Shown here: piece after piece, positions 1 through 44,282 of the stretch | How the letters are laid out: the number at the start of each line of letters is the position of its first letter | Position numbering within the stretch: position 1 is the first letter of the stretch | Notes under the pieces: model-generated | What the model saw: only the letters and a program-made list of their open reading frames with translations | The model's database searches: none | What the model was told of the DNA's origin: nothing | Position numbers and translations under genes: made by a program | NCBI GenBank assembly: GCA_017987975.1 | Contig: JAGNSQ010000004.1 | Location: 26,985-71,266, forward strand | Origin: Saprospiraceae bacterium | Lineage (GTDB): Bacteria; Bacteroidota; Bacteroidia; Chitinophagales; Saprospiraceae | Direction of reading: 5' to 3' | Length of the DNA: 44,282 nucleotides

Positions 1-42
1 GTAAAAGGCAAGGTATATTTACTTAAAGTAATAAAAGCTTAA
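1..42 (+). CDS. 3' end of a T9SS-cargo protein, paralogue of the next gene (partial)
   Basis: Only the last 13 codons and a TAA stop are in the window. The encoded tail VKGKVYLLKVIKA is almost the same as the last 13 residues of the next gene (VKGKVYILKIVKA), although the DNA differs at several synonymous positions. This marks the last beta strand of a T9SS type A sorting domain. The reading frame is inferred from that match, and nothing can be said about the rest of the protein. The most likely explanation is a tandem duplicate of the VIT-like gene that follows. Confidence 0.7.
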   Translation, partial: VKGKVYLLKVIKA

Positions 43-61
43 CCCAGATTATGAATACATT

Positions 62-103
62 GGAACAGTGACCTGCTTAGTGCGGCGGGCCTGTTCCTGT
101 TTT
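62..103 (+). terminator. Probable rho-independent terminator after the partial upstream gene
   Basis: GGAACAG (62-68) pairs with CTGTTCC (91-97), and TGTTTT follows. The stem is 7 bp with a long 22-nt loop that can pair partly. It lies 20 bp past the stop codon at 42 and ahead of the next promoter, which fits termination between the two tandem paralogues. The T tract is short, so this is tentative. Confidence 0.45.
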
Positions 104-188
104 ACTTGAGTGATTGTGTAAAAAGGGGGTTGGCTTTTGTCGGTAAGACATTAAAAGCGATTAAAATAGTAAATTTTTGTGCCAACAA

Positions 189-219
189 TTGGAAATGAGA
201 GTGGTAATGACTATATTTG
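189..219 (+). promoter_or_regulatory. Bacteroidota-type promoter for the VIT-like T9SS gene
   Basis: TATATTTG at 212-219 matches the Bacteroidota -7 consensus TAnnTTTG exactly. A TTG at 189-191 lies 20 nt upstream, at the spacing expected for the -33 element. Transcription would start near 225, leaving about 20 nt of leader before the ATG at 245. Confidence 0.5.
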
Positions 220-244
220 AATAGAAACAAATGAAAGTTACCAA

Positions 245-2374
245 ATGAAAAATTTAAAATTCTTCCTATGGGTAATTCTTACCCTTGCAATCTCTTCTCC
301 AGAATTACTGGGTCAATGTAACGGCTGCAAATTATATGCTTCAGATCCAAAGCAACCCTGGAAAAGGACCGACCTGTTAATTGATGATGTAAGTATAGTT
401 GTAAAGCCTGCGGGGAAGTTTTATCATCTCGATATGTACATGACTTACCAGATCAATGACCCTCAAAACTTCAAAGAACAAGATACTTTTGAGGTAGTTC
501 ATTTTTTTGGATTGCCTGCCAATGGAGCAATTACAGATTCTTGGTTGTGGGTAGATGATGTGATTATGAAAGCTGACATACTCGACAGGTATTCTGCTTT
601 TAATATTTACGAGGGCATTGTGAATCGCAGAAAAGATCCAAGTGTACTTTATAAGAACGGTAGCGAAAGTTATGAATATAGAATATTTCCACTGCCGGCC
701 AAAAAATCCAGGAGGGTGAAGTTAAGTTTTTTAATTGCCACCAATGAATTGAACAACATTGATTTGCCTCTGGGAATATTTAAATTTTCATATCCAAGTC
801 CTGACGTAAACCTGATAGTTTACGATAAAGATACACAACTCAATCCGGTTTTGAGCAATGGAACAGAATTTTCCAATAATAACCACCCTGAATATGGCGC
901 TTATCGATCTGCCATTATTAAAGCAGCCGATTACAGTGCTACAGATGGTAAAACATCGGGCATCAATTTTAAATTGGAGCAACCTGTAAGTTCCATTTAT
1001 TTGTCTACCGCATCAGAAAATGATATTGAAAATGAAGGGATTTTTCAATTGAGTCTGCAACCAACAAAAATATTAGGGCTAGATGCTTTAGAAAAGAATA
1101 AATATGTTTTTGTTCTGGATTACCATTTGGGTAATAGCCTCTTTACAAAGGAAGAGATGGTTGAAGCCCTAAAGTTTCAGATTAGGTCATTGGTACAAGA
1201 AGGTGATTATTTTAGGGTTCTTTATAATCAGATTTCGGCTAAAGAGGTATCTGATGAATGGATATCGTTTGATAATCTTGAAAACCTGGATGACATTATT
1301 TCTAATGTTCAATTGGGAAATAGCAGTTTAATTGGATCTCTTTTATATGAAGCCTATTATCGGGTTAAAGATGATAATAATGGTATTCTCATTGTAATGT
1401 CATCTGATGCCAACATTGTAAATGGTAATGCGGCACAATCATTAAATGACGAATTGAAGGCCCAGTTTGGGGAATTAAGTCGGACTTTTATTCTTGATTT
1501 TGCCCGCTATAATCAGTACAATAAGGGGACATTTTACTTTAGTGTTTATTATTATGGAAATGAATTATTGTATAAGATACTTTCATCCAACACCAAAGGC
1601 AACTATGTGACAATGGCAAAAGAAGGACAAAAGAACAAGTTGTATGATTACTTATCGGTATTAAACAGCAGCATTGCAGAGGCCCAGTTTGATTTTATTG
1701 ACTATTATATTAAACCTTCAGAAGGGGTTTGTTACGATATCTATCCGGTAAAAAATGGTAATCACATCATACAAGTTGGCAAATTTATAGGAAAGCTTCC
1801 GTTTACCCTTGAATTAACAGCTCTTTATAGAGACAGTTTGATTTTTAACAAGTACATCGTTGATAATGATGCTTTGCCTGGTAATTTTACTTTTTTCAAA
1901 CAATGCCAGGCAATGGGGAAAATATTGGACATTGAGAGCATTGGAACTATTCCTAAATATCAGGAATTCACACTTATTCAAACCAGCATAGAAAACAGGG
2001 TCTTGTGCCGCAACACTGCATTTTTAGCCTTAGAGCCAGGTCTACAGGAGCCATGCTTTGATTGTGAAGATGAATCCAATACTACCGTTAGTGTAGAGGA
2101 TCAGGATCCGAATCAAAAAGTGCTAACAGCGGCGCCTAATCCTTTCAGGAATGTATTGACCCTTCAATTAAAGGGAGTGGAAGACGCCGCGGAAATTGAA
2201 AAAACAGAGCTGATAGACCTTACCGGTAGAGTGACTACTCTTGTACTTAACTGGAGAAAAGGGGAAGCCGGACTGGTAGCAGAAATGGACGGCACTGACT
2301 TACAAAGTGGCATGTACATACTGAGGATAACGGTAAAAGGTAAGGTGTATATCCTGAAAATAGTAAAAGCCTAA
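245..2374 (+). CDS. VIT-domain-like secreted protein with T9SS type A sorting tail
   Basis: 709 residues. An N-terminal signal peptide (about 1-23, ending LLGQ) is followed by CNGC. Residues about 45-170 resemble a VIT (vault/inter-alpha-trypsin) domain: the segment around RYSAFNIYEGIVNRRKDPS and the later YRIFPLPAKKSRRVKL stretch follow the usual VIT pattern (YE-I-RR-DP, then R-PLP-R). The middle part (about 285-420) has alternating strands and helices like a von Willebrand A fold (VFVLDYHLG, later ILIVMSSDANIVNG), but a clear MIDAS DxSxS is missing. The C-terminal 75 residues (APNPFRNVLTLQLKG to the end) form a T9SS sorting domain, so the protein should be exported and held at or released from the cell surface. 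It is a tandem paralogue of the partial gene at 1-42. Function beyond surface or adhesive display is unknown. The next gene is convergent and only 6 bp away. Confidence 0.75.
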   Translation: MKNLKFFLWVILTLAISSPELLGQCNGCKLYASDPKQPWKRTDLLIDDVSIVVKPAGKFYHLDMYMTYQINDPQNFKEQDTFEVVHFFGLPANGAITDSWLWVDDVIMKADILDRYSAFNIYEGIVNRRKDPSVLYKNGSESYEYRIFPLPAKKSRRVKLSFLIATNELNNIDLPLGIFKFSYPSPDVNLIVYDKDTQLNPVLSNGTEFSNNNHPEYGAYRSAIIKAADYSATDGKTSGINFKLEQPVSSIYLSTASENDIENEGIFQLSLQPTKILGLDALEKNKYVFVLDYHLGNSLFTKEEMVEALKFQIRSLVQEGDYFRVLYNQISAKEVSDEWISFDNLENLDDIISNVQLGNSSLIGSLLYEAYYRVKDDNNGILIVMSSDANIVNGNAAQSLNDELKAQFGELSRTFILDFARYNQYNKGTFYFSVYYYGNELLYKILSSNTKGNYVTMAKEGQKNKLYDYLSVLNSSIAEAQFDFIDYYIKPSEGVCYDIYPVKNGNHIIQVGKFIGKLPFTLELTALYRDSLIFNKYIVDNDALPGNFTFFKQCQAMGKILDIESIGTIPKYQEFTLIQTSIENRVLCRNTAFLALEPGLQEPCFDCEDESNTTVSVEDQDPNQKVLTAAPNPFRNVLTLQLKGVEDAAEIEKTELIDLTGRVTTLVLNWRKGEAGLVAEMDGTDLQSGMYILRITVKGKVYILKIVKA

Positions 2375-2380
2375 GTAAGT

Positions 2381-2941
2381 TTAAGAAGAACGAGGACTAA
2401 AAGAGGAGGCTGTACGGATAGCCTGTTCTTTATGTCTGTTCATGTGAGCTACAATGATGTCCAGTGCAGTTTGGATGTCGTAAACAATCAAGTCATTGGC
2501 TGGGGAAGCAATGGTTACATTTCTTTTGACCGGACCTTCAATGCTCTCTAATTTATGAATCATTTGTTGACAATGTGCCGACAAGAGGGCAAGTGAGTCA
2601 ATAGCTTCATCCACTGACGTAGGTTGCCATATGGGCAGGGTTTTCTGTTTTTTAGGTTCACTGGGTTGAACAGACTTTAAGATCATTTTACCAAATAGTT
2701 TACGAAAGAAGGCAAAATTACCCATCATGCTGTGTACATACCTACCTTTTGCCACAAGGTCAAAGATGGGCCAGTAGCTTTCATTTACCGTAATAATGTG
2801 TATTATAATCTCATTTATGCTCCAGTCGTTTTTAGTGGGCTTTGTCATTCGCAGCTCCGGGCTTAGTCCGGCAAATTCTTTTTGAAAAGAAGCGTTTGTC
2901 TCTTTGATTTCGTTGATCCATTTCTGAATGGTAACTTCCAT
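2381..2941 (-). CDS. DinB-like (DinB_2 superfamily) metal-binding protein
   Basis: 186 residues, probably cytosolic, no signal peptide. The N-terminal helix with KNDWSINEIIIHI and the late AHMNRHKEQA give the three histidines (H48, H166, H170) that bind a divalent metal in the DinB/YfiT four-helix-bundle family. Members include bacillithiol and mycothiol-linked S-transferases and many proteins of unknown role, so no substrate is named. It is the last gene of a minus-strand operon, 5 bp after the dacB-like gene. Its link to the cell-wall genes upstream may be only transcriptional. Confidence 0.75.
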   Translation of the reverse strand: MEVTIQKWINEIKETNASFQKEFAGLSPELRMTKPTKNDWSINEIIIHIITVNESYWPIFDLVAKGRYVHSMMGNFAFFRKLFGKMILKSVQPSEPKKQKTLPIWQPTSVDEAIDSLALLSAHCQQMIHKLESIEGPVKRNVTIASPANDLIVYDIQTALDIIVAHMNRHKEQAIRTASSFSPRSS

Positions 2942-2946
2942 GTGTT

Positions 2947-4389
2947 TTATATTTTTTGATAAAGGTCAGAAATCAGTTTTTCAATTGCCTGGCGTGCCTG
3001 AGAACCAGACTGGGTATAGCCGTTGACTATAATTGAAAAAGTGTACCACTCTTTGTTTTTTGCTTCAATAAGTCCTGTATAAGACATAATCTTATTGAGT
3101 GAGCCACTTTTCATCCACACGTGACCTTTGGCCGGACTGTTTTTAAGTAATCTTCTTACAGTGCCTTCTGCTCCGGCTTCCGGCAAAAGATGGGTGGTTG
3201 TTGAGGGTGAGTTTTTGAGTGCAAACTGGGCTAAAAATCCGCTTAGAATTGCCGGTGTTACATAATTTCGGGCTGAAAGACCGCTGCCATCTTCAAGATG
3301 GATGGGTGTAGTGTCAAATCCTTTTTCAGCAAGTTTTTTTTCAATCAAAGCAATGCCTTCGCTACCAGAGCCTCTATTTCCTGAATTTAAGGCCAATGTT
3401 TTTAAAAATGCCTCACAGTACATATTTAGGGAGTGGTGATTGGCAGCACGTACCAGGTCTTTTAGAGGCATTGAAAAAAGTGTATCAATGCCTATTAAAG
3501 AAGGGTGGATGGTTGGCGTACTGATGACTTTTGCTTCTCCGCAACTTATTCCATAATGAGTCATTTGGTGTTTGATTGCCGAAGCCAGGAAATGAGGTGG
3601 GTCGGGAATCGAGCCCTTGATTCGAAAAGCTTGTTTGCTCTTTGGAATGCTGCCCACTATGCGTTTTTCATAAGTATAGGGTCCTCCAAAAATATAAGCA
3701 TTGTCGCCTGAATTTTCAGTGTCAATAGTTACTTCATTTTGGAGGATCAGATTGGGAATATCGGGAGTAACGGTTAGGATTTCAGCATTAGCTCCGGCTT
3801 CAGCTTGTGTGTTGTACCAGATTTCATATTCATTTTCGTTGACATTGATTCCCCAGGCACCAGAGGCATAGCCACTGCCGAGGTCATTCCATTGCCATGA
3901 CGGTGAAATAGGGAAGGAGTCAAAGATGGATTCATCGCAAATGAGGTTGCCAGTAATCAGTTTGATACCACTGGCCTTAATTTTACCTGCCAAATAATTG
4001 GGCAGTTCACTAAAATTTAGTTTTTCTTCAAATCTTTTAGAACCGAGTGAGGGGTCGCCTGATCCTAGCAGATATACGTTTCCAGTTAATACAGAATCTG
4101 TCAAAGTGCCGTCGTATGCCAGTACTGTTTTAAAAGTATAATTGGCCCCCAAAACCTCCCATGCTGTAAGCGAGGATAATAACTTTAAAGAGGAGGCAGG
4201 TACAAAACACTTATCATGATTATATCCTGCCATCATTTTACCACTTTTGACTTCGTGCATTGCGAAGCCAACATGGGCATGCTTCCATTGAATGTCATCA
4301 GCCCAGGTATTGATCAATTCTCCTGCTCCCTGTGACCACACACATTGAGCCAGCAGGGTAAAGAGAAAAATATTAATTGTGTTTTTCAT
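2947..4389 (-). CDS. dacB: D-alanyl-D-alanine carboxypeptidase/endopeptidase, PBP4 type (peptidase S13)
   Basis: 480 residues with a signal peptide (about 1-20, CVWSQ). All three penicillin-binding active-site motifs of family S13 are present: SxxK as S66-S-L-K69, SxN as S320-L-N322 and KSG at 427-429. The long insertion between the first two motifs, typical of PBP4, is present. Acting in the periplasm, it should remove the terminal D-Ala of peptidoglycan stem peptides and/or cut cross-links. The start overlaps the end of the M14-like gene by 17 bp, suggesting translational coupling within the rimK operon. Length fits the family. Confidence 0.9.
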   Translation of the reverse strand: MKNTINIFLFTLLAQCVWSQGAGELINTWADDIQWKHAHVGFAMHEVKSGKMMAGYNHDKCFVPASSLKLLSSLTAWEVLGANYTFKTVLAYDGTLTDSVLTGNVYLLGSGDPSLGSKRFEEKLNFSELPNYLAGKIKASGIKLITGNLICDESIFDSFPISPSWQWNDLGSGYASGAWGINVNENEYEIWYNTQAEAGANAEILTVTPDIPNLILQNEVTIDTENSGDNAYIFGGPYTYEKRIVGSIPKSKQAFRIKGSIPDPPHFLASAIKHQMTHYGISCGEAKVISTPTIHPSLIGIDTLFSMPLKDLVRAANHHSLNMYCEAFLKTLALNSGNRGSGSEGIALIEKKLAEKGFDTTPIHLEDGSGLSARNYVTPAILSGFLAQFALKNSPSTTTHLLPEAGAEGTVRRLLKNSPAKGHVWMKSGSLNKIMSYTGLIEAKNKEWYTFSIIVNGYTQSGSQARQAIEKLISDLYQKI

Positions 4390-5368
4390 CGTAACTTCCT
4401 AAGTGAAATAATGCATCCCCCTGGTTGACTACTGCTGCATGATTGATGCCCAACACATGTCCCTTATACCTGGAAACGATGGGGTAGGATTTCAAACCAT
4501 AGGGATCTTTAATTATTCCCAACATTTCACCTTGCTGAATGTTTTGGCCTGCTGCAATGGCTGCTGTAAATATACCGGGGTGAGCTGCCCTGATCCACGT
4601 TGTTTTATTGATGTGGATAACCTGGTCATTTTTGATGTTACCTTTCATTTGGGGCAGCATATCCAGATGGGTCAATATGTGCAAAATGCCAGCCACCCCT
4701 GTGCTCACGGCTAAATTGTCAATTCTCATGGACTCACCTGCTTCATAGACCAGGACATGGGTGTTCATTTCATGGGCAATTTTGCGAAAGGAATTGGTGA
4801 TAAGGGCTTGTTTTACGGCAAAAGGAGCATTAAAAACATCCGCCAACTTTTTACAGTGTTCATCGTGTGGTGAATACCGGGTATGGGGAAAATTGTACCT
4901 GAGGGAACCCCCTGTATGTAGGTCAATGGCATAATCGGTATGGGGTAAAATATTTTGAGTTAGACACTTTGCTACGCGAGATGCCAGGGATCCTGACTTA
5001 TGGCCGGGAAAACTGCGATTAACATCCTTGCCATCTGGCATGTCTCTCGACATATTGTTAAAGCCAAAGACGTTGAGCAGTGGTATGGCAATGATGCATC
5101 CCGCTTTGATGTCTGAAAAAAAACCTGAGGCGAGCAGGTTTGTTATAATTTCGATGCCATTGATTTCATCGCCATGGATGCCACCCAATAACAAAACAGT
5201 GGGGCCGGGATGATGGGATCTGAATATATGCGTGGTTATTGAAAGAAGAGAGCCGCTTGGCAATTTACCTGCACTCAGTTGAATTTTTTTATTTTCTCCA
5301 GGTGCTATTTTTTCTTCATTGATGACCAGGACATCAGGGAAGGGTGTTTTTGAAGAGAGAGTAATCAT
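4373..5368 (-). CDS. Succinylglutamate desuccinylase/aspartoacylase-family (M14) hydrolase
   Basis: 331 residues, no signal peptide. The zinc-site motif GGIHGDE gives H65 and E68, and LHTGG gives the third ligand H151. DVNRSFPG (N117-R118) is the usual carboxylate-binding NR pair, and E209 in VYEAGE is the likely general base. The C-terminal part carries the barrel-like domain common in AstE-like proteins. It sits directly after rimK with a 4-bp ATGA overlap. In this pairing such hydrolases are thought to act on N-acyl or glutamyl-modified amino acids or peptides rather than in arginine catabolism, since no other ast genes are present. The exact substrate is unknown. Confidence 0.85.
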   Translation of the reverse strand: MITLSSKTPFPDVLVINEEKIAPGENKKIQLSAGKLPSGSLLSITTHIFRSHHPGPTVLLLGGIHGDEINGIEIITNLLASGFFSDIKAGCIIAIPLLNVFGFNNMSRDMPDGKDVNRSFPGHKSGSLASRVAKCLTQNILPHTDYAIDLHTGGSLRYNFPHTRYSPHDEHCKKLADVFNAPFAVKQALITNSFRKIAHEMNTHVLVYEAGESMRIDNLAVSTGVAGILHILTHLDMLPQMKGNIKNDQVIHINKTTWIRAAHPGIFTAAIAAGQNIQQGEMLGIIKDPYGLKSYPIVSRYKGHVLGINHAAVVNQGDALFHLGSYDEKHN

Positions 5369-6243
5369 ACAATCACTTTTCTTTCAATAAATTCAATGAT
5401 TTTTCCTGCAATATCAATCTGGGTAGTGCCTTCAATGCCTTCCAAACCCGGGGATGCATTTACCTCCAGGATCAAAGGGCCAGTATGGCTTCTGAGCATG
5501 TCAACGCCGGCGATGTGTAAGCCCATTATCTTGGTAGCCTTCAATGCCACTTCCTCTTCTTCTGAGGTTAAAACTACTTTTTCAGATTGTGCCCCCCTAT
5601 GCAGGTTGGACCTGAACTCTCCGTTTTTTGCCTGTCTTTTCATGGCCCCGACGATCTCTCCATCGATCACAAATACGCGGATATCGCTGCCCCGCGCTTC
5701 TTCAATAAATTGTTGGATTAAAACCTTCTCTTCTGTTTTTTGAAAGGCCTCAACAATCGACTCAGCATTGGATTTGGATTCTGAAAGTATGACACCCAGG
5801 CCCTGGGTGCCGGTAGCCAGTTTTACAATGTAAGGAGCGGTACTTACTTTGTCGATGATAAAGGGCAGGGTGTATAAATTATTGGTAATGCCTGTTCTGG
5901 CAACACCCAGGCCAGCACCGGAAAGAAGTTGCATACAGGTAAGTTTATTTCGTGCCTTGAGCAGGGCCTCAGCTTTGAGTGTGGTAAAGATGCCCATGGC
6001 TTCAAATTGCCTTATGACCGAAGAGCCAAAAGAAGTAGCCGTAGTGCCAATTCGGGGGATAACCGCATGAACATTTTCCAGTTTTTGGAAATTGTAATAG
6101 ATTTCCAGTTTATCCTTTTCAATCAAAAGATCACAAAACATGTGGTCGAGGACCCTGACGTAGTGGTGTTTTTTTCTTCCGGCATCCACAATGGCCTGGG
6201 TGCTGTACAAAGAAGGATTTCTTGATAAAACGACGATGTTCAT
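5365..6243 (-). CDS. rimK: RimK-family alpha-L-glutamate ligase (ATP-grasp)
   Basis: 292 residues, the usual RimK length (about 300). An N-terminal pre-ATP-grasp region (MNIVVLSRNPSLYST) is followed by the ATP-grasp core: TGTQGLGV near 144-152, EEARGSDIRVFVIDGE near 180-195, and the metal-binding DMLRSHTGPLILEVNASPG near 243-262, with the conserved E and N before SPG. RimK adds glutamate residues to the C terminus of ribosomal protein S6 in enterobacteria; relatives make other glutamate-amine bonds. It is the first gene of the operon rimK / M14 hydrolase / dacB / dinB-like. The ATGA overlap with the next gene suggests coupled translation. The target in this organism is not determined. Confidence 0.88.
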   Translation of the reverse strand: MNIVVLSRNPSLYSTQAIVDAGRKKHHYVRVLDHMFCDLLIEKDKLEIYYNFQKLENVHAVIPRIGTTATSFGSSVIRQFEAMGIFTTLKAEALLKARNKLTCMQLLSGAGLGVARTGITNNLYTLPFIIDKVSTAPYIVKLATGTQGLGVILSESKSNAESIVEAFQKTEEKVLIQQFIEEARGSDIRVFVIDGEIVGAMKRQAKNGEFRSNLHRGAQSEKVVLTSEEEEVALKATKIMGLHIAGVDMLRSHTGPLILEVNASPGLEGIEGTTQIDIAGKIIEFIERKVIV

Positions 6244-6388
6244 TGAAAGCTTTAATGTCTGGCAAGATACAAAGATTTCTTTTTATGTATCAAAGACATA
6301 GTCCGAATGAAGCCGAAGTTTGAGTTATTTTTGACAGCGATGTGCCTGTATCACTGCTTTTCTCTGCCCGGTTTACTAAAAGTAAGTG

Positions 6389-6396
6389 TATCTTTG
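6389..6396 (+). promoter_or_regulatory. -7 promoter element (TATCTTTG) for the EEP nuclease gene
   Basis: TATCTTTG matches the TAnnTTTG consensus exactly and lies 22 bp before the chosen ATG at 6419, giving a short leader. No convincing -33 TTTG was found at the expected distance. Its position inside the longer possible ORF (ATG at 6386) supports the downstream start. Confidence 0.45.
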
Positions 6397-6418
6397 TCAT
6401 CCTGCTTTATTTTTAAAT

Positions 6419-8701
6419 ATGAGATTCATTTTACCTTTTTTTTTCAGTATTATTGGTTTGACAGCTTTGTCAGCCCAAATTTTTATTGATGAGGACACAA
6501 GTGATTGGCCACCCTCTGCTCTTTTGATCAGCGATGTTGGGGATGGTTTGGAAAGTGATCTTGACATCCAACATTTATGGGTAACTAATGATACCTCCCA
6601 TCTTTATATCCGCTTTGAACTGGATAGAGAAATCATACTGCAAGAAAACAATCAGGTGGCCATAGTGATTGATTTTGACAATAAGCTCACAACCGGATTG
6701 AAGGAAGCAGGAATTGGGGCAGAACTGATAGTAGTGTTTGGAGAAAGAGACATTTTTGTATACAATCCAAGTGGTACCAGTCAGCGGTTGAGGCATGAAG
6801 ATTTGGGTCTTATTTGTCTGCCATCTGTGAGTAGTAAATTTTTTGAACTCAAAATCAACAGGGTTGTGGATAGGGGCTCGAGTTTGCTTACCATGGGAAA
6901 TCAAATAGCCATTGCGGTAAGAAACCGGGTGATTGGAGGAGATGTACTTCCCAATGTGGGAGGTGTAGCAGTATATGACATGAAATCCGGATCAAATCCG
7001 GGTAAAAAATCTTACCATTTTGACAAACAGAAACCGGAACAAGTGAGAATACTGAGTTATAACTCTGCGAGAGATGGCTTAACAGAAGCTGGTATCGGGG
7101 AATATCAAATAAAGTTAATTCAAGCTGCCAATCCGGATATTATCTGTTTTCAAGAGTTGTACAGTGCCTCAGCGGCTGTGTCGGTAATCAATTTATTAAG
7201 TCAGAATTTACCCTTACCAGCCGGACAAAACTGGAAGGCAGTACGCATTAGTCCGGATGTAGTACTTGCTACTAAATATTGTATAGAAGCTGCTGTTCCA
7301 CTCGACGGTACAGGCATTTATCTGGTTTATACAGGTGAAAAATGTGATGAGCCGATGGTTATTTTTAACGCCCACCTGCCTTGTTGTGATAACGACGCTG
7401 ACCGCCAGGACGAGGTAGATGCCATCATGGCAAGGTATAGAACGATGAAGCAAAATCAAGGGGTGGGATTTCTCTATCCGAAAGATACCCCCACATTAAT
7501 TGTTGGTGATATGAATTTTGTTGGTCTCAATCGGCAAAGAAAAACCTTGAAAGAGGGAGACCTATTAAATGAAGGTATTTTTGGCCCCGATTTTTTTCCT
7601 GATTGGGATAATACGGCTTTGGAAGACGCCAAACCTTTTGTTCCAGGTTCGCCTCTCACTTATACCTGGTATGACGAAGGCAATACCTACATGCCTGGAA
7701 GATTGGATTATGTTTTTTATACCGGCAGTGTTATGCGACTGGACAATAGTTTTGTGTTAGAGACAGCCCACCTAAATCTGGAAGATTTACAGGATCACAA
7801 CTTACAAACCACAGATTCCCGATTTGCATCTGACCACTTACCGGTAGTTGTAGATTTCACACTCCACCCTGATAGAGAAGTTGCTCTTAGTCTTACAATT
7901 GAACTGAGTCAGGCTGTATGCTACGGTGATTCAGCCAAAGTTGAGATCAAGGCTACGGGGGGCAAACCACCTTATACATACAAATTAGAAAATGGCTTGC
8001 CTCAAAGTGATAATGTGTTTGTAATGGCTAATGAAGGTACTTTTTGTTTTTCAGTCATTGATGACCAGGGAGTCGTGGTAACTCAATGTGGGGTAGAAAT
8101 AACTATTCCAGAAGAATTAAAGGCAATTTATTCATTACAATCTGATACCCTGACCTGGATTATTATAGGTGGAAGTGAGCCCTACCAAACTGAACTTACT
8201 GGCCCCGGTGTTGTAAGTTTAGAAAATAATAGGGCTATAATCAATGCCAGTGGTCCATATCAACTCCATTATTTTGATGAAAAGGGGTGTAATGCTCTTC
8301 AAATAATAAACGTGATTGTTGATAAAGATCACGACGGCAGTCCATTGGAAGTTGATTGTGATGACAACAACGCATCTGTATATCCAGGGGCTACTGATAT
8401 TCCGGGAAATGGCATTGATGAAGATTGCAATGGAACGGATTTGGTGGGAGTAAATGAAACCGAACTACTTTATTTTATACTGCATCCCAATCCGGTTAAA
8501 GAGCTCTTATCTATTGATGCGCAGATGGATGGAGAATGGCAATATAAAATTGTTGATTCACTTGGAAAAGAAGTGGATAGTGGCAAATCTACAGCCAGGC
8601 AGGCTGTCGTGGACACTACTCCCTACATAGTCGGAACCTATTCAATTTGTTTTGAAGTTCAGGATAAAATTACCTGTAAAAGTTTTGTAGTCGTTAAGTA
8701 A
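6419..8701 (+). CDS. Secreted endonuclease/exonuclease/phosphatase-family protein with MopE-like motif and T9SS tail
   Basis: 760 residues from the ATG at 6419. That start gives a clean signal peptide (MRFILPFFFS...LSAQ, about 1-20); an in-frame ATG at 6386 would add 11 residues that spoil it. Residues 21-200 form a beta-rich domain of the DOMON/carbohydrate-binding sort. Residues about 209-482 form an EEP domain with the expected catalytic set: N215 (SYNSAR), E246 (CFQEL), H319 (NAHLP), D364 and N366 (VGDMNF), D430 and D472-H473 (SDHLPV). Residues about 640-675 (DKDHDG, DCDDNN, YPGA, NGIDEDCNG) match the putative metal-binding MopE-type repeat. The last 70 residues are a T9SS tail starting HPNPVKELL. 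It probably hydrolyses phosphodiesters outside the cell, as an extracellular nuclease or phosphodiesterase for DNA or phosphate scavenging. Substrate is inferred from family only. Confidence 0.85.
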   Translation: MRFILPFFFSIIGLTALSAQIFIDEDTSDWPPSALLISDVGDGLESDLDIQHLWVTNDTSHLYIRFELDREIILQENNQVAIVIDFDNKLTTGLKEAGIGAELIVVFGERDIFVYNPSGTSQRLRHEDLGLICLPSVSSKFFELKINRVVDRGSSLLTMGNQIAIAVRNRVIGGDVLPNVGGVAVYDMKSGSNPGKKSYHFDKQKPEQVRILSYNSARDGLTEAGIGEYQIKLIQAANPDIICFQELYSASAAVSVINLLSQNLPLPAGQNWKAVRISPDVVLATKYCIEAAVPLDGTGIYLVYTGEKCDEPMVIFNAHLPCCDNDADRQDEVDAIMARYRTMKQNQGVGFLYPKDTPTLIVGDMNFVGLNRQRKTLKEGDLLNEGIFGPDFFPDWDNTALEDAKPFVPGSPLTYTWYDEGNTYMPGRLDYVFYTGSVMRLDNSFVLETAHLNLEDLQDHNLQTTDSRFASDHLPVVVDFTLHPDREVALSLTIELSQAVCYGDSAKVEIKATGGKPPYTYKLENGLPQSDNVFVMANEGTFCFSVIDDQGVVVTQCGVEITIPEELKAIYSLQSDTLTWIIIGGSEPYQTELTGPGVVSLENNRAIINASGPYQLHYFDEKGCNALQIINVIVDKDHDGSPLEVDCDDNNASVYPGATDIPGNGIDEDCNGTDLVGVNETELLYFILHPNPVKELLSIDAQMDGEWQYKIVDSLGKEVDSGKSTARQAVVDTTPYIVGTYSICFEVQDKITCKSFVVVK

Positions 8702-8710
8702 TCAGGATTA

Positions 8711-9439
8711 TTATTGTTTTCCAGGCCTAATTCTTAGTAATTCCAGCGATTTTCTAATGGAATGGGGCTGTGACCAATCCTGATGGCCTGGTATGGTTAT
8801 GGCAATGTTATTAAATTTTGCAACAACTTTTTGAAGGGTAGAAGGCCAGGCTTCTGTGTTGGCATCACCGAGATAACCCAATGATGAAGCCTCATAACTT
8901 TTAACCAGGCAGCCACCAAAAAGTACTTTGTCTTCAGGGACATAAATGACTATGTTGTCGGGAGAATGCCCTTCTCCAGGGTAGTAGGTTTGAACATGCA
9001 TTTTACCTATGTTGAAATTGGTGTCTGATGAAAAAGTATTGTGGGCAAATTTTTCACCCTTCTCTATGCACAATTTTTTGGTGAAGGAGCTTGAGAAAGT
9101 TGGAATATTTAATTCGTTATAATAGTGGAGCCCTGCCGTCCTGTCGTCATGAAAATGAGTAGAGACCACACCAACAGGCCTGGCGCCTAATTGATAAATG
9201 GAGTCCAACAGTGCTTGAAACTGTGTAGTGTCCCAGGGAGTATCGATAATGAGCGCCTGACCTTCATCAATGACCACCATGCCATTGGAAGGAAATTTAA
9301 TTGTACTTAAGTCTCTGTAGGTCGTAAAAACATAACAATGGTGGCTCACTTTTTGGATCTTCAAAGGAGGCTGTGCCTCGATCAAAGTGGTCAAAAAGCA
9401 TAAATAAAAGGTAAAAATAATTTTGATTATATTCTGCAT
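8711..9439 (-). CDS. Subclass B1 metallo-beta-lactamase
   Basis: 242 residues with a signal peptide (about 1-22, ending IEAQ). The full two-zinc ligand set of subclass B1 is present: H95-F-H97-D-D99 (BBL 116/118/120), H158 in GEGHSPDN (BBL 196), C177 in FGGCLVKS (BBL 221) and H219 in IPGHQDW (BBL 263). K180 corresponds to Lys224, which binds the beta-lactam carboxylate. The spacing and the GGCLVKS and SLGYLGDAN stretches resemble chromosomal Bacteroidota enzymes such as BlaB and CcrA more than generic MBL-fold hydrolases. It should act in the periplasm on beta-lactams, possibly including carbapenems; activity is inferred. It is the last gene of the galE-ligA operon, 2 bp after ligA, so it appears resident rather than mobile. 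No IS or integron features are seen nearby. Confidence 0.88.
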   Translation of the reverse strand: MQNIIKIIFTFYLCFLTTLIEAQPPLKIQKVSHHCYVFTTYRDLSTIKFPSNGMVVIDEGQALIIDTPWDTTQFQALLDSIYQLGARPVGVVSTHFHDDRTAGLHYYNELNIPTFSSSFTKKLCIEKGEKFAHNTFSSDTNFNIGKMHVQTYYPGEGHSPDNIVIYVPEDKVLFGGCLVKSYEASSLGYLGDANTEAWPSTLQKVVAKFNNIAITIPGHQDWSQPHSIRKSLELLRIRPGKQ

Positions 9440-9441
9440 GC

Positions 9442-11571
9442 TTAAGACTCTATCTTCTGGATGGCATCTACAAATTCTTGTTCTGTCATAATTTCTACTG
9501 TACCAATAGATTTTGCTTTGGTTAATTTTGATCCGGCTTTTTCTCCAACCACCAGTATGTTGAGATTACTGCTAACTGCAGATATGTTTTTGGCACCGTG
9601 TTTTGCAGCTAGTTCTTCAGCCTGTTTTCTACCCATGGATGTGAGTGTGCCGGTAAAAAGAATAGTCTTACCAGAAAAGATGCCATCTGTAGCTACTTCC
9701 AGGGGTTTATCCTCGTCGGTCTGCGTGAGGTTCACCCCATAACCTTCCATTTTTTGCAGCATGATAATATTGGCATCATCACTAAAATACTCGATAACAT
9801 TGTCTGCTACTACAGGACCGATGTCTTTGATATCTAAAAACTTTTCACGGCTCCACTGCCTGAGATCCAATACATGGTGGATTTGTTCTGCAATGAGTTT
9901 CGATGCTTTTTTACCCAGGTGGTGAATGGAAAGGGAATGCAACAGTTTGTGGATTGGATTCTTCCTTGCCTTATTGATTGATGTTTTTAATTTTTCAGCG
10001 GATTTGATACCAAAACCTTCGAGTTCAGCAATCTTATCGTAATCTAGATTATAAATATCCGCCATATCACTCAGCCAGCCCATTTCGTAGAATCGTTCTA
10101 CATACGATTTGCCAAAACCATCGATATCCATGGCATCTTTGCTCACATGAAAAATCATGCGTTGTAAGTCTTGTTTTCCACAAATACAGTGAGGACATCG
10201 CCAAGCGGATTCTCCTTCTTCTTTTACCAGGGCTACTGGAGTAGCTTGTGTATTGACGGGACAAAATTCAGGAAATTCAATGATGGTTTCTGACCCATCA
10301 CGTAATTCTTCCATACTTTTGACAATATAAGGAATGACATCACCTGCCCTTTCTACCAAAACGGTATCTCCCAATCGGATGTCTTTGCCTTTGATAAAAT
10401 CTTCATTGTGTAATGAAATAGAACTAACCGTAACCCCTGCCAGGGCAATGGGCTGAATTTTGGCAACCGGTGTGATGCTGCCAATTTTACCAACCTGATA
10501 TTCTACAGCCAGTAGCTTGGAGGTGGCTTGTTTGGCTTTAAATTTAAAGGCAATGGCCCATCTGGGGTGGTGGGCCGTGCTGCCACAAATTTCCTGTAGT
10601 GAGTAGTCATTTACTTTTACCACCATACCGTCTATTTCATAATCGTAGCTATCTCTTTTTTCCTGCCATTCGAGACAAAAACGCACGACCTCTTCAATAC
10701 CAGTACATAGTTTTTTTTCGGCTTTCGGTATTTTAAAACCCAGTTCTCCCAATTTTTCAATATTGCCAAAATGGGTATTGAATTGGGAGAATCGGTTGTT
10801 GCCCTCCTCATCAACCGCATAAGCTGCCTGAAACATAAAAGCCTCTATGCCCCTGCGTTTTGTCTCCATAGGATCTTTTGTTCTCAGTCCCCCGGTGGCT
10901 GCATTTCGGGGGTTGGCAAACAAGACCTGACCTTCATCTTCCCGATTTTGATTGATGGCTTCGAAGTTTTTTTTGCTGATGAGGGCCTCTCCGCGAAGTT
11001 CCACTTTTTTCATTCCTAAGGATGAAAAAGGAGCTCTCAATGGAACACTTTGCAAAACTTTAATGTTTTGAGTAATTTCCTCTCCTTCCAAACCATTGCC
11101 GCGTGTTGCTGCCCTTACCAGGATGTCGTCTTCATACACCAGGGCAATGCTGCCGCCATCAAATTTAGGTTCTACTGCATAAATTAATTTTTCCTCAGGT
11201 GGAAGTGCGGTGAGTTTTTTTATCTGAGCATCAAAATCTTTGAGGTCTTCTTCGTTGTAAGAATTCTCCAGACTGAGCATGGGCACAATGTGTTTGACCG
11301 TATTAAAAGAGGTAATGAGGTCGGTAGCCACCCGCTGGCTGGGTGAATCTGCGCTAATTAGTTCCGGATGAGCAGATTCTATGGCCTGCAGCTGTTTGAA
11401 CAGGAGGTCATATTCGTGGTCCGAAACAACAGGATCGTTTTGGATGTAATATTTCCATTCATGGTACCTGAGTATGGACTTTAATGCCTCCAGCTCGTTT
11501 ATTCCTGCGGGTTGGCTTAGAAAGTGTTTTGAATCTTCGTAGAATTTTTTTTGTATTTCGGCTGGATACAT
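9442..11571 (-). CDS. ligA: NAD-dependent DNA ligase LigA
   Basis: 709 residues. Domain order is complete: Ia domain with YYIQNDP and VVSDHEYD; adenylation domain with the nucleophile K136 in KFDGG; OB fold; zinc-finger region (about 437-465); helix-hairpin-helix region (about 510-600); and a C-terminal BRCT domain from about 627 (GKTILFTGTL). It seals nicks during replication and repair using NAD+. One oddity is the zinc-finger region: C437 is followed by N440 where the second cysteine usually sits, and the second half reads C459-P-H-C462-I-C464, so four cysteines remain but with changed spacing. It lies between galE (6 bp upstream) and the B1 beta-lactamase (2 bp downstream) on the minus strand. 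Confidence 0.95.
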   Translation of the reverse strand: MYPAEIQKKFYEDSKHFLSQPAGINELEALKSILRYHEWKYYIQNDPVVSDHEYDLLFKQLQAIESAHPELISADSPSQRVATDLITSFNTVKHIVPMLSLENSYNEEDLKDFDAQIKKLTALPPEEKLIYAVEPKFDGGSIALVYEDDILVRAATRGNGLEGEEITQNIKVLQSVPLRAPFSSLGMKKVELRGEALISKKNFEAINQNREDEGQVLFANPRNAATGGLRTKDPMETKRRGIEAFMFQAAYAVDEEGNNRFSQFNTHFGNIEKLGELGFKIPKAEKKLCTGIEEVVRFCLEWQEKRDSYDYEIDGMVVKVNDYSLQEICGSTAHHPRWAIAFKFKAKQATSKLLAVEYQVGKIGSITPVAKIQPIALAGVTVSSISLHNEDFIKGKDIRLGDTVLVERAGDVIPYIVKSMEELRDGSETIIEFPEFCPVNTQATPVALVKEEGESAWRCPHCICGKQDLQRMIFHVSKDAMDIDGFGKSYVERFYEMGWLSDMADIYNLDYDKIAELEGFGIKSAEKLKTSINKARKNPIHKLLHSLSIHHLGKKASKLIAEQIHHVLDLRQWSREKFLDIKDIGPVVADNVIEYFSDDANIIMLQKMEGYGVNLTQTDEDKPLEVATDGIFSGKTILFTGTLTSMGRKQAEELAAKHGAKNISAVSSNLNILVVGEKAGSKLTKAKSIGTVEIMTEQEFVDAIQKIES

Positions 11572-11577
11572 GCTGAC

Positions 11578-12591
11578 TTAAATTTTATTCCTGTTGACTT
11601 CCCATTGCCAGGCGGTCTTCATAATATCTTCAATGTTGTATTTTGGATTCCAATTCAATACTTTTTGGGCTTTGGTAAAATCGCTGTAAATGGCCACTAC
11701 ATCACCTTCGCGACGGGCTGAAATTGAATAATTTAACTTCATACCTGTGGTGTTCTCAAATGCATCAATAGCCTCCAAAACGGTAACACCCTGGCCAATT
11801 CCCAGATTAAATATTGAAATTAAATCATCTGAACGATTTTGGATGAGGAAGTCCATTGCCAGGGTATGGGCTGCTGCCAAATCGCAAACGTGGACAAAAT
11901 CGCGGATGCAACTTCCGTCGCGTGTCGGATAGTCGTTTCCAAATACTTCCAAGGAAGCACGTTTACCAATGGCAGTTTCGGTGATGACAGGCACCAGATT
12001 TTGGGGTGTTTGCCTGGGAGATTCTCCAATCAGACCTGAAGGGTGTGCGCCTGCAGGATTAAAATATCGAAGTAAGGCTGCCTTCATTCCTGTTTTTGCA
12101 ATGGCATCCATGATGATGGTTTCACCCATTTGTTTGGTCCTGCCATAGGCCGAAGCTGCCGGTTGAAGGGGCGTATCTTCGGTGACGGGTGATTTTTCTA
12201 CGTTGCCATAAACCGTACAGCTGGAACTAAAAACAAAGGCCTTACAACCATTTTGTGCCGCGGCTTCCAGGGTGTTGATCAGACTCAACAGATTGTTTCT
12301 AAAATATTCGAGGGGGATTTCCATTGATTCGCCGACGGCTTTAAGGGCTGCAAAATGGATGACACCATCCGGTTTTTCAAACTCAAACATTTTTTGGGTT
12401 GCAGCTTTATCACAGAGATCTATGTGGTAGTGCTTCACCTTTTTGTGGGTGAGGGCTTCCACTCCATCTAAGACAGAAGCTTCAGAATTTATGCCGTTGT
12501 CTGCGGAGACAACTTCAATACCGTGGTTTTGGAGGTCTACGATAGTATGGCTGCCAATGTAGCCGGTGCCCCCTGTCACAAGTATTTTCAT
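11578..12591 (-). CDS. galE: UDP-glucose 4-epimerase GalE
   Basis: 337 residues from the ATG at 12591, which starts exactly at the Rossmann motif MKILVTGGTGYIGSHT. The longer reading frame to 12732 adds 47 residues with no family match and was rejected. The NAD-binding GGTGYIG (GxxGxxG), the S/C-rich FSSSCTVYG loop and the catalytic YxxxK (YGRTK) are present, as are the sugar-binding NPAGAHPSG and RDGSCIRDFVHV stretches. The enzyme interconverts UDP-glucose and UDP-galactose in the cytosol for polysaccharide and glycan synthesis. It is the first gene of the galE-ligA-beta-lactamase operon and diverges from cysQ across a 132-bp gap. Confidence 0.93.
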   Translation of the reverse strand: MKILVTGGTGYIGSHTIVDLQNHGIEVVSADNGINSEASVLDGVEALTHKKVKHYHIDLCDKAATQKMFEFEKPDGVIHFAALKAVGESMEIPLEYFRNNLLSLINTLEAAAQNGCKAFVFSSSCTVYGNVEKSPVTEDTPLQPAASAYGRTKQMGETIIMDAIAKTGMKAALLRYFNPAGAHPSGLIGESPRQTPQNLVPVITETAIGKRASLEVFGNDYPTRDGSCIRDFVHVCDLAAAHTLAMDFLIQNRSDDLISIFNLGIGQGVTVLEAIDAFENTTGMKLNYSISARREGDVVAIYSDFTKAQKVLNWNPKYNIEDIMKTAWQWEVNRNKI

Positions 12592-12593
12592 GA

Positions 12594-12628
12594 TTTGAGT
12601 AAAATTTGATGCAATGATACTATATTTG
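12594..12628 (+). promoter_or_regulatory. Possible promoter for cysQ
   Basis: TATATTTG at 12621-12628 matches TAnnTTTG exactly. A TTTG at 12594-12597 lies 23 nt upstream, at the far end of the usual spacing. The leader to the ATG at 12724 would be about 90 nt, which is long, so a nearer promoter is possible. Confidence 0.35.
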
Positions 12629-12723
12629 GCGGTCCTAAAAAAACGGATATCCCTTAAATCAAACATTAGAACATCAAAATAAAGTGCCACAACAAAGGGT
12701 GGCCGGATGAAAAAAATTGAGAC

Positions 12724-13515
12724 ATGGAGCAATACGCATCATTGTTTGGTTTAATGGGAGAACTCAATTCCATTGTTAAAAAGGCCGGAGATGCCATACT
12801 TAAGGTATATGGCGAAGAGAGTTATGGAGTGCAAATAAAAGCCGATGACTCCCCTGTCACGTTGGCAGACATTGCAGCCAACGAAGTAATCTGTGAAGGA
12901 TTACAAAAACTAGACCCCGGCATTCCTTTTTTATCGGAAGAAAACATGGAAATTCCCTATGATGTTCGACGGGACTACGAATACTTTTGGTTGATTGACC
13001 CGCTTGACGGCACCAAAGAATTTGTTAAACAGAATGGACAATTTACCGTAAATGTGTGTTTGGTTCACCGTACCAGGGCCGTTTTGGGACTTGTTTTTGT
13101 GCCCGTAGAGCAGACCATGTATTATGCCCTTTCCGGTCATGGTGCCTTTATGGAAAAAGTTGATAAGCCAGTGTGCCGCCTGGAGTGTGCCACCTTTTCA
13201 ACCACACAAAAGGGATTGAGGATACCCTGCTCCTTATCTCATGTAAATGCCGATACCAAAAACTATATTCAACAGTATGCGGACCCAGTGCTAATGCCAA
13301 GAGGTAGCGCCCTAAAATTTATGATGTTGGCCAATGCGGAAGCCGACTTGTATCCTCGCCTTGCTCCTACAATGGAATGGGATACTGCTGCCCCGCAGAT
13401 TATTGTAGAAGAAGCGGGTGGTGTGGTGTTCAATTATGACACCATGGAGCCAATGCAATACAACAAGGAGAGCCTGGTCAATCCCGGCTTTGTGGCCTTT
13501 GGTAAACGCATTTAG
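12724..13515 (+). CDS. cysQ: 3'(2'),5'-bisphosphate nucleotidase CysQ
   Basis: 263 residues, matching the family length. Motifs of the lithium-sensitive Mg-dependent phosphatase (inositol monophosphatase fold) are present in order: DDSPVTLAD near 40-48, FLSEE near 74-78, DPLDGTKEF near 95-103, and WDTAAPQIIVEEAGG near 219-233. CysQ removes the 3'-phosphate from PAP or PAPS, recycling the by-product of sulfate assimilation and sulfotransfer. The start at 12724 precedes a second in-frame ATG at 12754, which would also leave the family core intact. The gene converges on the beta-barrel gene with only 2 bp between stops. Confidence 0.93.
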   Translation: MEQYASLFGLMGELNSIVKKAGDAILKVYGEESYGVQIKADDSPVTLADIAANEVICEGLQKLDPGIPFLSEENMEIPYDVRRDYEYFWLIDPLDGTKEFVKQNGQFTVNVCLVHRTRAVLGLVFVPVEQTMYYALSGHGAFMEKVDKPVCRLECATFSTTQKGLRIPCSLSHVNADTKNYIQQYADPVLMPRGSALKFMMLANAEADLYPRLAPTMEWDTAAPQIIVEEAGGVVFNYDTMEPMQYNKESLVNPGFVAFGKRI

Positions 13516-13517
13516 TT

Positions 13518-14846
13518 TTAAAACCTGAATTCATAACCCAGATGGGCACCACCAAATTGGTATTTTTGTAACGTACCATATCCTTGTGTGTTAAATTCAG
13601 AGGGTATGAATCTACCCCTCAATGTAAACAGGAGGTTGCCCGGCCCTAAAGCTTTTTTTACATAGAGGCCTGCAAATCCACTCACCCCAATTGATGATTT
13701 AAAAGCACCAACTGATTTTATGTCAGCAAAGCCGTTTGGAGAGGATAGGATGTTGCCTTTACTCACCAATGCGAGATTGAAGTACACTCCTGCTTCTGCA
13801 CCCAGACTCCAGCCTTCAAAATCTTTTTCATAAAACAAAGACAAAGGAATGTCAAAGGTGCTGAGCGTATAATGTGATTTTGTGGTACCCGTGATTCTGG
13901 TTTGGGTAATGATATCTCCATAGATAGTGGTGATGGTGTCTCCTGTTTGAGAAACCGTTATGGAAATAATGCCCTGGGTGGTATCACTTCTTAAATAGGT
14001 GTATTGCAGATTCATTCTTTCTGTGATACGACTGTAATGCAAGCCTGTGCTCACACCCCAATTGCTGCCCGGTTTTTGCAATCGTGCGTAGAGTGCTGCT
14101 TGCAGCCCTTCCAGACTTTTTTCACTTTCATTTCTTAAAGGGTAGGTTTCAGGAGCGGGATTAGATTCAGGGCTTAATTTTTTAAAGGGTCTGAAATATC
14201 CCACTTCAGGTATGAGGGATAATTTCATGGTTCTGTTTTTTCTAAAGGTAGGACATTCCACTTCTCTGTTGATGGCTATCTTGTTTTCTGTTGTCAATCC
14301 AGCCTCTATGCTTGAGATTGGCGATGCAAAGTTTTTCTCCCTGATTTCAATTGCTGATTTTTCTTCTTCATTCAAATTGGTAATCTTGCTCATATTGTTG
14401 AATTGAGCTGTATTCGGGTCATCTGTAAACGGTTCAATAAAGGAGGGACTATTATGGTTGATGTTTTGATTTTTTTGAATATTGCCTGCATGTATTTGTT
14501 TGTTGACGGGAGTTTCAGGTAAACGGGTTTGAACATTAAAATGGCCGGATTGAGTCTCTTCTGTTTCAATAGTAAGATCAGTGGCAATGTCTGCTTTGGC
14601 AATAGATAAGGCAGGAGCTACAAAATTTTGAGGGGTAGAAGACATTGATAGATGACTTTGCCCTGCATTTATCCATGCGTAGGTGCCCAGTGCTGCCAGG
14701 AACAATGTTGTAAAGAACCACAACGCCATTGGTCTTTTTTTCTTTTTAGGTGGACGTATGGCAGCTATCAACCAGGCAACATCAACCGGTTCTTCTGCAT
14801 TTTGCAGTGATGTCTTAATCGAATGTTCAAAATTTCTATAATTCAT
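13518..14846 (-). CDS. TM-anchored protein with C-terminal outer-membrane beta-barrel-like domain
   Basis: 442 residues from the ATG at 14846, chosen because AGGA lies just upstream and MNYRNFE is a typical opening; an in-frame ATG at 14861 would add 5 residues. A short charged N terminus ending in the basic run PPKKKKRP is followed by one hydrophobic segment (about 40-60). A long low-complexity Ser/Thr/Asn/Glu-rich linker and then a beta-rich domain of about 220 residues follow, starting near SLIPEVGYFRPF and ending with the aromatic strand end GYEFRF typical of barrel proteins. It lies directly downstream of an ECF sigma factor, where anti-sigma-like membrane proteins often sit, but no zinc anti-sigma motif is seen. 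Function unknown. Confidence 0.6.
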   Translation of the reverse strand: MNYRNFEHSIKTSLQNAEEPVDVAWLIAAIRPPKKKKRPMALWFFTTLFLAALGTYAWINAGQSHLSMSSTPQNFVAPALSIAKADIATDLTIETEETQSGHFNVQTRLPETPVNKQIHAGNIQKNQNINHNSPSFIEPFTDDPNTAQFNNMSKITNLNEEEKSAIEIREKNFASPISSIEAGLTTENKIAINREVECPTFRKNRTMKLSLIPEVGYFRPFKKLSPESNPAPETYPLRNESEKSLEGLQAALYARLQKPGSNWGVSTGLHYSRITERMNLQYTYLRSDTTQGIISITVSQTGDTITTIYGDIITQTRITGTTKSHYTLSTFDIPLSLFYEKDFEGWSLGAEAGVYFNLALVSKGNILSSPNGFADIKSVGAFKSSIGVSGFAGLYVKKALGPGNLLFTLRGRFIPSEFNTQGYGTLQKYQFGGAHLGYEFRF

Positions 14847-14866
14847 GGTAGTCCTATGCATTAATG

Positions 14867-15427
14867 TTAAGTACCAACTTTTGCGTAAAGTTTTTCGGTA
14901 AAGTTTTCATTTTGTAAAATTTCAACCAACCTGTTTCGTGCCTTACATAAGGTCGACCGGGAGGTGCTTTCAGTGATATTCAGCATCTGGGCTATTTCTC
15001 CGTGATTATAACCTTCGATGATGTTGAGATTAAAAATAACATACTGGCTGTGAGGCAATCGGGTCAAAAGGGCCATGATGTCATCCTTGCCCATAGTGCT
15101 ATACACATCCGGTACCTCGGCAAAGGCATTGGTATCGATGGCGGTCTCTTCCAGGGTATGAATCTCATACATGGTTTTAATGGTTTTGAGACTGCAATTG
15201 ACCGCAATTCTGCGCAACCATCCTTCTATTGAGCCGCTGCCTGAATAAGAGTGTATGTATTTAAAAGCATTGATAAACGTTTCCTGAAGAGCGTCTTTAG
15301 CAAGATCCCGGTCATGGGTATAACGCATACACAAAGCCATCAGTCTGGTAGCATACAACTGCACCAGACTGTTTTGGCATTTTTCGTTGCCGTTTTTACA
15401 CCCTTGTATGATCTCTTCTAACTCCAA
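14867..15427 (-). CDS. ECF-family RNA polymerase sigma factor
   Basis: 186 residues. The sigma-2 region spans about 20-85 (RYTHDRDLAKDALQETFINAFKY, then the WLRRIAVN end of region 2.4). The sigma-4 region spans about 125-180 with a helix-turn-helix (YNHGEIAQMLNITESTSRSTLCKARNRL). This is the standard two-domain ECF layout. It lies between a lipoprotein gene (13 bp upstream) and a TM/beta-barrel gene (20 bp downstream) on the same strand, so it probably regulates envelope genes, perhaps its own operon. The regulon cannot be read from the window. Confidence 0.92.
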   Translation of the reverse strand: MELEEIIQGCKNGNEKCQNSLVQLYATRLMALCMRYTHDRDLAKDALQETFINAFKYIHSYSGSGSIEGWLRRIAVNCSLKTIKTMYEIHTLEETAIDTNAFAEVPDVYSTMGKDDIMALLTRLPHSQYVIFNLNIIEGYNHGEIAQMLNITESTSRSTLCKARNRLVEILQNENFTEKLYAKVGT

Positions 15428-15440
15428 GTTTACAGTGGCT

Positions 15441-17687
15441 TTATTTTATTTCAAATTTTCGGAAGGCTACATAGCAGCCCGTATTTTCATCAGTAACCAC
15501 TGCGTAGTATAACCCTTTTGATAAGGTTTTCGCTGCATTGGCTGCTGAAAGATCTGTGTTTAAGTCGGTGGTTTTAAATATTTTGATATCACCAATTGCA
15601 CAATTAATACAGTTCGAAGCTGTGGCAACCACTGCGTATCCATCGTTGCAAGTACCACAGGTAGTGGCAAACGGCGTAACAGTCAACGAATCCAAACGTG
15701 GGAGACTGATGTTGAATACACGCTCACAATTGTTGTTGATCAAAATAATGCTGAATTGGAAGCCAGTATTAAATACACTTAGGTTTTCTGTGGATTGGAT
15801 GGCTGTTTGGATATTAATTCCCGACAGATAACCTTGGGTAAATGGCGATGATCCAAGGCTGAAAATATCTTTATCGCACATAATCGGTGCAGGCGTTACA
15901 AAAAGGTTGGCAGCCAAAAATTCGGTGCAGGTTATTTTAGAGCATCCATTGGCATCGGTTACCGTTACACAATAATTTCCGGCGGTTGCGGGTGCGATGG
16001 TCTCTGTTGTTGCTCCATTGCTCCACAGGTAGGTAAAGGGTGCCACACCACCAAAAACAGAAGGTCTGAGTATGTCTTCGCAGCCCCCACCTAAGTACAC
16101 TTCAACCGTACCCTTGTATTCTATACAAAAGGTTTTATCACAGTTGGCCGTTACATCGGTTACCGTTACACAATAGATGGTAAACACAGAATCCAGTGAA
16201 TTTAATTGAATAGAGGGAGTTGTTTGACCATTGCTCCATTTGTAGGTGTAGTTGCCACTGCCATTGCTGAGATCTACAGCAACCAGCTTGTCACAATTGT
16301 AATTAATACTACCGGTAAAAGCACACCCAACATCGCACACATCCAGCAAAGAAGGCTGGGCATCATCTACATTTTTTATTAGTATTTCGCTGGCTTCTCC
16401 TGTCGCTTCGTTGTAGGCAAAAATCTTGTAGGTATCAAAATTTTCACACAACAGCCAGCTGAGGTCTTCTTCAAAATTGCCATCTGCATTGGTCTTAAAA
16501 ACCTTCCTTAAATTTTCGGTTTCAAAAACCACGATGGCATTGGGTAAGGCGGTTCCTGAACAAACCACACTGCCCTTAACAATGAGTTGATTATTATTGA
16601 TTTCAACTACAAAAGTATTGAGTTGGGTGTTGTTGCTCAATGGATCAATTTCTTTGGTGAACACAGGGCTGGTACAAAAGCCTCCGGTGTACACATAAAA
16701 AGTAAGTTTTACTCCTTTGGGCATTTTGCCACAAAATTCTCCATTTTCATCGGTTTGACCTGCTGAACTGTTCAGGCCATCGGCGTCCACACGGATCCAG
16801 GCATTTTTTAAGGGTTCGTTGTTCTGGTTGACCACTTTGCCACAAACCTCAATCAATGGAAAAGGGGCATCGCAGTTCCAAAAACTAAAGTGAGACACTT
16901 CGCCTGTGTAATTATTATTGGCAAGGGTGGCAACCCCTTCTTCCTTCCACCTGCCCTTTGATTCATCAAATGACCAAAGACCTATGGTGGCAGGTTTTGA
17001 TTTACTTTGAGCCGGAATGCTGAAAGATACTTTTTTGCCATTGCCGAGCTGTAGTTCTTCACCTGTGGTACTGCGCAACTCTACGGCAAACATGCCGGCT
17101 GTTCCCAGCACAACGGTTTTCCCATTGACATCATCGGCCACCAGAGCGCCCGGCATAGTAGCATTGAGTTGGGGATCTATTGCAGAGATCAGTTTGGCAC
17201 TTACCTCTACCGAACCATTAAAAGAAGCTCCTTCGGCATCTACAATAGCACCGCCAGGAAAAGTAAGTGTACCACCACCTGAAATATTGATGGCTCCACC
17301 TTTTTCTGCATCCAGGATCTTACCTTTTTCAAGGGCCAACAGTCTCACATCAGAGTAATTTCTGGAAGCCTTGGGGTATATCATATCAGAACCCAAAAAA
17401 TAGCCGTTTTTGCGAACGGTAAGGTAGGTTCCGTTTTTATCCATTTTTACATTTTCAAATGAAAAGACCCCAAATTGATTGGTTCTTGTGGCTGAGCTGT
17501 AAATCTGTACAACGGCATCTGCAACCGGGCGATTGTTTTCATCGTAAACATGGCCCAGGATGCTGCCTGTAGTTTCGTGAACTACTTCGGCTTTAAAGGT
17601 GGTCAACTGCTCTGAAGTTTCATTGAATTCATCCTTGTGGCAAGAGATCAAAAAAAGCAAACTAAATAAGAAAATATTAAAGCGCAT
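15441..17687 (-). CDS. Large surface lipoprotein with carboxypeptidase-regulatory-like and repeat domains
   Basis: 748 residues. The signal peptide ends in a lipobox LISC (C at about 16), predicting lipidation. Residues about 40-110 form a carboxypeptidase-regulatory-like beta-sandwich (GSILGHVYDENNRPVADAVVQIY...GYF). A second such segment is near 282-350 (EVCGKVVNQNNEPLKNAWIRVDADG) and a third near 370-430. Later PKD/SprB-like stretches (NGSGNYTYKWSNGQTT and VAPFTYLWSNGATT, each followed by CVTVTD) repeat twice. It is the first gene of an operon with the ECF sigma factor. Likely a cell-surface binding or structural protein; ligand unknown. Confidence 0.75.
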   Translation of the reverse strand: MRFNIFLFSLLFLISCHKDEFNETSEQLTTFKAEVVHETTGSILGHVYDENNRPVADAVVQIYSSATRTNQFGVFSFENVKMDKNGTYLTVRKNGYFLGSDMIYPKASRNYSDVRLLALEKGKILDAEKGGAINISGGGTLTFPGGAIVDAEGASFNGSVEVSAKLISAIDPQLNATMPGALVADDVNGKTVVLGTAGMFAVELRSTTGEELQLGNGKKVSFSIPAQSKSKPATIGLWSFDESKGRWKEEGVATLANNNYTGEVSHFSFWNCDAPFPLIEVCGKVVNQNNEPLKNAWIRVDADGLNSSAGQTDENGEFCGKMPKGVKLTFYVYTGGFCTSPVFTKEIDPLSNNTQLNTFVVEINNNQLIVKGSVVCSGTALPNAIVVFETENLRKVFKTNADGNFEEDLSWLLCENFDTYKIFAYNEATGEASEILIKNVDDAQPSLLDVCDVGCAFTGSINYNCDKLVAVDLSNGSGNYTYKWSNGQTTPSIQLNSLDSVFTIYCVTVTDVTANCDKTFCIEYKGTVEVYLGGGCEDILRPSVFGGVAPFTYLWSNGATTETIAPATAGNYCVTVTDANGCSKITCTEFLAANLFVTPAPIMCDKDIFSLGSSPFTQGYLSGINIQTAIQSTENLSVFNTGFQFSIILINNNCERVFNISLPRLDSLTVTPFATTCGTCNDGYAVVATASNCINCAIGDIKIFKTTDLNTDLSAANAAKTLSKGLYYAVVTDENTGCYVAFRKFEIK

Positions 17688-18032
17688 TATGGCTGTTTGT
17701 GGATTAAAATTAAGTTTAAATCTCTATTTAAAGCGATTACTTTTATTAGAGGACTATTTTGGGTTGAACGCTCCCTCAGAAAACGAAAAAAATCTGTTTT
17801 TTTATTGTACGCTTCAATATTGTTTATTGATTGTTACCTATTGGATTTCAACTATCCTATTTAATATAAATGTGTTGTTGATAAGCAATAGGTTACATAT
17901 TGAATTAATTATTATGGAAAAGTTAATCTTTATAATTATCCTCAAAAAAAATAGCATTAAATTGCCATAACTATCAGATATACAGACTTATGAGTTGTTG
18001 TTTTTCCTGAAAAATTGACTTTTACATAAGCA
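17688..18032. other. AT-rich intergenic region with an imperfect inverted repeat
   Basis: The roughly 400 bp between the lipoprotein and DUF4394 genes hold no supported gene; a plus-strand open frame here overlaps the lipoprotein start out of frame and is AT-rich noise. The region presumably contains the lipoprotein promoter, though no exact TAnnTTTG was found. It includes TGTTACCTATTG (17832-17843) facing CAATAGGTTACA (17886-17897), an 11/12 inverted match with 42 nt between. The downstream end is the terminator of the DUF4394 gene. Confidence 0.5.
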
Positions 18033-18070
18033 TAAATAAAAAAGGGGTGTAACCTTACAGATCCACCCCT
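18033..18070 (-). terminator. Rho-independent terminator of the DUF4394 gene
   Basis: Read on the minus strand, AGGGGTG (18070-18064) pairs with CACCCCT (18049-18043) over a 14-nt loop and is followed by a T-rich run (TTTTTTATTT). It lies 25 bp past the stop at 18095. Confidence 0.8.
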
Positions 18071-18094
18071 CCATTCAGGACTTACACCTAAACT

Positions 18095-20053
18095 TTATTG
18101 ACTGACAACGAACTTAATGTTTTGTGTATATAGATTTTCAATCAATACTTGTGCAACATAGATTCCGGAACTTAGACCTTGGGTATTTAACTCGACCTGT
18201 TGTTGACCCGCGGACATCCAAATAGGTGAGGAAATAGAAACTAATTTGCCGGTAAGGTCCATTATTTTTATTTGAACATCACTTGCCTTTGTCAAATTGA
18301 ATTTAACCCGAGTGAAGTAGGTAGCAGGATTGGGAGAAATAACGACCTCTGTTATTTGTTCTTTAATTTCACTGACAGATGTAGAAATAGAGTCAATTGT
18401 AATGGCAAGATCTCTTAGTGCTATACCATTGCCTACTTTGCCTATTTGAGTAAAGAGACCAGTACTGAGATTTACCTTATAAAGCACATCTGCTGTGGTG
18501 CCGGTAATGTTCACAATGCCATACGCTACATTTTGTTGGTTTTCCGTATCGTAGTAGATATCTAAATCGCCTGATGCGTCCATTAAATTGGCTGTCAGGT
18601 TGGAAGAGCCCAATGTGTTGAGTATGCCGTCATTGGGTGGTACCTGGGTGCATAGCACGTTGAGAGAATCATCATAAACATACAAGGTAGTTGTGGTGGC
18701 ACCTTTGAAACTATTGGTGTACGCACCACTGCCAATGGATGGATTTTTTCCTGAGTTAACATCTGCTGCAGCAAAGTTGAGGCTGCCATCGGTAGCAGCA
18801 ATAGCACCGGTAACGGGATGCAAGCGATAATTGGCGTTGTTAGCTGCGATTACCCGGATGCGGTCAACAGTTGGGTTGAAGTCGAAACCTACCTGACTGC
18901 CGTTGCCAAGGCTCAAAACAATTGGACCCGCATTCACAGCGGTAGCAGCTCCTGTGGTGGTATTAATGGTGTACAACTGGCTTTCACCATTGGTAGCATT
19001 GTATCCGAGGGCATACAACTCACCGGTTGCTGGTCTGAAATCCATGCCTACCAAAGATTGACCAGCACTTAGACCTGAAATACCCAGTTGAGAGCGCACC
19101 AAAGCGGGGTTTTGGGTATCAAAACTGAGAAGGCTGTTGGCACTGTTGATGGCAAAAGCCAGCTGACCTTCAATTTCTGCTTTAGAGGGCGTTGGCAAAG
19201 CTACTGCAATGTCGGAAACAGAGGCCAGACCAATATTTCCAATTGGACTCACCAGACCTGTAGTTAAGTTTACCGAAAACAGCATGGTAGAACCGGGAGT
19301 GAGTTGGCTTGATAAAAATCCTAAATTACTACCTGAGGCTGCATCAAAATAAATATCAAAATCGGTTTCTGCCTGTAAAAGATCTACAATAATTCCTGAG
19401 CTGCCAAGCGTGTTGAGAGTGCCGTTGTTGGGTGGAATTTGTGTACAGAATACATTGAGAGAATCGTCGTAATTGATGAGGGTTGTTGCTGCTGAACCAA
19501 TGTAACTATTGGTATAGGCTACCCCTCCAATAGATGGATTGGTGCCTGCGTTGTTATCTGTTGTGGCAAACGACAGATCTCCATCGGTGGCAACCAGGGC
19601 CCCTGTTACCGGGTGAAGTCGATAATTGGCATTGTTGGACCCAACCACCCTGATGCGATCAACGGTGGGATTAAAATCAAAAGAAACTTTGCCCATATTG
19701 GGTTTGAGGGTAATGGCGTTGTTTCCAACCGGGCTGGCAACGGCAGTTTCAGTATCGATGGTGTAAATGCGGGCACTACCAGAAATCTGGTCGTAACCCA
19801 AAGCATAAAGTTGGCCGGTGGCAGGTCTGCTGTCAAGCCCGCTGAGGGTCAAACCGACATCCCAACCCGTAATGGTTGTAGACGATATGATTATCTGGGG
19901 TGACTGGGCATCAAAACTGATCAATTGGCCGGAAGCGAAGCCATAGGTAAGTTGACCAAACATGGGCAGTGTCAACAGACAAGCCAAAGTGGTTAAAAGG
20001 GTAGAAGTGTTAAACCCTTTGAAATTTGGAAAGGTGTAAAAATTTTTCTTCAT
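18095..20053 (-). CDS. Duplicated DUF4394 secreted protein with T9SS sorting tail
   Basis: 652 residues. A signal peptide (about 1-33, ending PMFGQ) is followed by two copies of a DUF4394 domain, roughly residues 38-284 and 296-556. Both copies carry the hallmark segment FDFNPTVDRIRVV/I, then NNANYRLHPVTGA, and RPATGQLYALGY in the strand before. DUF4394 is thought to form a beta-propeller-like fold of unknown activity and often occurs in secreted proteins. The last 85 residues (SPNPATYFTRVKF to the end) are a T9SS type A sorting domain. It ends with a good terminator and stands alone as a transcription unit. Molecular role unknown. Confidence 0.82.
   Translation of the reverse strand: MKKNFYTFPNFKGFNTSTLLTTLACLLTLPMFGQLTYGFASGQLISFDAQSPQIIISSTTITGWDVGLTLSGLDSRPATGQLYALGYDQISGSARIYTIDTETAVASPVGNNAITLKPNMGKVSFDFNPTVDRIRVVGSNNANYRLHPVTGALVATDGDLSFATTDNNAGTNPSIGGVAYTNSYIGSAATTLINYDDSLNVFCTQIPPNNGTLNTLGSSGIIVDLLQAETDFDIYFDAASGSNLGFLSSQLTPGSTMLFSVNLTTGLVSPIGNIGLASVSDIAVALPTPSKAEIEGQLAFAINSANSLLSFDTQNPALVRSQLGISGLSAGQSLVGMDFRPATGELYALGYNATNGESQLYTINTTTGAATAVNAGPIVLSLGNGSQVGFDFNPTVDRIRVIAANNANYRLHPVTGAIAATDGSLNFAAADVNSGKNPSIGSGAYTNSFKGATTTTLYVYDDSLNVLCTQVPPNDGILNTLGSSNLTANLMDASGDLDIYYDTENQQNVAYGIVNITGTTADVLYKVNLSTGLFTQIGKVGNGIALRDLAITIDSISTSVSEIKEQITEVVISPNPATYFTRVKFNLTKASDVQIKIMDLTGKLVSISSPIWMSAGQQQVELNTQGLSSGIYVAQVLIENLYTQNIKFVVSQ
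18385..19942 (-). repeat. Two tandem DUF4394 domain copies inside one gene
   Basis: The two halves of the protein align along about 250 residues each (approximate limits 19942-19201 and 19168-18385), including shared FNPTVDRIRV and YRLHPVTGA segments. DNA is diverged, so this is an old internal duplication. Confidence 0.7.
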
Positions 20054-20151
20054 CTGATTGTGTTTTTTAAGATATACGGGTATCAGAGAAGATTTGGATT
20101 GAACCGACTAAAAAAAATGCCGAATTAACTTGCATCCGTTTTTATCGTTCC

Positions 20152-20193
20152 CGAAAAATAAAGAATCCCGCGAAACCTTTGCTCCGCGGGATT
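20152..20193 (-). terminator. Rho-independent terminator of the DUF4252 gene
   Basis: AATCCCGCG (20164-20172) and CGCGGGATT (20185-20193) make a perfect 9-bp stem with a 12-nt loop. On the minus strand it is followed by CTTTATTTTT. It also has a run of A on the other side, so it might work in both directions. Confidence 0.82.
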
Positions 20194-20225
20194 AAAAAAC
20201 TTAAGTAAAAATGTATTTTGGGGTT

Positions 20226-20975
20226 TTATTCGATCACGATTAGCTTTTTCTTAAGGTTAACGCCTTTGTTTTCAAACTCGATGAAGTAGCTATTAGAAAG
20301 AAGGGCATTGCCATCAAGCCTCAAGCTGGTAGAGTCCAGTTTTTGCTGATGAACAGTGCGGCCATTCATGTCAATAACTTTTACACTACCGCCCACCATT
20401 TTTTCAGGAACTTCGAGGTTGACTTCGCTTCCCTTTTTTACAGGATTGGGATATACTTTTACATTGTCCAGGCCCAAATCTGATAAACCCTGAATACTGC
20501 CTAAGTGATCGTTTTGTAGTTTACTGGTGAGCTTGCTGATTTCATTGAGGTCGATTTCTCCAATGAGATGGAAAACAATAAATTCACTATCTGCAGCTAC
20601 GATGCCTATAAGTTCATGGATGATGTCATGGCTCTCATCAACTAAAATAGCAACATTGGTTTCTTTGTCTTTAACACGAATTAGTTCATCAAAGCCTTTT
20701 ACTTTGGCAATCCCTGCTTTGAATTCAGACTGGGGATTACTTAAACCGCCAACTCTGATAAGGTCAAAGGATTTGATTTTTGAGATAAGGTCGTGGGCCT
20801 CTCTGTTATCACCTTCTTTGGTAAGGGTTGCGGCAATGTTAAACATTCTTTCTCCCACCTGGACACGCGTGATGTCTTCACGGTCAAGAAGGTGAGCATA
20901 ATTGGTTTCAATAAAATTTTGAGTATACGAAAAACTTGTAAATAGTAGGCAGGCCAAAAAGAATATAGATCTCAT
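20226..20975 (-). CDS. Exported DUF4252 protein carrying a T9SS sorting tail
   Basis: 249 residues from the ATG at 20975, which begins the signal peptide MRSIFFLACLLFTSFSYTQ; a longer frame to 21044 adds 23 polar residues in front and was rejected. Residues about 30-165 match DUF4252 (ITRVQVGERMFNIAATL, IAKVKGFDELIRVKD, EFIVFHLIGEIDL), a Bacteroidota domain of unknown function. A typical T9SS type A tail follows (VYPNPVKKGSEVNL to the end), which is unusual for DUF4252 proteins. It should therefore be exported across the outer membrane. It is monocistronic with a strong terminator. Confidence 0.8.
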   Translation of the reverse strand: MRSIFFLACLLFTSFSYTQNFIETNYAHLLDREDITRVQVGERMFNIAATLTKEGDNREAHDLISKIKSFDLIRVGGLSNPQSEFKAGIAKVKGFDELIRVKDKETNVAILVDESHDIIHELIGIVAADSEFIVFHLIGEIDLNEISKLTSKLQNDHLGSIQGLSDLGLDNVKVYPNPVKKGSEVNLEVPEKMVGGSVKVIDMNGRTVHQQKLDSTSLRLDGNALLSNSYFIEFENKGVNLKKKLIVIE

Positions 20976-21236
20976 GATAGATGGTTGTTTAGATTTTGAA
21001 AAGTGTTTACAATTCGGTTTCCCGAAGGTCTTGTTGATTGACAAGATTTGCGCATATTGTCTTAACTCTTCCTTGACGCTTATGGTTAAAAAAATGTTAC
21101 AGGGCTTTTTGAAATTGTTTGCATTTTATCGACGAAATGCCGGTATTGGGGATAGTATGTCGGGAAAATAGAAGAAAAAATCCTGAGGTATTAATACTTA
21201 AAAGCTAAAATTATTCATGACCATCAAAGCCCTACA

Positions 21237-21938
21237 TCAGCGTTTAGTCCATGGCCCTGCGAGGTCGGGCTCTAAAAAATTATTTTTCATGTGTTCAAAA
21301 AAAACGGGAGAAGGTATTTCCATGCCCCCAAAACTGGCTAAGTAAGGATTGAACACCTGACAATCGATTAAACTAAATTGGTGACTTTCCAAAAACCTGG
21401 CCAGCGATATCATGGCAAAACGGGAGGCATTGGAAGTGAGGCTAAACATTGACTCTCCGGTAAAGACTTTACCAACCGCTACACCATAAAGGCCACCTAC
21501 CAGTTTACCTTCCTGCCATACTTCTACACTGTGGGCATGGCCTTGAAGAAACATTTTGGTATACACCTTAACAAACTGGTCTGAGATCCAGGTAGAAGCC
21601 TGGTCCTTTCTTTTGGCTCTGGCACAATGACTGATAACGGTTTCAAATTGGGTATCGAAGGTAGTGGTGAATCTATTGTTATTGAAATAACTGCGGATGC
21701 TTTTGGGTATTTTGATGAGGCGTGGTTCGATCACATATCTTTTGGTGGGGAAGTAAAAGGCGCCTATCTTATCAACATTGTCCCATGGAAAAATGCCAAA
21801 GCGATAACAATTGAGCAAAGTGGTGGGGTCATCCATAAATGCATAGCACAAAAGACCCTGCTCATCTGCCATATACGGGTGGGGCATTGTGCCATCCTGG
21901 TTGTTGTAGAGAATTACCCTTGGCGAATGATAAAGCAT
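21237..21938 (-). CDS. aat: Leucyl/phenylalanyl-tRNA--protein transferase Aat
   Basis: 233 residues, the normal family size. Family motifs are present: FGIFPWDN near 47-54, STWISDQFVKVY, GHAHSVEVW near 131-139, LVGGLYGVAVGKVFTGESMFS near 144-164, and LIDCQVFNPYLASFGGMEIP near 190-209. The last differs from the usual HLxSxGA with R further on (Y and S here). The enzyme adds Leu or Phe from aminoacyl-tRNA to proteins with N-terminal Arg or Lys, making a destabilising N terminus. It lies 39 bp after clpS, whose product delivers such proteins to ClpAP, so the two steps of the N-degron pathway are encoded together. Confidence 0.92.
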   Translation of the reverse strand: MLYHSPRVILYNNQDGTMPHPYMADEQGLLCYAFMDDPTTLLNCYRFGIFPWDNVDKIGAFYFPTKRYVIEPRLIKIPKSIRSYFNNNRFTTTFDTQFETVISHCARAKRKDQASTWISDQFVKVYTKMFLQGHAHSVEVWQEGKLVGGLYGVAVGKVFTGESMFSLTSNASRFAMISLARFLESHQFSLIDCQVFNPYLASFGGMEIPSPVFFEHMKNNFLEPDLAGPWTKR

Positions 21939-21977
21939 TAATATTTATATACGAGGTCTGGTGTTGGTCAGACGAAT

Positions 21978-22289
21978 TTACCTGCTTTCTACTTCGGTTT
22001 CAATAACAGCAGACAGCCCGCGGTCAAGAAGGGCATCTTTCATGGGTTTGAGTGAATCAAACGGACCTGTTTTTACAGTTGCCTTGCCCTTGAAGTGGAT
22101 GATCAGTGAAAGTTGTTCAGATTGTTCGTGTGTATGGTTACATACATCCATCAGGCATTGGATCACCCAGTCAAAAGTATTGTGATCATCGTTGTATATG
22201 ATCAGGTAAGCCACGGTGCCTTCAGTCGTTTGGTCTAAGACCAACTGTTCTTCCGATTCTTCAAACTTGTGACTGTGGTGTGGATTCAT
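21978..22289 (-). CDS. clpS: ATP-dependent Clp protease adaptor ClpS
   Basis: 103 residues. The ClpS core is clear: YLIIYNDDHNTFDWVIQCLMDVC near 29-51 with the NDDxxTF motif that binds the N-terminal residue, then HTHEQSEQLSLIIHFKGKATVKTG. ClpS recognises proteins with N-terminal Leu, Phe, Trp or Tyr and hands them to ClpA/ClpC-ClpP. It starts 2 bp after the peroxiredoxin gene ends and precedes aat, so all three are probably co-transcribed. Confidence 0.93.
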   Translation of the reverse strand: MNPHHSHKFEESEEQLVLDQTTEGTVAYLIIYNDDHNTFDWVIQCLMDVCNHTHEQSEQLSLIIHFKGKATVKTGPFDSLKPMKDALLDRGLSAVIETEVESR

Positions 22290-22291
22290 AT

Positions 22292-22765
22292 TTAATCCTT
22301 TAGGGTTTGCAATAATTGCTGAATGGCAACAAAATTAGGAAGCTCGCCGGCATTTTCCAAAACTTCTGCATACCTAATTTTTCCAAAACGATCAATTACA
22401 AATGCAGCACGTTTCGAAACACCTTTTAACCCTCCCGCAAATTCAGTATATAACGCTCCATATTGGATAGAAACTGCTTTGTTGAAATCACTAAGAAGAG
22501 GAAAGTTATACCCTTGTGCTTCTTTGAATGCTGCTAAGGTAGCAGGAGCATCGACGGAAATAGCAAAGACCTGTGCATCCAGACCGTCATACATTGATTT
22601 GTGATCACGGATATCGCACAATTCCTTGGTACAAACACCTGTGAATGCGAAGGGGAAAAAAAGTAAAACCACGTTTTGTCCTTTGTATTCCGACAATGTG
22701 ATTTTGGTCCTATCTGATGAAGGTAGGGTAAAATTGGGGGCGATATTGCCAGGATTGAGTTGCAC
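22292..22765 (-). CDS. Peroxiredoxin (AhpC/TSA family, AhpE/BCP-like)
   Basis: 157 residues starting with GTG at 22765. The thioredoxin-like fold has PFAFTGVCTKELCD, giving peroxidatic C45 (TxxC) and a second cysteine C50, the position of the resolving cysteine in BCP-type enzymes. The rest (FAISVDAP, FPLLSDF, GVSKRAAFVIDRFGKIRYAEV) resembles AhpE. It reduces hydrogen peroxide and organic hydroperoxides in the cytosol. It is the first gene of the peroxiredoxin-clpS-aat operon, with an exact -7 promoter element just upstream. Confidence 0.9.
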   Translation of the reverse strand: MQLNPGNIAPNFTLPSSDRTKITLSEYKGQNVVLLFFPFAFTGVCTKELCDIRDHKSMYDGLDAQVFAISVDAPATLAAFKEAQGYNFPLLSDFNKAVSIQYGALYTEFAGGLKGVSKRAAFVIDRFGKIRYAEVLENAGELPNFVAIQQLLQTLKD

Positions 22766-22791
22766 GAATTTGTATTTTAAACTTAATCGAA

Positions 22792-22799
22792 CAAAGATA
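22792..22799 (-). promoter_or_regulatory. -7 promoter element (TATCTTTG) of the peroxiredoxin-clpS-aat operon
   Basis: On the minus strand the sequence is TATCTTTG, an exact TAnnTTTG match, 27 bp before the GTG start. The expected -33 region is A-rich with no clear TTTG. Confidence 0.5.
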
Positions 22800-22933
22800 G
22801 AAGGAGATGGTTCTTTTTTTCTTAAATTTTAAAAATTTGTCAAAATTGGTCGATGTATTAGTGGTTTACCCCAATTTAACTACTTAATTATCAATAAATG
22901 ACAAAAATCCGACACATATTTAAAAATTTTATA

Positions 22934-22941
22934 TATATTTG
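22934..22941 (+). promoter_or_regulatory. -7 promoter element (TATATTTG) of the SdrD-like adhesin gene
   Basis: TATATTTG matches TAnnTTTG exactly and lies 60 bp before the ATG at 23002 in a very AT-rich stretch. No clear -33 TTTG was seen. Confidence 0.5.
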
Positions 22942-23001
22942 CGTACTGATGCCCTGATTACCGATTAACAATATTGTTAATATATTATTTTGCTCATTAC
23001 C

Positions 23002-26000
23002 ATGGGTCTACGCAGAGAACACTACAGCCTGATCAGGCAACTATTGCCTTTTTCTTTTTTATTCATCATTTTGGGTAATGCTAAAGCGCAATCAAACTGC
23101 ACGGTCAGGGTGGCAGAAGAACCTCTTCCTTTATCCACGCTGTCAAAGCCAACGAAGGCAGAACAGTTCACTTCTTTTTCTCAAAAGGAGTGGCAAGATA
23201 TTGGTAAAGCTTTGGTGGCAGATGATGCCCATGCCAAGGTTGTACTTAATGGACAGTTTTACAGCTCCACACTTAGGCTTTCTCAAACTGGAATAAATAT
23301 ACCTCAAGGAGCCACCATCCATGGTATCAAAGTAAATGTGGAAGGAAAGCGACAAGGAGAAGGAACTTTAAAAGAATTTGGTATTCGGCTGGTATCCGGA
23401 AGTACGGTATCTGCAAATATGGCGGGCAAGGCTTACAATGCTATGAATGCGTGGGCAAAAAGCAGCGTTGACAAAAAGTGGAGCTACGGATATACTGATT
23501 ATCTATGGGGCGTCAATTGGACACCGGCAATGGTAAATGATCCAACATTTGGTATTGAGATTCAACTTATCAATTTTTCAACCCAAAGTGTTGAGGCAAA
23601 TATAGATGCAGTAACCATAGAAATAAGTTATACCCCACTTGCTACTTTCTGCCTAACGGATGTGTTTTCGGTGTATGTAGATCAAAGACCTGATGGATGC
23701 AAATACATGTGGAAAGTGCCGGAGGGCTTTGAGTGGACATCTAAAAGTACAAATAACTACATCGTTGATTTTAAAGCTTCCTATGCCCAGCCCGGCATTT
23801 ATCCGTTTTGTGTTGACATATATGGTTATCAAAACGAATACCTGGGTAGTTGCTGCAGAGACATACGCATTCGCAATTGTACTCCGTCTACCCTCGGCAA
23901 TTTTGTTTGGAATGACATCAATTACAATGGCCTCCAGGAAAATGGCGAACCTGGTATCAAAGATGTAAAAGTTGAATTGTACAACAGCGACAACCTATTG
24001 GTGCAATCCGTAATAACCAATGCTGCCGGACAATACCTGTTTACTAATATTACAGAAGGCAATTACTATGTAATAGTGCGACTGCCCTCTGACTATCTAA
24101 CCACGATTAGCAACTCAGGTGATCCACTGAATAACAGTGACTTTATCAGTGGCAATAATCGATCAGAAACCCTATTTCTGCCATTTGGCAGCAACAGGAC
24201 CGATCTCGATTTTGGCCTTGTTAAAAAATTGAAGATAGGTGATTTTGTTTGGGAAGATCTTAACTACAATGGCATCCAGGACAGTGGAGAACCTGGTATT
24301 GCCAATGTAACGGTAAAGCTTTACAACGCAGCCGGCATCCTGGTACAAAGTGTGGTAAGTGATGCCGGAGGAAAATATTCATTTGACAATGTACCCGCAG
24401 CTCAGTATGAATTGGAATTTGTGGCCGGCACATCCTATTTACCCACCAGGTTGCAGCAAGGCAATACGGTTTCAGATAGTGACATCCAAATCAATGGCAG
24501 AACCGGACTGATCAATTTTCAAAACACTTCCAGCCAGCTTACTATTGATGCCGGATTTTATCGCCTAGGATCGATCGGTGATTTTGTGTGGAATGACCTC
24601 AACAATGACGGCATACAATCTCCACAAGAACCTGGCACACCAGATCTGACACTCTACCTTTTAAATGATTTGGGTCAGGTTATTGACACAACTATCACCA
24701 ATGCAGGTGGTCAGTATCTTTTTGATTCTCTGGTCCCGGGACAATACAGTGTTAAGATAATTTTACCGCCGTTTACAGAACCCACCCAGCTCCTTACAGG
24801 TACTGGTACTTCGAAGTTGGAAACGGTAAATGGCATGTTTGTTTCGCAGGCAGTTACCCTAAGCTCTAATCAGAATGTGAGTGACAATGACCTTGGCTAT
24901 ATTGAAATCAACAGTGCTGTGGGAGGTTATGTGTTTCGCGATTTCAACAACAATGGAGCTAGAGACAATAACGAGCCTGGTATTCCTGCTATAGAAGTAA
25001 CCCTTATTCGTGGAAATCTTCAAGTAGTAAGTACGATTACTACAGATGCTGATGGATTCTATCAATTTGATAACCTGCAACAGGGAGGATATTTTATTTC
25101 CTGTTCTATTGCTGACAGTTTACAATATACAGATGCTGACGTTGGCACCGATGATATAGATTCAGATATCCAGGATCGCATAGGCATTGGCTTTACCAAT
25201 CTCATTGATTTGCTGGCGGGAGATTCATTGACCAACGTTTATGCAGGAGTATGCAGGCGTAGCTGTATCGGAGACCGGGTGTGGAGAGATGCTGATTACA
25301 ATGGTATCCAGGACACAGGAGAGCCCGGCATAGAAGGTATAGTGGTAACCTTAAACGATGAATCCGGCATTGCCCTGAATCAAACTACGACCGATGCAGA
25401 TGGCAGGTACAAATTTGATAAACTTCCAGTGGGCCAGTATCAAATCCTGGTATCCATACCTCAGGGATCAATAGCAACAAGAATCCAACAAGGAACACCA
25501 ACACTCGACAGCGACATCAACCCTGATGGGCTGGCTACTGATTTAGTGTTGCCTTTGGGCATTGATAATAAGGATGTCGATGCGGGACTTACCTTGTCTT
25601 TAGAGTTGGGAGATTTTGTCTGGGAGGATCTGAATTACAATGGCCTCCAGGATGCCGGAGAACCGGGTATCGAAGGCGTGGCGGTAAGAGCAGTGGATGC
25701 TTCAGGAAACTTGCTGGCAGAAACCCTTACTGGAGCAGATGGAAAATACCTTTTGAGTGGGCTCCCCTCTATTGATATAGAAATGACTTTTGAGGTGGCT
25801 GCACCCTATAGTGCTACCCAATCGATATTAACAGATCCCTCCACCAACAGTGATATCAACAATGCAGGTTCCACAGGATTGCTTTTACTAACCGGACAGA
25901 ACAGCAATCTGGACATAGATGCAGGCATGTATGTAGAAAGTTGTATTGGTGATTTTATCTGGTTGGATCAAAATGGCGATGGAAAACAGGATGCAGGCGA

Positions 26001-29000
26001 TGCAGGGCTGAAGGATGTCATGGTAGTGTTGTATAATGAAGCTGGTGTGCAACAGCAAATTTTTATCAGCGATGAAACCGGCCAATATGAATTTTGTGGG
26101 TTGGAGCCGGGAAATTATTATCTGACCACTCAACCCATTAGAGGATATTTTCCAACACTTGAAGGCGCAGGTTCTATATTAAAAGACATGGGTAATGGAG
26201 AATTCAGAACTGAGCTATTTACTCTCATTTCGGGTGACAACCTAATGGACCTGGATCTGGGCTTTGAGTACAAACCCCAATCCAAGTTATGCGGCATTGT
26301 GTTTGCAGATGAAAATGCAGATGGAAGGTATACCCTCAATGAAACCGGCATAGCCAATGTTATTATAGAATTGCAGGACCAAAACTTTATTCCTCTTTCT
26401 CAAACTACAACAGCTTTAGATGGCAAATATTGTTTTGACGATGTTTTGCCGGGAGAATATACCATCAAATTTTTTATTGGAGACAGTCTTCAATTTACAG
26501 ACGCAAATGTTGGCAGTGAAGATGCAGACAGCGACGCCTTGGGTACCACCGATATTGGATTAACCCAGGTTGTAACGGTTCAGGCGGCCACCGATATCAA
26601 CGATGTTTATGCAGGTATAACTTATCGGTCATCCATCGCTGGTTTTGCCTGGTTTGATTTTGCCAAAGATGGATTGCGGGGAGTAACAGAGCCCGGTATT
26701 CCAAACATTTCTGTTGAATTATTGGATGAAGCAGGATTAAGCCTTGCATCTACCACCACAGGAACAGATCCAACGGGATATTACAGCTTCGACAAACTGC
26801 CAAGGGGCAATTATAAAATCAAGTTTCAAACCAATCCCAATTTTGATTTTACGATCAAAGGTGTAGATCCCATTATTGGCTCGTATGCCAATGCAGATGG
26901 AATTACAGATGTATTGACCGCCTTGCCCAACGAAGATTTACTCACCATCAACGGTGGCTTTGCTTTTAAAGGAGGAGGTATAGAAGGTGTTGCCTGGAAA
27001 GATTTGAATAAAAATAAAGAGAGGGATCAAGATGATGACGTTTTACCATTGGTGAATGTATATCTCTATGACGGACTGGGACAATTGATAAAGACTACAC
27101 AAACTGACTTTACCGGCAGCTATTCCTTTTTTCCGGTCAATAGCGGTTTGTATTATGTAGTCTTTGACACCTTCCCTGAATTGACATTTGTAATGCCGGA
27201 TCCTTTGTTTTTAAATTCAGATGTTACCCATGAAAACGGAAGAGGTAGCACCCATTACATAACAGTAAACAATGGCGCTATCGAAGCTGGCATTGATGCC
27301 GGATACTACGATATAAGATCATACCTCAGCGGTACTGCCTGGGAGGACAGAGATGGCGATGGAGCTCTTGCAGCAACTGACACCGTATTAAGAGACATAA
27401 AAGTGATATTGTGGTCAAATGGAGTCGCCGTAGACAGCACCCTTACTGATGAAAACGGACTGTATATATTTGGTCCTTTGCTACCTGGAAAGTTTGTTGT
27501 TCAATATGCAAACACGGATAGTAATTATACCATCACCTACCTGCAAGTTGCGGGACTGGATACCTTAATAGATAGCGACATCAATGCAGATGGCTTTACA
27601 GATACCATTTTGGTGGGAGAATGTTTGGTGATTGGAGGTATCAACGGAGGGTACCGGGGCTTTGGAAAAATGCAAGGAGAAGGCTTTGTGGATGAAAATG
27701 AAAACGGACTCAATGACGATGCCATAGAAGCATTGAATGACATCCAGGTAAGTCTGATTGATCAATTTGACAACGTGGTAGCCAGTGATACCACCAGAGA
27801 AATAAATGGCGAACAGGGAAGATTTGCCTTTGACAAGATTCCTGTAGGCGATTACAAGATGAGGGTTAAAAGACCTTTGTTTTATGTTTTCACTTTTCAG
27901 AACGCAGGGGGTGGAAGTCAGGAAGACATAGACTCTGATGTACTATTGAGTTCAAATACCTATGCATTTTCAGATGCAATAGCCATACGAAAAGATCAAA
28001 CTGTAGACAACCAGGACTTTGGCCTGGTTTTCAGAACACCAGCCATTTCATCGATCAGAGGTCAGGTGTGGACAGAAAACATCATAGATGGCCAGCGCAT
28101 AGTGGGAGAACTACCGGTGGAAGGTATGACCATGGGTTTATACAAAAGCGACGACAGTCTTGTAAAACAAACAACAACAGATGCTGAGGGTAAATATATT
28201 TTTGATCAGTTGATTGAAGGTTTTTATTACGTTAAAGCAGAATTGGCTGCCGGAATGACCTACACATTTTATAAAGAGGGCAGTGACTTTACCATAGATT
28301 CAGACTTTAGCGATGGATATCGACAAGATGCAACCCTGCTCTTTTATTTAGGCATATCTGCTGATACCCTTGCCGTTGATTTGGGTGTGACTAATGAATT
28401 GCGGGTAGGCGATTTTGTTTGGGATGATCTCAATGATAACGGTCTTCAGGATGCACAGGAACCAGGCATGACAGGTGTAAAAGTATCGGTAGTACGCAAT
28501 GACAATAAAATAATAAAAACTACCACCACTGATGCAACGGGCATGTACCAGATGGTGCGCATTCCTGCCGGCAATTATCGCATGGTATTTGATCTGCCAA
28601 CGGGTTATAGCAGCGCCAAAAAACAAGCCGGTGGTTCGGCCATTGACAGTGATATCAATGAAGATGGTCGAAGCGATTTGTTTTTCTTTCCGGCACCTGC
28701 TTCACGAAATGACCTGGATGCGGGATTTGTGAAAAATGGAAGCATTGGTGATTTTGTATGGATAGATTTTAACGCTAATGGCATTCAAAACAGTGGAGAG
28801 CCAGGAAAGGATAGTGTAGTTATCAACCTTTATAATGATGCCGGGCAATTGGTGAAAACCACCCAAAGTTTTACCAATGTTGCATCCGGAGTACAGGGGC
28901 AGTATCTATTTACCAATGTTAGACCGGGATCTTATTTTCTTGAATTTATAACTCCAGCGCAATACCAGGTGGTACCACAGGATATAGGTGACGATGAGTT

Positions 29001-29712
29001 GGATTCTGATATTGATGGAGCTGGAGTAACACCGGCTGTAACTGTCTTACCAGGTCAAGTAATCAATCACGTAGATGCCGGTATTTTCTTGCCTGGTTGT
29101 ATAGGCAATTTTGTTTGGTTGGACGAAAACAAAAACGGTATTCAGGACATCGGAGAGCCAGGTGTATTTGATGTAGTAGTCCATCTGTTTAAATCCAACG
29201 GCAGCCTGGTTGCAACAGGATCTACCAATGAAGAAGGATTTTACCAGTTTAATGATCTGGCACAGGGGCTTTATTATACACAGTTTATTATAGAAACGCC
29301 CTATGTTTTCACTATAATAGACCAGGGCGATGAAACCACAGATTCTGATGCCGATGCCAATGGTTTGACCCCTTTGATATCATTGGCCCATGGTGCCAAA
29401 TTTTTTGATCTGGATGCAGGGGTCTTTATTCCCACCCAGTTGATTCAAAACACAGAGCCACAAGCTGATTTAGAGGAAGATCCTTCCTTGATAATAACGC
29501 CCAATCCGGCCAACTTCCAAACCACTTTGGTAACGCCGGAGGCTGGTAGAAAAATGACCCTGTTGGATCAGACAGGTAAGACTATCAAGACCTGGCTGTC
29601 AGTTGCTAAACAAGAAGTATTGGATCTGAGAGATTTGCAGGCCGGAATCTATTTTGTAGTCATGGAGAGTGAGGGAGGCAGGATTCAGCAACAGCTTATT
29701 AAAATGGATTAA
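23002..29712 (+). CDS. Giant SdrD B-like repeat surface protein with T9SS tail
   Basis: 2236 residues from the ATG at 23002; a TTG at 22990 would add only MLIT. A signal peptide (about 1-30, ending NAKAQ) is followed by an N-terminal beta-rich region of about 270 residues with GINIPQGATIHGIKVNV and VTIEISYT, as in other Bacteroidota surface proteins. Then come 16 repeats of about 115 residues (23893-29432), each opening with a form of IGDFVWxDxNxNGxQDxGEPGI and ending near D(I)DAG. This is the SdrD B-like (Cna-B/prealbumin-like) fold with Ca-binding D/N loops. The C terminus (ITPNPANFQTTLV to the end) is a T9SS type A sorting domain. It probably forms a long stalk-like adhesin. Copies in the middle (about 8-13) are more degenerate. 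Confidence 0.88.
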   Translation: MGLRREHYSLIRQLLPFSFLFIILGNAKAQSNCTVRVAEEPLPLSTLSKPTKAEQFTSFSQKEWQDIGKALVADDAHAKVVLNGQFYSSTLRLSQTGINIPQGATIHGIKVNVEGKRQGEGTLKEFGIRLVSGSTVSANMAGKAYNAMNAWAKSSVDKKWSYGYTDYLWGVNWTPAMVNDPTFGIEIQLINFSTQSVEANIDAVTIEISYTPLATFCLTDVFSVYVDQRPDGCKYMWKVPEGFEWTSKSTNNYIVDFKASYAQPGIYPFCVDIYGYQNEYLGSCCRDIRIRNCTPSTLGNFVWNDINYNGLQENGEPGIKDVKVELYNSDNLLVQSVITNAAGQYLFTNITEGNYYVIVRLPSDYLTTISNSGDPLNNSDFISGNNRSETLFLPFGSNRTDLDFGLVKKLKIGDFVWEDLNYNGIQDSGEPGIANVTVKLYNAAGILVQSVVSDAGGKYSFDNVPAAQYELEFVAGTSYLPTRLQQGNTVSDSDIQINGRTGLINFQNTSSQLTIDAGFYRLGSIGDFVWNDLNNDGIQSPQEPGTPDLTLYLLNDLGQVIDTTITNAGGQYLFDSLVPGQYSVKIILPPFTEPTQLLTGTGTSKLETVNGMFVSQAVTLSSNQNVSDNDLGYIEINSAVGGYVFRDFNNNGARDNNEPGIPAIEVTLIRGNLQVVSTITTDADGFYQFDNLQQGGYFISCSIADSLQYTDADVGTDDIDSDIQDRIGIGFTNLIDLLAGDSLTNVYAGVCRRSCIGDRVWRDADYNGIQDTGEPGIEGIVVTLNDESGIALNQTTTDADGRYKFDKLPVGQYQILVSIPQGSIATRIQQGTPTLDSDINPDGLATDLVLPLGIDNKDVDAGLTLSLELGDFVWEDLNYNGLQDAGEPGIEGVAVRAVDASGNLLAETLTGADGKYLLSGLPSIDIEMTFEVAAPYSATQSILTDPSTNSDINNAGSTGLLLLTGQNSNLDIDAGMYVESCIGDFIWLDQNGDGKQDAGDAGLKDVMVVLYNEAGVQQQIFISDETGQYEFCGLEPGNYYLTTQPIRGYFPTLEGAGSILKDMGNGEFRTELFTLISGDNLMDLDLGFEYKPQSKLCGIVFADENADGRYTLNETGIANVIIELQDQNFIPLSQTTTALDGKYCFDDVLPGEYTIKFFIGDSLQFTDANVGSEDADSDALGTTDIGLTQVVTVQAATDINDVYAGITYRSSIAGFAWFDFAKDGLRGVTEPGIPNISVELLDEAGLSLASTTTGTDPTGYYSFDKLPRGNYKIKFQTNPNFDFTIKGVDPIIGSYANADGITDVLTALPNEDLLTINGGFAFKGGGIEGVAWKDLNKNKERDQDDDVLPLVNVYLYDGLGQLIKTTQTDFTGSYSFFPVNSGLYYVVFDTFPELTFVMPDPLFLNSDVTHENGRGSTHYITVNNGAIEAGIDAGYYDIRSYLSGTAWEDRDGDGALAATDTVLRDIKVILWSNGVAVDSTLTDENGLYIFGPLLPGKFVVQYANTDSNYTITYLQVAGLDTLIDSDINADGFTDTILVGECLVIGGINGGYRGFGKMQGEGFVDENENGLNDDAIEALNDIQVSLIDQFDNVVASDTTREINGEQGRFAFDKIPVGDYKMRVKRPLFYVFTFQNAGGGSQEDIDSDVLLSSNTYAFSDAIAIRKDQTVDNQDFGLVFRTPAISSIRGQVWTENIIDGQRIVGELPVEGMTMGLYKSDDSLVKQTTTDAEGKYIFDQLIEGFYYVKAELAAGMTYTFYKEGSDFTIDSDFSDGYRQDATLLFYLGISADTLAVDLGVTNELRVGDFVWDDLNDNGLQDAQEPGMTGVKVSVVRNDNKIIKTTTTDATGMYQMVRIPAGNYRMVFDLPTGYSSAKKQAGGSAIDSDINEDGRSDLFFFPAPASRNDLDAGFVKNGSIGDFVWIDFNANGIQNSGEPGKDSVVINLYNDAGQLVKTTQSFTNVASGVQGQYLFTNVRPGSYFLEFITPAQYQVVPQDIGDDELDSDIDGAGVTPAVTVLPGQVINHVDAGIFLPGCIGNFVWLDENKNGIQDIGEPGVFDVVVHLFKSNGSLVATGSTNEEGFYQFNDLAQGLYYTQFIIETPYVFTIIDQGDETTDSDADANGLTPLISLAHGAKFFDLDAGVFIPTQLIQNTEPQADLEEDPSLIITPNPANFQTTLVTPEAGRKMTLLDQTGKTIKTWLSVAKQEVLDLRDLQAGIYFVVMESEGGRIQQQLIKMD
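23893..29432 (+). repeat. Sixteen tandem SdrD B-like domain repeats
   Basis: Sixteen copies, about 340 bp each, counted by the opening pattern (G)(D/N)xVWxDxNxxGxxxxxEPGI. Copies 1-6 and 14-16 keep the pattern closely; copies 7-13 vary. DNA identity between copies is limited, so these are old protein-level repeats, not recent DNA duplications. Confidence 0.8.
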
Positions 29713-29784
29713 AGCTGAAATTATAAAATCATTAACACTTGTACCGTGAAAAGTCACGTTATACTTAACATAAATCACCAATAA

Positions 29785-30864
29785 ATGAAACGATTAACTT
29801 TTTTATGGGTATTATTTGCCTGTCTGGCAATAGACTTGCAGGCGCAACCAATCGATGAAGAAATAGGATTTAAATTGGTTAAAGCAGAATACCTCATCAA
29901 TACAGAGCGCTTTGAAGATGCGATCAAAGAATTGAATGCCGTAATTCTGGAAAACCCTAATTATAAGAATGCACTTTTGTTAAGAGCTGAAACTAAATAC
30001 AAGCTGGCGGCATACAAAGGAGCCAAAAACGATGCCATGGAGTACATCACCAGTCACGGCATTACGGCCAAAGCGGCTTCCATTTTAGGCAAATCAGAGT
30101 ATGCCATGGGCAATGATGATCCTGCGTTAAATTCACTCATTGCTGCTACAGCATTAGGAGAATCTGATTTTAGGGTACATGAAATCAAAGCTGAAATTTT
30201 AGAAAGGAAAAATCAAAAAATTAGTGCCTGCGAAGAATGGCAGGCTGCTGCCAGGTTGGGAAGTACCAAGGCTGCTATCAATGCGCGCAAACTCTGTGGA
30301 GCTAAAACCGAAGTGCCGGTGCAACAAATACCAACCCATAATGATGCAACGCATTCAGATGATAATGATGCTACCCACCATGAAGAAGTGAATCCGGGAA
30401 CAGTTGGCACAGATACAAGTGTGGTTGCAGAAGGTGAAGTGATTTCAGATGGAAAACAAGAACAAACTGATTCCACCAAAACAGAAAATGCTGAAAGCCA
30501 GAGTGGCGAACAAACCAACATTGGCGGAGATCTTTTGATACCAGATGAAGACAATACCATCAACAGCATTGTTATCGATGAAGAGCTTACCCTCGAGTTA
30601 TTTGGGCAGGGCTTGGGCAAGCGCAGGGTTTTAGAGCGCCCAAGCATACTAATACTGGCAGAAAAAGATGGATTGGTTACTGTGGAAATCTGTGTGAACG
30701 CAGAGGGAAGGGTTGACTATGCAGAATTTGTAGCTTCCAAATCAACTTTAAGCCAAAACAGCCTGGTGTCACTGGCCATCAGAAAGGCAAAAGAATTTTG
30801 GTTTGAAGATTCAGAATATCCCAAACAATGTGGTTTTATCCGATTTAAGATCAAAGGAAGCTAA
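29785..30864 (+). CDS. Exported TPR-type protein with TonB-C-like C-terminal domain
   Basis: 359 residues. A signal peptide (about 1-21, ending DLQAQ) is followed by TPR-like helices to about residue 175 (FEDAIKELNAVILENPNYKNALLLRAETKY, ACEEWQAAARLGSTKAA). An acidic, low-complexity linker rich in His, Asp, Thr and Gln spans 180-260. The C-terminal 85 residues resemble a TonB C-terminal domain: VTVEICVNAEGRVDYAEFV then SLVSLAIRKAKEFWF and FIRFKIKGS. No N-terminal TonB anchor is seen, so it is likely a periplasmic relative rather than a classical TonB. It follows the adhesin gene by 72 bp and shares its strand, so it may assist export or anchoring of that protein. The next gene is convergent with no bases between stops. 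Confidence 0.65.
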   Translation: MKRLTFLWVLFACLAIDLQAQPIDEEIGFKLVKAEYLINTERFEDAIKELNAVILENPNYKNALLLRAETKYKLAAYKGAKNDAMEYITSHGITAKAASILGKSEYAMGNDDPALNSLIAATALGESDFRVHEIKAEILERKNQKISACEEWQAAARLGSTKAAINARKLCGAKTEVPVQQIPTHNDATHSDDNDATHHEEVNPGTVGTDTSVVAEGEVISDGKQEQTDSTKTENAESQSGEQTNIGGDLLIPDEDNTINSIVIDEELTLELFGQGLGKRRVLERPSILILAEKDGLVTVEICVNAEGRVDYAEFVASKSTLSQNSLVSLAIRKAKEFWFEDSEYPKQCGFIRFKIKGS

Positions 30865-32400
30865 TCATTTGATTTTTTTCAAAACCTCTTCCTGCACGGT
30901 GGTTCCATTGATTTTGGCATCCAGCCAAGCAATGATATCGAGGTACAGGAAGGGTCTTTTTTCATAGGGGTGTTCACTGTAGGGCAGTAATTTGGCTCTC
31001 AAACTTTTAAACTCCTTTTTCACTTCTGTTGGGAAGATGGCCGGTGTTTTTCTCAAAAAAGAAAGGATCTCCCGCTGCACACCCTGCATGTCTTCCATGT
31101 TGCTTAAAAAGCGAAAAACCGAACGTATCTGATAACTCATTAACACGTCATTGCCCAATTCGTAGTGAACAATGAGGCATAGAAATCGAGCAAAACATTG
31201 GATGTCTTGCCTGATTTTAGACGATGGCGCATTGATAATGAGGTTGAGATAGGTGAGGGCCTGGCTATAATCATTTGCTCCAAAATAAACGCAAGCCAGT
31301 TTGTAGTGCAGCACAATGATGCGACTCTCGTCCCATTGCATTTCATTTTTTTTCAAAAGATCTTCGAGGGGCTTACAATTGTTTTTGCCACTTACAAATT
31401 GTCCGGTGAGGAAGATTTCATTGAGCAGATGCAGATGATAATACATTTGATAGTTGGACCGGTCGTTTTCACTTAACCTGATGGGAGGATGGTCGCCAAA
31501 GCTTTTATATTTGTGAAAGTAAGATTTAAACTTATCTCTTTTGCCGGCCATATAAAGTGCGTTGAGTGTATTGTGCATACCCTTCAAATACATGGTGGTA
31601 TCCGTCAGAATCATTTTGGGATCTGACTCAAAACAATCCACCCATTTTTGAGAATATTTGTAATAGCCGACAAAATCCTGGATCATGTGGTGATACCACA
31701 CCTGGCATTGAAAGAGGTAGACCTTTTCATAAAAGTCCAAATTTTTGGTGCTTTTTTGCGGTAAATTGGCTTGAAAAAAGGCATGGATGTAATCGAAGTC
31801 TTTTTGATCCTTTACATAACCATGTTTAAGATAGAGCGTATAAAGGGCCATTGACAGATTGCTGTACTCATTGCCGGTTACCAGGTTTCTGACCAGGTCG
31901 TCGCCTTGTTTTTTCAACCTGTCTGCAATGACTGGATTATTGCCGGTGACAAATTGATTCTCAATAAATCTTTCAAAATCGAGGGCATGGTACAACAGGG
32001 GTTGGTTGTGAACGGTGAGAGCTGATTTTTTAGCCTTTTCTATGCTCTCCAGGGCTGCTTTCTGCATGCCTTTGGCAAGTAGGATACGGGCATGGTCTAT
32101 CCATTCGCGGGCTGCAATATCTTCGTACGTAGTGCGACCCAGCCAGCGCAAACTGCCCAACAGCTGTCGGTACAAGTGTGCCTTGAGATTAGGAAGTTGG
32201 GATTTTTTAATTCCCGGAACTTTTTGAAGCAACAAAGACTCATTGTAATCGCGATTGTCATCAATAAAATCAAAAAGCTGGAGAAACAACTTTTCATCCG
32301 CATTGCCCAGCCTTCCTGCAAATAGCCGAAAGTTTCGCTTTTCAGACTTGGAAAGAGAATAGACAAGGTCTACCAGATATTCCGTTTGTTGTTTTGGCAT
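30865..32400 (-). CDS. Conserved helical (TPR-like) protein of unknown function
   Basis: 511 residues, no signal peptide or membrane segment. The whole protein is predicted helical: it opens LVDLVYSLSKSEKRNFRLFAG, followed by paired helices spaced like TPR or HAT repeats. I recognise the general type as a Bacteroidota-conserved hypothetical but cannot assign a function. It lies 21 bp downstream of the carbonic anhydrase gene on the same strand, so it may be the last gene of the bestrophin / carbonic anhydrase operon. Confidence 0.6.
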   Translation of the reverse strand: MPKQQTEYLVDLVYSLSKSEKRNFRLFAGRLGNADEKLFLQLFDFIDDNRDYNESLLLQKVPGIKKSQLPNLKAHLYRQLLGSLRWLGRTTYEDIAAREWIDHARILLAKGMQKAALESIEKAKKSALTVHNQPLLYHALDFERFIENQFVTGNNPVIADRLKKQGDDLVRNLVTGNEYSNLSMALYTLYLKHGYVKDQKDFDYIHAFFQANLPQKSTKNLDFYEKVYLFQCQVWYHHMIQDFVGYYKYSQKWVDCFESDPKMILTDTTMYLKGMHNTLNALYMAGKRDKFKSYFHKYKSFGDHPPIRLSENDRSNYQMYYHLHLLNEIFLTGQFVSGKNNCKPLEDLLKKNEMQWDESRIIVLHYKLACVYFGANDYSQALTYLNLIINAPSSKIRQDIQCFARFLCLIVHYELGNDVLMSYQIRSVFRFLSNMEDMQGVQREILSFLRKTPAIFPTEVKKEFKSLRAKLLPYSEHPYEKRPFLYLDIIAWLDAKINGTTVQEEVLKKIK

Positions 32401-32421
32401 AAAAAGAGAAGCAGACTTGGT

Positions 32422-33048
32422 TTATTGGAGCCTGTAGATTTCCATAATTTTTGACAAAATTTTTGAGAAATCGATATTTAAGTCTACTAATTTTCCAGAA
32501 TGAACATCAAAAATCCAGCCATGGACCAACAGGCCCCATTCTTTATGAGCTTTTTGCACAGAAGCTGTTTTGATGAGATTGATGCATTGTTCCTGCACAT
32601 TCAGTTCGATTAATCGGTTGTAGCGATCATCTTCGTTGATATAGGTGTTGAGTTCATCCTGGTACGTGCGGTAAACATCTCTTATGTTTCTGAGCCACGG
32701 ATTCAGAATGCCCATGTCCTTGCTTTGCATGGCGGCTTTGACTCCTCCGCAATGATAGTGGCCACAAACGATGACGTGTTTTACCTTAAGGTGGTCTATG
32801 GCATAGTTGATTACCGACATGGCGTTGAGGTCGATGCTTACCACCATATTGGCAATGTTGCGGTGGACAAAAATTTCACCCGGCACCAGGCCCATGATTT
32901 CTTCTGCTGTTACCCTACTATCCGAACAGCCAATATAAAGGTATTCCGGGTTTTGTCCTTTAGAAAGTTTATCAAAATAGAAGGGGTCTTCGGCAATCCT
33001 GTCCTGGACCCATTTTTCATTGTTTTCAAATATTTTTGAAAGGTGCAT
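32422..33048 (-). CDS. can: Beta-class carbonic anhydrase
   Basis: 208 residues, cytosolic. Zinc ligands C41, D43, H97 and C100 and the D43-R45 dyad are present in YIGCSDSRV and CGHYHCGG, matching E. coli Can. VHRNIANMV and the later CINLIKTASV also fit. It converts CO2 and water to bicarbonate. It lies 11 bp after the bestrophin-like gene, on the same strand; a channel of that family could carry the bicarbonate across the membrane, so the pair may act in bicarbonate or pH handling. Confidence 0.94.
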   Translation of the reverse strand: MHLSKIFENNEKWVQDRIAEDPFYFDKLSKGQNPEYLYIGCSDSRVTAEEIMGLVPGEIFVHRNIANMVVSIDLNAMSVINYAIDHLKVKHVIVCGHYHCGGVKAAMQSKDMGILNPWLRNIRDVYRTYQDELNTYINEDDRYNRLIELNVQEQCINLIKTASVQKAHKEWGLLVHGWIFDVHSGKLVDLNIDFSKILSKIMEIYRLQ

Positions 33049-33059
33049 ATGAGTGGTTT

Positions 33060-34082
33060 TTATAGTAAAATATTGTTGACTGGCTTGATAGGATCTGGTA
33101 TTTCTTCATAATTGAACATCTCTTTGAGGTCAATTTCTATTCCCCTTGCCATAGCAGTGATCGGCACATCGTTGGCACTGCCTTCAAATGGGCTTTCGGT
33201 GACTTCGCCTATTTTTTCTAGGGTGGTAAAGAGCCAGGCTGAGAGGATAGAAAAAGGAATGTTGAGCCAGATCAGGTTGTCGCCCAGCTTATCAAATTCC
33301 TGCAGCATGCCGAAGGGAATCAACACAACGAAGGCCTTGATAAAATAGAGATTAAGGGTAGCAAACTGGCGGGGATAGGGAAAGTTTTTAATTCTTTCAG
33401 AAGCACCTTGTTGGTTGTACAATTCAACAATGATTCTTTCCATTTCCATATGTCGAAAATCCTCGATGTAGCCGAGTTCGAGCAGTTGTTTGAGATGGCT
33501 AGATTGAAGGGCCAGAATCTGGGCTGCCTTATTGGTTTTTTTACTTACCAGGGTGCATTCTTCATCCACAACAAATGGGGCGATGGCTTCATCAATGGGT
33601 ACAGAATGTTCGTCGACCGAATAAGTGCGATTCCGGTATTCGATGTTGTGGACCTGGTGGCGTGATTCCCATACTCTGGGTTCTCTAAGCTGGTACCGTA
33701 GAGCTGTCAGCCAGGCTATATGCCGGTCAATCAATCGGCGTTTTACCATTGACAATTCCTCATCGTTGAGGCTTGTAGTGGCATGGCGATTGGTAACATA
33801 GTCCTGAACCATGATGCCCCAACTTCTGCTGGCATTGACGATAGCACCCCAGATGCGACGGGCTTCCCAAAGGCGGTCGTAAGACGCATTGTTTTTAAAA
33901 CCTACTACAAAGGCAACGGCAGTACCCATTAGGGCTATGGGCAACCAGGGTATGGCAATCCACCGGCAGTTTAAAAAATGATAGATAGAGGTAGCCACAA
34001 AAGCAACCACAAAATGGAAGTATATATCTCTACGGGTCCACAGAATGACCTCTTTGAGCGAATAGTTTTTAGCGGTGTGCAT
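33060..34082 (-). CDS. Bestrophin-family anion channel (UPF0187)
   Basis: 340 residues. Bestrophin motifs are clear: NNASYDRLWEARRIWGAIVNASRSW near 62-86, a first membrane pair near 24-60 (IYHFLNCRWIAIPWLPIALMGTAVAFVVGF) and a second near 240-290 (LNLYFIKAFVVLIPFGMLQEF, NIPFSILSAWLFTTLE), followed by the conserved PFEGSANDVPI segment. Bacterial bestrophins form pentameric ion channels. Bacterial homologues vary in ion selectivity, so chloride or bicarbonate passage is inferred. The gene heads a minus-strand operon with carbonic anhydrase and starts across a 306-bp divergent region from the cytochrome operon. Confidence 0.9.
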   Translation of the reverse strand: MHTAKNYSLKEVILWTRRDIYFHFVVAFVATSIYHFLNCRWIAIPWLPIALMGTAVAFVVGFKNNASYDRLWEARRIWGAIVNASRSWGIMVQDYVTNRHATTSLNDEELSMVKRRLIDRHIAWLTALRYQLREPRVWESRHQVHNIEYRNRTYSVDEHSVPIDEAIAPFVVDEECTLVSKKTNKAAQILALQSSHLKQLLELGYIEDFRHMEMERIIVELYNQQGASERIKNFPYPRQFATLNLYFIKAFVVLIPFGMLQEFDKLGDNLIWLNIPFSILSAWLFTTLEKIGEVTESPFEGSANDVPITAMARGIEIDLKEMFNYEEIPDPIKPVNNILL

Positions 34083-34388
34083 ACCATCAGATTGTTGGTT
34101 GCAAGATAAGATTTCTGAATTAGCATTCCAATCACAAAAGCAGGCAAAAGTTCAAATGTGGACGGACATTACAGATTGATAATGTCCGATTGGGTAAATT
34201 TGGCAAGACTATTAAATACAATTTAAATTTGGATTATGATGACTAGTGATTTAAAGTTGAAATAAAATAGGTTATTTGGATTGTAAACAGTATAAAATTT
34301 TGATTATTTTTATTTGTGATAACAAATATTGAAAATTAGGGGTAAACCATAGGTGCGGCACAGAATTTAATTTTGCTATCTTTAAGCC
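34083..34388. promoter_or_regulatory. Divergent control region of bestrophin and cytochrome operons, with two palindromes
   Basis: This 306-bp AT-rich gap holds no gene. It contains two clean inverted repeats: CGGACATTA (34163-34171) with TAATGTCCG (34180-34188), 8 nt apart; and TATTTGT (34311-34317) with ACAAATA (34322-34328), 4 nt apart. The first is 81 bp upstream of the bestrophin start, the second 61 bp upstream of the small exported protein gene. They look like operator sites for dimeric regulators, though hairpins are possible. A near-consensus TATCTTTA lies at 34377-34384, but too close to the ATG at 34389 to be a normal promoter for that start. Confidence 0.45.
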
Positions 34389-34778
34389 ATGAAACAGCGA
34401 TTGGCTACGCTACTACTCATTTTTTATATTTCGGCTATTGTTCCAATTTCGGAATGGGCGAAATTACCATATTTGTGGGATCACTACTGTGAACACAAAT
34501 TGGCCGATGCCAGCATGGATTTTTTCGACTTCATTGACCATCATTACGGCAACTGCTTAAAGGTCTACCCCGATGCAGAAAAAGACATGAAGTTGCCTTT
34601 CAAATCAGAGAATCAATCTAACACAATCATGTTGTCAGTTGTACCCAAACAGATGTATGATTTGTTGGTAGTTGATACTCATTCTACTATGATTAACAAA
34701 ACCAGGTTTATATTTAACAATCACTTCACTTCTGCAGATGAAGCAGATACCTGGCAACCGCCCAAACTTCTTTCTTAG
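34389..34778 (+). CDS. Small exported protein of unknown function at the head of the cytochrome operon
   Basis: 129 residues with a hydrophobic N-terminal segment (about 1-21, LATLLLIFYISAIVPI) that is a signal peptide or anchor. The following residues hold several His and Cys (WDHYCEHKL, DHHYGNCLKVYPDAE), which could bind metal, but no haem motif CxxCH exists. The rest is soluble and mixed. I do not recognise a family. It lies 58 bp before the membrane cytochrome gene on the same strand and may belong to the same transcript. Confidence 0.5.
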   Translation: MKQRLATLLLIFYISAIVPISEWAKLPYLWDHYCEHKLADASMDFFDFIDHHYGNCLKVYPDAEKDMKLPFKSENQSNTIMLSVVPKQMYDLLVVDTHSTMINKTRFIFNNHFTSADEADTWQPPKLLS

Positions 34779-34836
34779 GAATAACTTCGGGACCTTCATT
34801 TAGCTAATAGCTTACCTTTTCTTTTTAATTAAATTA

Positions 34837-35697
34837 ATGAATAAAACCGCACATAGCATTTACCTTGCTACGTTAACGCTCATAGTAATAGCAGTAACTA
34901 TTTATCTGTTTTACTATGGCGCCTCGTATTACAATACCAGTATGGAAGAGCGTTTCTACCATACTGACCATGGTGACCTAAAGCCAAGCGGAGTTTATGG
35001 CCATGGTTTAGGTATTATAGGTACCCTGCTCATTTTGATCGGAGTGTTTGGATACATGGCGCGTAAGAGGTATCGTATATTATCCAGGATTGGGGTGCTA
35101 AAACATTGGTTGGAGTTTCATATCTTTTTGTGTACACTGGGTCCTATTATGATTCTTTTCCATACCTCCTTTAAGTTTGGTGGCATTGTGTCAATAAGTT
35201 TTTGGAGCATGGTGGCTGTTGTTGCGAGTGGTGTAATAGGCAGGTTTATATATTTGCAGATTCCCCGCACCATCCAGGGTAGAGAATTGAGTATTGCAGA
35301 GATTGGTGAAATGCAGGAAGATATTGCCTATCGCGTGAGAGAAGAAGCAGGTGAGCATTCAGACGAAGTATTGCAAGCATGGCACGACGTAATTCAGGAA
35401 AGAAAAAATCAGGGCAATCCCGGATTTCTAAAAACCTACATGAGGGACTATCAACTCAAATCACATTTTGCCAATCAGTTGAAGTCCTGGAATATATCTA
35501 CCCGTAACAATCGTATCATTACAGGATTGATATCTACAGAATTGGGCATACAGCGAAAAATTGAAAGACTCATGTTGATGCAAAAATTGTTTAGGTACTG
35601 GCACATTGCCCACCTGCCTTTTGCCCTCATCATGCTTATCATTATGGTCATCCATGTAGGCGTGACCCTTGCTTTTGGCTATAAATGGATCTTTTAA
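34837..35697 (+). CDS. Probable di-haem membrane cytochrome b
   Basis: 286 residues with about five membrane helices (approximately 8-27, 56-74, 92-110, 118-140, 256-280) and a charged loop (about 145-250). Helix 3 has H95 and H109, and helix 5 has H259 and H273; each pair is exactly 14 residues apart, the spacing by which cytochrome b-type proteins hold two stacked haem b groups between two helices. H56 and H90 are extra candidates. No c-type motif is present. It ends 1 bp before the Fe-S flavoprotein gene. The likely role is to pass electrons across the inner membrane between the cytosolic or membrane flavoprotein and the exported multihaem cytochromes. No precise family name is claimed; the di-haem assignment is inferred from spacing and context. 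Confidence 0.7.
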   Translation: MNKTAHSIYLATLTLIVIAVTIYLFYYGASYYNTSMEERFYHTDHGDLKPSGVYGHGLGIIGTLLILIGVFGYMARKRYRILSRIGVLKHWLEFHIFLCTLGPIMILFHTSFKFGGIVSISFWSMVAVVASGVIGRFIYLQIPRTIQGRELSIAEIGEMQEDIAYRVREEAGEHSDEVLQAWHDVIQERKNQGNPGFLKTYMRDYQLKSHFANQLKSWNISTRNNRIITGLISTELGIQRKIERLMLMQKLFRYWHIAHLPFALIMLIIMVIHVGVTLAFGYKWIF

Positions 35698-35698
35698 C

Positions 35699-37036
35699 AT
35701 GGGCTGGTCAATAGAAGAAATAGGAATTTATGCTGTGGCTGCACTAATGTGTGGGCTCATTCTTATGATTTATTTGCGCAAGCTGAAAAATGAATCAAAA
35801 GAGGTTGGCGTTAAAATTGAAAAAGCCATAGCGGAGGGAGTTCATGAGCCGGTATCGCTGCATCCTTACATCGATTTGAATACCTGTATCAAGAGCGGTG
35901 CCTGCATTATTGCTTGCCCGGAACATGATATTCTGGGTATTCGTAATGGTAGGGCCACCCTGATCAATGCCTCCAAATGTGTAGGTCATGGAGCATGCTT
36001 TCACGCCTGCCCGGTAGAAGCCATTTCGCTCAGAATAGGCACAGAGAAGCGGGGAGTTGATTTGCCACACGTCAATCAGAATTTTGAAACCAATGTTCAG
36101 GGTATTTTTATCGCCGGCGAATTGGGAGGCATGGGCCTGATTAAAAACAGTGTGGAGCAAGGTAAACAAGCGGCCGATGAGATTAAAAAATCAACTGAAA
36201 AAAATCATGGTGCCACCTACGATTTGGTAATTGTGGGAGCTGGTCCGGCGGGCATCTCCGCTTCGGTTCAAGCCAAGTTAAACGGACTGAAGGCAGTAGT
36301 TTTAGAACAGGATAGTTTGGGTGGAACAGTTTTTAATTTTCCACGGGCAAAGGTTGTGATGACCAATCCGATGGACCTTCCGGGCCATGGTAAGGTTAAA
36401 TTATTTGAGACCAGTAAGACCGAATTGCTCACCCTTTGGAATGATGTGATTCACAAACACAACATTGAAGTTAGAGAGCAATCTAAAGTAGAGGCCATTT
36501 CCAAAAGAGACCACAACTTTGTTGTAACTACCCACGATGGAGAACAGTTTCATACCCACAAAGTATTGCTTGCCATAGGAAGGCGAGGTACACCCCGCAA
36601 GCTGGGAGTGCCAGGTGAACAAATGGAAAAAGTAGCTTACCGTTTGCTGGAACCTGAGCTCATCCAAGGTAAAAATGTATTGGTAGTTGGCGGGGGAGAT
36701 TCGGCAATAGAAAGCGCTATCTTATTAGCCCAGGGCAATAAGGTTACCCTATCTTATCGAAGTGAAAAATTCAGTCGTTTAAAACCCAAAAACGAAATCA
36801 GCATACAGAATGCGATCAAAACCCAGTTGTTGGAGGTAGCTTTTAATTCCAACGTATTAAATATAGAAAATGACCACGTGATGATGACGGGTTCTGAGGG
36901 AGAATTCAAACTTGCCAACGACCTGGTCTATATCTTTGCGGGGGGTGAATTGCCCACTCAGTTTTTGCAGAAATCTGGAATTGAAATACAAAAACGTTTT
37001 GGATACACCGTAAAATCGCACAAAAGAGTAGGATGA
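35699..37036 (+). CDS. Membrane-anchored Fe-S/FAD/NAD(P) oxidoreductase
   Basis: 445 residues from the ATG at 35699; a longer frame to 35669 overlaps the previous gene and was rejected. One N-terminal helix (about 9-27) anchors the protein. Residues about 55-110 form a ferredoxin-like domain with two cluster motifs, C63-x5-C69-x3-C73-P and C94-x5-C100-x3-C104-P; the usual second cysteines are S66 and H97. Residues 120-162 (VNQNFETNVQGIFIAGELGG) resemble the GIFAAGD-type FAD segment that normally ends thioredoxin-reductase-like proteins. The FAD motif G180AGPAG and the NAD(P) motif VVGGGDSAIESA (about 329-340) follow. No redox CxxC is present in the flavin domain. It probably takes electrons from NAD(P)H and feeds the neighbouring cytochromes, or the reverse. 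It overlaps the next gene by 4 bp. Confidence 0.82.
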   Translation: MGWSIEEIGIYAVAALMCGLILMIYLRKLKNESKEVGVKIEKAIAEGVHEPVSLHPYIDLNTCIKSGACIIACPEHDILGIRNGRATLINASKCVGHGACFHACPVEAISLRIGTEKRGVDLPHVNQNFETNVQGIFIAGELGGMGLIKNSVEQGKQAADEIKKSTEKNHGATYDLVIVGAGPAGISASVQAKLNGLKAVVLEQDSLGGTVFNFPRAKVVMTNPMDLPGHGKVKLFETSKTELLTLWNDVIHKHNIEVREQSKVEAISKRDHNFVVTTHDGEQFHTHKVLLAIGRRGTPRKLGVPGEQMEKVAYRLLEPELIQGKNVLVVGGGDSAIESAILLAQGNKVTLSYRSEKFSRLKPKNEISIQNAIKTQLLEVAFNSNVLNIENDHVMMTGSEGEFKLANDLVYIFAGGELPTQFLQKSGIEIQKRFGYTVKSHKRVG

Positions 37037-38880
37037 TAATCGGGTATAACATAACGAAGCTACTGCAGTCAGCAATGATGACCCTCCTGGTCCTTTGCTC
37101 TGGTGCTGCATGGGCGCAGTTATCACCCGGTAAATTGACAAAAGCGCATTCAAAACTGGAAGGGCTGGCCAATTGTACGCAGTGCCACACTATTGGTGCA
37201 AAAATATCCGAGCAAAAATGTCTTGACTGTCATAAAGAATTGAAAGGCCGAATTTCTTCCAAAAAGGGATATCACGTTTCATCAGCTGTTAAAGGAAAAG
37301 AATGCATTACCTGTCACAGTGAACACCATGGGCTCAACTTTGACATGGTGAGGTTTGATAAAAAGACCTTTGACCATAAGCTTACCGGCTATGAGCTCAA
37401 AGGAGGGCACAAAATTTCTGATTGTGCAAAGTGTCATAAACCAGATAATATAGCCTCTGCAACCCTCAAAAAAAAGCCGGAAACTTTTCTGGGCCTGGAA
37501 ACCAAGTGCATGAGTTGCCATGAAGATTATCACCAAAAAACAATGTCTTCGGATTGTGCTTCATGCCACAATTTTACCAAGTTTAAACCTGCGAGTCTAT
37601 TTAATCATGCCAAAACAGAATTCCCTTTGCTGGGCGCGCACAAGACAGTTGATTGTGCCTCATGCCACAAAGTAGAAATGCGCAATGGCAAGGAGTTTCA
37701 AAAATTTGCAGTGGCCTCATTTAAAAATTGTAGCAATTGCCACAACGATGTACATAAAGGTGAATTTGGCACTCAATGTAAGGCGTGCCACAATGAAGAA
37801 TCTTTTCATAAAATAACGGCAGGTCCCGGCTTCAATCATAATGTTACAGGATTTACCCTGGTAGGCAGGCACCAAAAGATAGATTGTAAAGCCTGCCATG
37901 AGAAAAGTTTTGGCTTGGGAGGGCATTTTAAAGAGTTTAAGAGCAAAGACGCCAATGATTGTCGCACCTGCCACAAAGATGTGCATGAAGACAAATTTGG
38001 AAGCAAATGTCTTGATTGCCATAATCAGAACTCATTTAAGTCAGGCAAAACACCCCAATTAGATAATTTTGATCACAGTTCTACCGGTTTTGCCTTATTA
38101 GGCAAACACCAGAAAGTGGATTGTCGTACCTGTCATAAACAAGATCTGACCACACCCATGGCCCATGATCAATGTGCATCATGTCACAAAGATCACCATG
38201 AAGGCGATTTTGCAACTAAAAAAGATCGCTATCCTGATTGTGCCAGCTGCCACAACGAACAAGGCTTTATGCCCTCTACATTTACCATTGAGCAGCATGA
38301 GAAGAGCAGCTTTGTGTTAAATGGTGCACACTTAGCAACTCCTTGTAACGCTTGTCACTGGAAAGAAAATAAGTGGGAATTTAACATCCCCCAGCAAGAA
38401 TGTAAATCATGCCATGAAGACATCCATAAAAATTATATGGATGAAAAATATTATGGCCAAAATTCTTGTAAAACCTGTCACAATACAGATTCATGGCTGG
38501 CCGGCAATTTTGACCATAGCCTCACTGACTGGGCTCTGGAAGGTAAACATGCTACCATCAGTTGCGGACAATGCCACATGGATACAAAAACAGGTACAAG
38601 GATACAGCGCTTTAGGGATTTAGATGGCGAATGCGTTACCTGTCATGATAATATACACGGCACCCAGTTTGAAGTAGAAGGTAAAACAGATTGCAGCCGG
38701 TGCCACGGCTTCAAAGAATGGAAGGCCGATAAGTTTGATCATAATCTCACTCAGTTTAAATTAGAAGGAGAACATAAGGTCGTAGCCTGTATAAAATGTC
38801 ATAAAGAAACAATGGTTGAAGGCAAAAAAACTGTCAATTATAAAATAGAAAAATTTGCATGCGTAGACTGCCATCAATAA
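37033..38880 (+). CDS. Exported 23-haem cytochrome c
   Basis: 615 residues. The signal peptide ends GAAWAQ (about 29), so haem would be attached in the periplasm. I count 23 CxxCH motifs. Most sit in a repeating three-haem block: CxxCH, about 20 residues, F(D/N)HxxTxFxLxGxHxxxDCxxCH, about 15 residues, then CxxCH often followed by DxH. The extra histidines in FNH and GxH are likely axial ligands. No lipobox is seen. It should act as a periplasmic or surface electron carrier. The start overlaps the flavoprotein stop (ATGA) and its own end overlaps the next gene by 22 bp, so translation of all these genes is probably coupled. Confidence 0.92.
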   Translation: MIIGYNITKLLQSAMMTLLVLCSGAAWAQLSPGKLTKAHSKLEGLANCTQCHTIGAKISEQKCLDCHKELKGRISSKKGYHVSSAVKGKECITCHSEHHGLNFDMVRFDKKTFDHKLTGYELKGGHKISDCAKCHKPDNIASATLKKKPETFLGLETKCMSCHEDYHQKTMSSDCASCHNFTKFKPASLFNHAKTEFPLLGAHKTVDCASCHKVEMRNGKEFQKFAVASFKNCSNCHNDVHKGEFGTQCKACHNEESFHKITAGPGFNHNVTGFTLVGRHQKIDCKACHEKSFGLGGHFKEFKSKDANDCRTCHKDVHEDKFGSKCLDCHNQNSFKSGKTPQLDNFDHSSTGFALLGKHQKVDCRTCHKQDLTTPMAHDQCASCHKDHHEGDFATKKDRYPDCASCHNEQGFMPSTFTIEQHEKSSFVLNGAHLATPCNACHWKENKWEFNIPQQECKSCHEDIHKNYMDEKYYGQNSCKTCHNTDSWLAGNFDHSLTDWALEGKHATISCGQCHMDTKTGTRIQRFRDLDGECVTCHDNIHGTQFEVEGKTDCSRCHGFKEWKADKFDHNLTQFKLEGEHKVVACIKCHKETMVEGKKTVNYKIEKFACVDCHQ

Positions 38881-41800
38881 TATATATTTTGATGGTGCTG
38901 GTGATCCAGTTATCAGCACAAACGTCACCCCATGGCGCTGGCTTTGCTATGGATTGTGCCAAGTGTCACAGTCCGGAAAGCTGGACATACTCCAACAAAG
39001 CTCAATTTTCTCATGACAGCACAGGGTTTTCTCTTACAGGTCAACATCGCGATCTGGAATGTAAGTCATGTCATACCAGTCTTGAATTTAATAAAATTGA
39101 TAATGCCTGTATTTCTTGTCATACAGATGTACACCAACAAACAGTAGGCAATGATTGCGCTCGCTGTCACACAGCGGATTCCTGGTTAGTAGACAATGTT
39201 ACACAACTCCATGAAAGGACTTCTTTTCCACTAATGGGTGTACATGCTACCGTTAATTGTAATGCATGTCATGATACAGAAACCAATATGCGTTTTGCAC
39301 CAACTGGCATGGACTGTATATCCTGTCACCGGGCGGACTATGTGGCAACAAAGCAGCCGGATCACGTTAAGTTTGGATTTTCAACCGATTGCGCATCTTG
39401 TCATAGTTTGACCATAACCGATTGGAATACCGACAAAGTAGATCACACTTTCTTTCCGCTGGAAAAAGGCCACGCCATTGATGATTGTGTCAAGTGCCAT
39501 CAGAGCGGTGATTACTCTACGGCTGTAGCTGATTGTTTTAGCTGCCATGAAAATGATTATATGGCTACTATCAATCCCAATCACAGCGTTCTCGCCTTTG
39601 GCACGGATTGTAGACAATGCCATGATTTAACACCAGGATGGAAACCTGTAGATTACCGGGAACACGATGCCAAATATTTCCCTATTTATTCAGGCAAACA
39701 CCAGGGTACCTGGGAAACATGTGCTTCGTGCCACACAGACCCCAATAATTATGCTTCATTTTCATGTGTAATTTGTCACAAAGATCCGGAGACCAGCAAT
39801 TTACACCAATTGGTATCCGGGTATACTTACCAGGACAATGCCTGTCTTGCTTGTCACCCTACCGGTGATGCTGACATGGCCTTCAACCATGATGCCACCC
39901 AATTTCCATTGACAGGGGCTCACAAGATTTTGGATTGTATTGCCTGCCATGCCAACGGATATGCAGGTACACCCATTGAGTGTAAGTCTTGCCACCTTGA
40001 GAACTTTACATCGACCTCTGACCCTGACCACCAGGCCTTGAACTTATCTGAAGATTGTAAGGCGTGTCATAGCACCGAACCCGGTTGGGCCCCTGCCCGA
40101 TTTGATGTGCACGATGACTATTATCCTTTGTTGGGTACACACGCTGCAGTAGCCAATGATTGTGCTCTGTGTCACAACGGCAGTTACAACAATACACCCA
40201 ATAATTGCGCCGGCTGTCATATAGACGATTACAATACTACTACAGACCCTAACCACAAGTTGAGTCAGATTTCTCAGGACTGTGCTTCCTGCCACGGACA
40301 AGCAGCCTGGCAGCCATCCACTTTTAATCACGATGGCATGTATTTTCCAATCTACTCAGGGAAACACAACGGTGTGTGGATGCAGTGTACCGAATGCCAC
40401 AAAAATCCTTCCAACTATACAGAATTTACCTGTGTCAGTTGTCACCAGAATCCGGAGACCAATGATCTTCATACCGGGGTGAGTGGCTATAATTACAATG
40501 ACAATGCTTGTCTTGCCTGCCACCCAACAGGTGATGCCGAAAATGCTTTTGATCACAATAGTACTCAGTTTCCGTTGACCGGAGCCCACACAACTGTAGA
40601 TTGTATCAGTTGTCACGCTGGTGGTTTTGAAGGTACATCTACCCTGTGTGTTGATTGTCATCAATTGGATTTTAATGGCACTACCAACCCTAACCATGCG
40701 GGTCTTGGTTTTGCAACAGATTGCAAGCAATGCCATACGACCAATCCGGGATGGGCACCTGCAACGATGCCTAATCACAACGATTACTATGTTTTAAACG
40801 GAGCGCATGCCGGCATTGCCAATGACTGTGCGGCGTGTCATAATGGAAATTACAATACAACACCCAATACCTGTGCTGGCTGTCATCAAGCGGATTATAA
40901 TGCAACCACAGATCCCAACCATGCCCAGGCTCTTTTTCCCAATGACTGCGCTTCATGCCATTCTGAAACTGCATGGCAACCTTCCACTTTTAATCACGAT
41001 GGGCAATACTTCCCTATTTATAGTGGTAAACACCAGGGCACTTGGATGCAGTGTACTGAGTGCCACACCAATCCGGCTAATTATGCAGAATTTACCTGTG
41101 TGACCTGTCATCAAAACCCGGAAACCAATGATCAACACAATGGTATACCCGGTTATATTTATCAATCCAATGCTTGTTTGGCTTGCCACCCTACCGGTGA
41201 TGCAGCTTTAGTATTTGACCACAATACCACTCAGTTTCCATTAACAGGGGCTCACACTACGGTAGATTGTATTAGCTGTCATGCCAATGGCTTCCAGGGA
41301 ACATCGACTGCTTGTATGGATTGTCACCTCACCGATTTTAATGCCACAGTAAATCCAAACCACGTTGCTCTTGGCATACCAACTGATTGTGCTCAATGCC
41401 ATACAACAGCTCCAGGTTGGACGCCTGCCAGTTTTGATATTCACAACCAGTATTATCCTTTGAATGGTGCCCATGCCACAATTGCCAATGATTGTGCTAC
41501 TTGCCACAATGGCAATTATAACAATACACCCAATACCTGTGCTGCTTGTCACAATGATGATTATGTGGCAACCACCAATCCGAATCACGTGGCGGCCCAA
41601 TTTCCCAATGATTGTGCTTCATGTCACAGTGAACAAAATTGGGTGCCATCTACCTTTAATCACGATGGCCAGTATTTTCCAATTTACAGTGGAAGCCACA
41701 ATGGCCAATGGACACAATGTATAGATTGTCACAGTAATCCTGCCAATTATGCGCAGGTAGTGTGTATTACCTGTCACCAAAATCCGGAGACCAATGATCA

Positions 41801-44282
41801 ACACCAAACCGTAGGAGGTTATGTGTATACCAATGCAGCTTGTTTGGCATGTCACCCTACCGGTGAGGCCAACGGCATGTCATTTAACCATAACACTACT
41901 GCCTTCCCGTTGACAGGAGGCCATATGGGTGTAGACTGTATTCAGTGTCATGCCAGCGGTTATCAAGGTACTACAACAGTTTGTGTAGATTGCCACATGG
42001 ATAACTTCACGGCGAGTGTAGAACCCAACCACGTGGCACTCAACATCCCTACCGATTGTACCATGTGTCACACCACCACACCTGGTTGGGCACCGGCTAC
42101 CTTCCCGATTCACAATCAATATTACCCATTGAATGGGGCTCACGCTACTATCGCCAATGATTGTGCTTCTTGTCACAGTGCGGGATACAACAATACACCT
42201 AATACCTGTAACGGATGCCACAATGCCAACTATGTAGCTACTACCAATCCCAACCATGCGACGGCTCAATTTCCTACGTATTGTGCATCTTGTCACAATG
42301 AAAATACCTGGATGCCGGCTACTTTTGACCACGATGGCTTGTATTTCCCCATTTACAGCGGAAGTCACAATGGACAATGGACACAGTGCATCGATTGCCA
42401 TAACAATACTGCTAACTATGCCCAGGTGGTTTGCATCACCTGTCACCAAAATCCGGAGACCAATGATCAGCACCAAACCGTGGGAGGTTATGTATATACG
42501 AATGCTGCTTGTCTGGCATGTCACCCCACAGGTGAGGCCAATGGCATGTCTTTTAACCATAACACTACTGCCTTCCCATTAACAGGAGGCCACATCGGAG
42601 TAGACTGTATCCAGTGTCATGCCAGCGGTTATCAGGGGACTACAACTGTTTGTGTGGATTGTCACATGGATAATTTTACAGCCAGTGTAGAACCCAATCA
42701 CGTAGCCTTAAATATGCCTACCGATTGTGCCATGTGTCACACTACCACACCTGGTTGGGCACCGGCTACTTTCCCGATACACGATAATTATTATGCACTG
42801 ACCGGAGTACATGCAGCCATTGCCAATGATTGTGCACAGTGTCACAGCAGTGGATACAGCAATACGCCAAATGAATGCAATGGTTGTCACAATGCTAATT
42901 TTACAGCAGCAGTAAACCCCAACCACATTGCCTTGGGTCTTTCAACAGATTGCGCAAGCTGTCATACCACAGCCCCTGGTTGGGCTCCTGCAACATTTGC
43001 CGTCCACGATGATTATTATCCATTGAATGGTGCCCATGCTGCCATCGCCACTGATTGCGCTGAGTGTCATAATGGAAACTACACCAATACGCCAAATACT
43101 TGCAATGGTTGCCACAATAGTGAATACCAGGCTACCACCAATCCGAATCACGTAACAGCCAACTTCCCCACTGATTGCGCTGCCTGCCACAATGAAAACA
43201 ACTGGACACCGGCCACCTTCAACCACGATGGCTTGTACTTCCCAATATACAGTGGTGAGCACCAGGGGGAATGGACATCCTGCACTGATTGCCACACCAA
43301 CCCCAACAATTATGCGGTTTTCACTTGTCTGACTTGTCACACCAACCCTGAAACCAATGACGAACACGAAGATGTAGGCGGATATGTTTACAATAGCCCA
43401 GCTTGTTTGGCTTGTCACCCACAAGGAGAATCGAGCCCTTCCTCTTTTAATCACAATGCCACTGCCTTCCCTATTACAGGAGCGCACCAGGGCTTGAGTT
43501 GTGTAGAATGCCACTCAGCAGGTTATCAGGGAACATCAACAGCTTGCGTTTCATGCCATAATACGGAGTTTCAGGGTGCAGTTGAACCCAATCACCTAGC
43601 CTTAAATTTCCCTACGGATTGTGCTATGTGTCATACCACAGCCCCTGGTTGGGCGCCTGCTACCTTCCCCATTCATAGTAATTATTATGAATTGACAGGG
43701 GCACACGCCGGTATTGCCAACGATTGTGCTTTATGCCATACCGCTGGATACAGCAATACACCCAATACTTGCAATGGATGCCATAACGACAATTATGTCG
43801 CAGCAGCTAATCCGAATCACGTGGCTCTTGGCTTGTCAACAGATTGTGCTTCATGCCATACGACAGCCGCAGGTTGGTCGCCCGCCACTTTTGCTGTACA
43901 CAACAATTATTATCCACTGACTGGAGCGCATGCATCGATAGCAAATGATTGTGAGCAATGCCATGCGGGAGGTAATTATAGCAATACACCCAATACATGC
44001 AATGGATGTCACAACGCTAATTATGTAGCAGCAGCGAATCCGAATCACGTGGCTCTTGGCTTGTCAACCAATTGTGCAACATGCCATACTACATCACCTG
44101 GCTGGTCACCTGCCACTTTTGCTGTTCATAATACTTATTATCCATTGACAGGAGCCCATGCTTCCATAGCGAGTGATTGTGAGGAGTGCCATGCAGGAGG
44201 TAATTATAACAATACACCCAATACGTGCAATGGATGTCACAACGCTAATTATGTAGCAGCAGCGAATCCGAATCACGTGGCT
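38859..44282 (+). CDS. Giant multihaem cytochrome c with at least 72 haem sites (3'-partial)
   Basis: The frame opens at the ATG at 38859 and has no stop to the window end: 1808 codons, incomplete. The first 21 residues (MRRLPSIIYILMVLVIQLSAQ) are a clear signal peptide, fixing the start inside the end of the 23-haem gene. I translated the frame and counted 72 CxxCH motifs, forming 24 consecutive three-haem blocks: CxxCH, then W-x-P-x-x-F-x-H and GxH, then CxxCH, then CxxCH. The first 12 sites form a less regular N-terminal part. After that the blocks cycle in groups of three to give a 9-haem super-repeat of about 222 residues, and later a single block type expands in tandem. Histidines in FNHDG, GxH and NPNH are probable axial ligands. 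Likely a periplasmic or surface electron wire. Shorter ORFs on both strands here are shadows. Confidence 0.93.
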   Translation, partial: MRRLPSIIYILMVLVIQLSAQTSPHGAGFAMDCAKCHSPESWTYSNKAQFSHDSTGFSLTGQHRDLECKSCHTSLEFNKIDNACISCHTDVHQQTVGNDCARCHTADSWLVDNVTQLHERTSFPLMGVHATVNCNACHDTETNMRFAPTGMDCISCHRADYVATKQPDHVKFGFSTDCASCHSLTITDWNTDKVDHTFFPLEKGHAIDDCVKCHQSGDYSTAVADCFSCHENDYMATINPNHSVLAFGTDCRQCHDLTPGWKPVDYREHDAKYFPIYSGKHQGTWETCASCHTDPNNYASFSCVICHKDPETSNLHQLVSGYTYQDNACLACHPTGDADMAFNHDATQFPLTGAHKILDCIACHANGYAGTPIECKSCHLENFTSTSDPDHQALNLSEDCKACHSTEPGWAPARFDVHDDYYPLLGTHAAVANDCALCHNGSYNNTPNNCAGCHIDDYNTTTDPNHKLSQISQDCASCHGQAAWQPSTFNHDGMYFPIYSGKHNGVWMQCTECHKNPSNYTEFTCVSCHQNPETNDLHTGVSGYNYNDNACLACHPTGDAENAFDHNSTQFPLTGAHTTVDCISCHAGGFEGTSTLCVDCHQLDFNGTTNPNHAGLGFATDCKQCHTTNPGWAPATMPNHNDYYVLNGAHAGIANDCAACHNGNYNTTPNTCAGCHQADYNATTDPNHAQALFPNDCASCHSETAWQPSTFNHDGQYFPIYSGKHQGTWMQCTECHTNPANYAEFTCVTCHQNPETNDQHNGIPGYIYQSNACLACHPTGDAALVFDHNTTQFPLTGAHTTVDCISCHANGFQGTSTACMDCHLTDFNATVNPNHVALGIPTDCAQCHTTAPGWTPASFDIHNQYYPLNGAHATIANDCATCHNGNYNNTPNTCAACHNDDYVATTNPNHVAAQFPNDCASCHSEQNWVPSTFNHDGQYFPIYSGSHNGQWTQCIDCHSNPANYAQVVCITCHQNPETNDQHQTVGGYVYTNAACLACHPTGEANGMSFNHNTTAFPLTGGHMGVDCIQCHASGYQGTTTVCVDCHMDNFTASVEPNHVALNIPTDCTMCHTTTPGWAPATFPIHNQYYPLNGAHATIANDCASCHSAGYNNTPNTCNGCHNANYVATTNPNHATAQFPTYCASCHNENTWMPATFDHDGLYFPIYSGSHNGQWTQCIDCHNNTANYAQVVCITCHQNPETNDQHQTVGGYVYTNAACLACHPTGEANGMSFNHNTTAFPLTGGHIGVDCIQCHASGYQGTTTVCVDCHMDNFTASVEPNHVALNMPTDCAMCHTTTPGWAPATFPIHDNYYALTGVHAAIANDCAQCHSSGYSNTPNECNGCHNANFTAAVNPNHIALGLSTDCASCHTTAPGWAPATFAVHDDYYPLNGAHAAIATDCAECHNGNYTNTPNTCNGCHNSEYQATTNPNHVTANFPTDCAACHNENNWTPATFNHDGLYFPIYSGEHQGEWTSCTDCHTNPNNYAVFTCLTCHTNPETNDEHEDVGGYVYNSPACLACHPQGESSPSSFNHNATAFPITGAHQGLSCVECHSAGYQGTSTACVSCHNTEFQGAVEPNHLALNFPTDCAMCHTTAPGWAPATFPIHSNYYELTGAHAGIANDCALCHTAGYSNTPNTCNGCHNDNYVAAANPNHVALGLSTDCASCHTTAAGWSPATFAVHNNYYPLTGAHASIANDCEQCHAGGNYSNTPNTCNGCHNANYVAAANPNHVALGLSTNCATCHTTSPGWSPATFAVHNTYYPLTGAHASIASDCEECHAGGNYNNTPNTCNGCHNANYVAAANPNHVA
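39843..42509 (+). repeat. Nine-haem super-repeat, four successive copies
   Basis: Taking the cysteine codon of CLACHP(T/Q)G as the marker, copies start at 39843, 40509, 41175, 41841 and 42510. The first three spacings are exactly 666 bp (222 codons); the fourth is 669 bp because one residue is added after PTGEA. Each unit has nine CxxCH motifs in the same order. The copy at 41841 and the next at 42510 are the most alike, differing mainly at third codon positions. Confidence 0.9.
42726..43175 (+). repeat. Tandem pair of the TTxPGW three-haem block
   Basis: In the super-repeat starting at 42510 the block opening C(A)xCHTT(T/A)PGW occurs twice, at 42726 and 42951, exactly 225 bp (75 codons) apart. 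This lengthens that unit from 669 to 894 bp and from 9 to 12 haem sites. Confidence 0.85.
43620..44282 (+). repeat. Tandem run of the TTxPGW three-haem block, reaching the window end
   Basis: Block starts at 43620, 43845 and 44073 (225 and 228 bp apart). The last two copies share near-identical DNA: the 42 bases ending the window (44241-44282) recur 228 bp upstream. The run is still going at the edge, so its copy number is unknown. Confidence 0.85.

Follow-up and report, generated by a model that had tools for sequence, protein, structure and literature searches.

The window, the whole stretch of 44,282 nucleotides analysed here (G000:C2:26985-71266), ends at the last base of contig C2, which has 71266 bases in total. 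Its 3' part carries the following features, all on the forward strand.

34389..34778 (+): small open reading frame with a signal-like N-terminus, upstream of the operon; operon membership uncertain
34837..35697 (+): probable dihaem cytochrome b, an integral membrane protein of 286 aa with invariant H95/H109 and H259/H273
35699..37036 (+): membrane-anchored oxidoreductase with one transmembrane helix, two Fe-S cluster motifs and an NAD(P)/FAD Rossmann domain
37033..38880 (+): 23-haem cytochrome c of 615 aa with 23 CxxCH, probable periplasmic partner
38859..44282 (+): 5' part of the giant multihaem cytochrome c (1808 codons, 72 CxxCH); the full gene lies on contig C203
38859..39932 (+): signal peptide and 13-haem head of the giant; CxxCH spacing as in a stand-alone 13-haem paralogue (e.g. 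L052:5893-6909)
39933..44282 (+): array of three-haem modules of ~75 aa each, CxxCH spacing 31-37/15-16/25-26, mostly in nine-haem A-B-C superunits of 666-669 bp
43752..44282 (+): tandem modules of 228 bp, nearly identical to each other, likely site of array growth and site of the assembly break

The giant occupies a single open frame with about one CxxCH per 25 residues, beginning with MRRLPSIIYILMVLVIQLSAQ..., a Sec-type signal sequence that includes a hydrophobic N-terminal stretch. The sequence-only reading had described 1808 stop-free codons that encode a signal peptide and 72 CxxCH and run off the window, and re-reading of the window confirmed this description. Residue-shuffled versions of the frame contained a mean of 0.91 CxxCH and a maximum of 5, which rules out chance density as the source of the 72 motifs.

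The frame is open at its 3' end because the contig stops exactly there. A second contig from the same genome (C203) matches window positions 25556-44124 with 0 mismatches and extends the frame as far as a TGA stop (L023:470-6697, minus strand), giving 2075 codons, of which 34 come from a 100-N gap, and 82 CxxCH. The tail of C2 spans this gap in 31 bp and then rejoins C203 without mismatch. As the shortest consistent gene, the complete giant has at least 82 CxxCH and ~2052 aa (about 2050-2075 aa), which supplies the stop codon, and a minimum for the motif count, that the sequence-only reading had left to further sequencing. The motif count is given as 82+3k because the gap sits in near-identical 228-bp units that are possibly collapsed. 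As C2 and C203 belong to one assembly and are not independent of each other, independent support for the gene comes from intact genes in other MAGs. The 18.6 kb shared by window positions 25556-44124 and C203 (L023) is present twice in the assembly, mismatch-free, and this MAG redundancy calls for caution in statements on completeness and copy number drawn from the assembly.

Architecture and haem ligands of the giant

The giant consists of a 13-haem head followed by at least 23 three-haem modules of ~75 residues each. The haems of the head have a fixed spacing (35-59,16,16,34,19,25,32,16,25,37,15,26), which recurs in a stand-alone 13-haem protein (~340-380 aa) found in relatives either beside the giant or alone. 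After the head, the spacing of the modules settles into the repeating pattern listed above, often as nine-haem superunits. In all complete giants examined (about 25, with 58 to 94 CxxCH), the number of CxxCH equals 3n+1, and seeming exceptions (62, 65 and 72) were gone once an upstream start codon was taken.

In the full giant, all 164 of 164 cysteines lie within CxxCH motifs, leaving no stray cysteine, and 81 non-motif histidines accompany the 82 haems, or approximately one extra histidine per haem. When 550 modules were aligned, conservation at 95% or above was confined to the three sets of C, C and H and three further histidines, which is the number that bis-His ligation of three haems requires. 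All modules are of this bis-His kind, with no recognisable catalytic site. The giant scored 242.9 bits against PF14522 (cut-off 24.8) and 194.7 bits against PF14537 (cut-off 25.0). Judged by its Pfam scores, export signal, CxxCH motifs and distal histidines, the giant is a multihaem c-type cytochrome of the cytochrome c7/c3 class. Pfam matches to DnaJ and ComC were dismissed as effects of its Cys/His composition. Sequence queries against the PDB (giant, 23-haem protein, module profile and b-type protein) returned no relevant match, and an AlphaFold2 model of six modules (alignment of 67 rows) reached a mean pLDDT of 47.5, too low for use.

Relatives, selection and array growth

Complete giants were found in three public metagenome records titled Bacteroidetes: CALMSX010000060.1 (L037; 2204 aa, 88 CxxCH, best segment 95% identical), CALMWS010000408.1 (L036; 1899 aa, 76 CxxCH) and WSXU01000010.1 (L038; 1555 aa, 61 CxxCH). 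The second of these also holds another, incomplete giant (L036:18076-21552) with at least 46 CxxCH, which follows the first operon in the same orientation and is truncated by the contig end. Intact single frames of 1453-2353 aa are present in about 25 other genomes, several of them on long gap-free contigs. With a threshold of E 1e-40 or better, the first 280 residues of the giant found a match in 89 genomes (39 of 112 genera) out of 398 sampled from the window's family. At the same threshold, 34 of 395 genomes sampled across the phylum carry a head homologue, mostly with shorter frames. The sequence-only reading had placed the protein in a phylum not usually regarded as a model for extracellular electron transfer; these head homologues, and the Saprospiraceae cytochromes with >100 motifs described in the main text of PMC11495043, make the phylum less surprising than that implied. 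Haem-copper oxidases are encoded in 12 of the 12 genomes tested, so these organisms are not obligate metal reducers, and on this gene content they can probably use oxygen.

Comparison with the nearest orthologue (L037) over 1640 residues gave a dS of 1.02 and a dN of 0.029 (dN/dS 0.028), with conservation of all 195 of 195 motif residues and all 66 of 66 other histidines. The modules of the two proteins match one-to-one with the exception of the penultimate run. In that run, adjacent modules of the window's genome share 97% identity and none exceeds 85% identity with a module of L037, indicating that the array was recently grown or homogenised at this point. As each module brings its own ligands, module number can vary without a break in the chain. 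Together, the intact orthologues and the strong purifying selection support the existence of a genuine single-chain multihaem cytochrome of very large size in Bacteroidota.

The doubt attached to this protein was that misassembly of repeats had stretched or broken the array and that no such protein exists. The contig does end within 228-bp units with identities of up to 97%, the second contig carries its 100-N gap in the same place, and the gene is also broken in other genomes (G004, G005, G024 and G034). However, most modules share only 52-68% DNA identity and could not have been produced by misassembly, and this doubt is answered by the intact single frames in about 25 other genomes and by the dN/dS value. 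An artefact is so improbable on this evidence that we consider it refuted for the gene as such.

Neighbouring genes and predicted localisation

The genes of the operon overlap, by 4 bp between the oxidoreductase and the 23-haem gene and by 22 bp between the end of the latter and the start of the giant, which suggests one transcript. In the predicted cytochrome b, the histidines of each of the two pairs are 14 residues apart and invariant, which we take to be the pattern of dihaem cytochromes b in a membrane protein of 286 aa. Both Fe-S motifs of the oxidoreductase are without the second cysteine (C-x5-C-x3-C, not C-x2-C-x2-C-x3-C), and in the second motif a histidine (H97) stands in its place and is kept in 16 relatives, so that His-ligated or 3Fe clusters are possible. 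Open reading frames of a size similar to the small one at the upstream end of the operon lie at the equivalent place in L036 and L037. Further upstream, a carbonic anhydrase and a bestrophin-family channel are encoded side by side (window 32422-34082), a pair that adjoins the operon in the two closest relatives only.

On the 3' side of the giant, relatives and in part C203 encode a ~540-aa protein and a ~250-aa protein, and genes for both were found in 27 of 27 loci. The 23-haem gene was found in 25 of the 27, the query matching only the giant itself in L088 and L092; the cytochrome b and Fe-S/FAD genes were found in 23 of the 27, and most of the remaining loci are truncated at a contig or fetch end. 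A gene for CcsBA, whose domains were detected directly, lies nearby in 16 of the 27 loci. Another contig of the window's own genome (C86) carries the last part of the ~540-aa gene, the probable barrel gene, followed by the bulk of the gene for cytochrome c synthase, in the same order as in the nearest relative. At one locus (L089:4768-7874), a 16-CxxCH frame and a 25-CxxCH frame lie next to the giant. Homology to the 23-haem gene starts a short way upstream of the 16-CxxCH frame, and this genome may thus have an altered or split 23-haem gene.

For the ~540-aa protein, an outer-membrane beta-barrel is the probable fold, judging from weak strand periodicity (z 1.1-2.8), a family in which 12 of 19 members end in Phe or Leu, and an AlphaFold2 model (alignment of 3 rows) that is beta-rich and, at a mean pLDDT of 41.8, too low-confidence for use. 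Searches of the barrel-like family members against Pfam and NCBIfam gave no match to a porin family, and membership in the MtrB porins was rejected on this basis. On the giant itself we saw no lipoprotein box and no T9SS tail, and hence no mark for the cell surface. Elsewhere in the window, a 2240-aa secreted protein with many SdrD-like repeats (22990-29712) has an apparent T9SS-type C-terminal tail, and positions 18095-20053 match Por_Secre_tail, showing that the organism uses T9SS-type tails, of which the giant has none.

Proposed electron pathway and known systems

Our preferred reading, to which we give somewhat better than an even chance, is that the giant would form the outermost part of a trans-envelope electron conduit as a covalent haem chain. 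In such a conduit, haem attachment by CcsBA would take place outside the cytoplasm, the Fe-S/FAD protein would exchange electrons with a cytoplasmic carrier, and the dihaem cytochrome b would move electrons across the inner membrane. The 23-haem cytochrome would then pass them to the head of the giant, whose haem chain would conduct them between there and an extracellular partner, with flow possible in either direction, while the adjacent probable beta-barrel would serve as an outer-membrane passage or anchor. The three-haem modules, the bis-His complement and the conserved operon for envelope electron transfer fit the single-polypeptide wire first proposed from the sequence, a part of that proposal with which a periplasmic store competes. 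The haem-copper oxidases encoded in these genomes count against the conduit, since respiration need not depend on the giant's system, and so does the lack of a lipoprotein box or T9SS tail on the giant.

In OmcS, OmcE and OmcZ, the haem pitch is 7.3-8.5 angstrom per haem over 6, 4 and 8 haems, respectively (PMC12954529). At this pitch, a chain of 82-94 haems would, if extended, have a length of about 60-80 nm. Such a length exceeds the width of a periplasm, and a chain in extended form would therefore need to exit the cell or run along the wall. A broader proposal, which we put forward tentatively and at slightly less than an even chance, is that a widespread Bacteroidota lineage makes covalent single-molecule wires of roughly 60-80 nm whose length changes in steps of one three-haem module through tandem duplication near the C-terminus, served by a pathway (dihaem cytochrome b, Fe-S/FAD protein, 23-haem relay and a new barrel family) without sequence kinship to Mtr, PCC or Omc.

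The giant might instead be folded or coiled in the periplasm as an electron store, a capacitor charged by the cytochrome b and 23-haem pair when acceptors are lacking and discharged later. We regard this main rival as less likely than the conduit. A purely periplasmic store would have no need of the barrel-like gene present in 27 of 27 loci, and a stand-alone 13-haem version already exists in many relatives. There is nevertheless precedent in Geobacter, where GSU1996 (12 haems) and GSU2210 (27 haems) are periplasmic and proposed as electron stores (PMC10138318), and the main text of PMC11495043 suggests a capacitor-like role for cytochromes with >100 motifs. The giant also has no signal for surface export, and a haem number free to vary (58-94) between conserved ends is what would be expected if only capacity counts. 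Quite improbable, in our estimate, is an electron-uptake or other terminal redox system, in which an extracellular donor is oxidised or a soluble oxidant reduced and the array acts as an antenna and not a wire. In its favour, the sequence does not fix which way electrons flow, the organisms can probably use oxygen, and the 23-haem partner weakly resembles ExtN/ExtO of selenite/tellurite operons and DmsE-type cytochromes, at scores below threshold. Against it, such similarity between multihaem proteins is driven largely by CxxCH itself, and modules that are all of the bis-His kind offer no recognisable site for catalysis.

If the array conducts, as the conduit reading proposes, it would be a covalent haem wire that is encoded genetically and has a defined length, free of the polymerisation problem of OmcS-type filaments, and its natural variants of 58 to 94 haems would provide a way to test the length dependence of conduction or storage. 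A common oxygen-respiring Bacteroidota family would then be capable of extracellular electron exchange or large-scale electron storage, and the conserved gene set would serve as a genetic marker for it.

Cytochromes of this size have been reported before. The main text of a 2024 mSystems survey of MAGs from Danish treatment plants describes previously undescribed cytochromes with >100 haem motifs in some Bacteroidota, especially Saprospiraceae, assigns 90% of its 50 largest cytochromes to Saprospiraceae MAGs, places its maximum of 112 haem motifs in an acidobacterial MAG, and offers counts together with speculation on a role in EET or as a capacitor (PMC11495043); passages of a 2024 scan mention gene neighbourhoods containing more than 100 motifs (PMC11475568). 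By these accounts, the window is neither the first sighting nor the record for haem-motif number. Both the giant and the activated-sludge Saprospiraceae cytochromes of that main text (PMC11495043) are secreted Bacteroidota proteins with very many CxxCH, and they very probably belong to the same family. We found no head-plus-modules rule, conserved gene set or growth hotspot in the main text of PMC11495043 or the passages of PMC11475568, nor a family definition in the former, and relative to these the present analysis adds the architecture, gene set and growth mode of the giants.

Among characterised systems, MtrCAB and PCC encode a periplasmic cytochrome, a larger cytochrome and an outer-membrane barrel together, a layout that the 23-haem cytochrome, the giant and the probable barrel would share; the probable barrel here has no Pfam or NCBIfam porin match, and the cytochromes reach 58 bits against a DmsE/MtrA-type cut-off of 192. 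Like Geobacter GSU1996 and GSU2210, the giant places many c-type haems on one polypeptide in the envelope, and it shares with GSU1996, whose haems lie in one line (PMC10138318), an organisation in repeated three-haem domains, here with a period of ~75 aa; those proteins have 3-7 times fewer haems than the giant. The giant gave no match at E 0.001 to TIGR04257, the NCBIfam three-haem nanowire domain, and was rejected as a member, and the 23-haem partner scored 26.8 bits, below the cut-off of 40. The PDB sequence search found no sequence relation to the solved polymeric nanowires. The giant resembles OmcS, OmcE, OmcZ, PcECN and AvECN in having a long chain of bis-His c-type haems proposed for long-range transfer (PMC12954529). 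Whereas Geobacter OmcE, OmcS and OmcZ are polymers of small subunits with 4, 6 and 8 haems, the giant carries its haems, at least 82 of them, on one covalent chain.

Follow-up and report, generated by a model that had tools for sequence, protein, structure and literature searches.

The question raised by this locus is whether the gene of a giant multihaem cytochrome has grown by in-frame copying of its own repeats and, if so, in which units, where and how recently. We analysed a stretch of 44,282 nucleotides (the window; G000:C2:26985-71266) from a Saprospiraceae genome of 246 contigs. The cytochrome gene (38859..44282, + strand) encodes a signal peptide, a core and an array of trihaem modules. 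Its open reading frame (38859-44282; 1,808 aa) has no stop codon and is truncated, since base 44282 is the final base of contig C2 (71,266 bp).

Giant cytochromes of Saprospiraceae are already known: as far as the available part of PMC11495043 goes, members of activated sludge encode proteins with very many CXXCH motifs, for which electron transfer or storage was suggested. In that part the motifs are counted and the proteins called undescribed, and module structure, operon and length evolution are absent. We liken the window gene to these giants by description (same organism family, very many CXXCH), which does not imply gene identity. Insertions and deletions of CXXCH-containing domains are likewise known, from large cytochromes of Burkholderiales (PMC7399161). 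Our analysis adds, as new points, an exact quantisation in three-haem steps across a family, the place of growth and an account of selection.

At the level of architecture, the gene starts with a conserved N-terminal part (38859..39485, +), comprising the signal peptide and the first seven haems, with a spacing that is constant in nearly all homologues (35/36-16-16-34-19-25-32 in most of them). Further on, the haem motifs repeat at 15-25-35 residues and form trihaem modules of ~75 aa each. Three modules (A-B-C) make a superunit of 222-223 aa, nine haems and 666/669 bp; superunits 1-3 (modules 3-11; nine haems each; 666, 666 and 669 nt; 39936..41936, +) are 1:1 orthologous to the nearest species. 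Blocks of 225/228 bp are additional B-type modules within the last two superunits.

The first-pass annotation of the DNA had described units at 41841 and 42510 and TTxPGW blocks at 42726/42951 (step 225) and 43620/43845/44073 (steps 225 and 228). All of these coordinates are exact and the steps were confirmed: C-L-A-C-H begins at each of the first two positions and C-x-x-C-H-T-T-x-P-G-W at the others, with TTAAGW in the copy at 43845. An independent repeat search returned direct-repeat families of 228-300 nt at spacings of 666, 669, 225 and 228, and a tandem array at 43752-44282 with period 228 and 88% matches. These repeats are far beyond chance.

The far end of the gene was recovered from a second contig of the same assembly. 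Contig C203 (25,175 bp, minus strand) is 100% identical to window positions 21475-44124 over 22,650 bp. Past 44124 it continues with exactly 100 N, followed by 127 bp identical to window 44156-44282 and a perfect duplicate of window 44055-44282 (228 bp). Beyond these, the array runs through diverged modules to its last module and the stop codon, after which comes the next gene (porin). Joined from C2 and C203, the completed gene encodes 82 CXXCH motifs plus 3k haems, and its count at the array end is a lower bound given the 100-N gap. The 127-bp piece looks like a single k=127 vertex of the assembly graph with two exits, either the same block again or the end of the array. On that reading there would be at least two exact tandem copies. 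The newest blocks are so alike that the assembly broke at this end of the gene. The first 1,093 bp of C203 match window 20381-21473 at 97% only, so the bin mixes at least two sequence variants; loci L010 and L012 on C203 record the redundant contig and the mixed variants in this bin.

Thus, the last block, previously given as at least tripled, is tripled as a minimum: the array is cut by the contig end, and with C203 the last superunit holds at least five such blocks.

For the 669-bp units, earlier taken as near-identical, the likeness is real over part of their length. The stretch at 41718..42130 (+) matches its second copy at 42387..42799 (+), 669 bp on, at 86.7% nucleotide identity over 429 nt, a likeness shared with other species. 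In register, the entire 669 bp reach 64% identity; an extra 225-bp block shifts the register, and the remainder of the unit aligns at +894. This block is module 16 (42831..43055, +), which is fixed in the genus: G002 (the nearest species, same genus) has an orthologue of 85% identity, and the block is present in G001 too. The 669-bp pair differs at 47 synonymous and 10 non-synonymous sites (dS 0.89, dN 0.030, dN/dS 0.034), and the gene up to module 19 differs from its G002 orthologue by dS 1.02, dN 0.029 and dN/dS 0.028. The age of the pair is therefore close to that of the split from G002, and the same units also occur in both other species that have a comparable gene.

These ages bear on a first alternative, namely that the number of modules was set long ago and has stayed fairly stable, and that neighbouring modules stay alike through gene conversion (concerted evolution) rather than through new duplications. 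The dS of the 669-bp pair, close to the species split, and the same superunits in two other species fit this view. So does the segment at 41868-42050, where the two copies of the window's genome are 80-90% alike and the first copy and its orthologue 75-87%, as expected from local conversion. The likeness of the 669-bp units looks like old duplication plus local gene conversion, to which the uneven similarity hints. However, conversion leaves length unchanged, and complete genes within this one genus hold 76 and 88 haems, with variation in other genera too. Gene conversion is refuted as the whole story by these length differences and is likely a second process; as a full account we consider it unlikely.

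The closest repeat in the window lies further downstream. Module 21 (43950..44177, +; 228 bp) and module 22 (44178..44282, +; truncated by the contig end) are 97.8% identical, with 3 synonymous and 2 non-synonymous differences. Next comes the exact 228-bp copy, at least one more copy of 44055-44282 being present in C203. Identity to the G002 orthologues is 82% for module 19, 83% for module 20 (43725..43949, +; the first of the extra blocks in the last superunit, paired with G002 module 20 in the tree) and 91% for the second-last module. With modules 21 and 22 near-identical and their flanks orthologous to G002, growth took place within the last superunit, between conserved neighbours.

In the IQ-TREE phylogeny, modules 21 and 22 form a supported pair found in the window's genome only, and window module 23 joins G002 module 25 weakly (86/67). 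Holding modules 21-23 together gave a p-AU of 0.38, which neither establishes nor rejects that grouping. A species-wise grouping of the inner modules obtained with FastTree was dropped, as IQ-TREE joins window module 23 to G002 module 25. Since IQ-TREE did not uphold that grouping, we limit the claim of lineage-specific copies to the pair of modules 21 and 22.

Judging from copy similarity, the active spot in the window is the 228-bp module at 43827-44282, with exact or near-exact copies, and the 669-bp units are older. The ongoing growth proposed at first sight thus holds, as recent growth, for single 228-bp modules at 43827-44282, and not for the 669-bp units.

Regarding selection, dN/dS was 0.08-0.10 over 88 module pairs with identity of at least 85%, so that neither these nor the 669-bp pair come anywhere near 1. 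Module pairs are under purifying selection, as the first-pass annotation had supposed.

To place this gene among its relatives, we compared one genome per species, so that all length differences are differences between species. Of the 398 family genomes searched, 88 carry the N-terminal part. Within the window's genus, G001 and G002 have complete genes of 76 and 88 haems, and the window gene has 82+3k; within other single genera the ranges are 58-73, 61-67, 67-73 and 82-94. Copy number differs between related genomes, and the change in whole three-haem steps that had been proposed is borne out among close relatives and across the family. In all 46 complete homologues, which are related genes and not 46 independent draws, the haem count is 1 mod 3 and ranges between 13 and 94, which amounts to 13+3n. 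Pairs of closest homologues are mostly 3 haems apart. Recent copies in other genomes have periods of 1-5 modules and identities up to 100%.

These copies are placed unevenly along the array. Among 33 complete giant genes, a sister module at least 85% identical was found for 88 of 514 interior modules and for 0 of the 66 modules in second- or third-last position, a count that rests on equal-length comparisons and leaves out the first and last modules, which have other lengths. As far as homologous sequences can tell, gene length is shown to evolve in whole modules: one or several modules are copied in tandem and in frame within the interior of the array, with the signal peptide, the N-terminal haems and the last modules staying orthologous.

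Emticicia oligotrophica DSM 17448 has the same operon on its plasmid pEMTOL02 (NC_018749.1, described as a complete sequence), the sole match in the plasmid collection. The giant cytochrome there has 40 haems, and two adjacent modules of its array are 97.3% identical. Including this copy, the 13+3n rule holds in 47 of 47 complete genes. At this locus (L124), the whole operon plus ccsA sits on the plasmid near ParA and replication genes; thus, the operon can be plasmid-borne.

Short paralogues with 13 haems (L122, L123, L084, L093, L099, L101 and others) have the same N-terminal spacing and lie beside or away from the giant gene, resembling a core to which no modules have been added. G001 has a second giant paralogue downstream of the first (L114, G001:C408, minus strand; L045:18442-21182), with adjacent modules 96% identical and a contig end that falls inside the array.

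Since these are metagenome bins, the recent copies and the differences in copy number could be artefacts of assembly. The growing end of the window gene coincides with a contig end, a 100-N gap and a second contig with a 97%-variant head: the window contig and C203 are each interrupted within the array, they share the piece that resembles a k=127 vertex, and the contig of the G001 paralogue likewise ends within its array. However, more than 30 complete giant reading frames without Ns all obey 13+3n, and the isolate plasmid, described as complete, both fits that rule and carries near-identical adjacent modules. Besides, assembly collapse could only understate copy number. We therefore regard an artefactual origin as very improbable.

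Taken together, the locus is very probably a modular haem wire whose length changes by whole trihaem modules and which serves electron conduction or storage. In the mechanism that we propose, the tandem copies in the interior of the array would arise by misaligned recombination or slippage between equivalent points of homologous modules. As recombination at equivalent points would add or remove an integer number of modules, the frame and the haem spacing would be kept automatically, giving 13+3n. Purifying selection keeps the modules intact. Array length would set the reach or capacity of the wire, and so could vary without loss of function.

It is quite possible, although we lean slightly against it, that module number also shifts within populations through recombination of the near-exact 228-bp modules, making wire length a quantised and rapidly evolving trait. 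If so, the cells of one strain would span a range of wire lengths, in electron reach or storage, open to selection.

At the functional level, sequence motifs and the neighbouring genes are the basis for assigning haem binding, redox role and location to the giant protein. An alignment of 47 six-module segments shows 18 invariant histidines outside the motifs for 18 CXXCH and no invariant methionine, so every haem is likely bis-His ligated. The completed protein has no cysteine outside CXXCH; its histidines beyond the motifs number 81, and a further one is expected within the gap. The protein is probably a single-chain haem wire, bis-His throughout. An AlphaFold model of a six-module segment, built with the 47 aligned segments, was too poor (pLDDT 61, pTM 0.31) for a fold search or for any claim on wire geometry. 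Searches of solved-structure sequences with the protein and its profile gave no credible relative.

The gene belongs to an operon of conserved order: membrane protein, FAD/4Fe-4S oxidoreductase, 23-haem cytochrome, giant cytochrome, and two further proteins, one of ~540 aa and one, lipoprotein-like, of ~250 aa. In the window, the membrane protein (34837..35697, +) is a putative b-type cytochrome with histidines in hydrophobic segments and no Pfam or NCBIfam match. The oxidoreductase (35669..37036, +) is a FAD/NAD(P) enzyme with a 4Fe-4S domain (Pfam families Pyr_redox_3 and Fer4), and the upstream cytochrome (37033..38880, +) has 23 haems in every complete homologue seen. The ~540-aa protein, downstream of the giant gene, also lacks a Pfam or NCBIfam match and is predicted by AlphaFold as a 22-strand barrel (pLDDT 79, pTM 0.60) resembling known barrels of the outer membrane (Z up to 19.5, rmsd 4.8, 332 aligned); the chains listed did not include MtrB, an absence that carries no weight. 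A CcsBA-like haem-attachment gene adjoins the operon in G002 and Emticicia. Together, the two cytochromes, the b-type-like membrane protein, the oxidoreductase and the barrel would conduct electrons across the envelope, store them, or both.

This is in line with the PCC3 porin-cytochrome complexes of Gallionellaceae (PMC10734462), to which similar Burkholderiales loci are known (PMC7399161). PCC3 combines two large multihaem cytochromes, one with 21-27 haems and a second that is variable, with a porin and an inner-membrane protein. The locus likewise has a large cytochrome of 23 haems beside a variable one, a conserved ~540-aa neighbour with its predicted 22-strand barrel, and a membrane protein. 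The likeness is one of features and haem counts. The PCC3 systems belong to another phylum, and their variable cytochrome has 10-49 haems against 13-94 here; the upstream protein here is constant at 23. No Bacteroidota version of PCC3 was found in the literature searched. By analogy, a PCC3-like electron conduit or a haem capacitor is the most likely role of the operon.

The second half of that statement is a reading of its own, in which the giant protein would serve chiefly as an electron reservoir in the periplasm and not as an extracellular wire, a longer array adding storage alone. The only signal found is the N-terminal signal peptide, and the last haem motif lies 7 residues before the chain end, leaving no room for a sorting domain past it; capacitor roles were proposed for GSU1996 of Geobacter (PMC10138318) and, in PMC11495043, for the Saprospiraceae giants. 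Against this stands the conserved neighbour, a predicted outer-membrane barrel as in porin-cytochrome complexes. We consider the reservoir possible but on balance doubtful; it is compatible with the same mode of growth.

The array also recalls the 'nanowires of hemes' GSU1996 and GSU2210 of Geobacter, with 12 or 27 haems (PMC10138318). As in GSU1996, one long many-haem chain is made of repeated three-haem domains, here with the 15-25-35 spacing and up to 94 haems. However, CXXCH spacing in c7 is 24 then 14 (PpcA Cys27/51/65), the opposite cyclic order, and GSU1996 has one His-Met haem per domain, unlike the ligand pattern above. The repeat protein as a whole passes the Pfam Cytochrome_C7 model, and none of the single-module Cytochrome_C7 matches listed in the genome search lies within the giant gene. 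The c7 nanowire profile TIGR04257 did not match the giant cytochrome (P0001) and scored 26.8 against a cut-off of 40 for the 23-haem protein. The giant protein may work like GSU1996-type nanowires, with membership in that family unsupported by spacing, TIGR04257 or ligation.

Other known systems are further away. The decahaem DmsE/MtrA family (TIGR03508) scored 62 bits against a cut-off of 192, and has ten haems against 82 or more. OmcS, OmcE and OmcZ are filaments of many small subunits, whereas this chain, known from its sequence, is already a long repeat protein. Multihaem cytochromes of Borgs have intragenic tandem repeats whose number varies in populations and which are hard to assemble (PMC11208441). 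Tandem repeats in cytochrome genes are common to both systems; the Borg repeats are said to confer disorder, whereas each repeat here is a haem-binding module.

The locus offers a simple rule (haems = 13+3n), a candidate frame-keeping mechanism and an array that grows in its middle between fixed ends. Wire length could be altered, and electron transfer or storage measured, in the deposited isolate E. oligotrophica DSM 17448, which carries pEMTOL02.

Elsewhere in the window, near the cytochrome operon, an ORF of 2,240 aa (22990-29712) contains many GDFVWEDLNYNGLQDAGEPG-type repeats resembling SdrD B-like repeats. A Bestrophin-like channel gene lies at 33060-34082, and the adjoining gene at 32422-33048 looks like one for a carbonic anhydrase.
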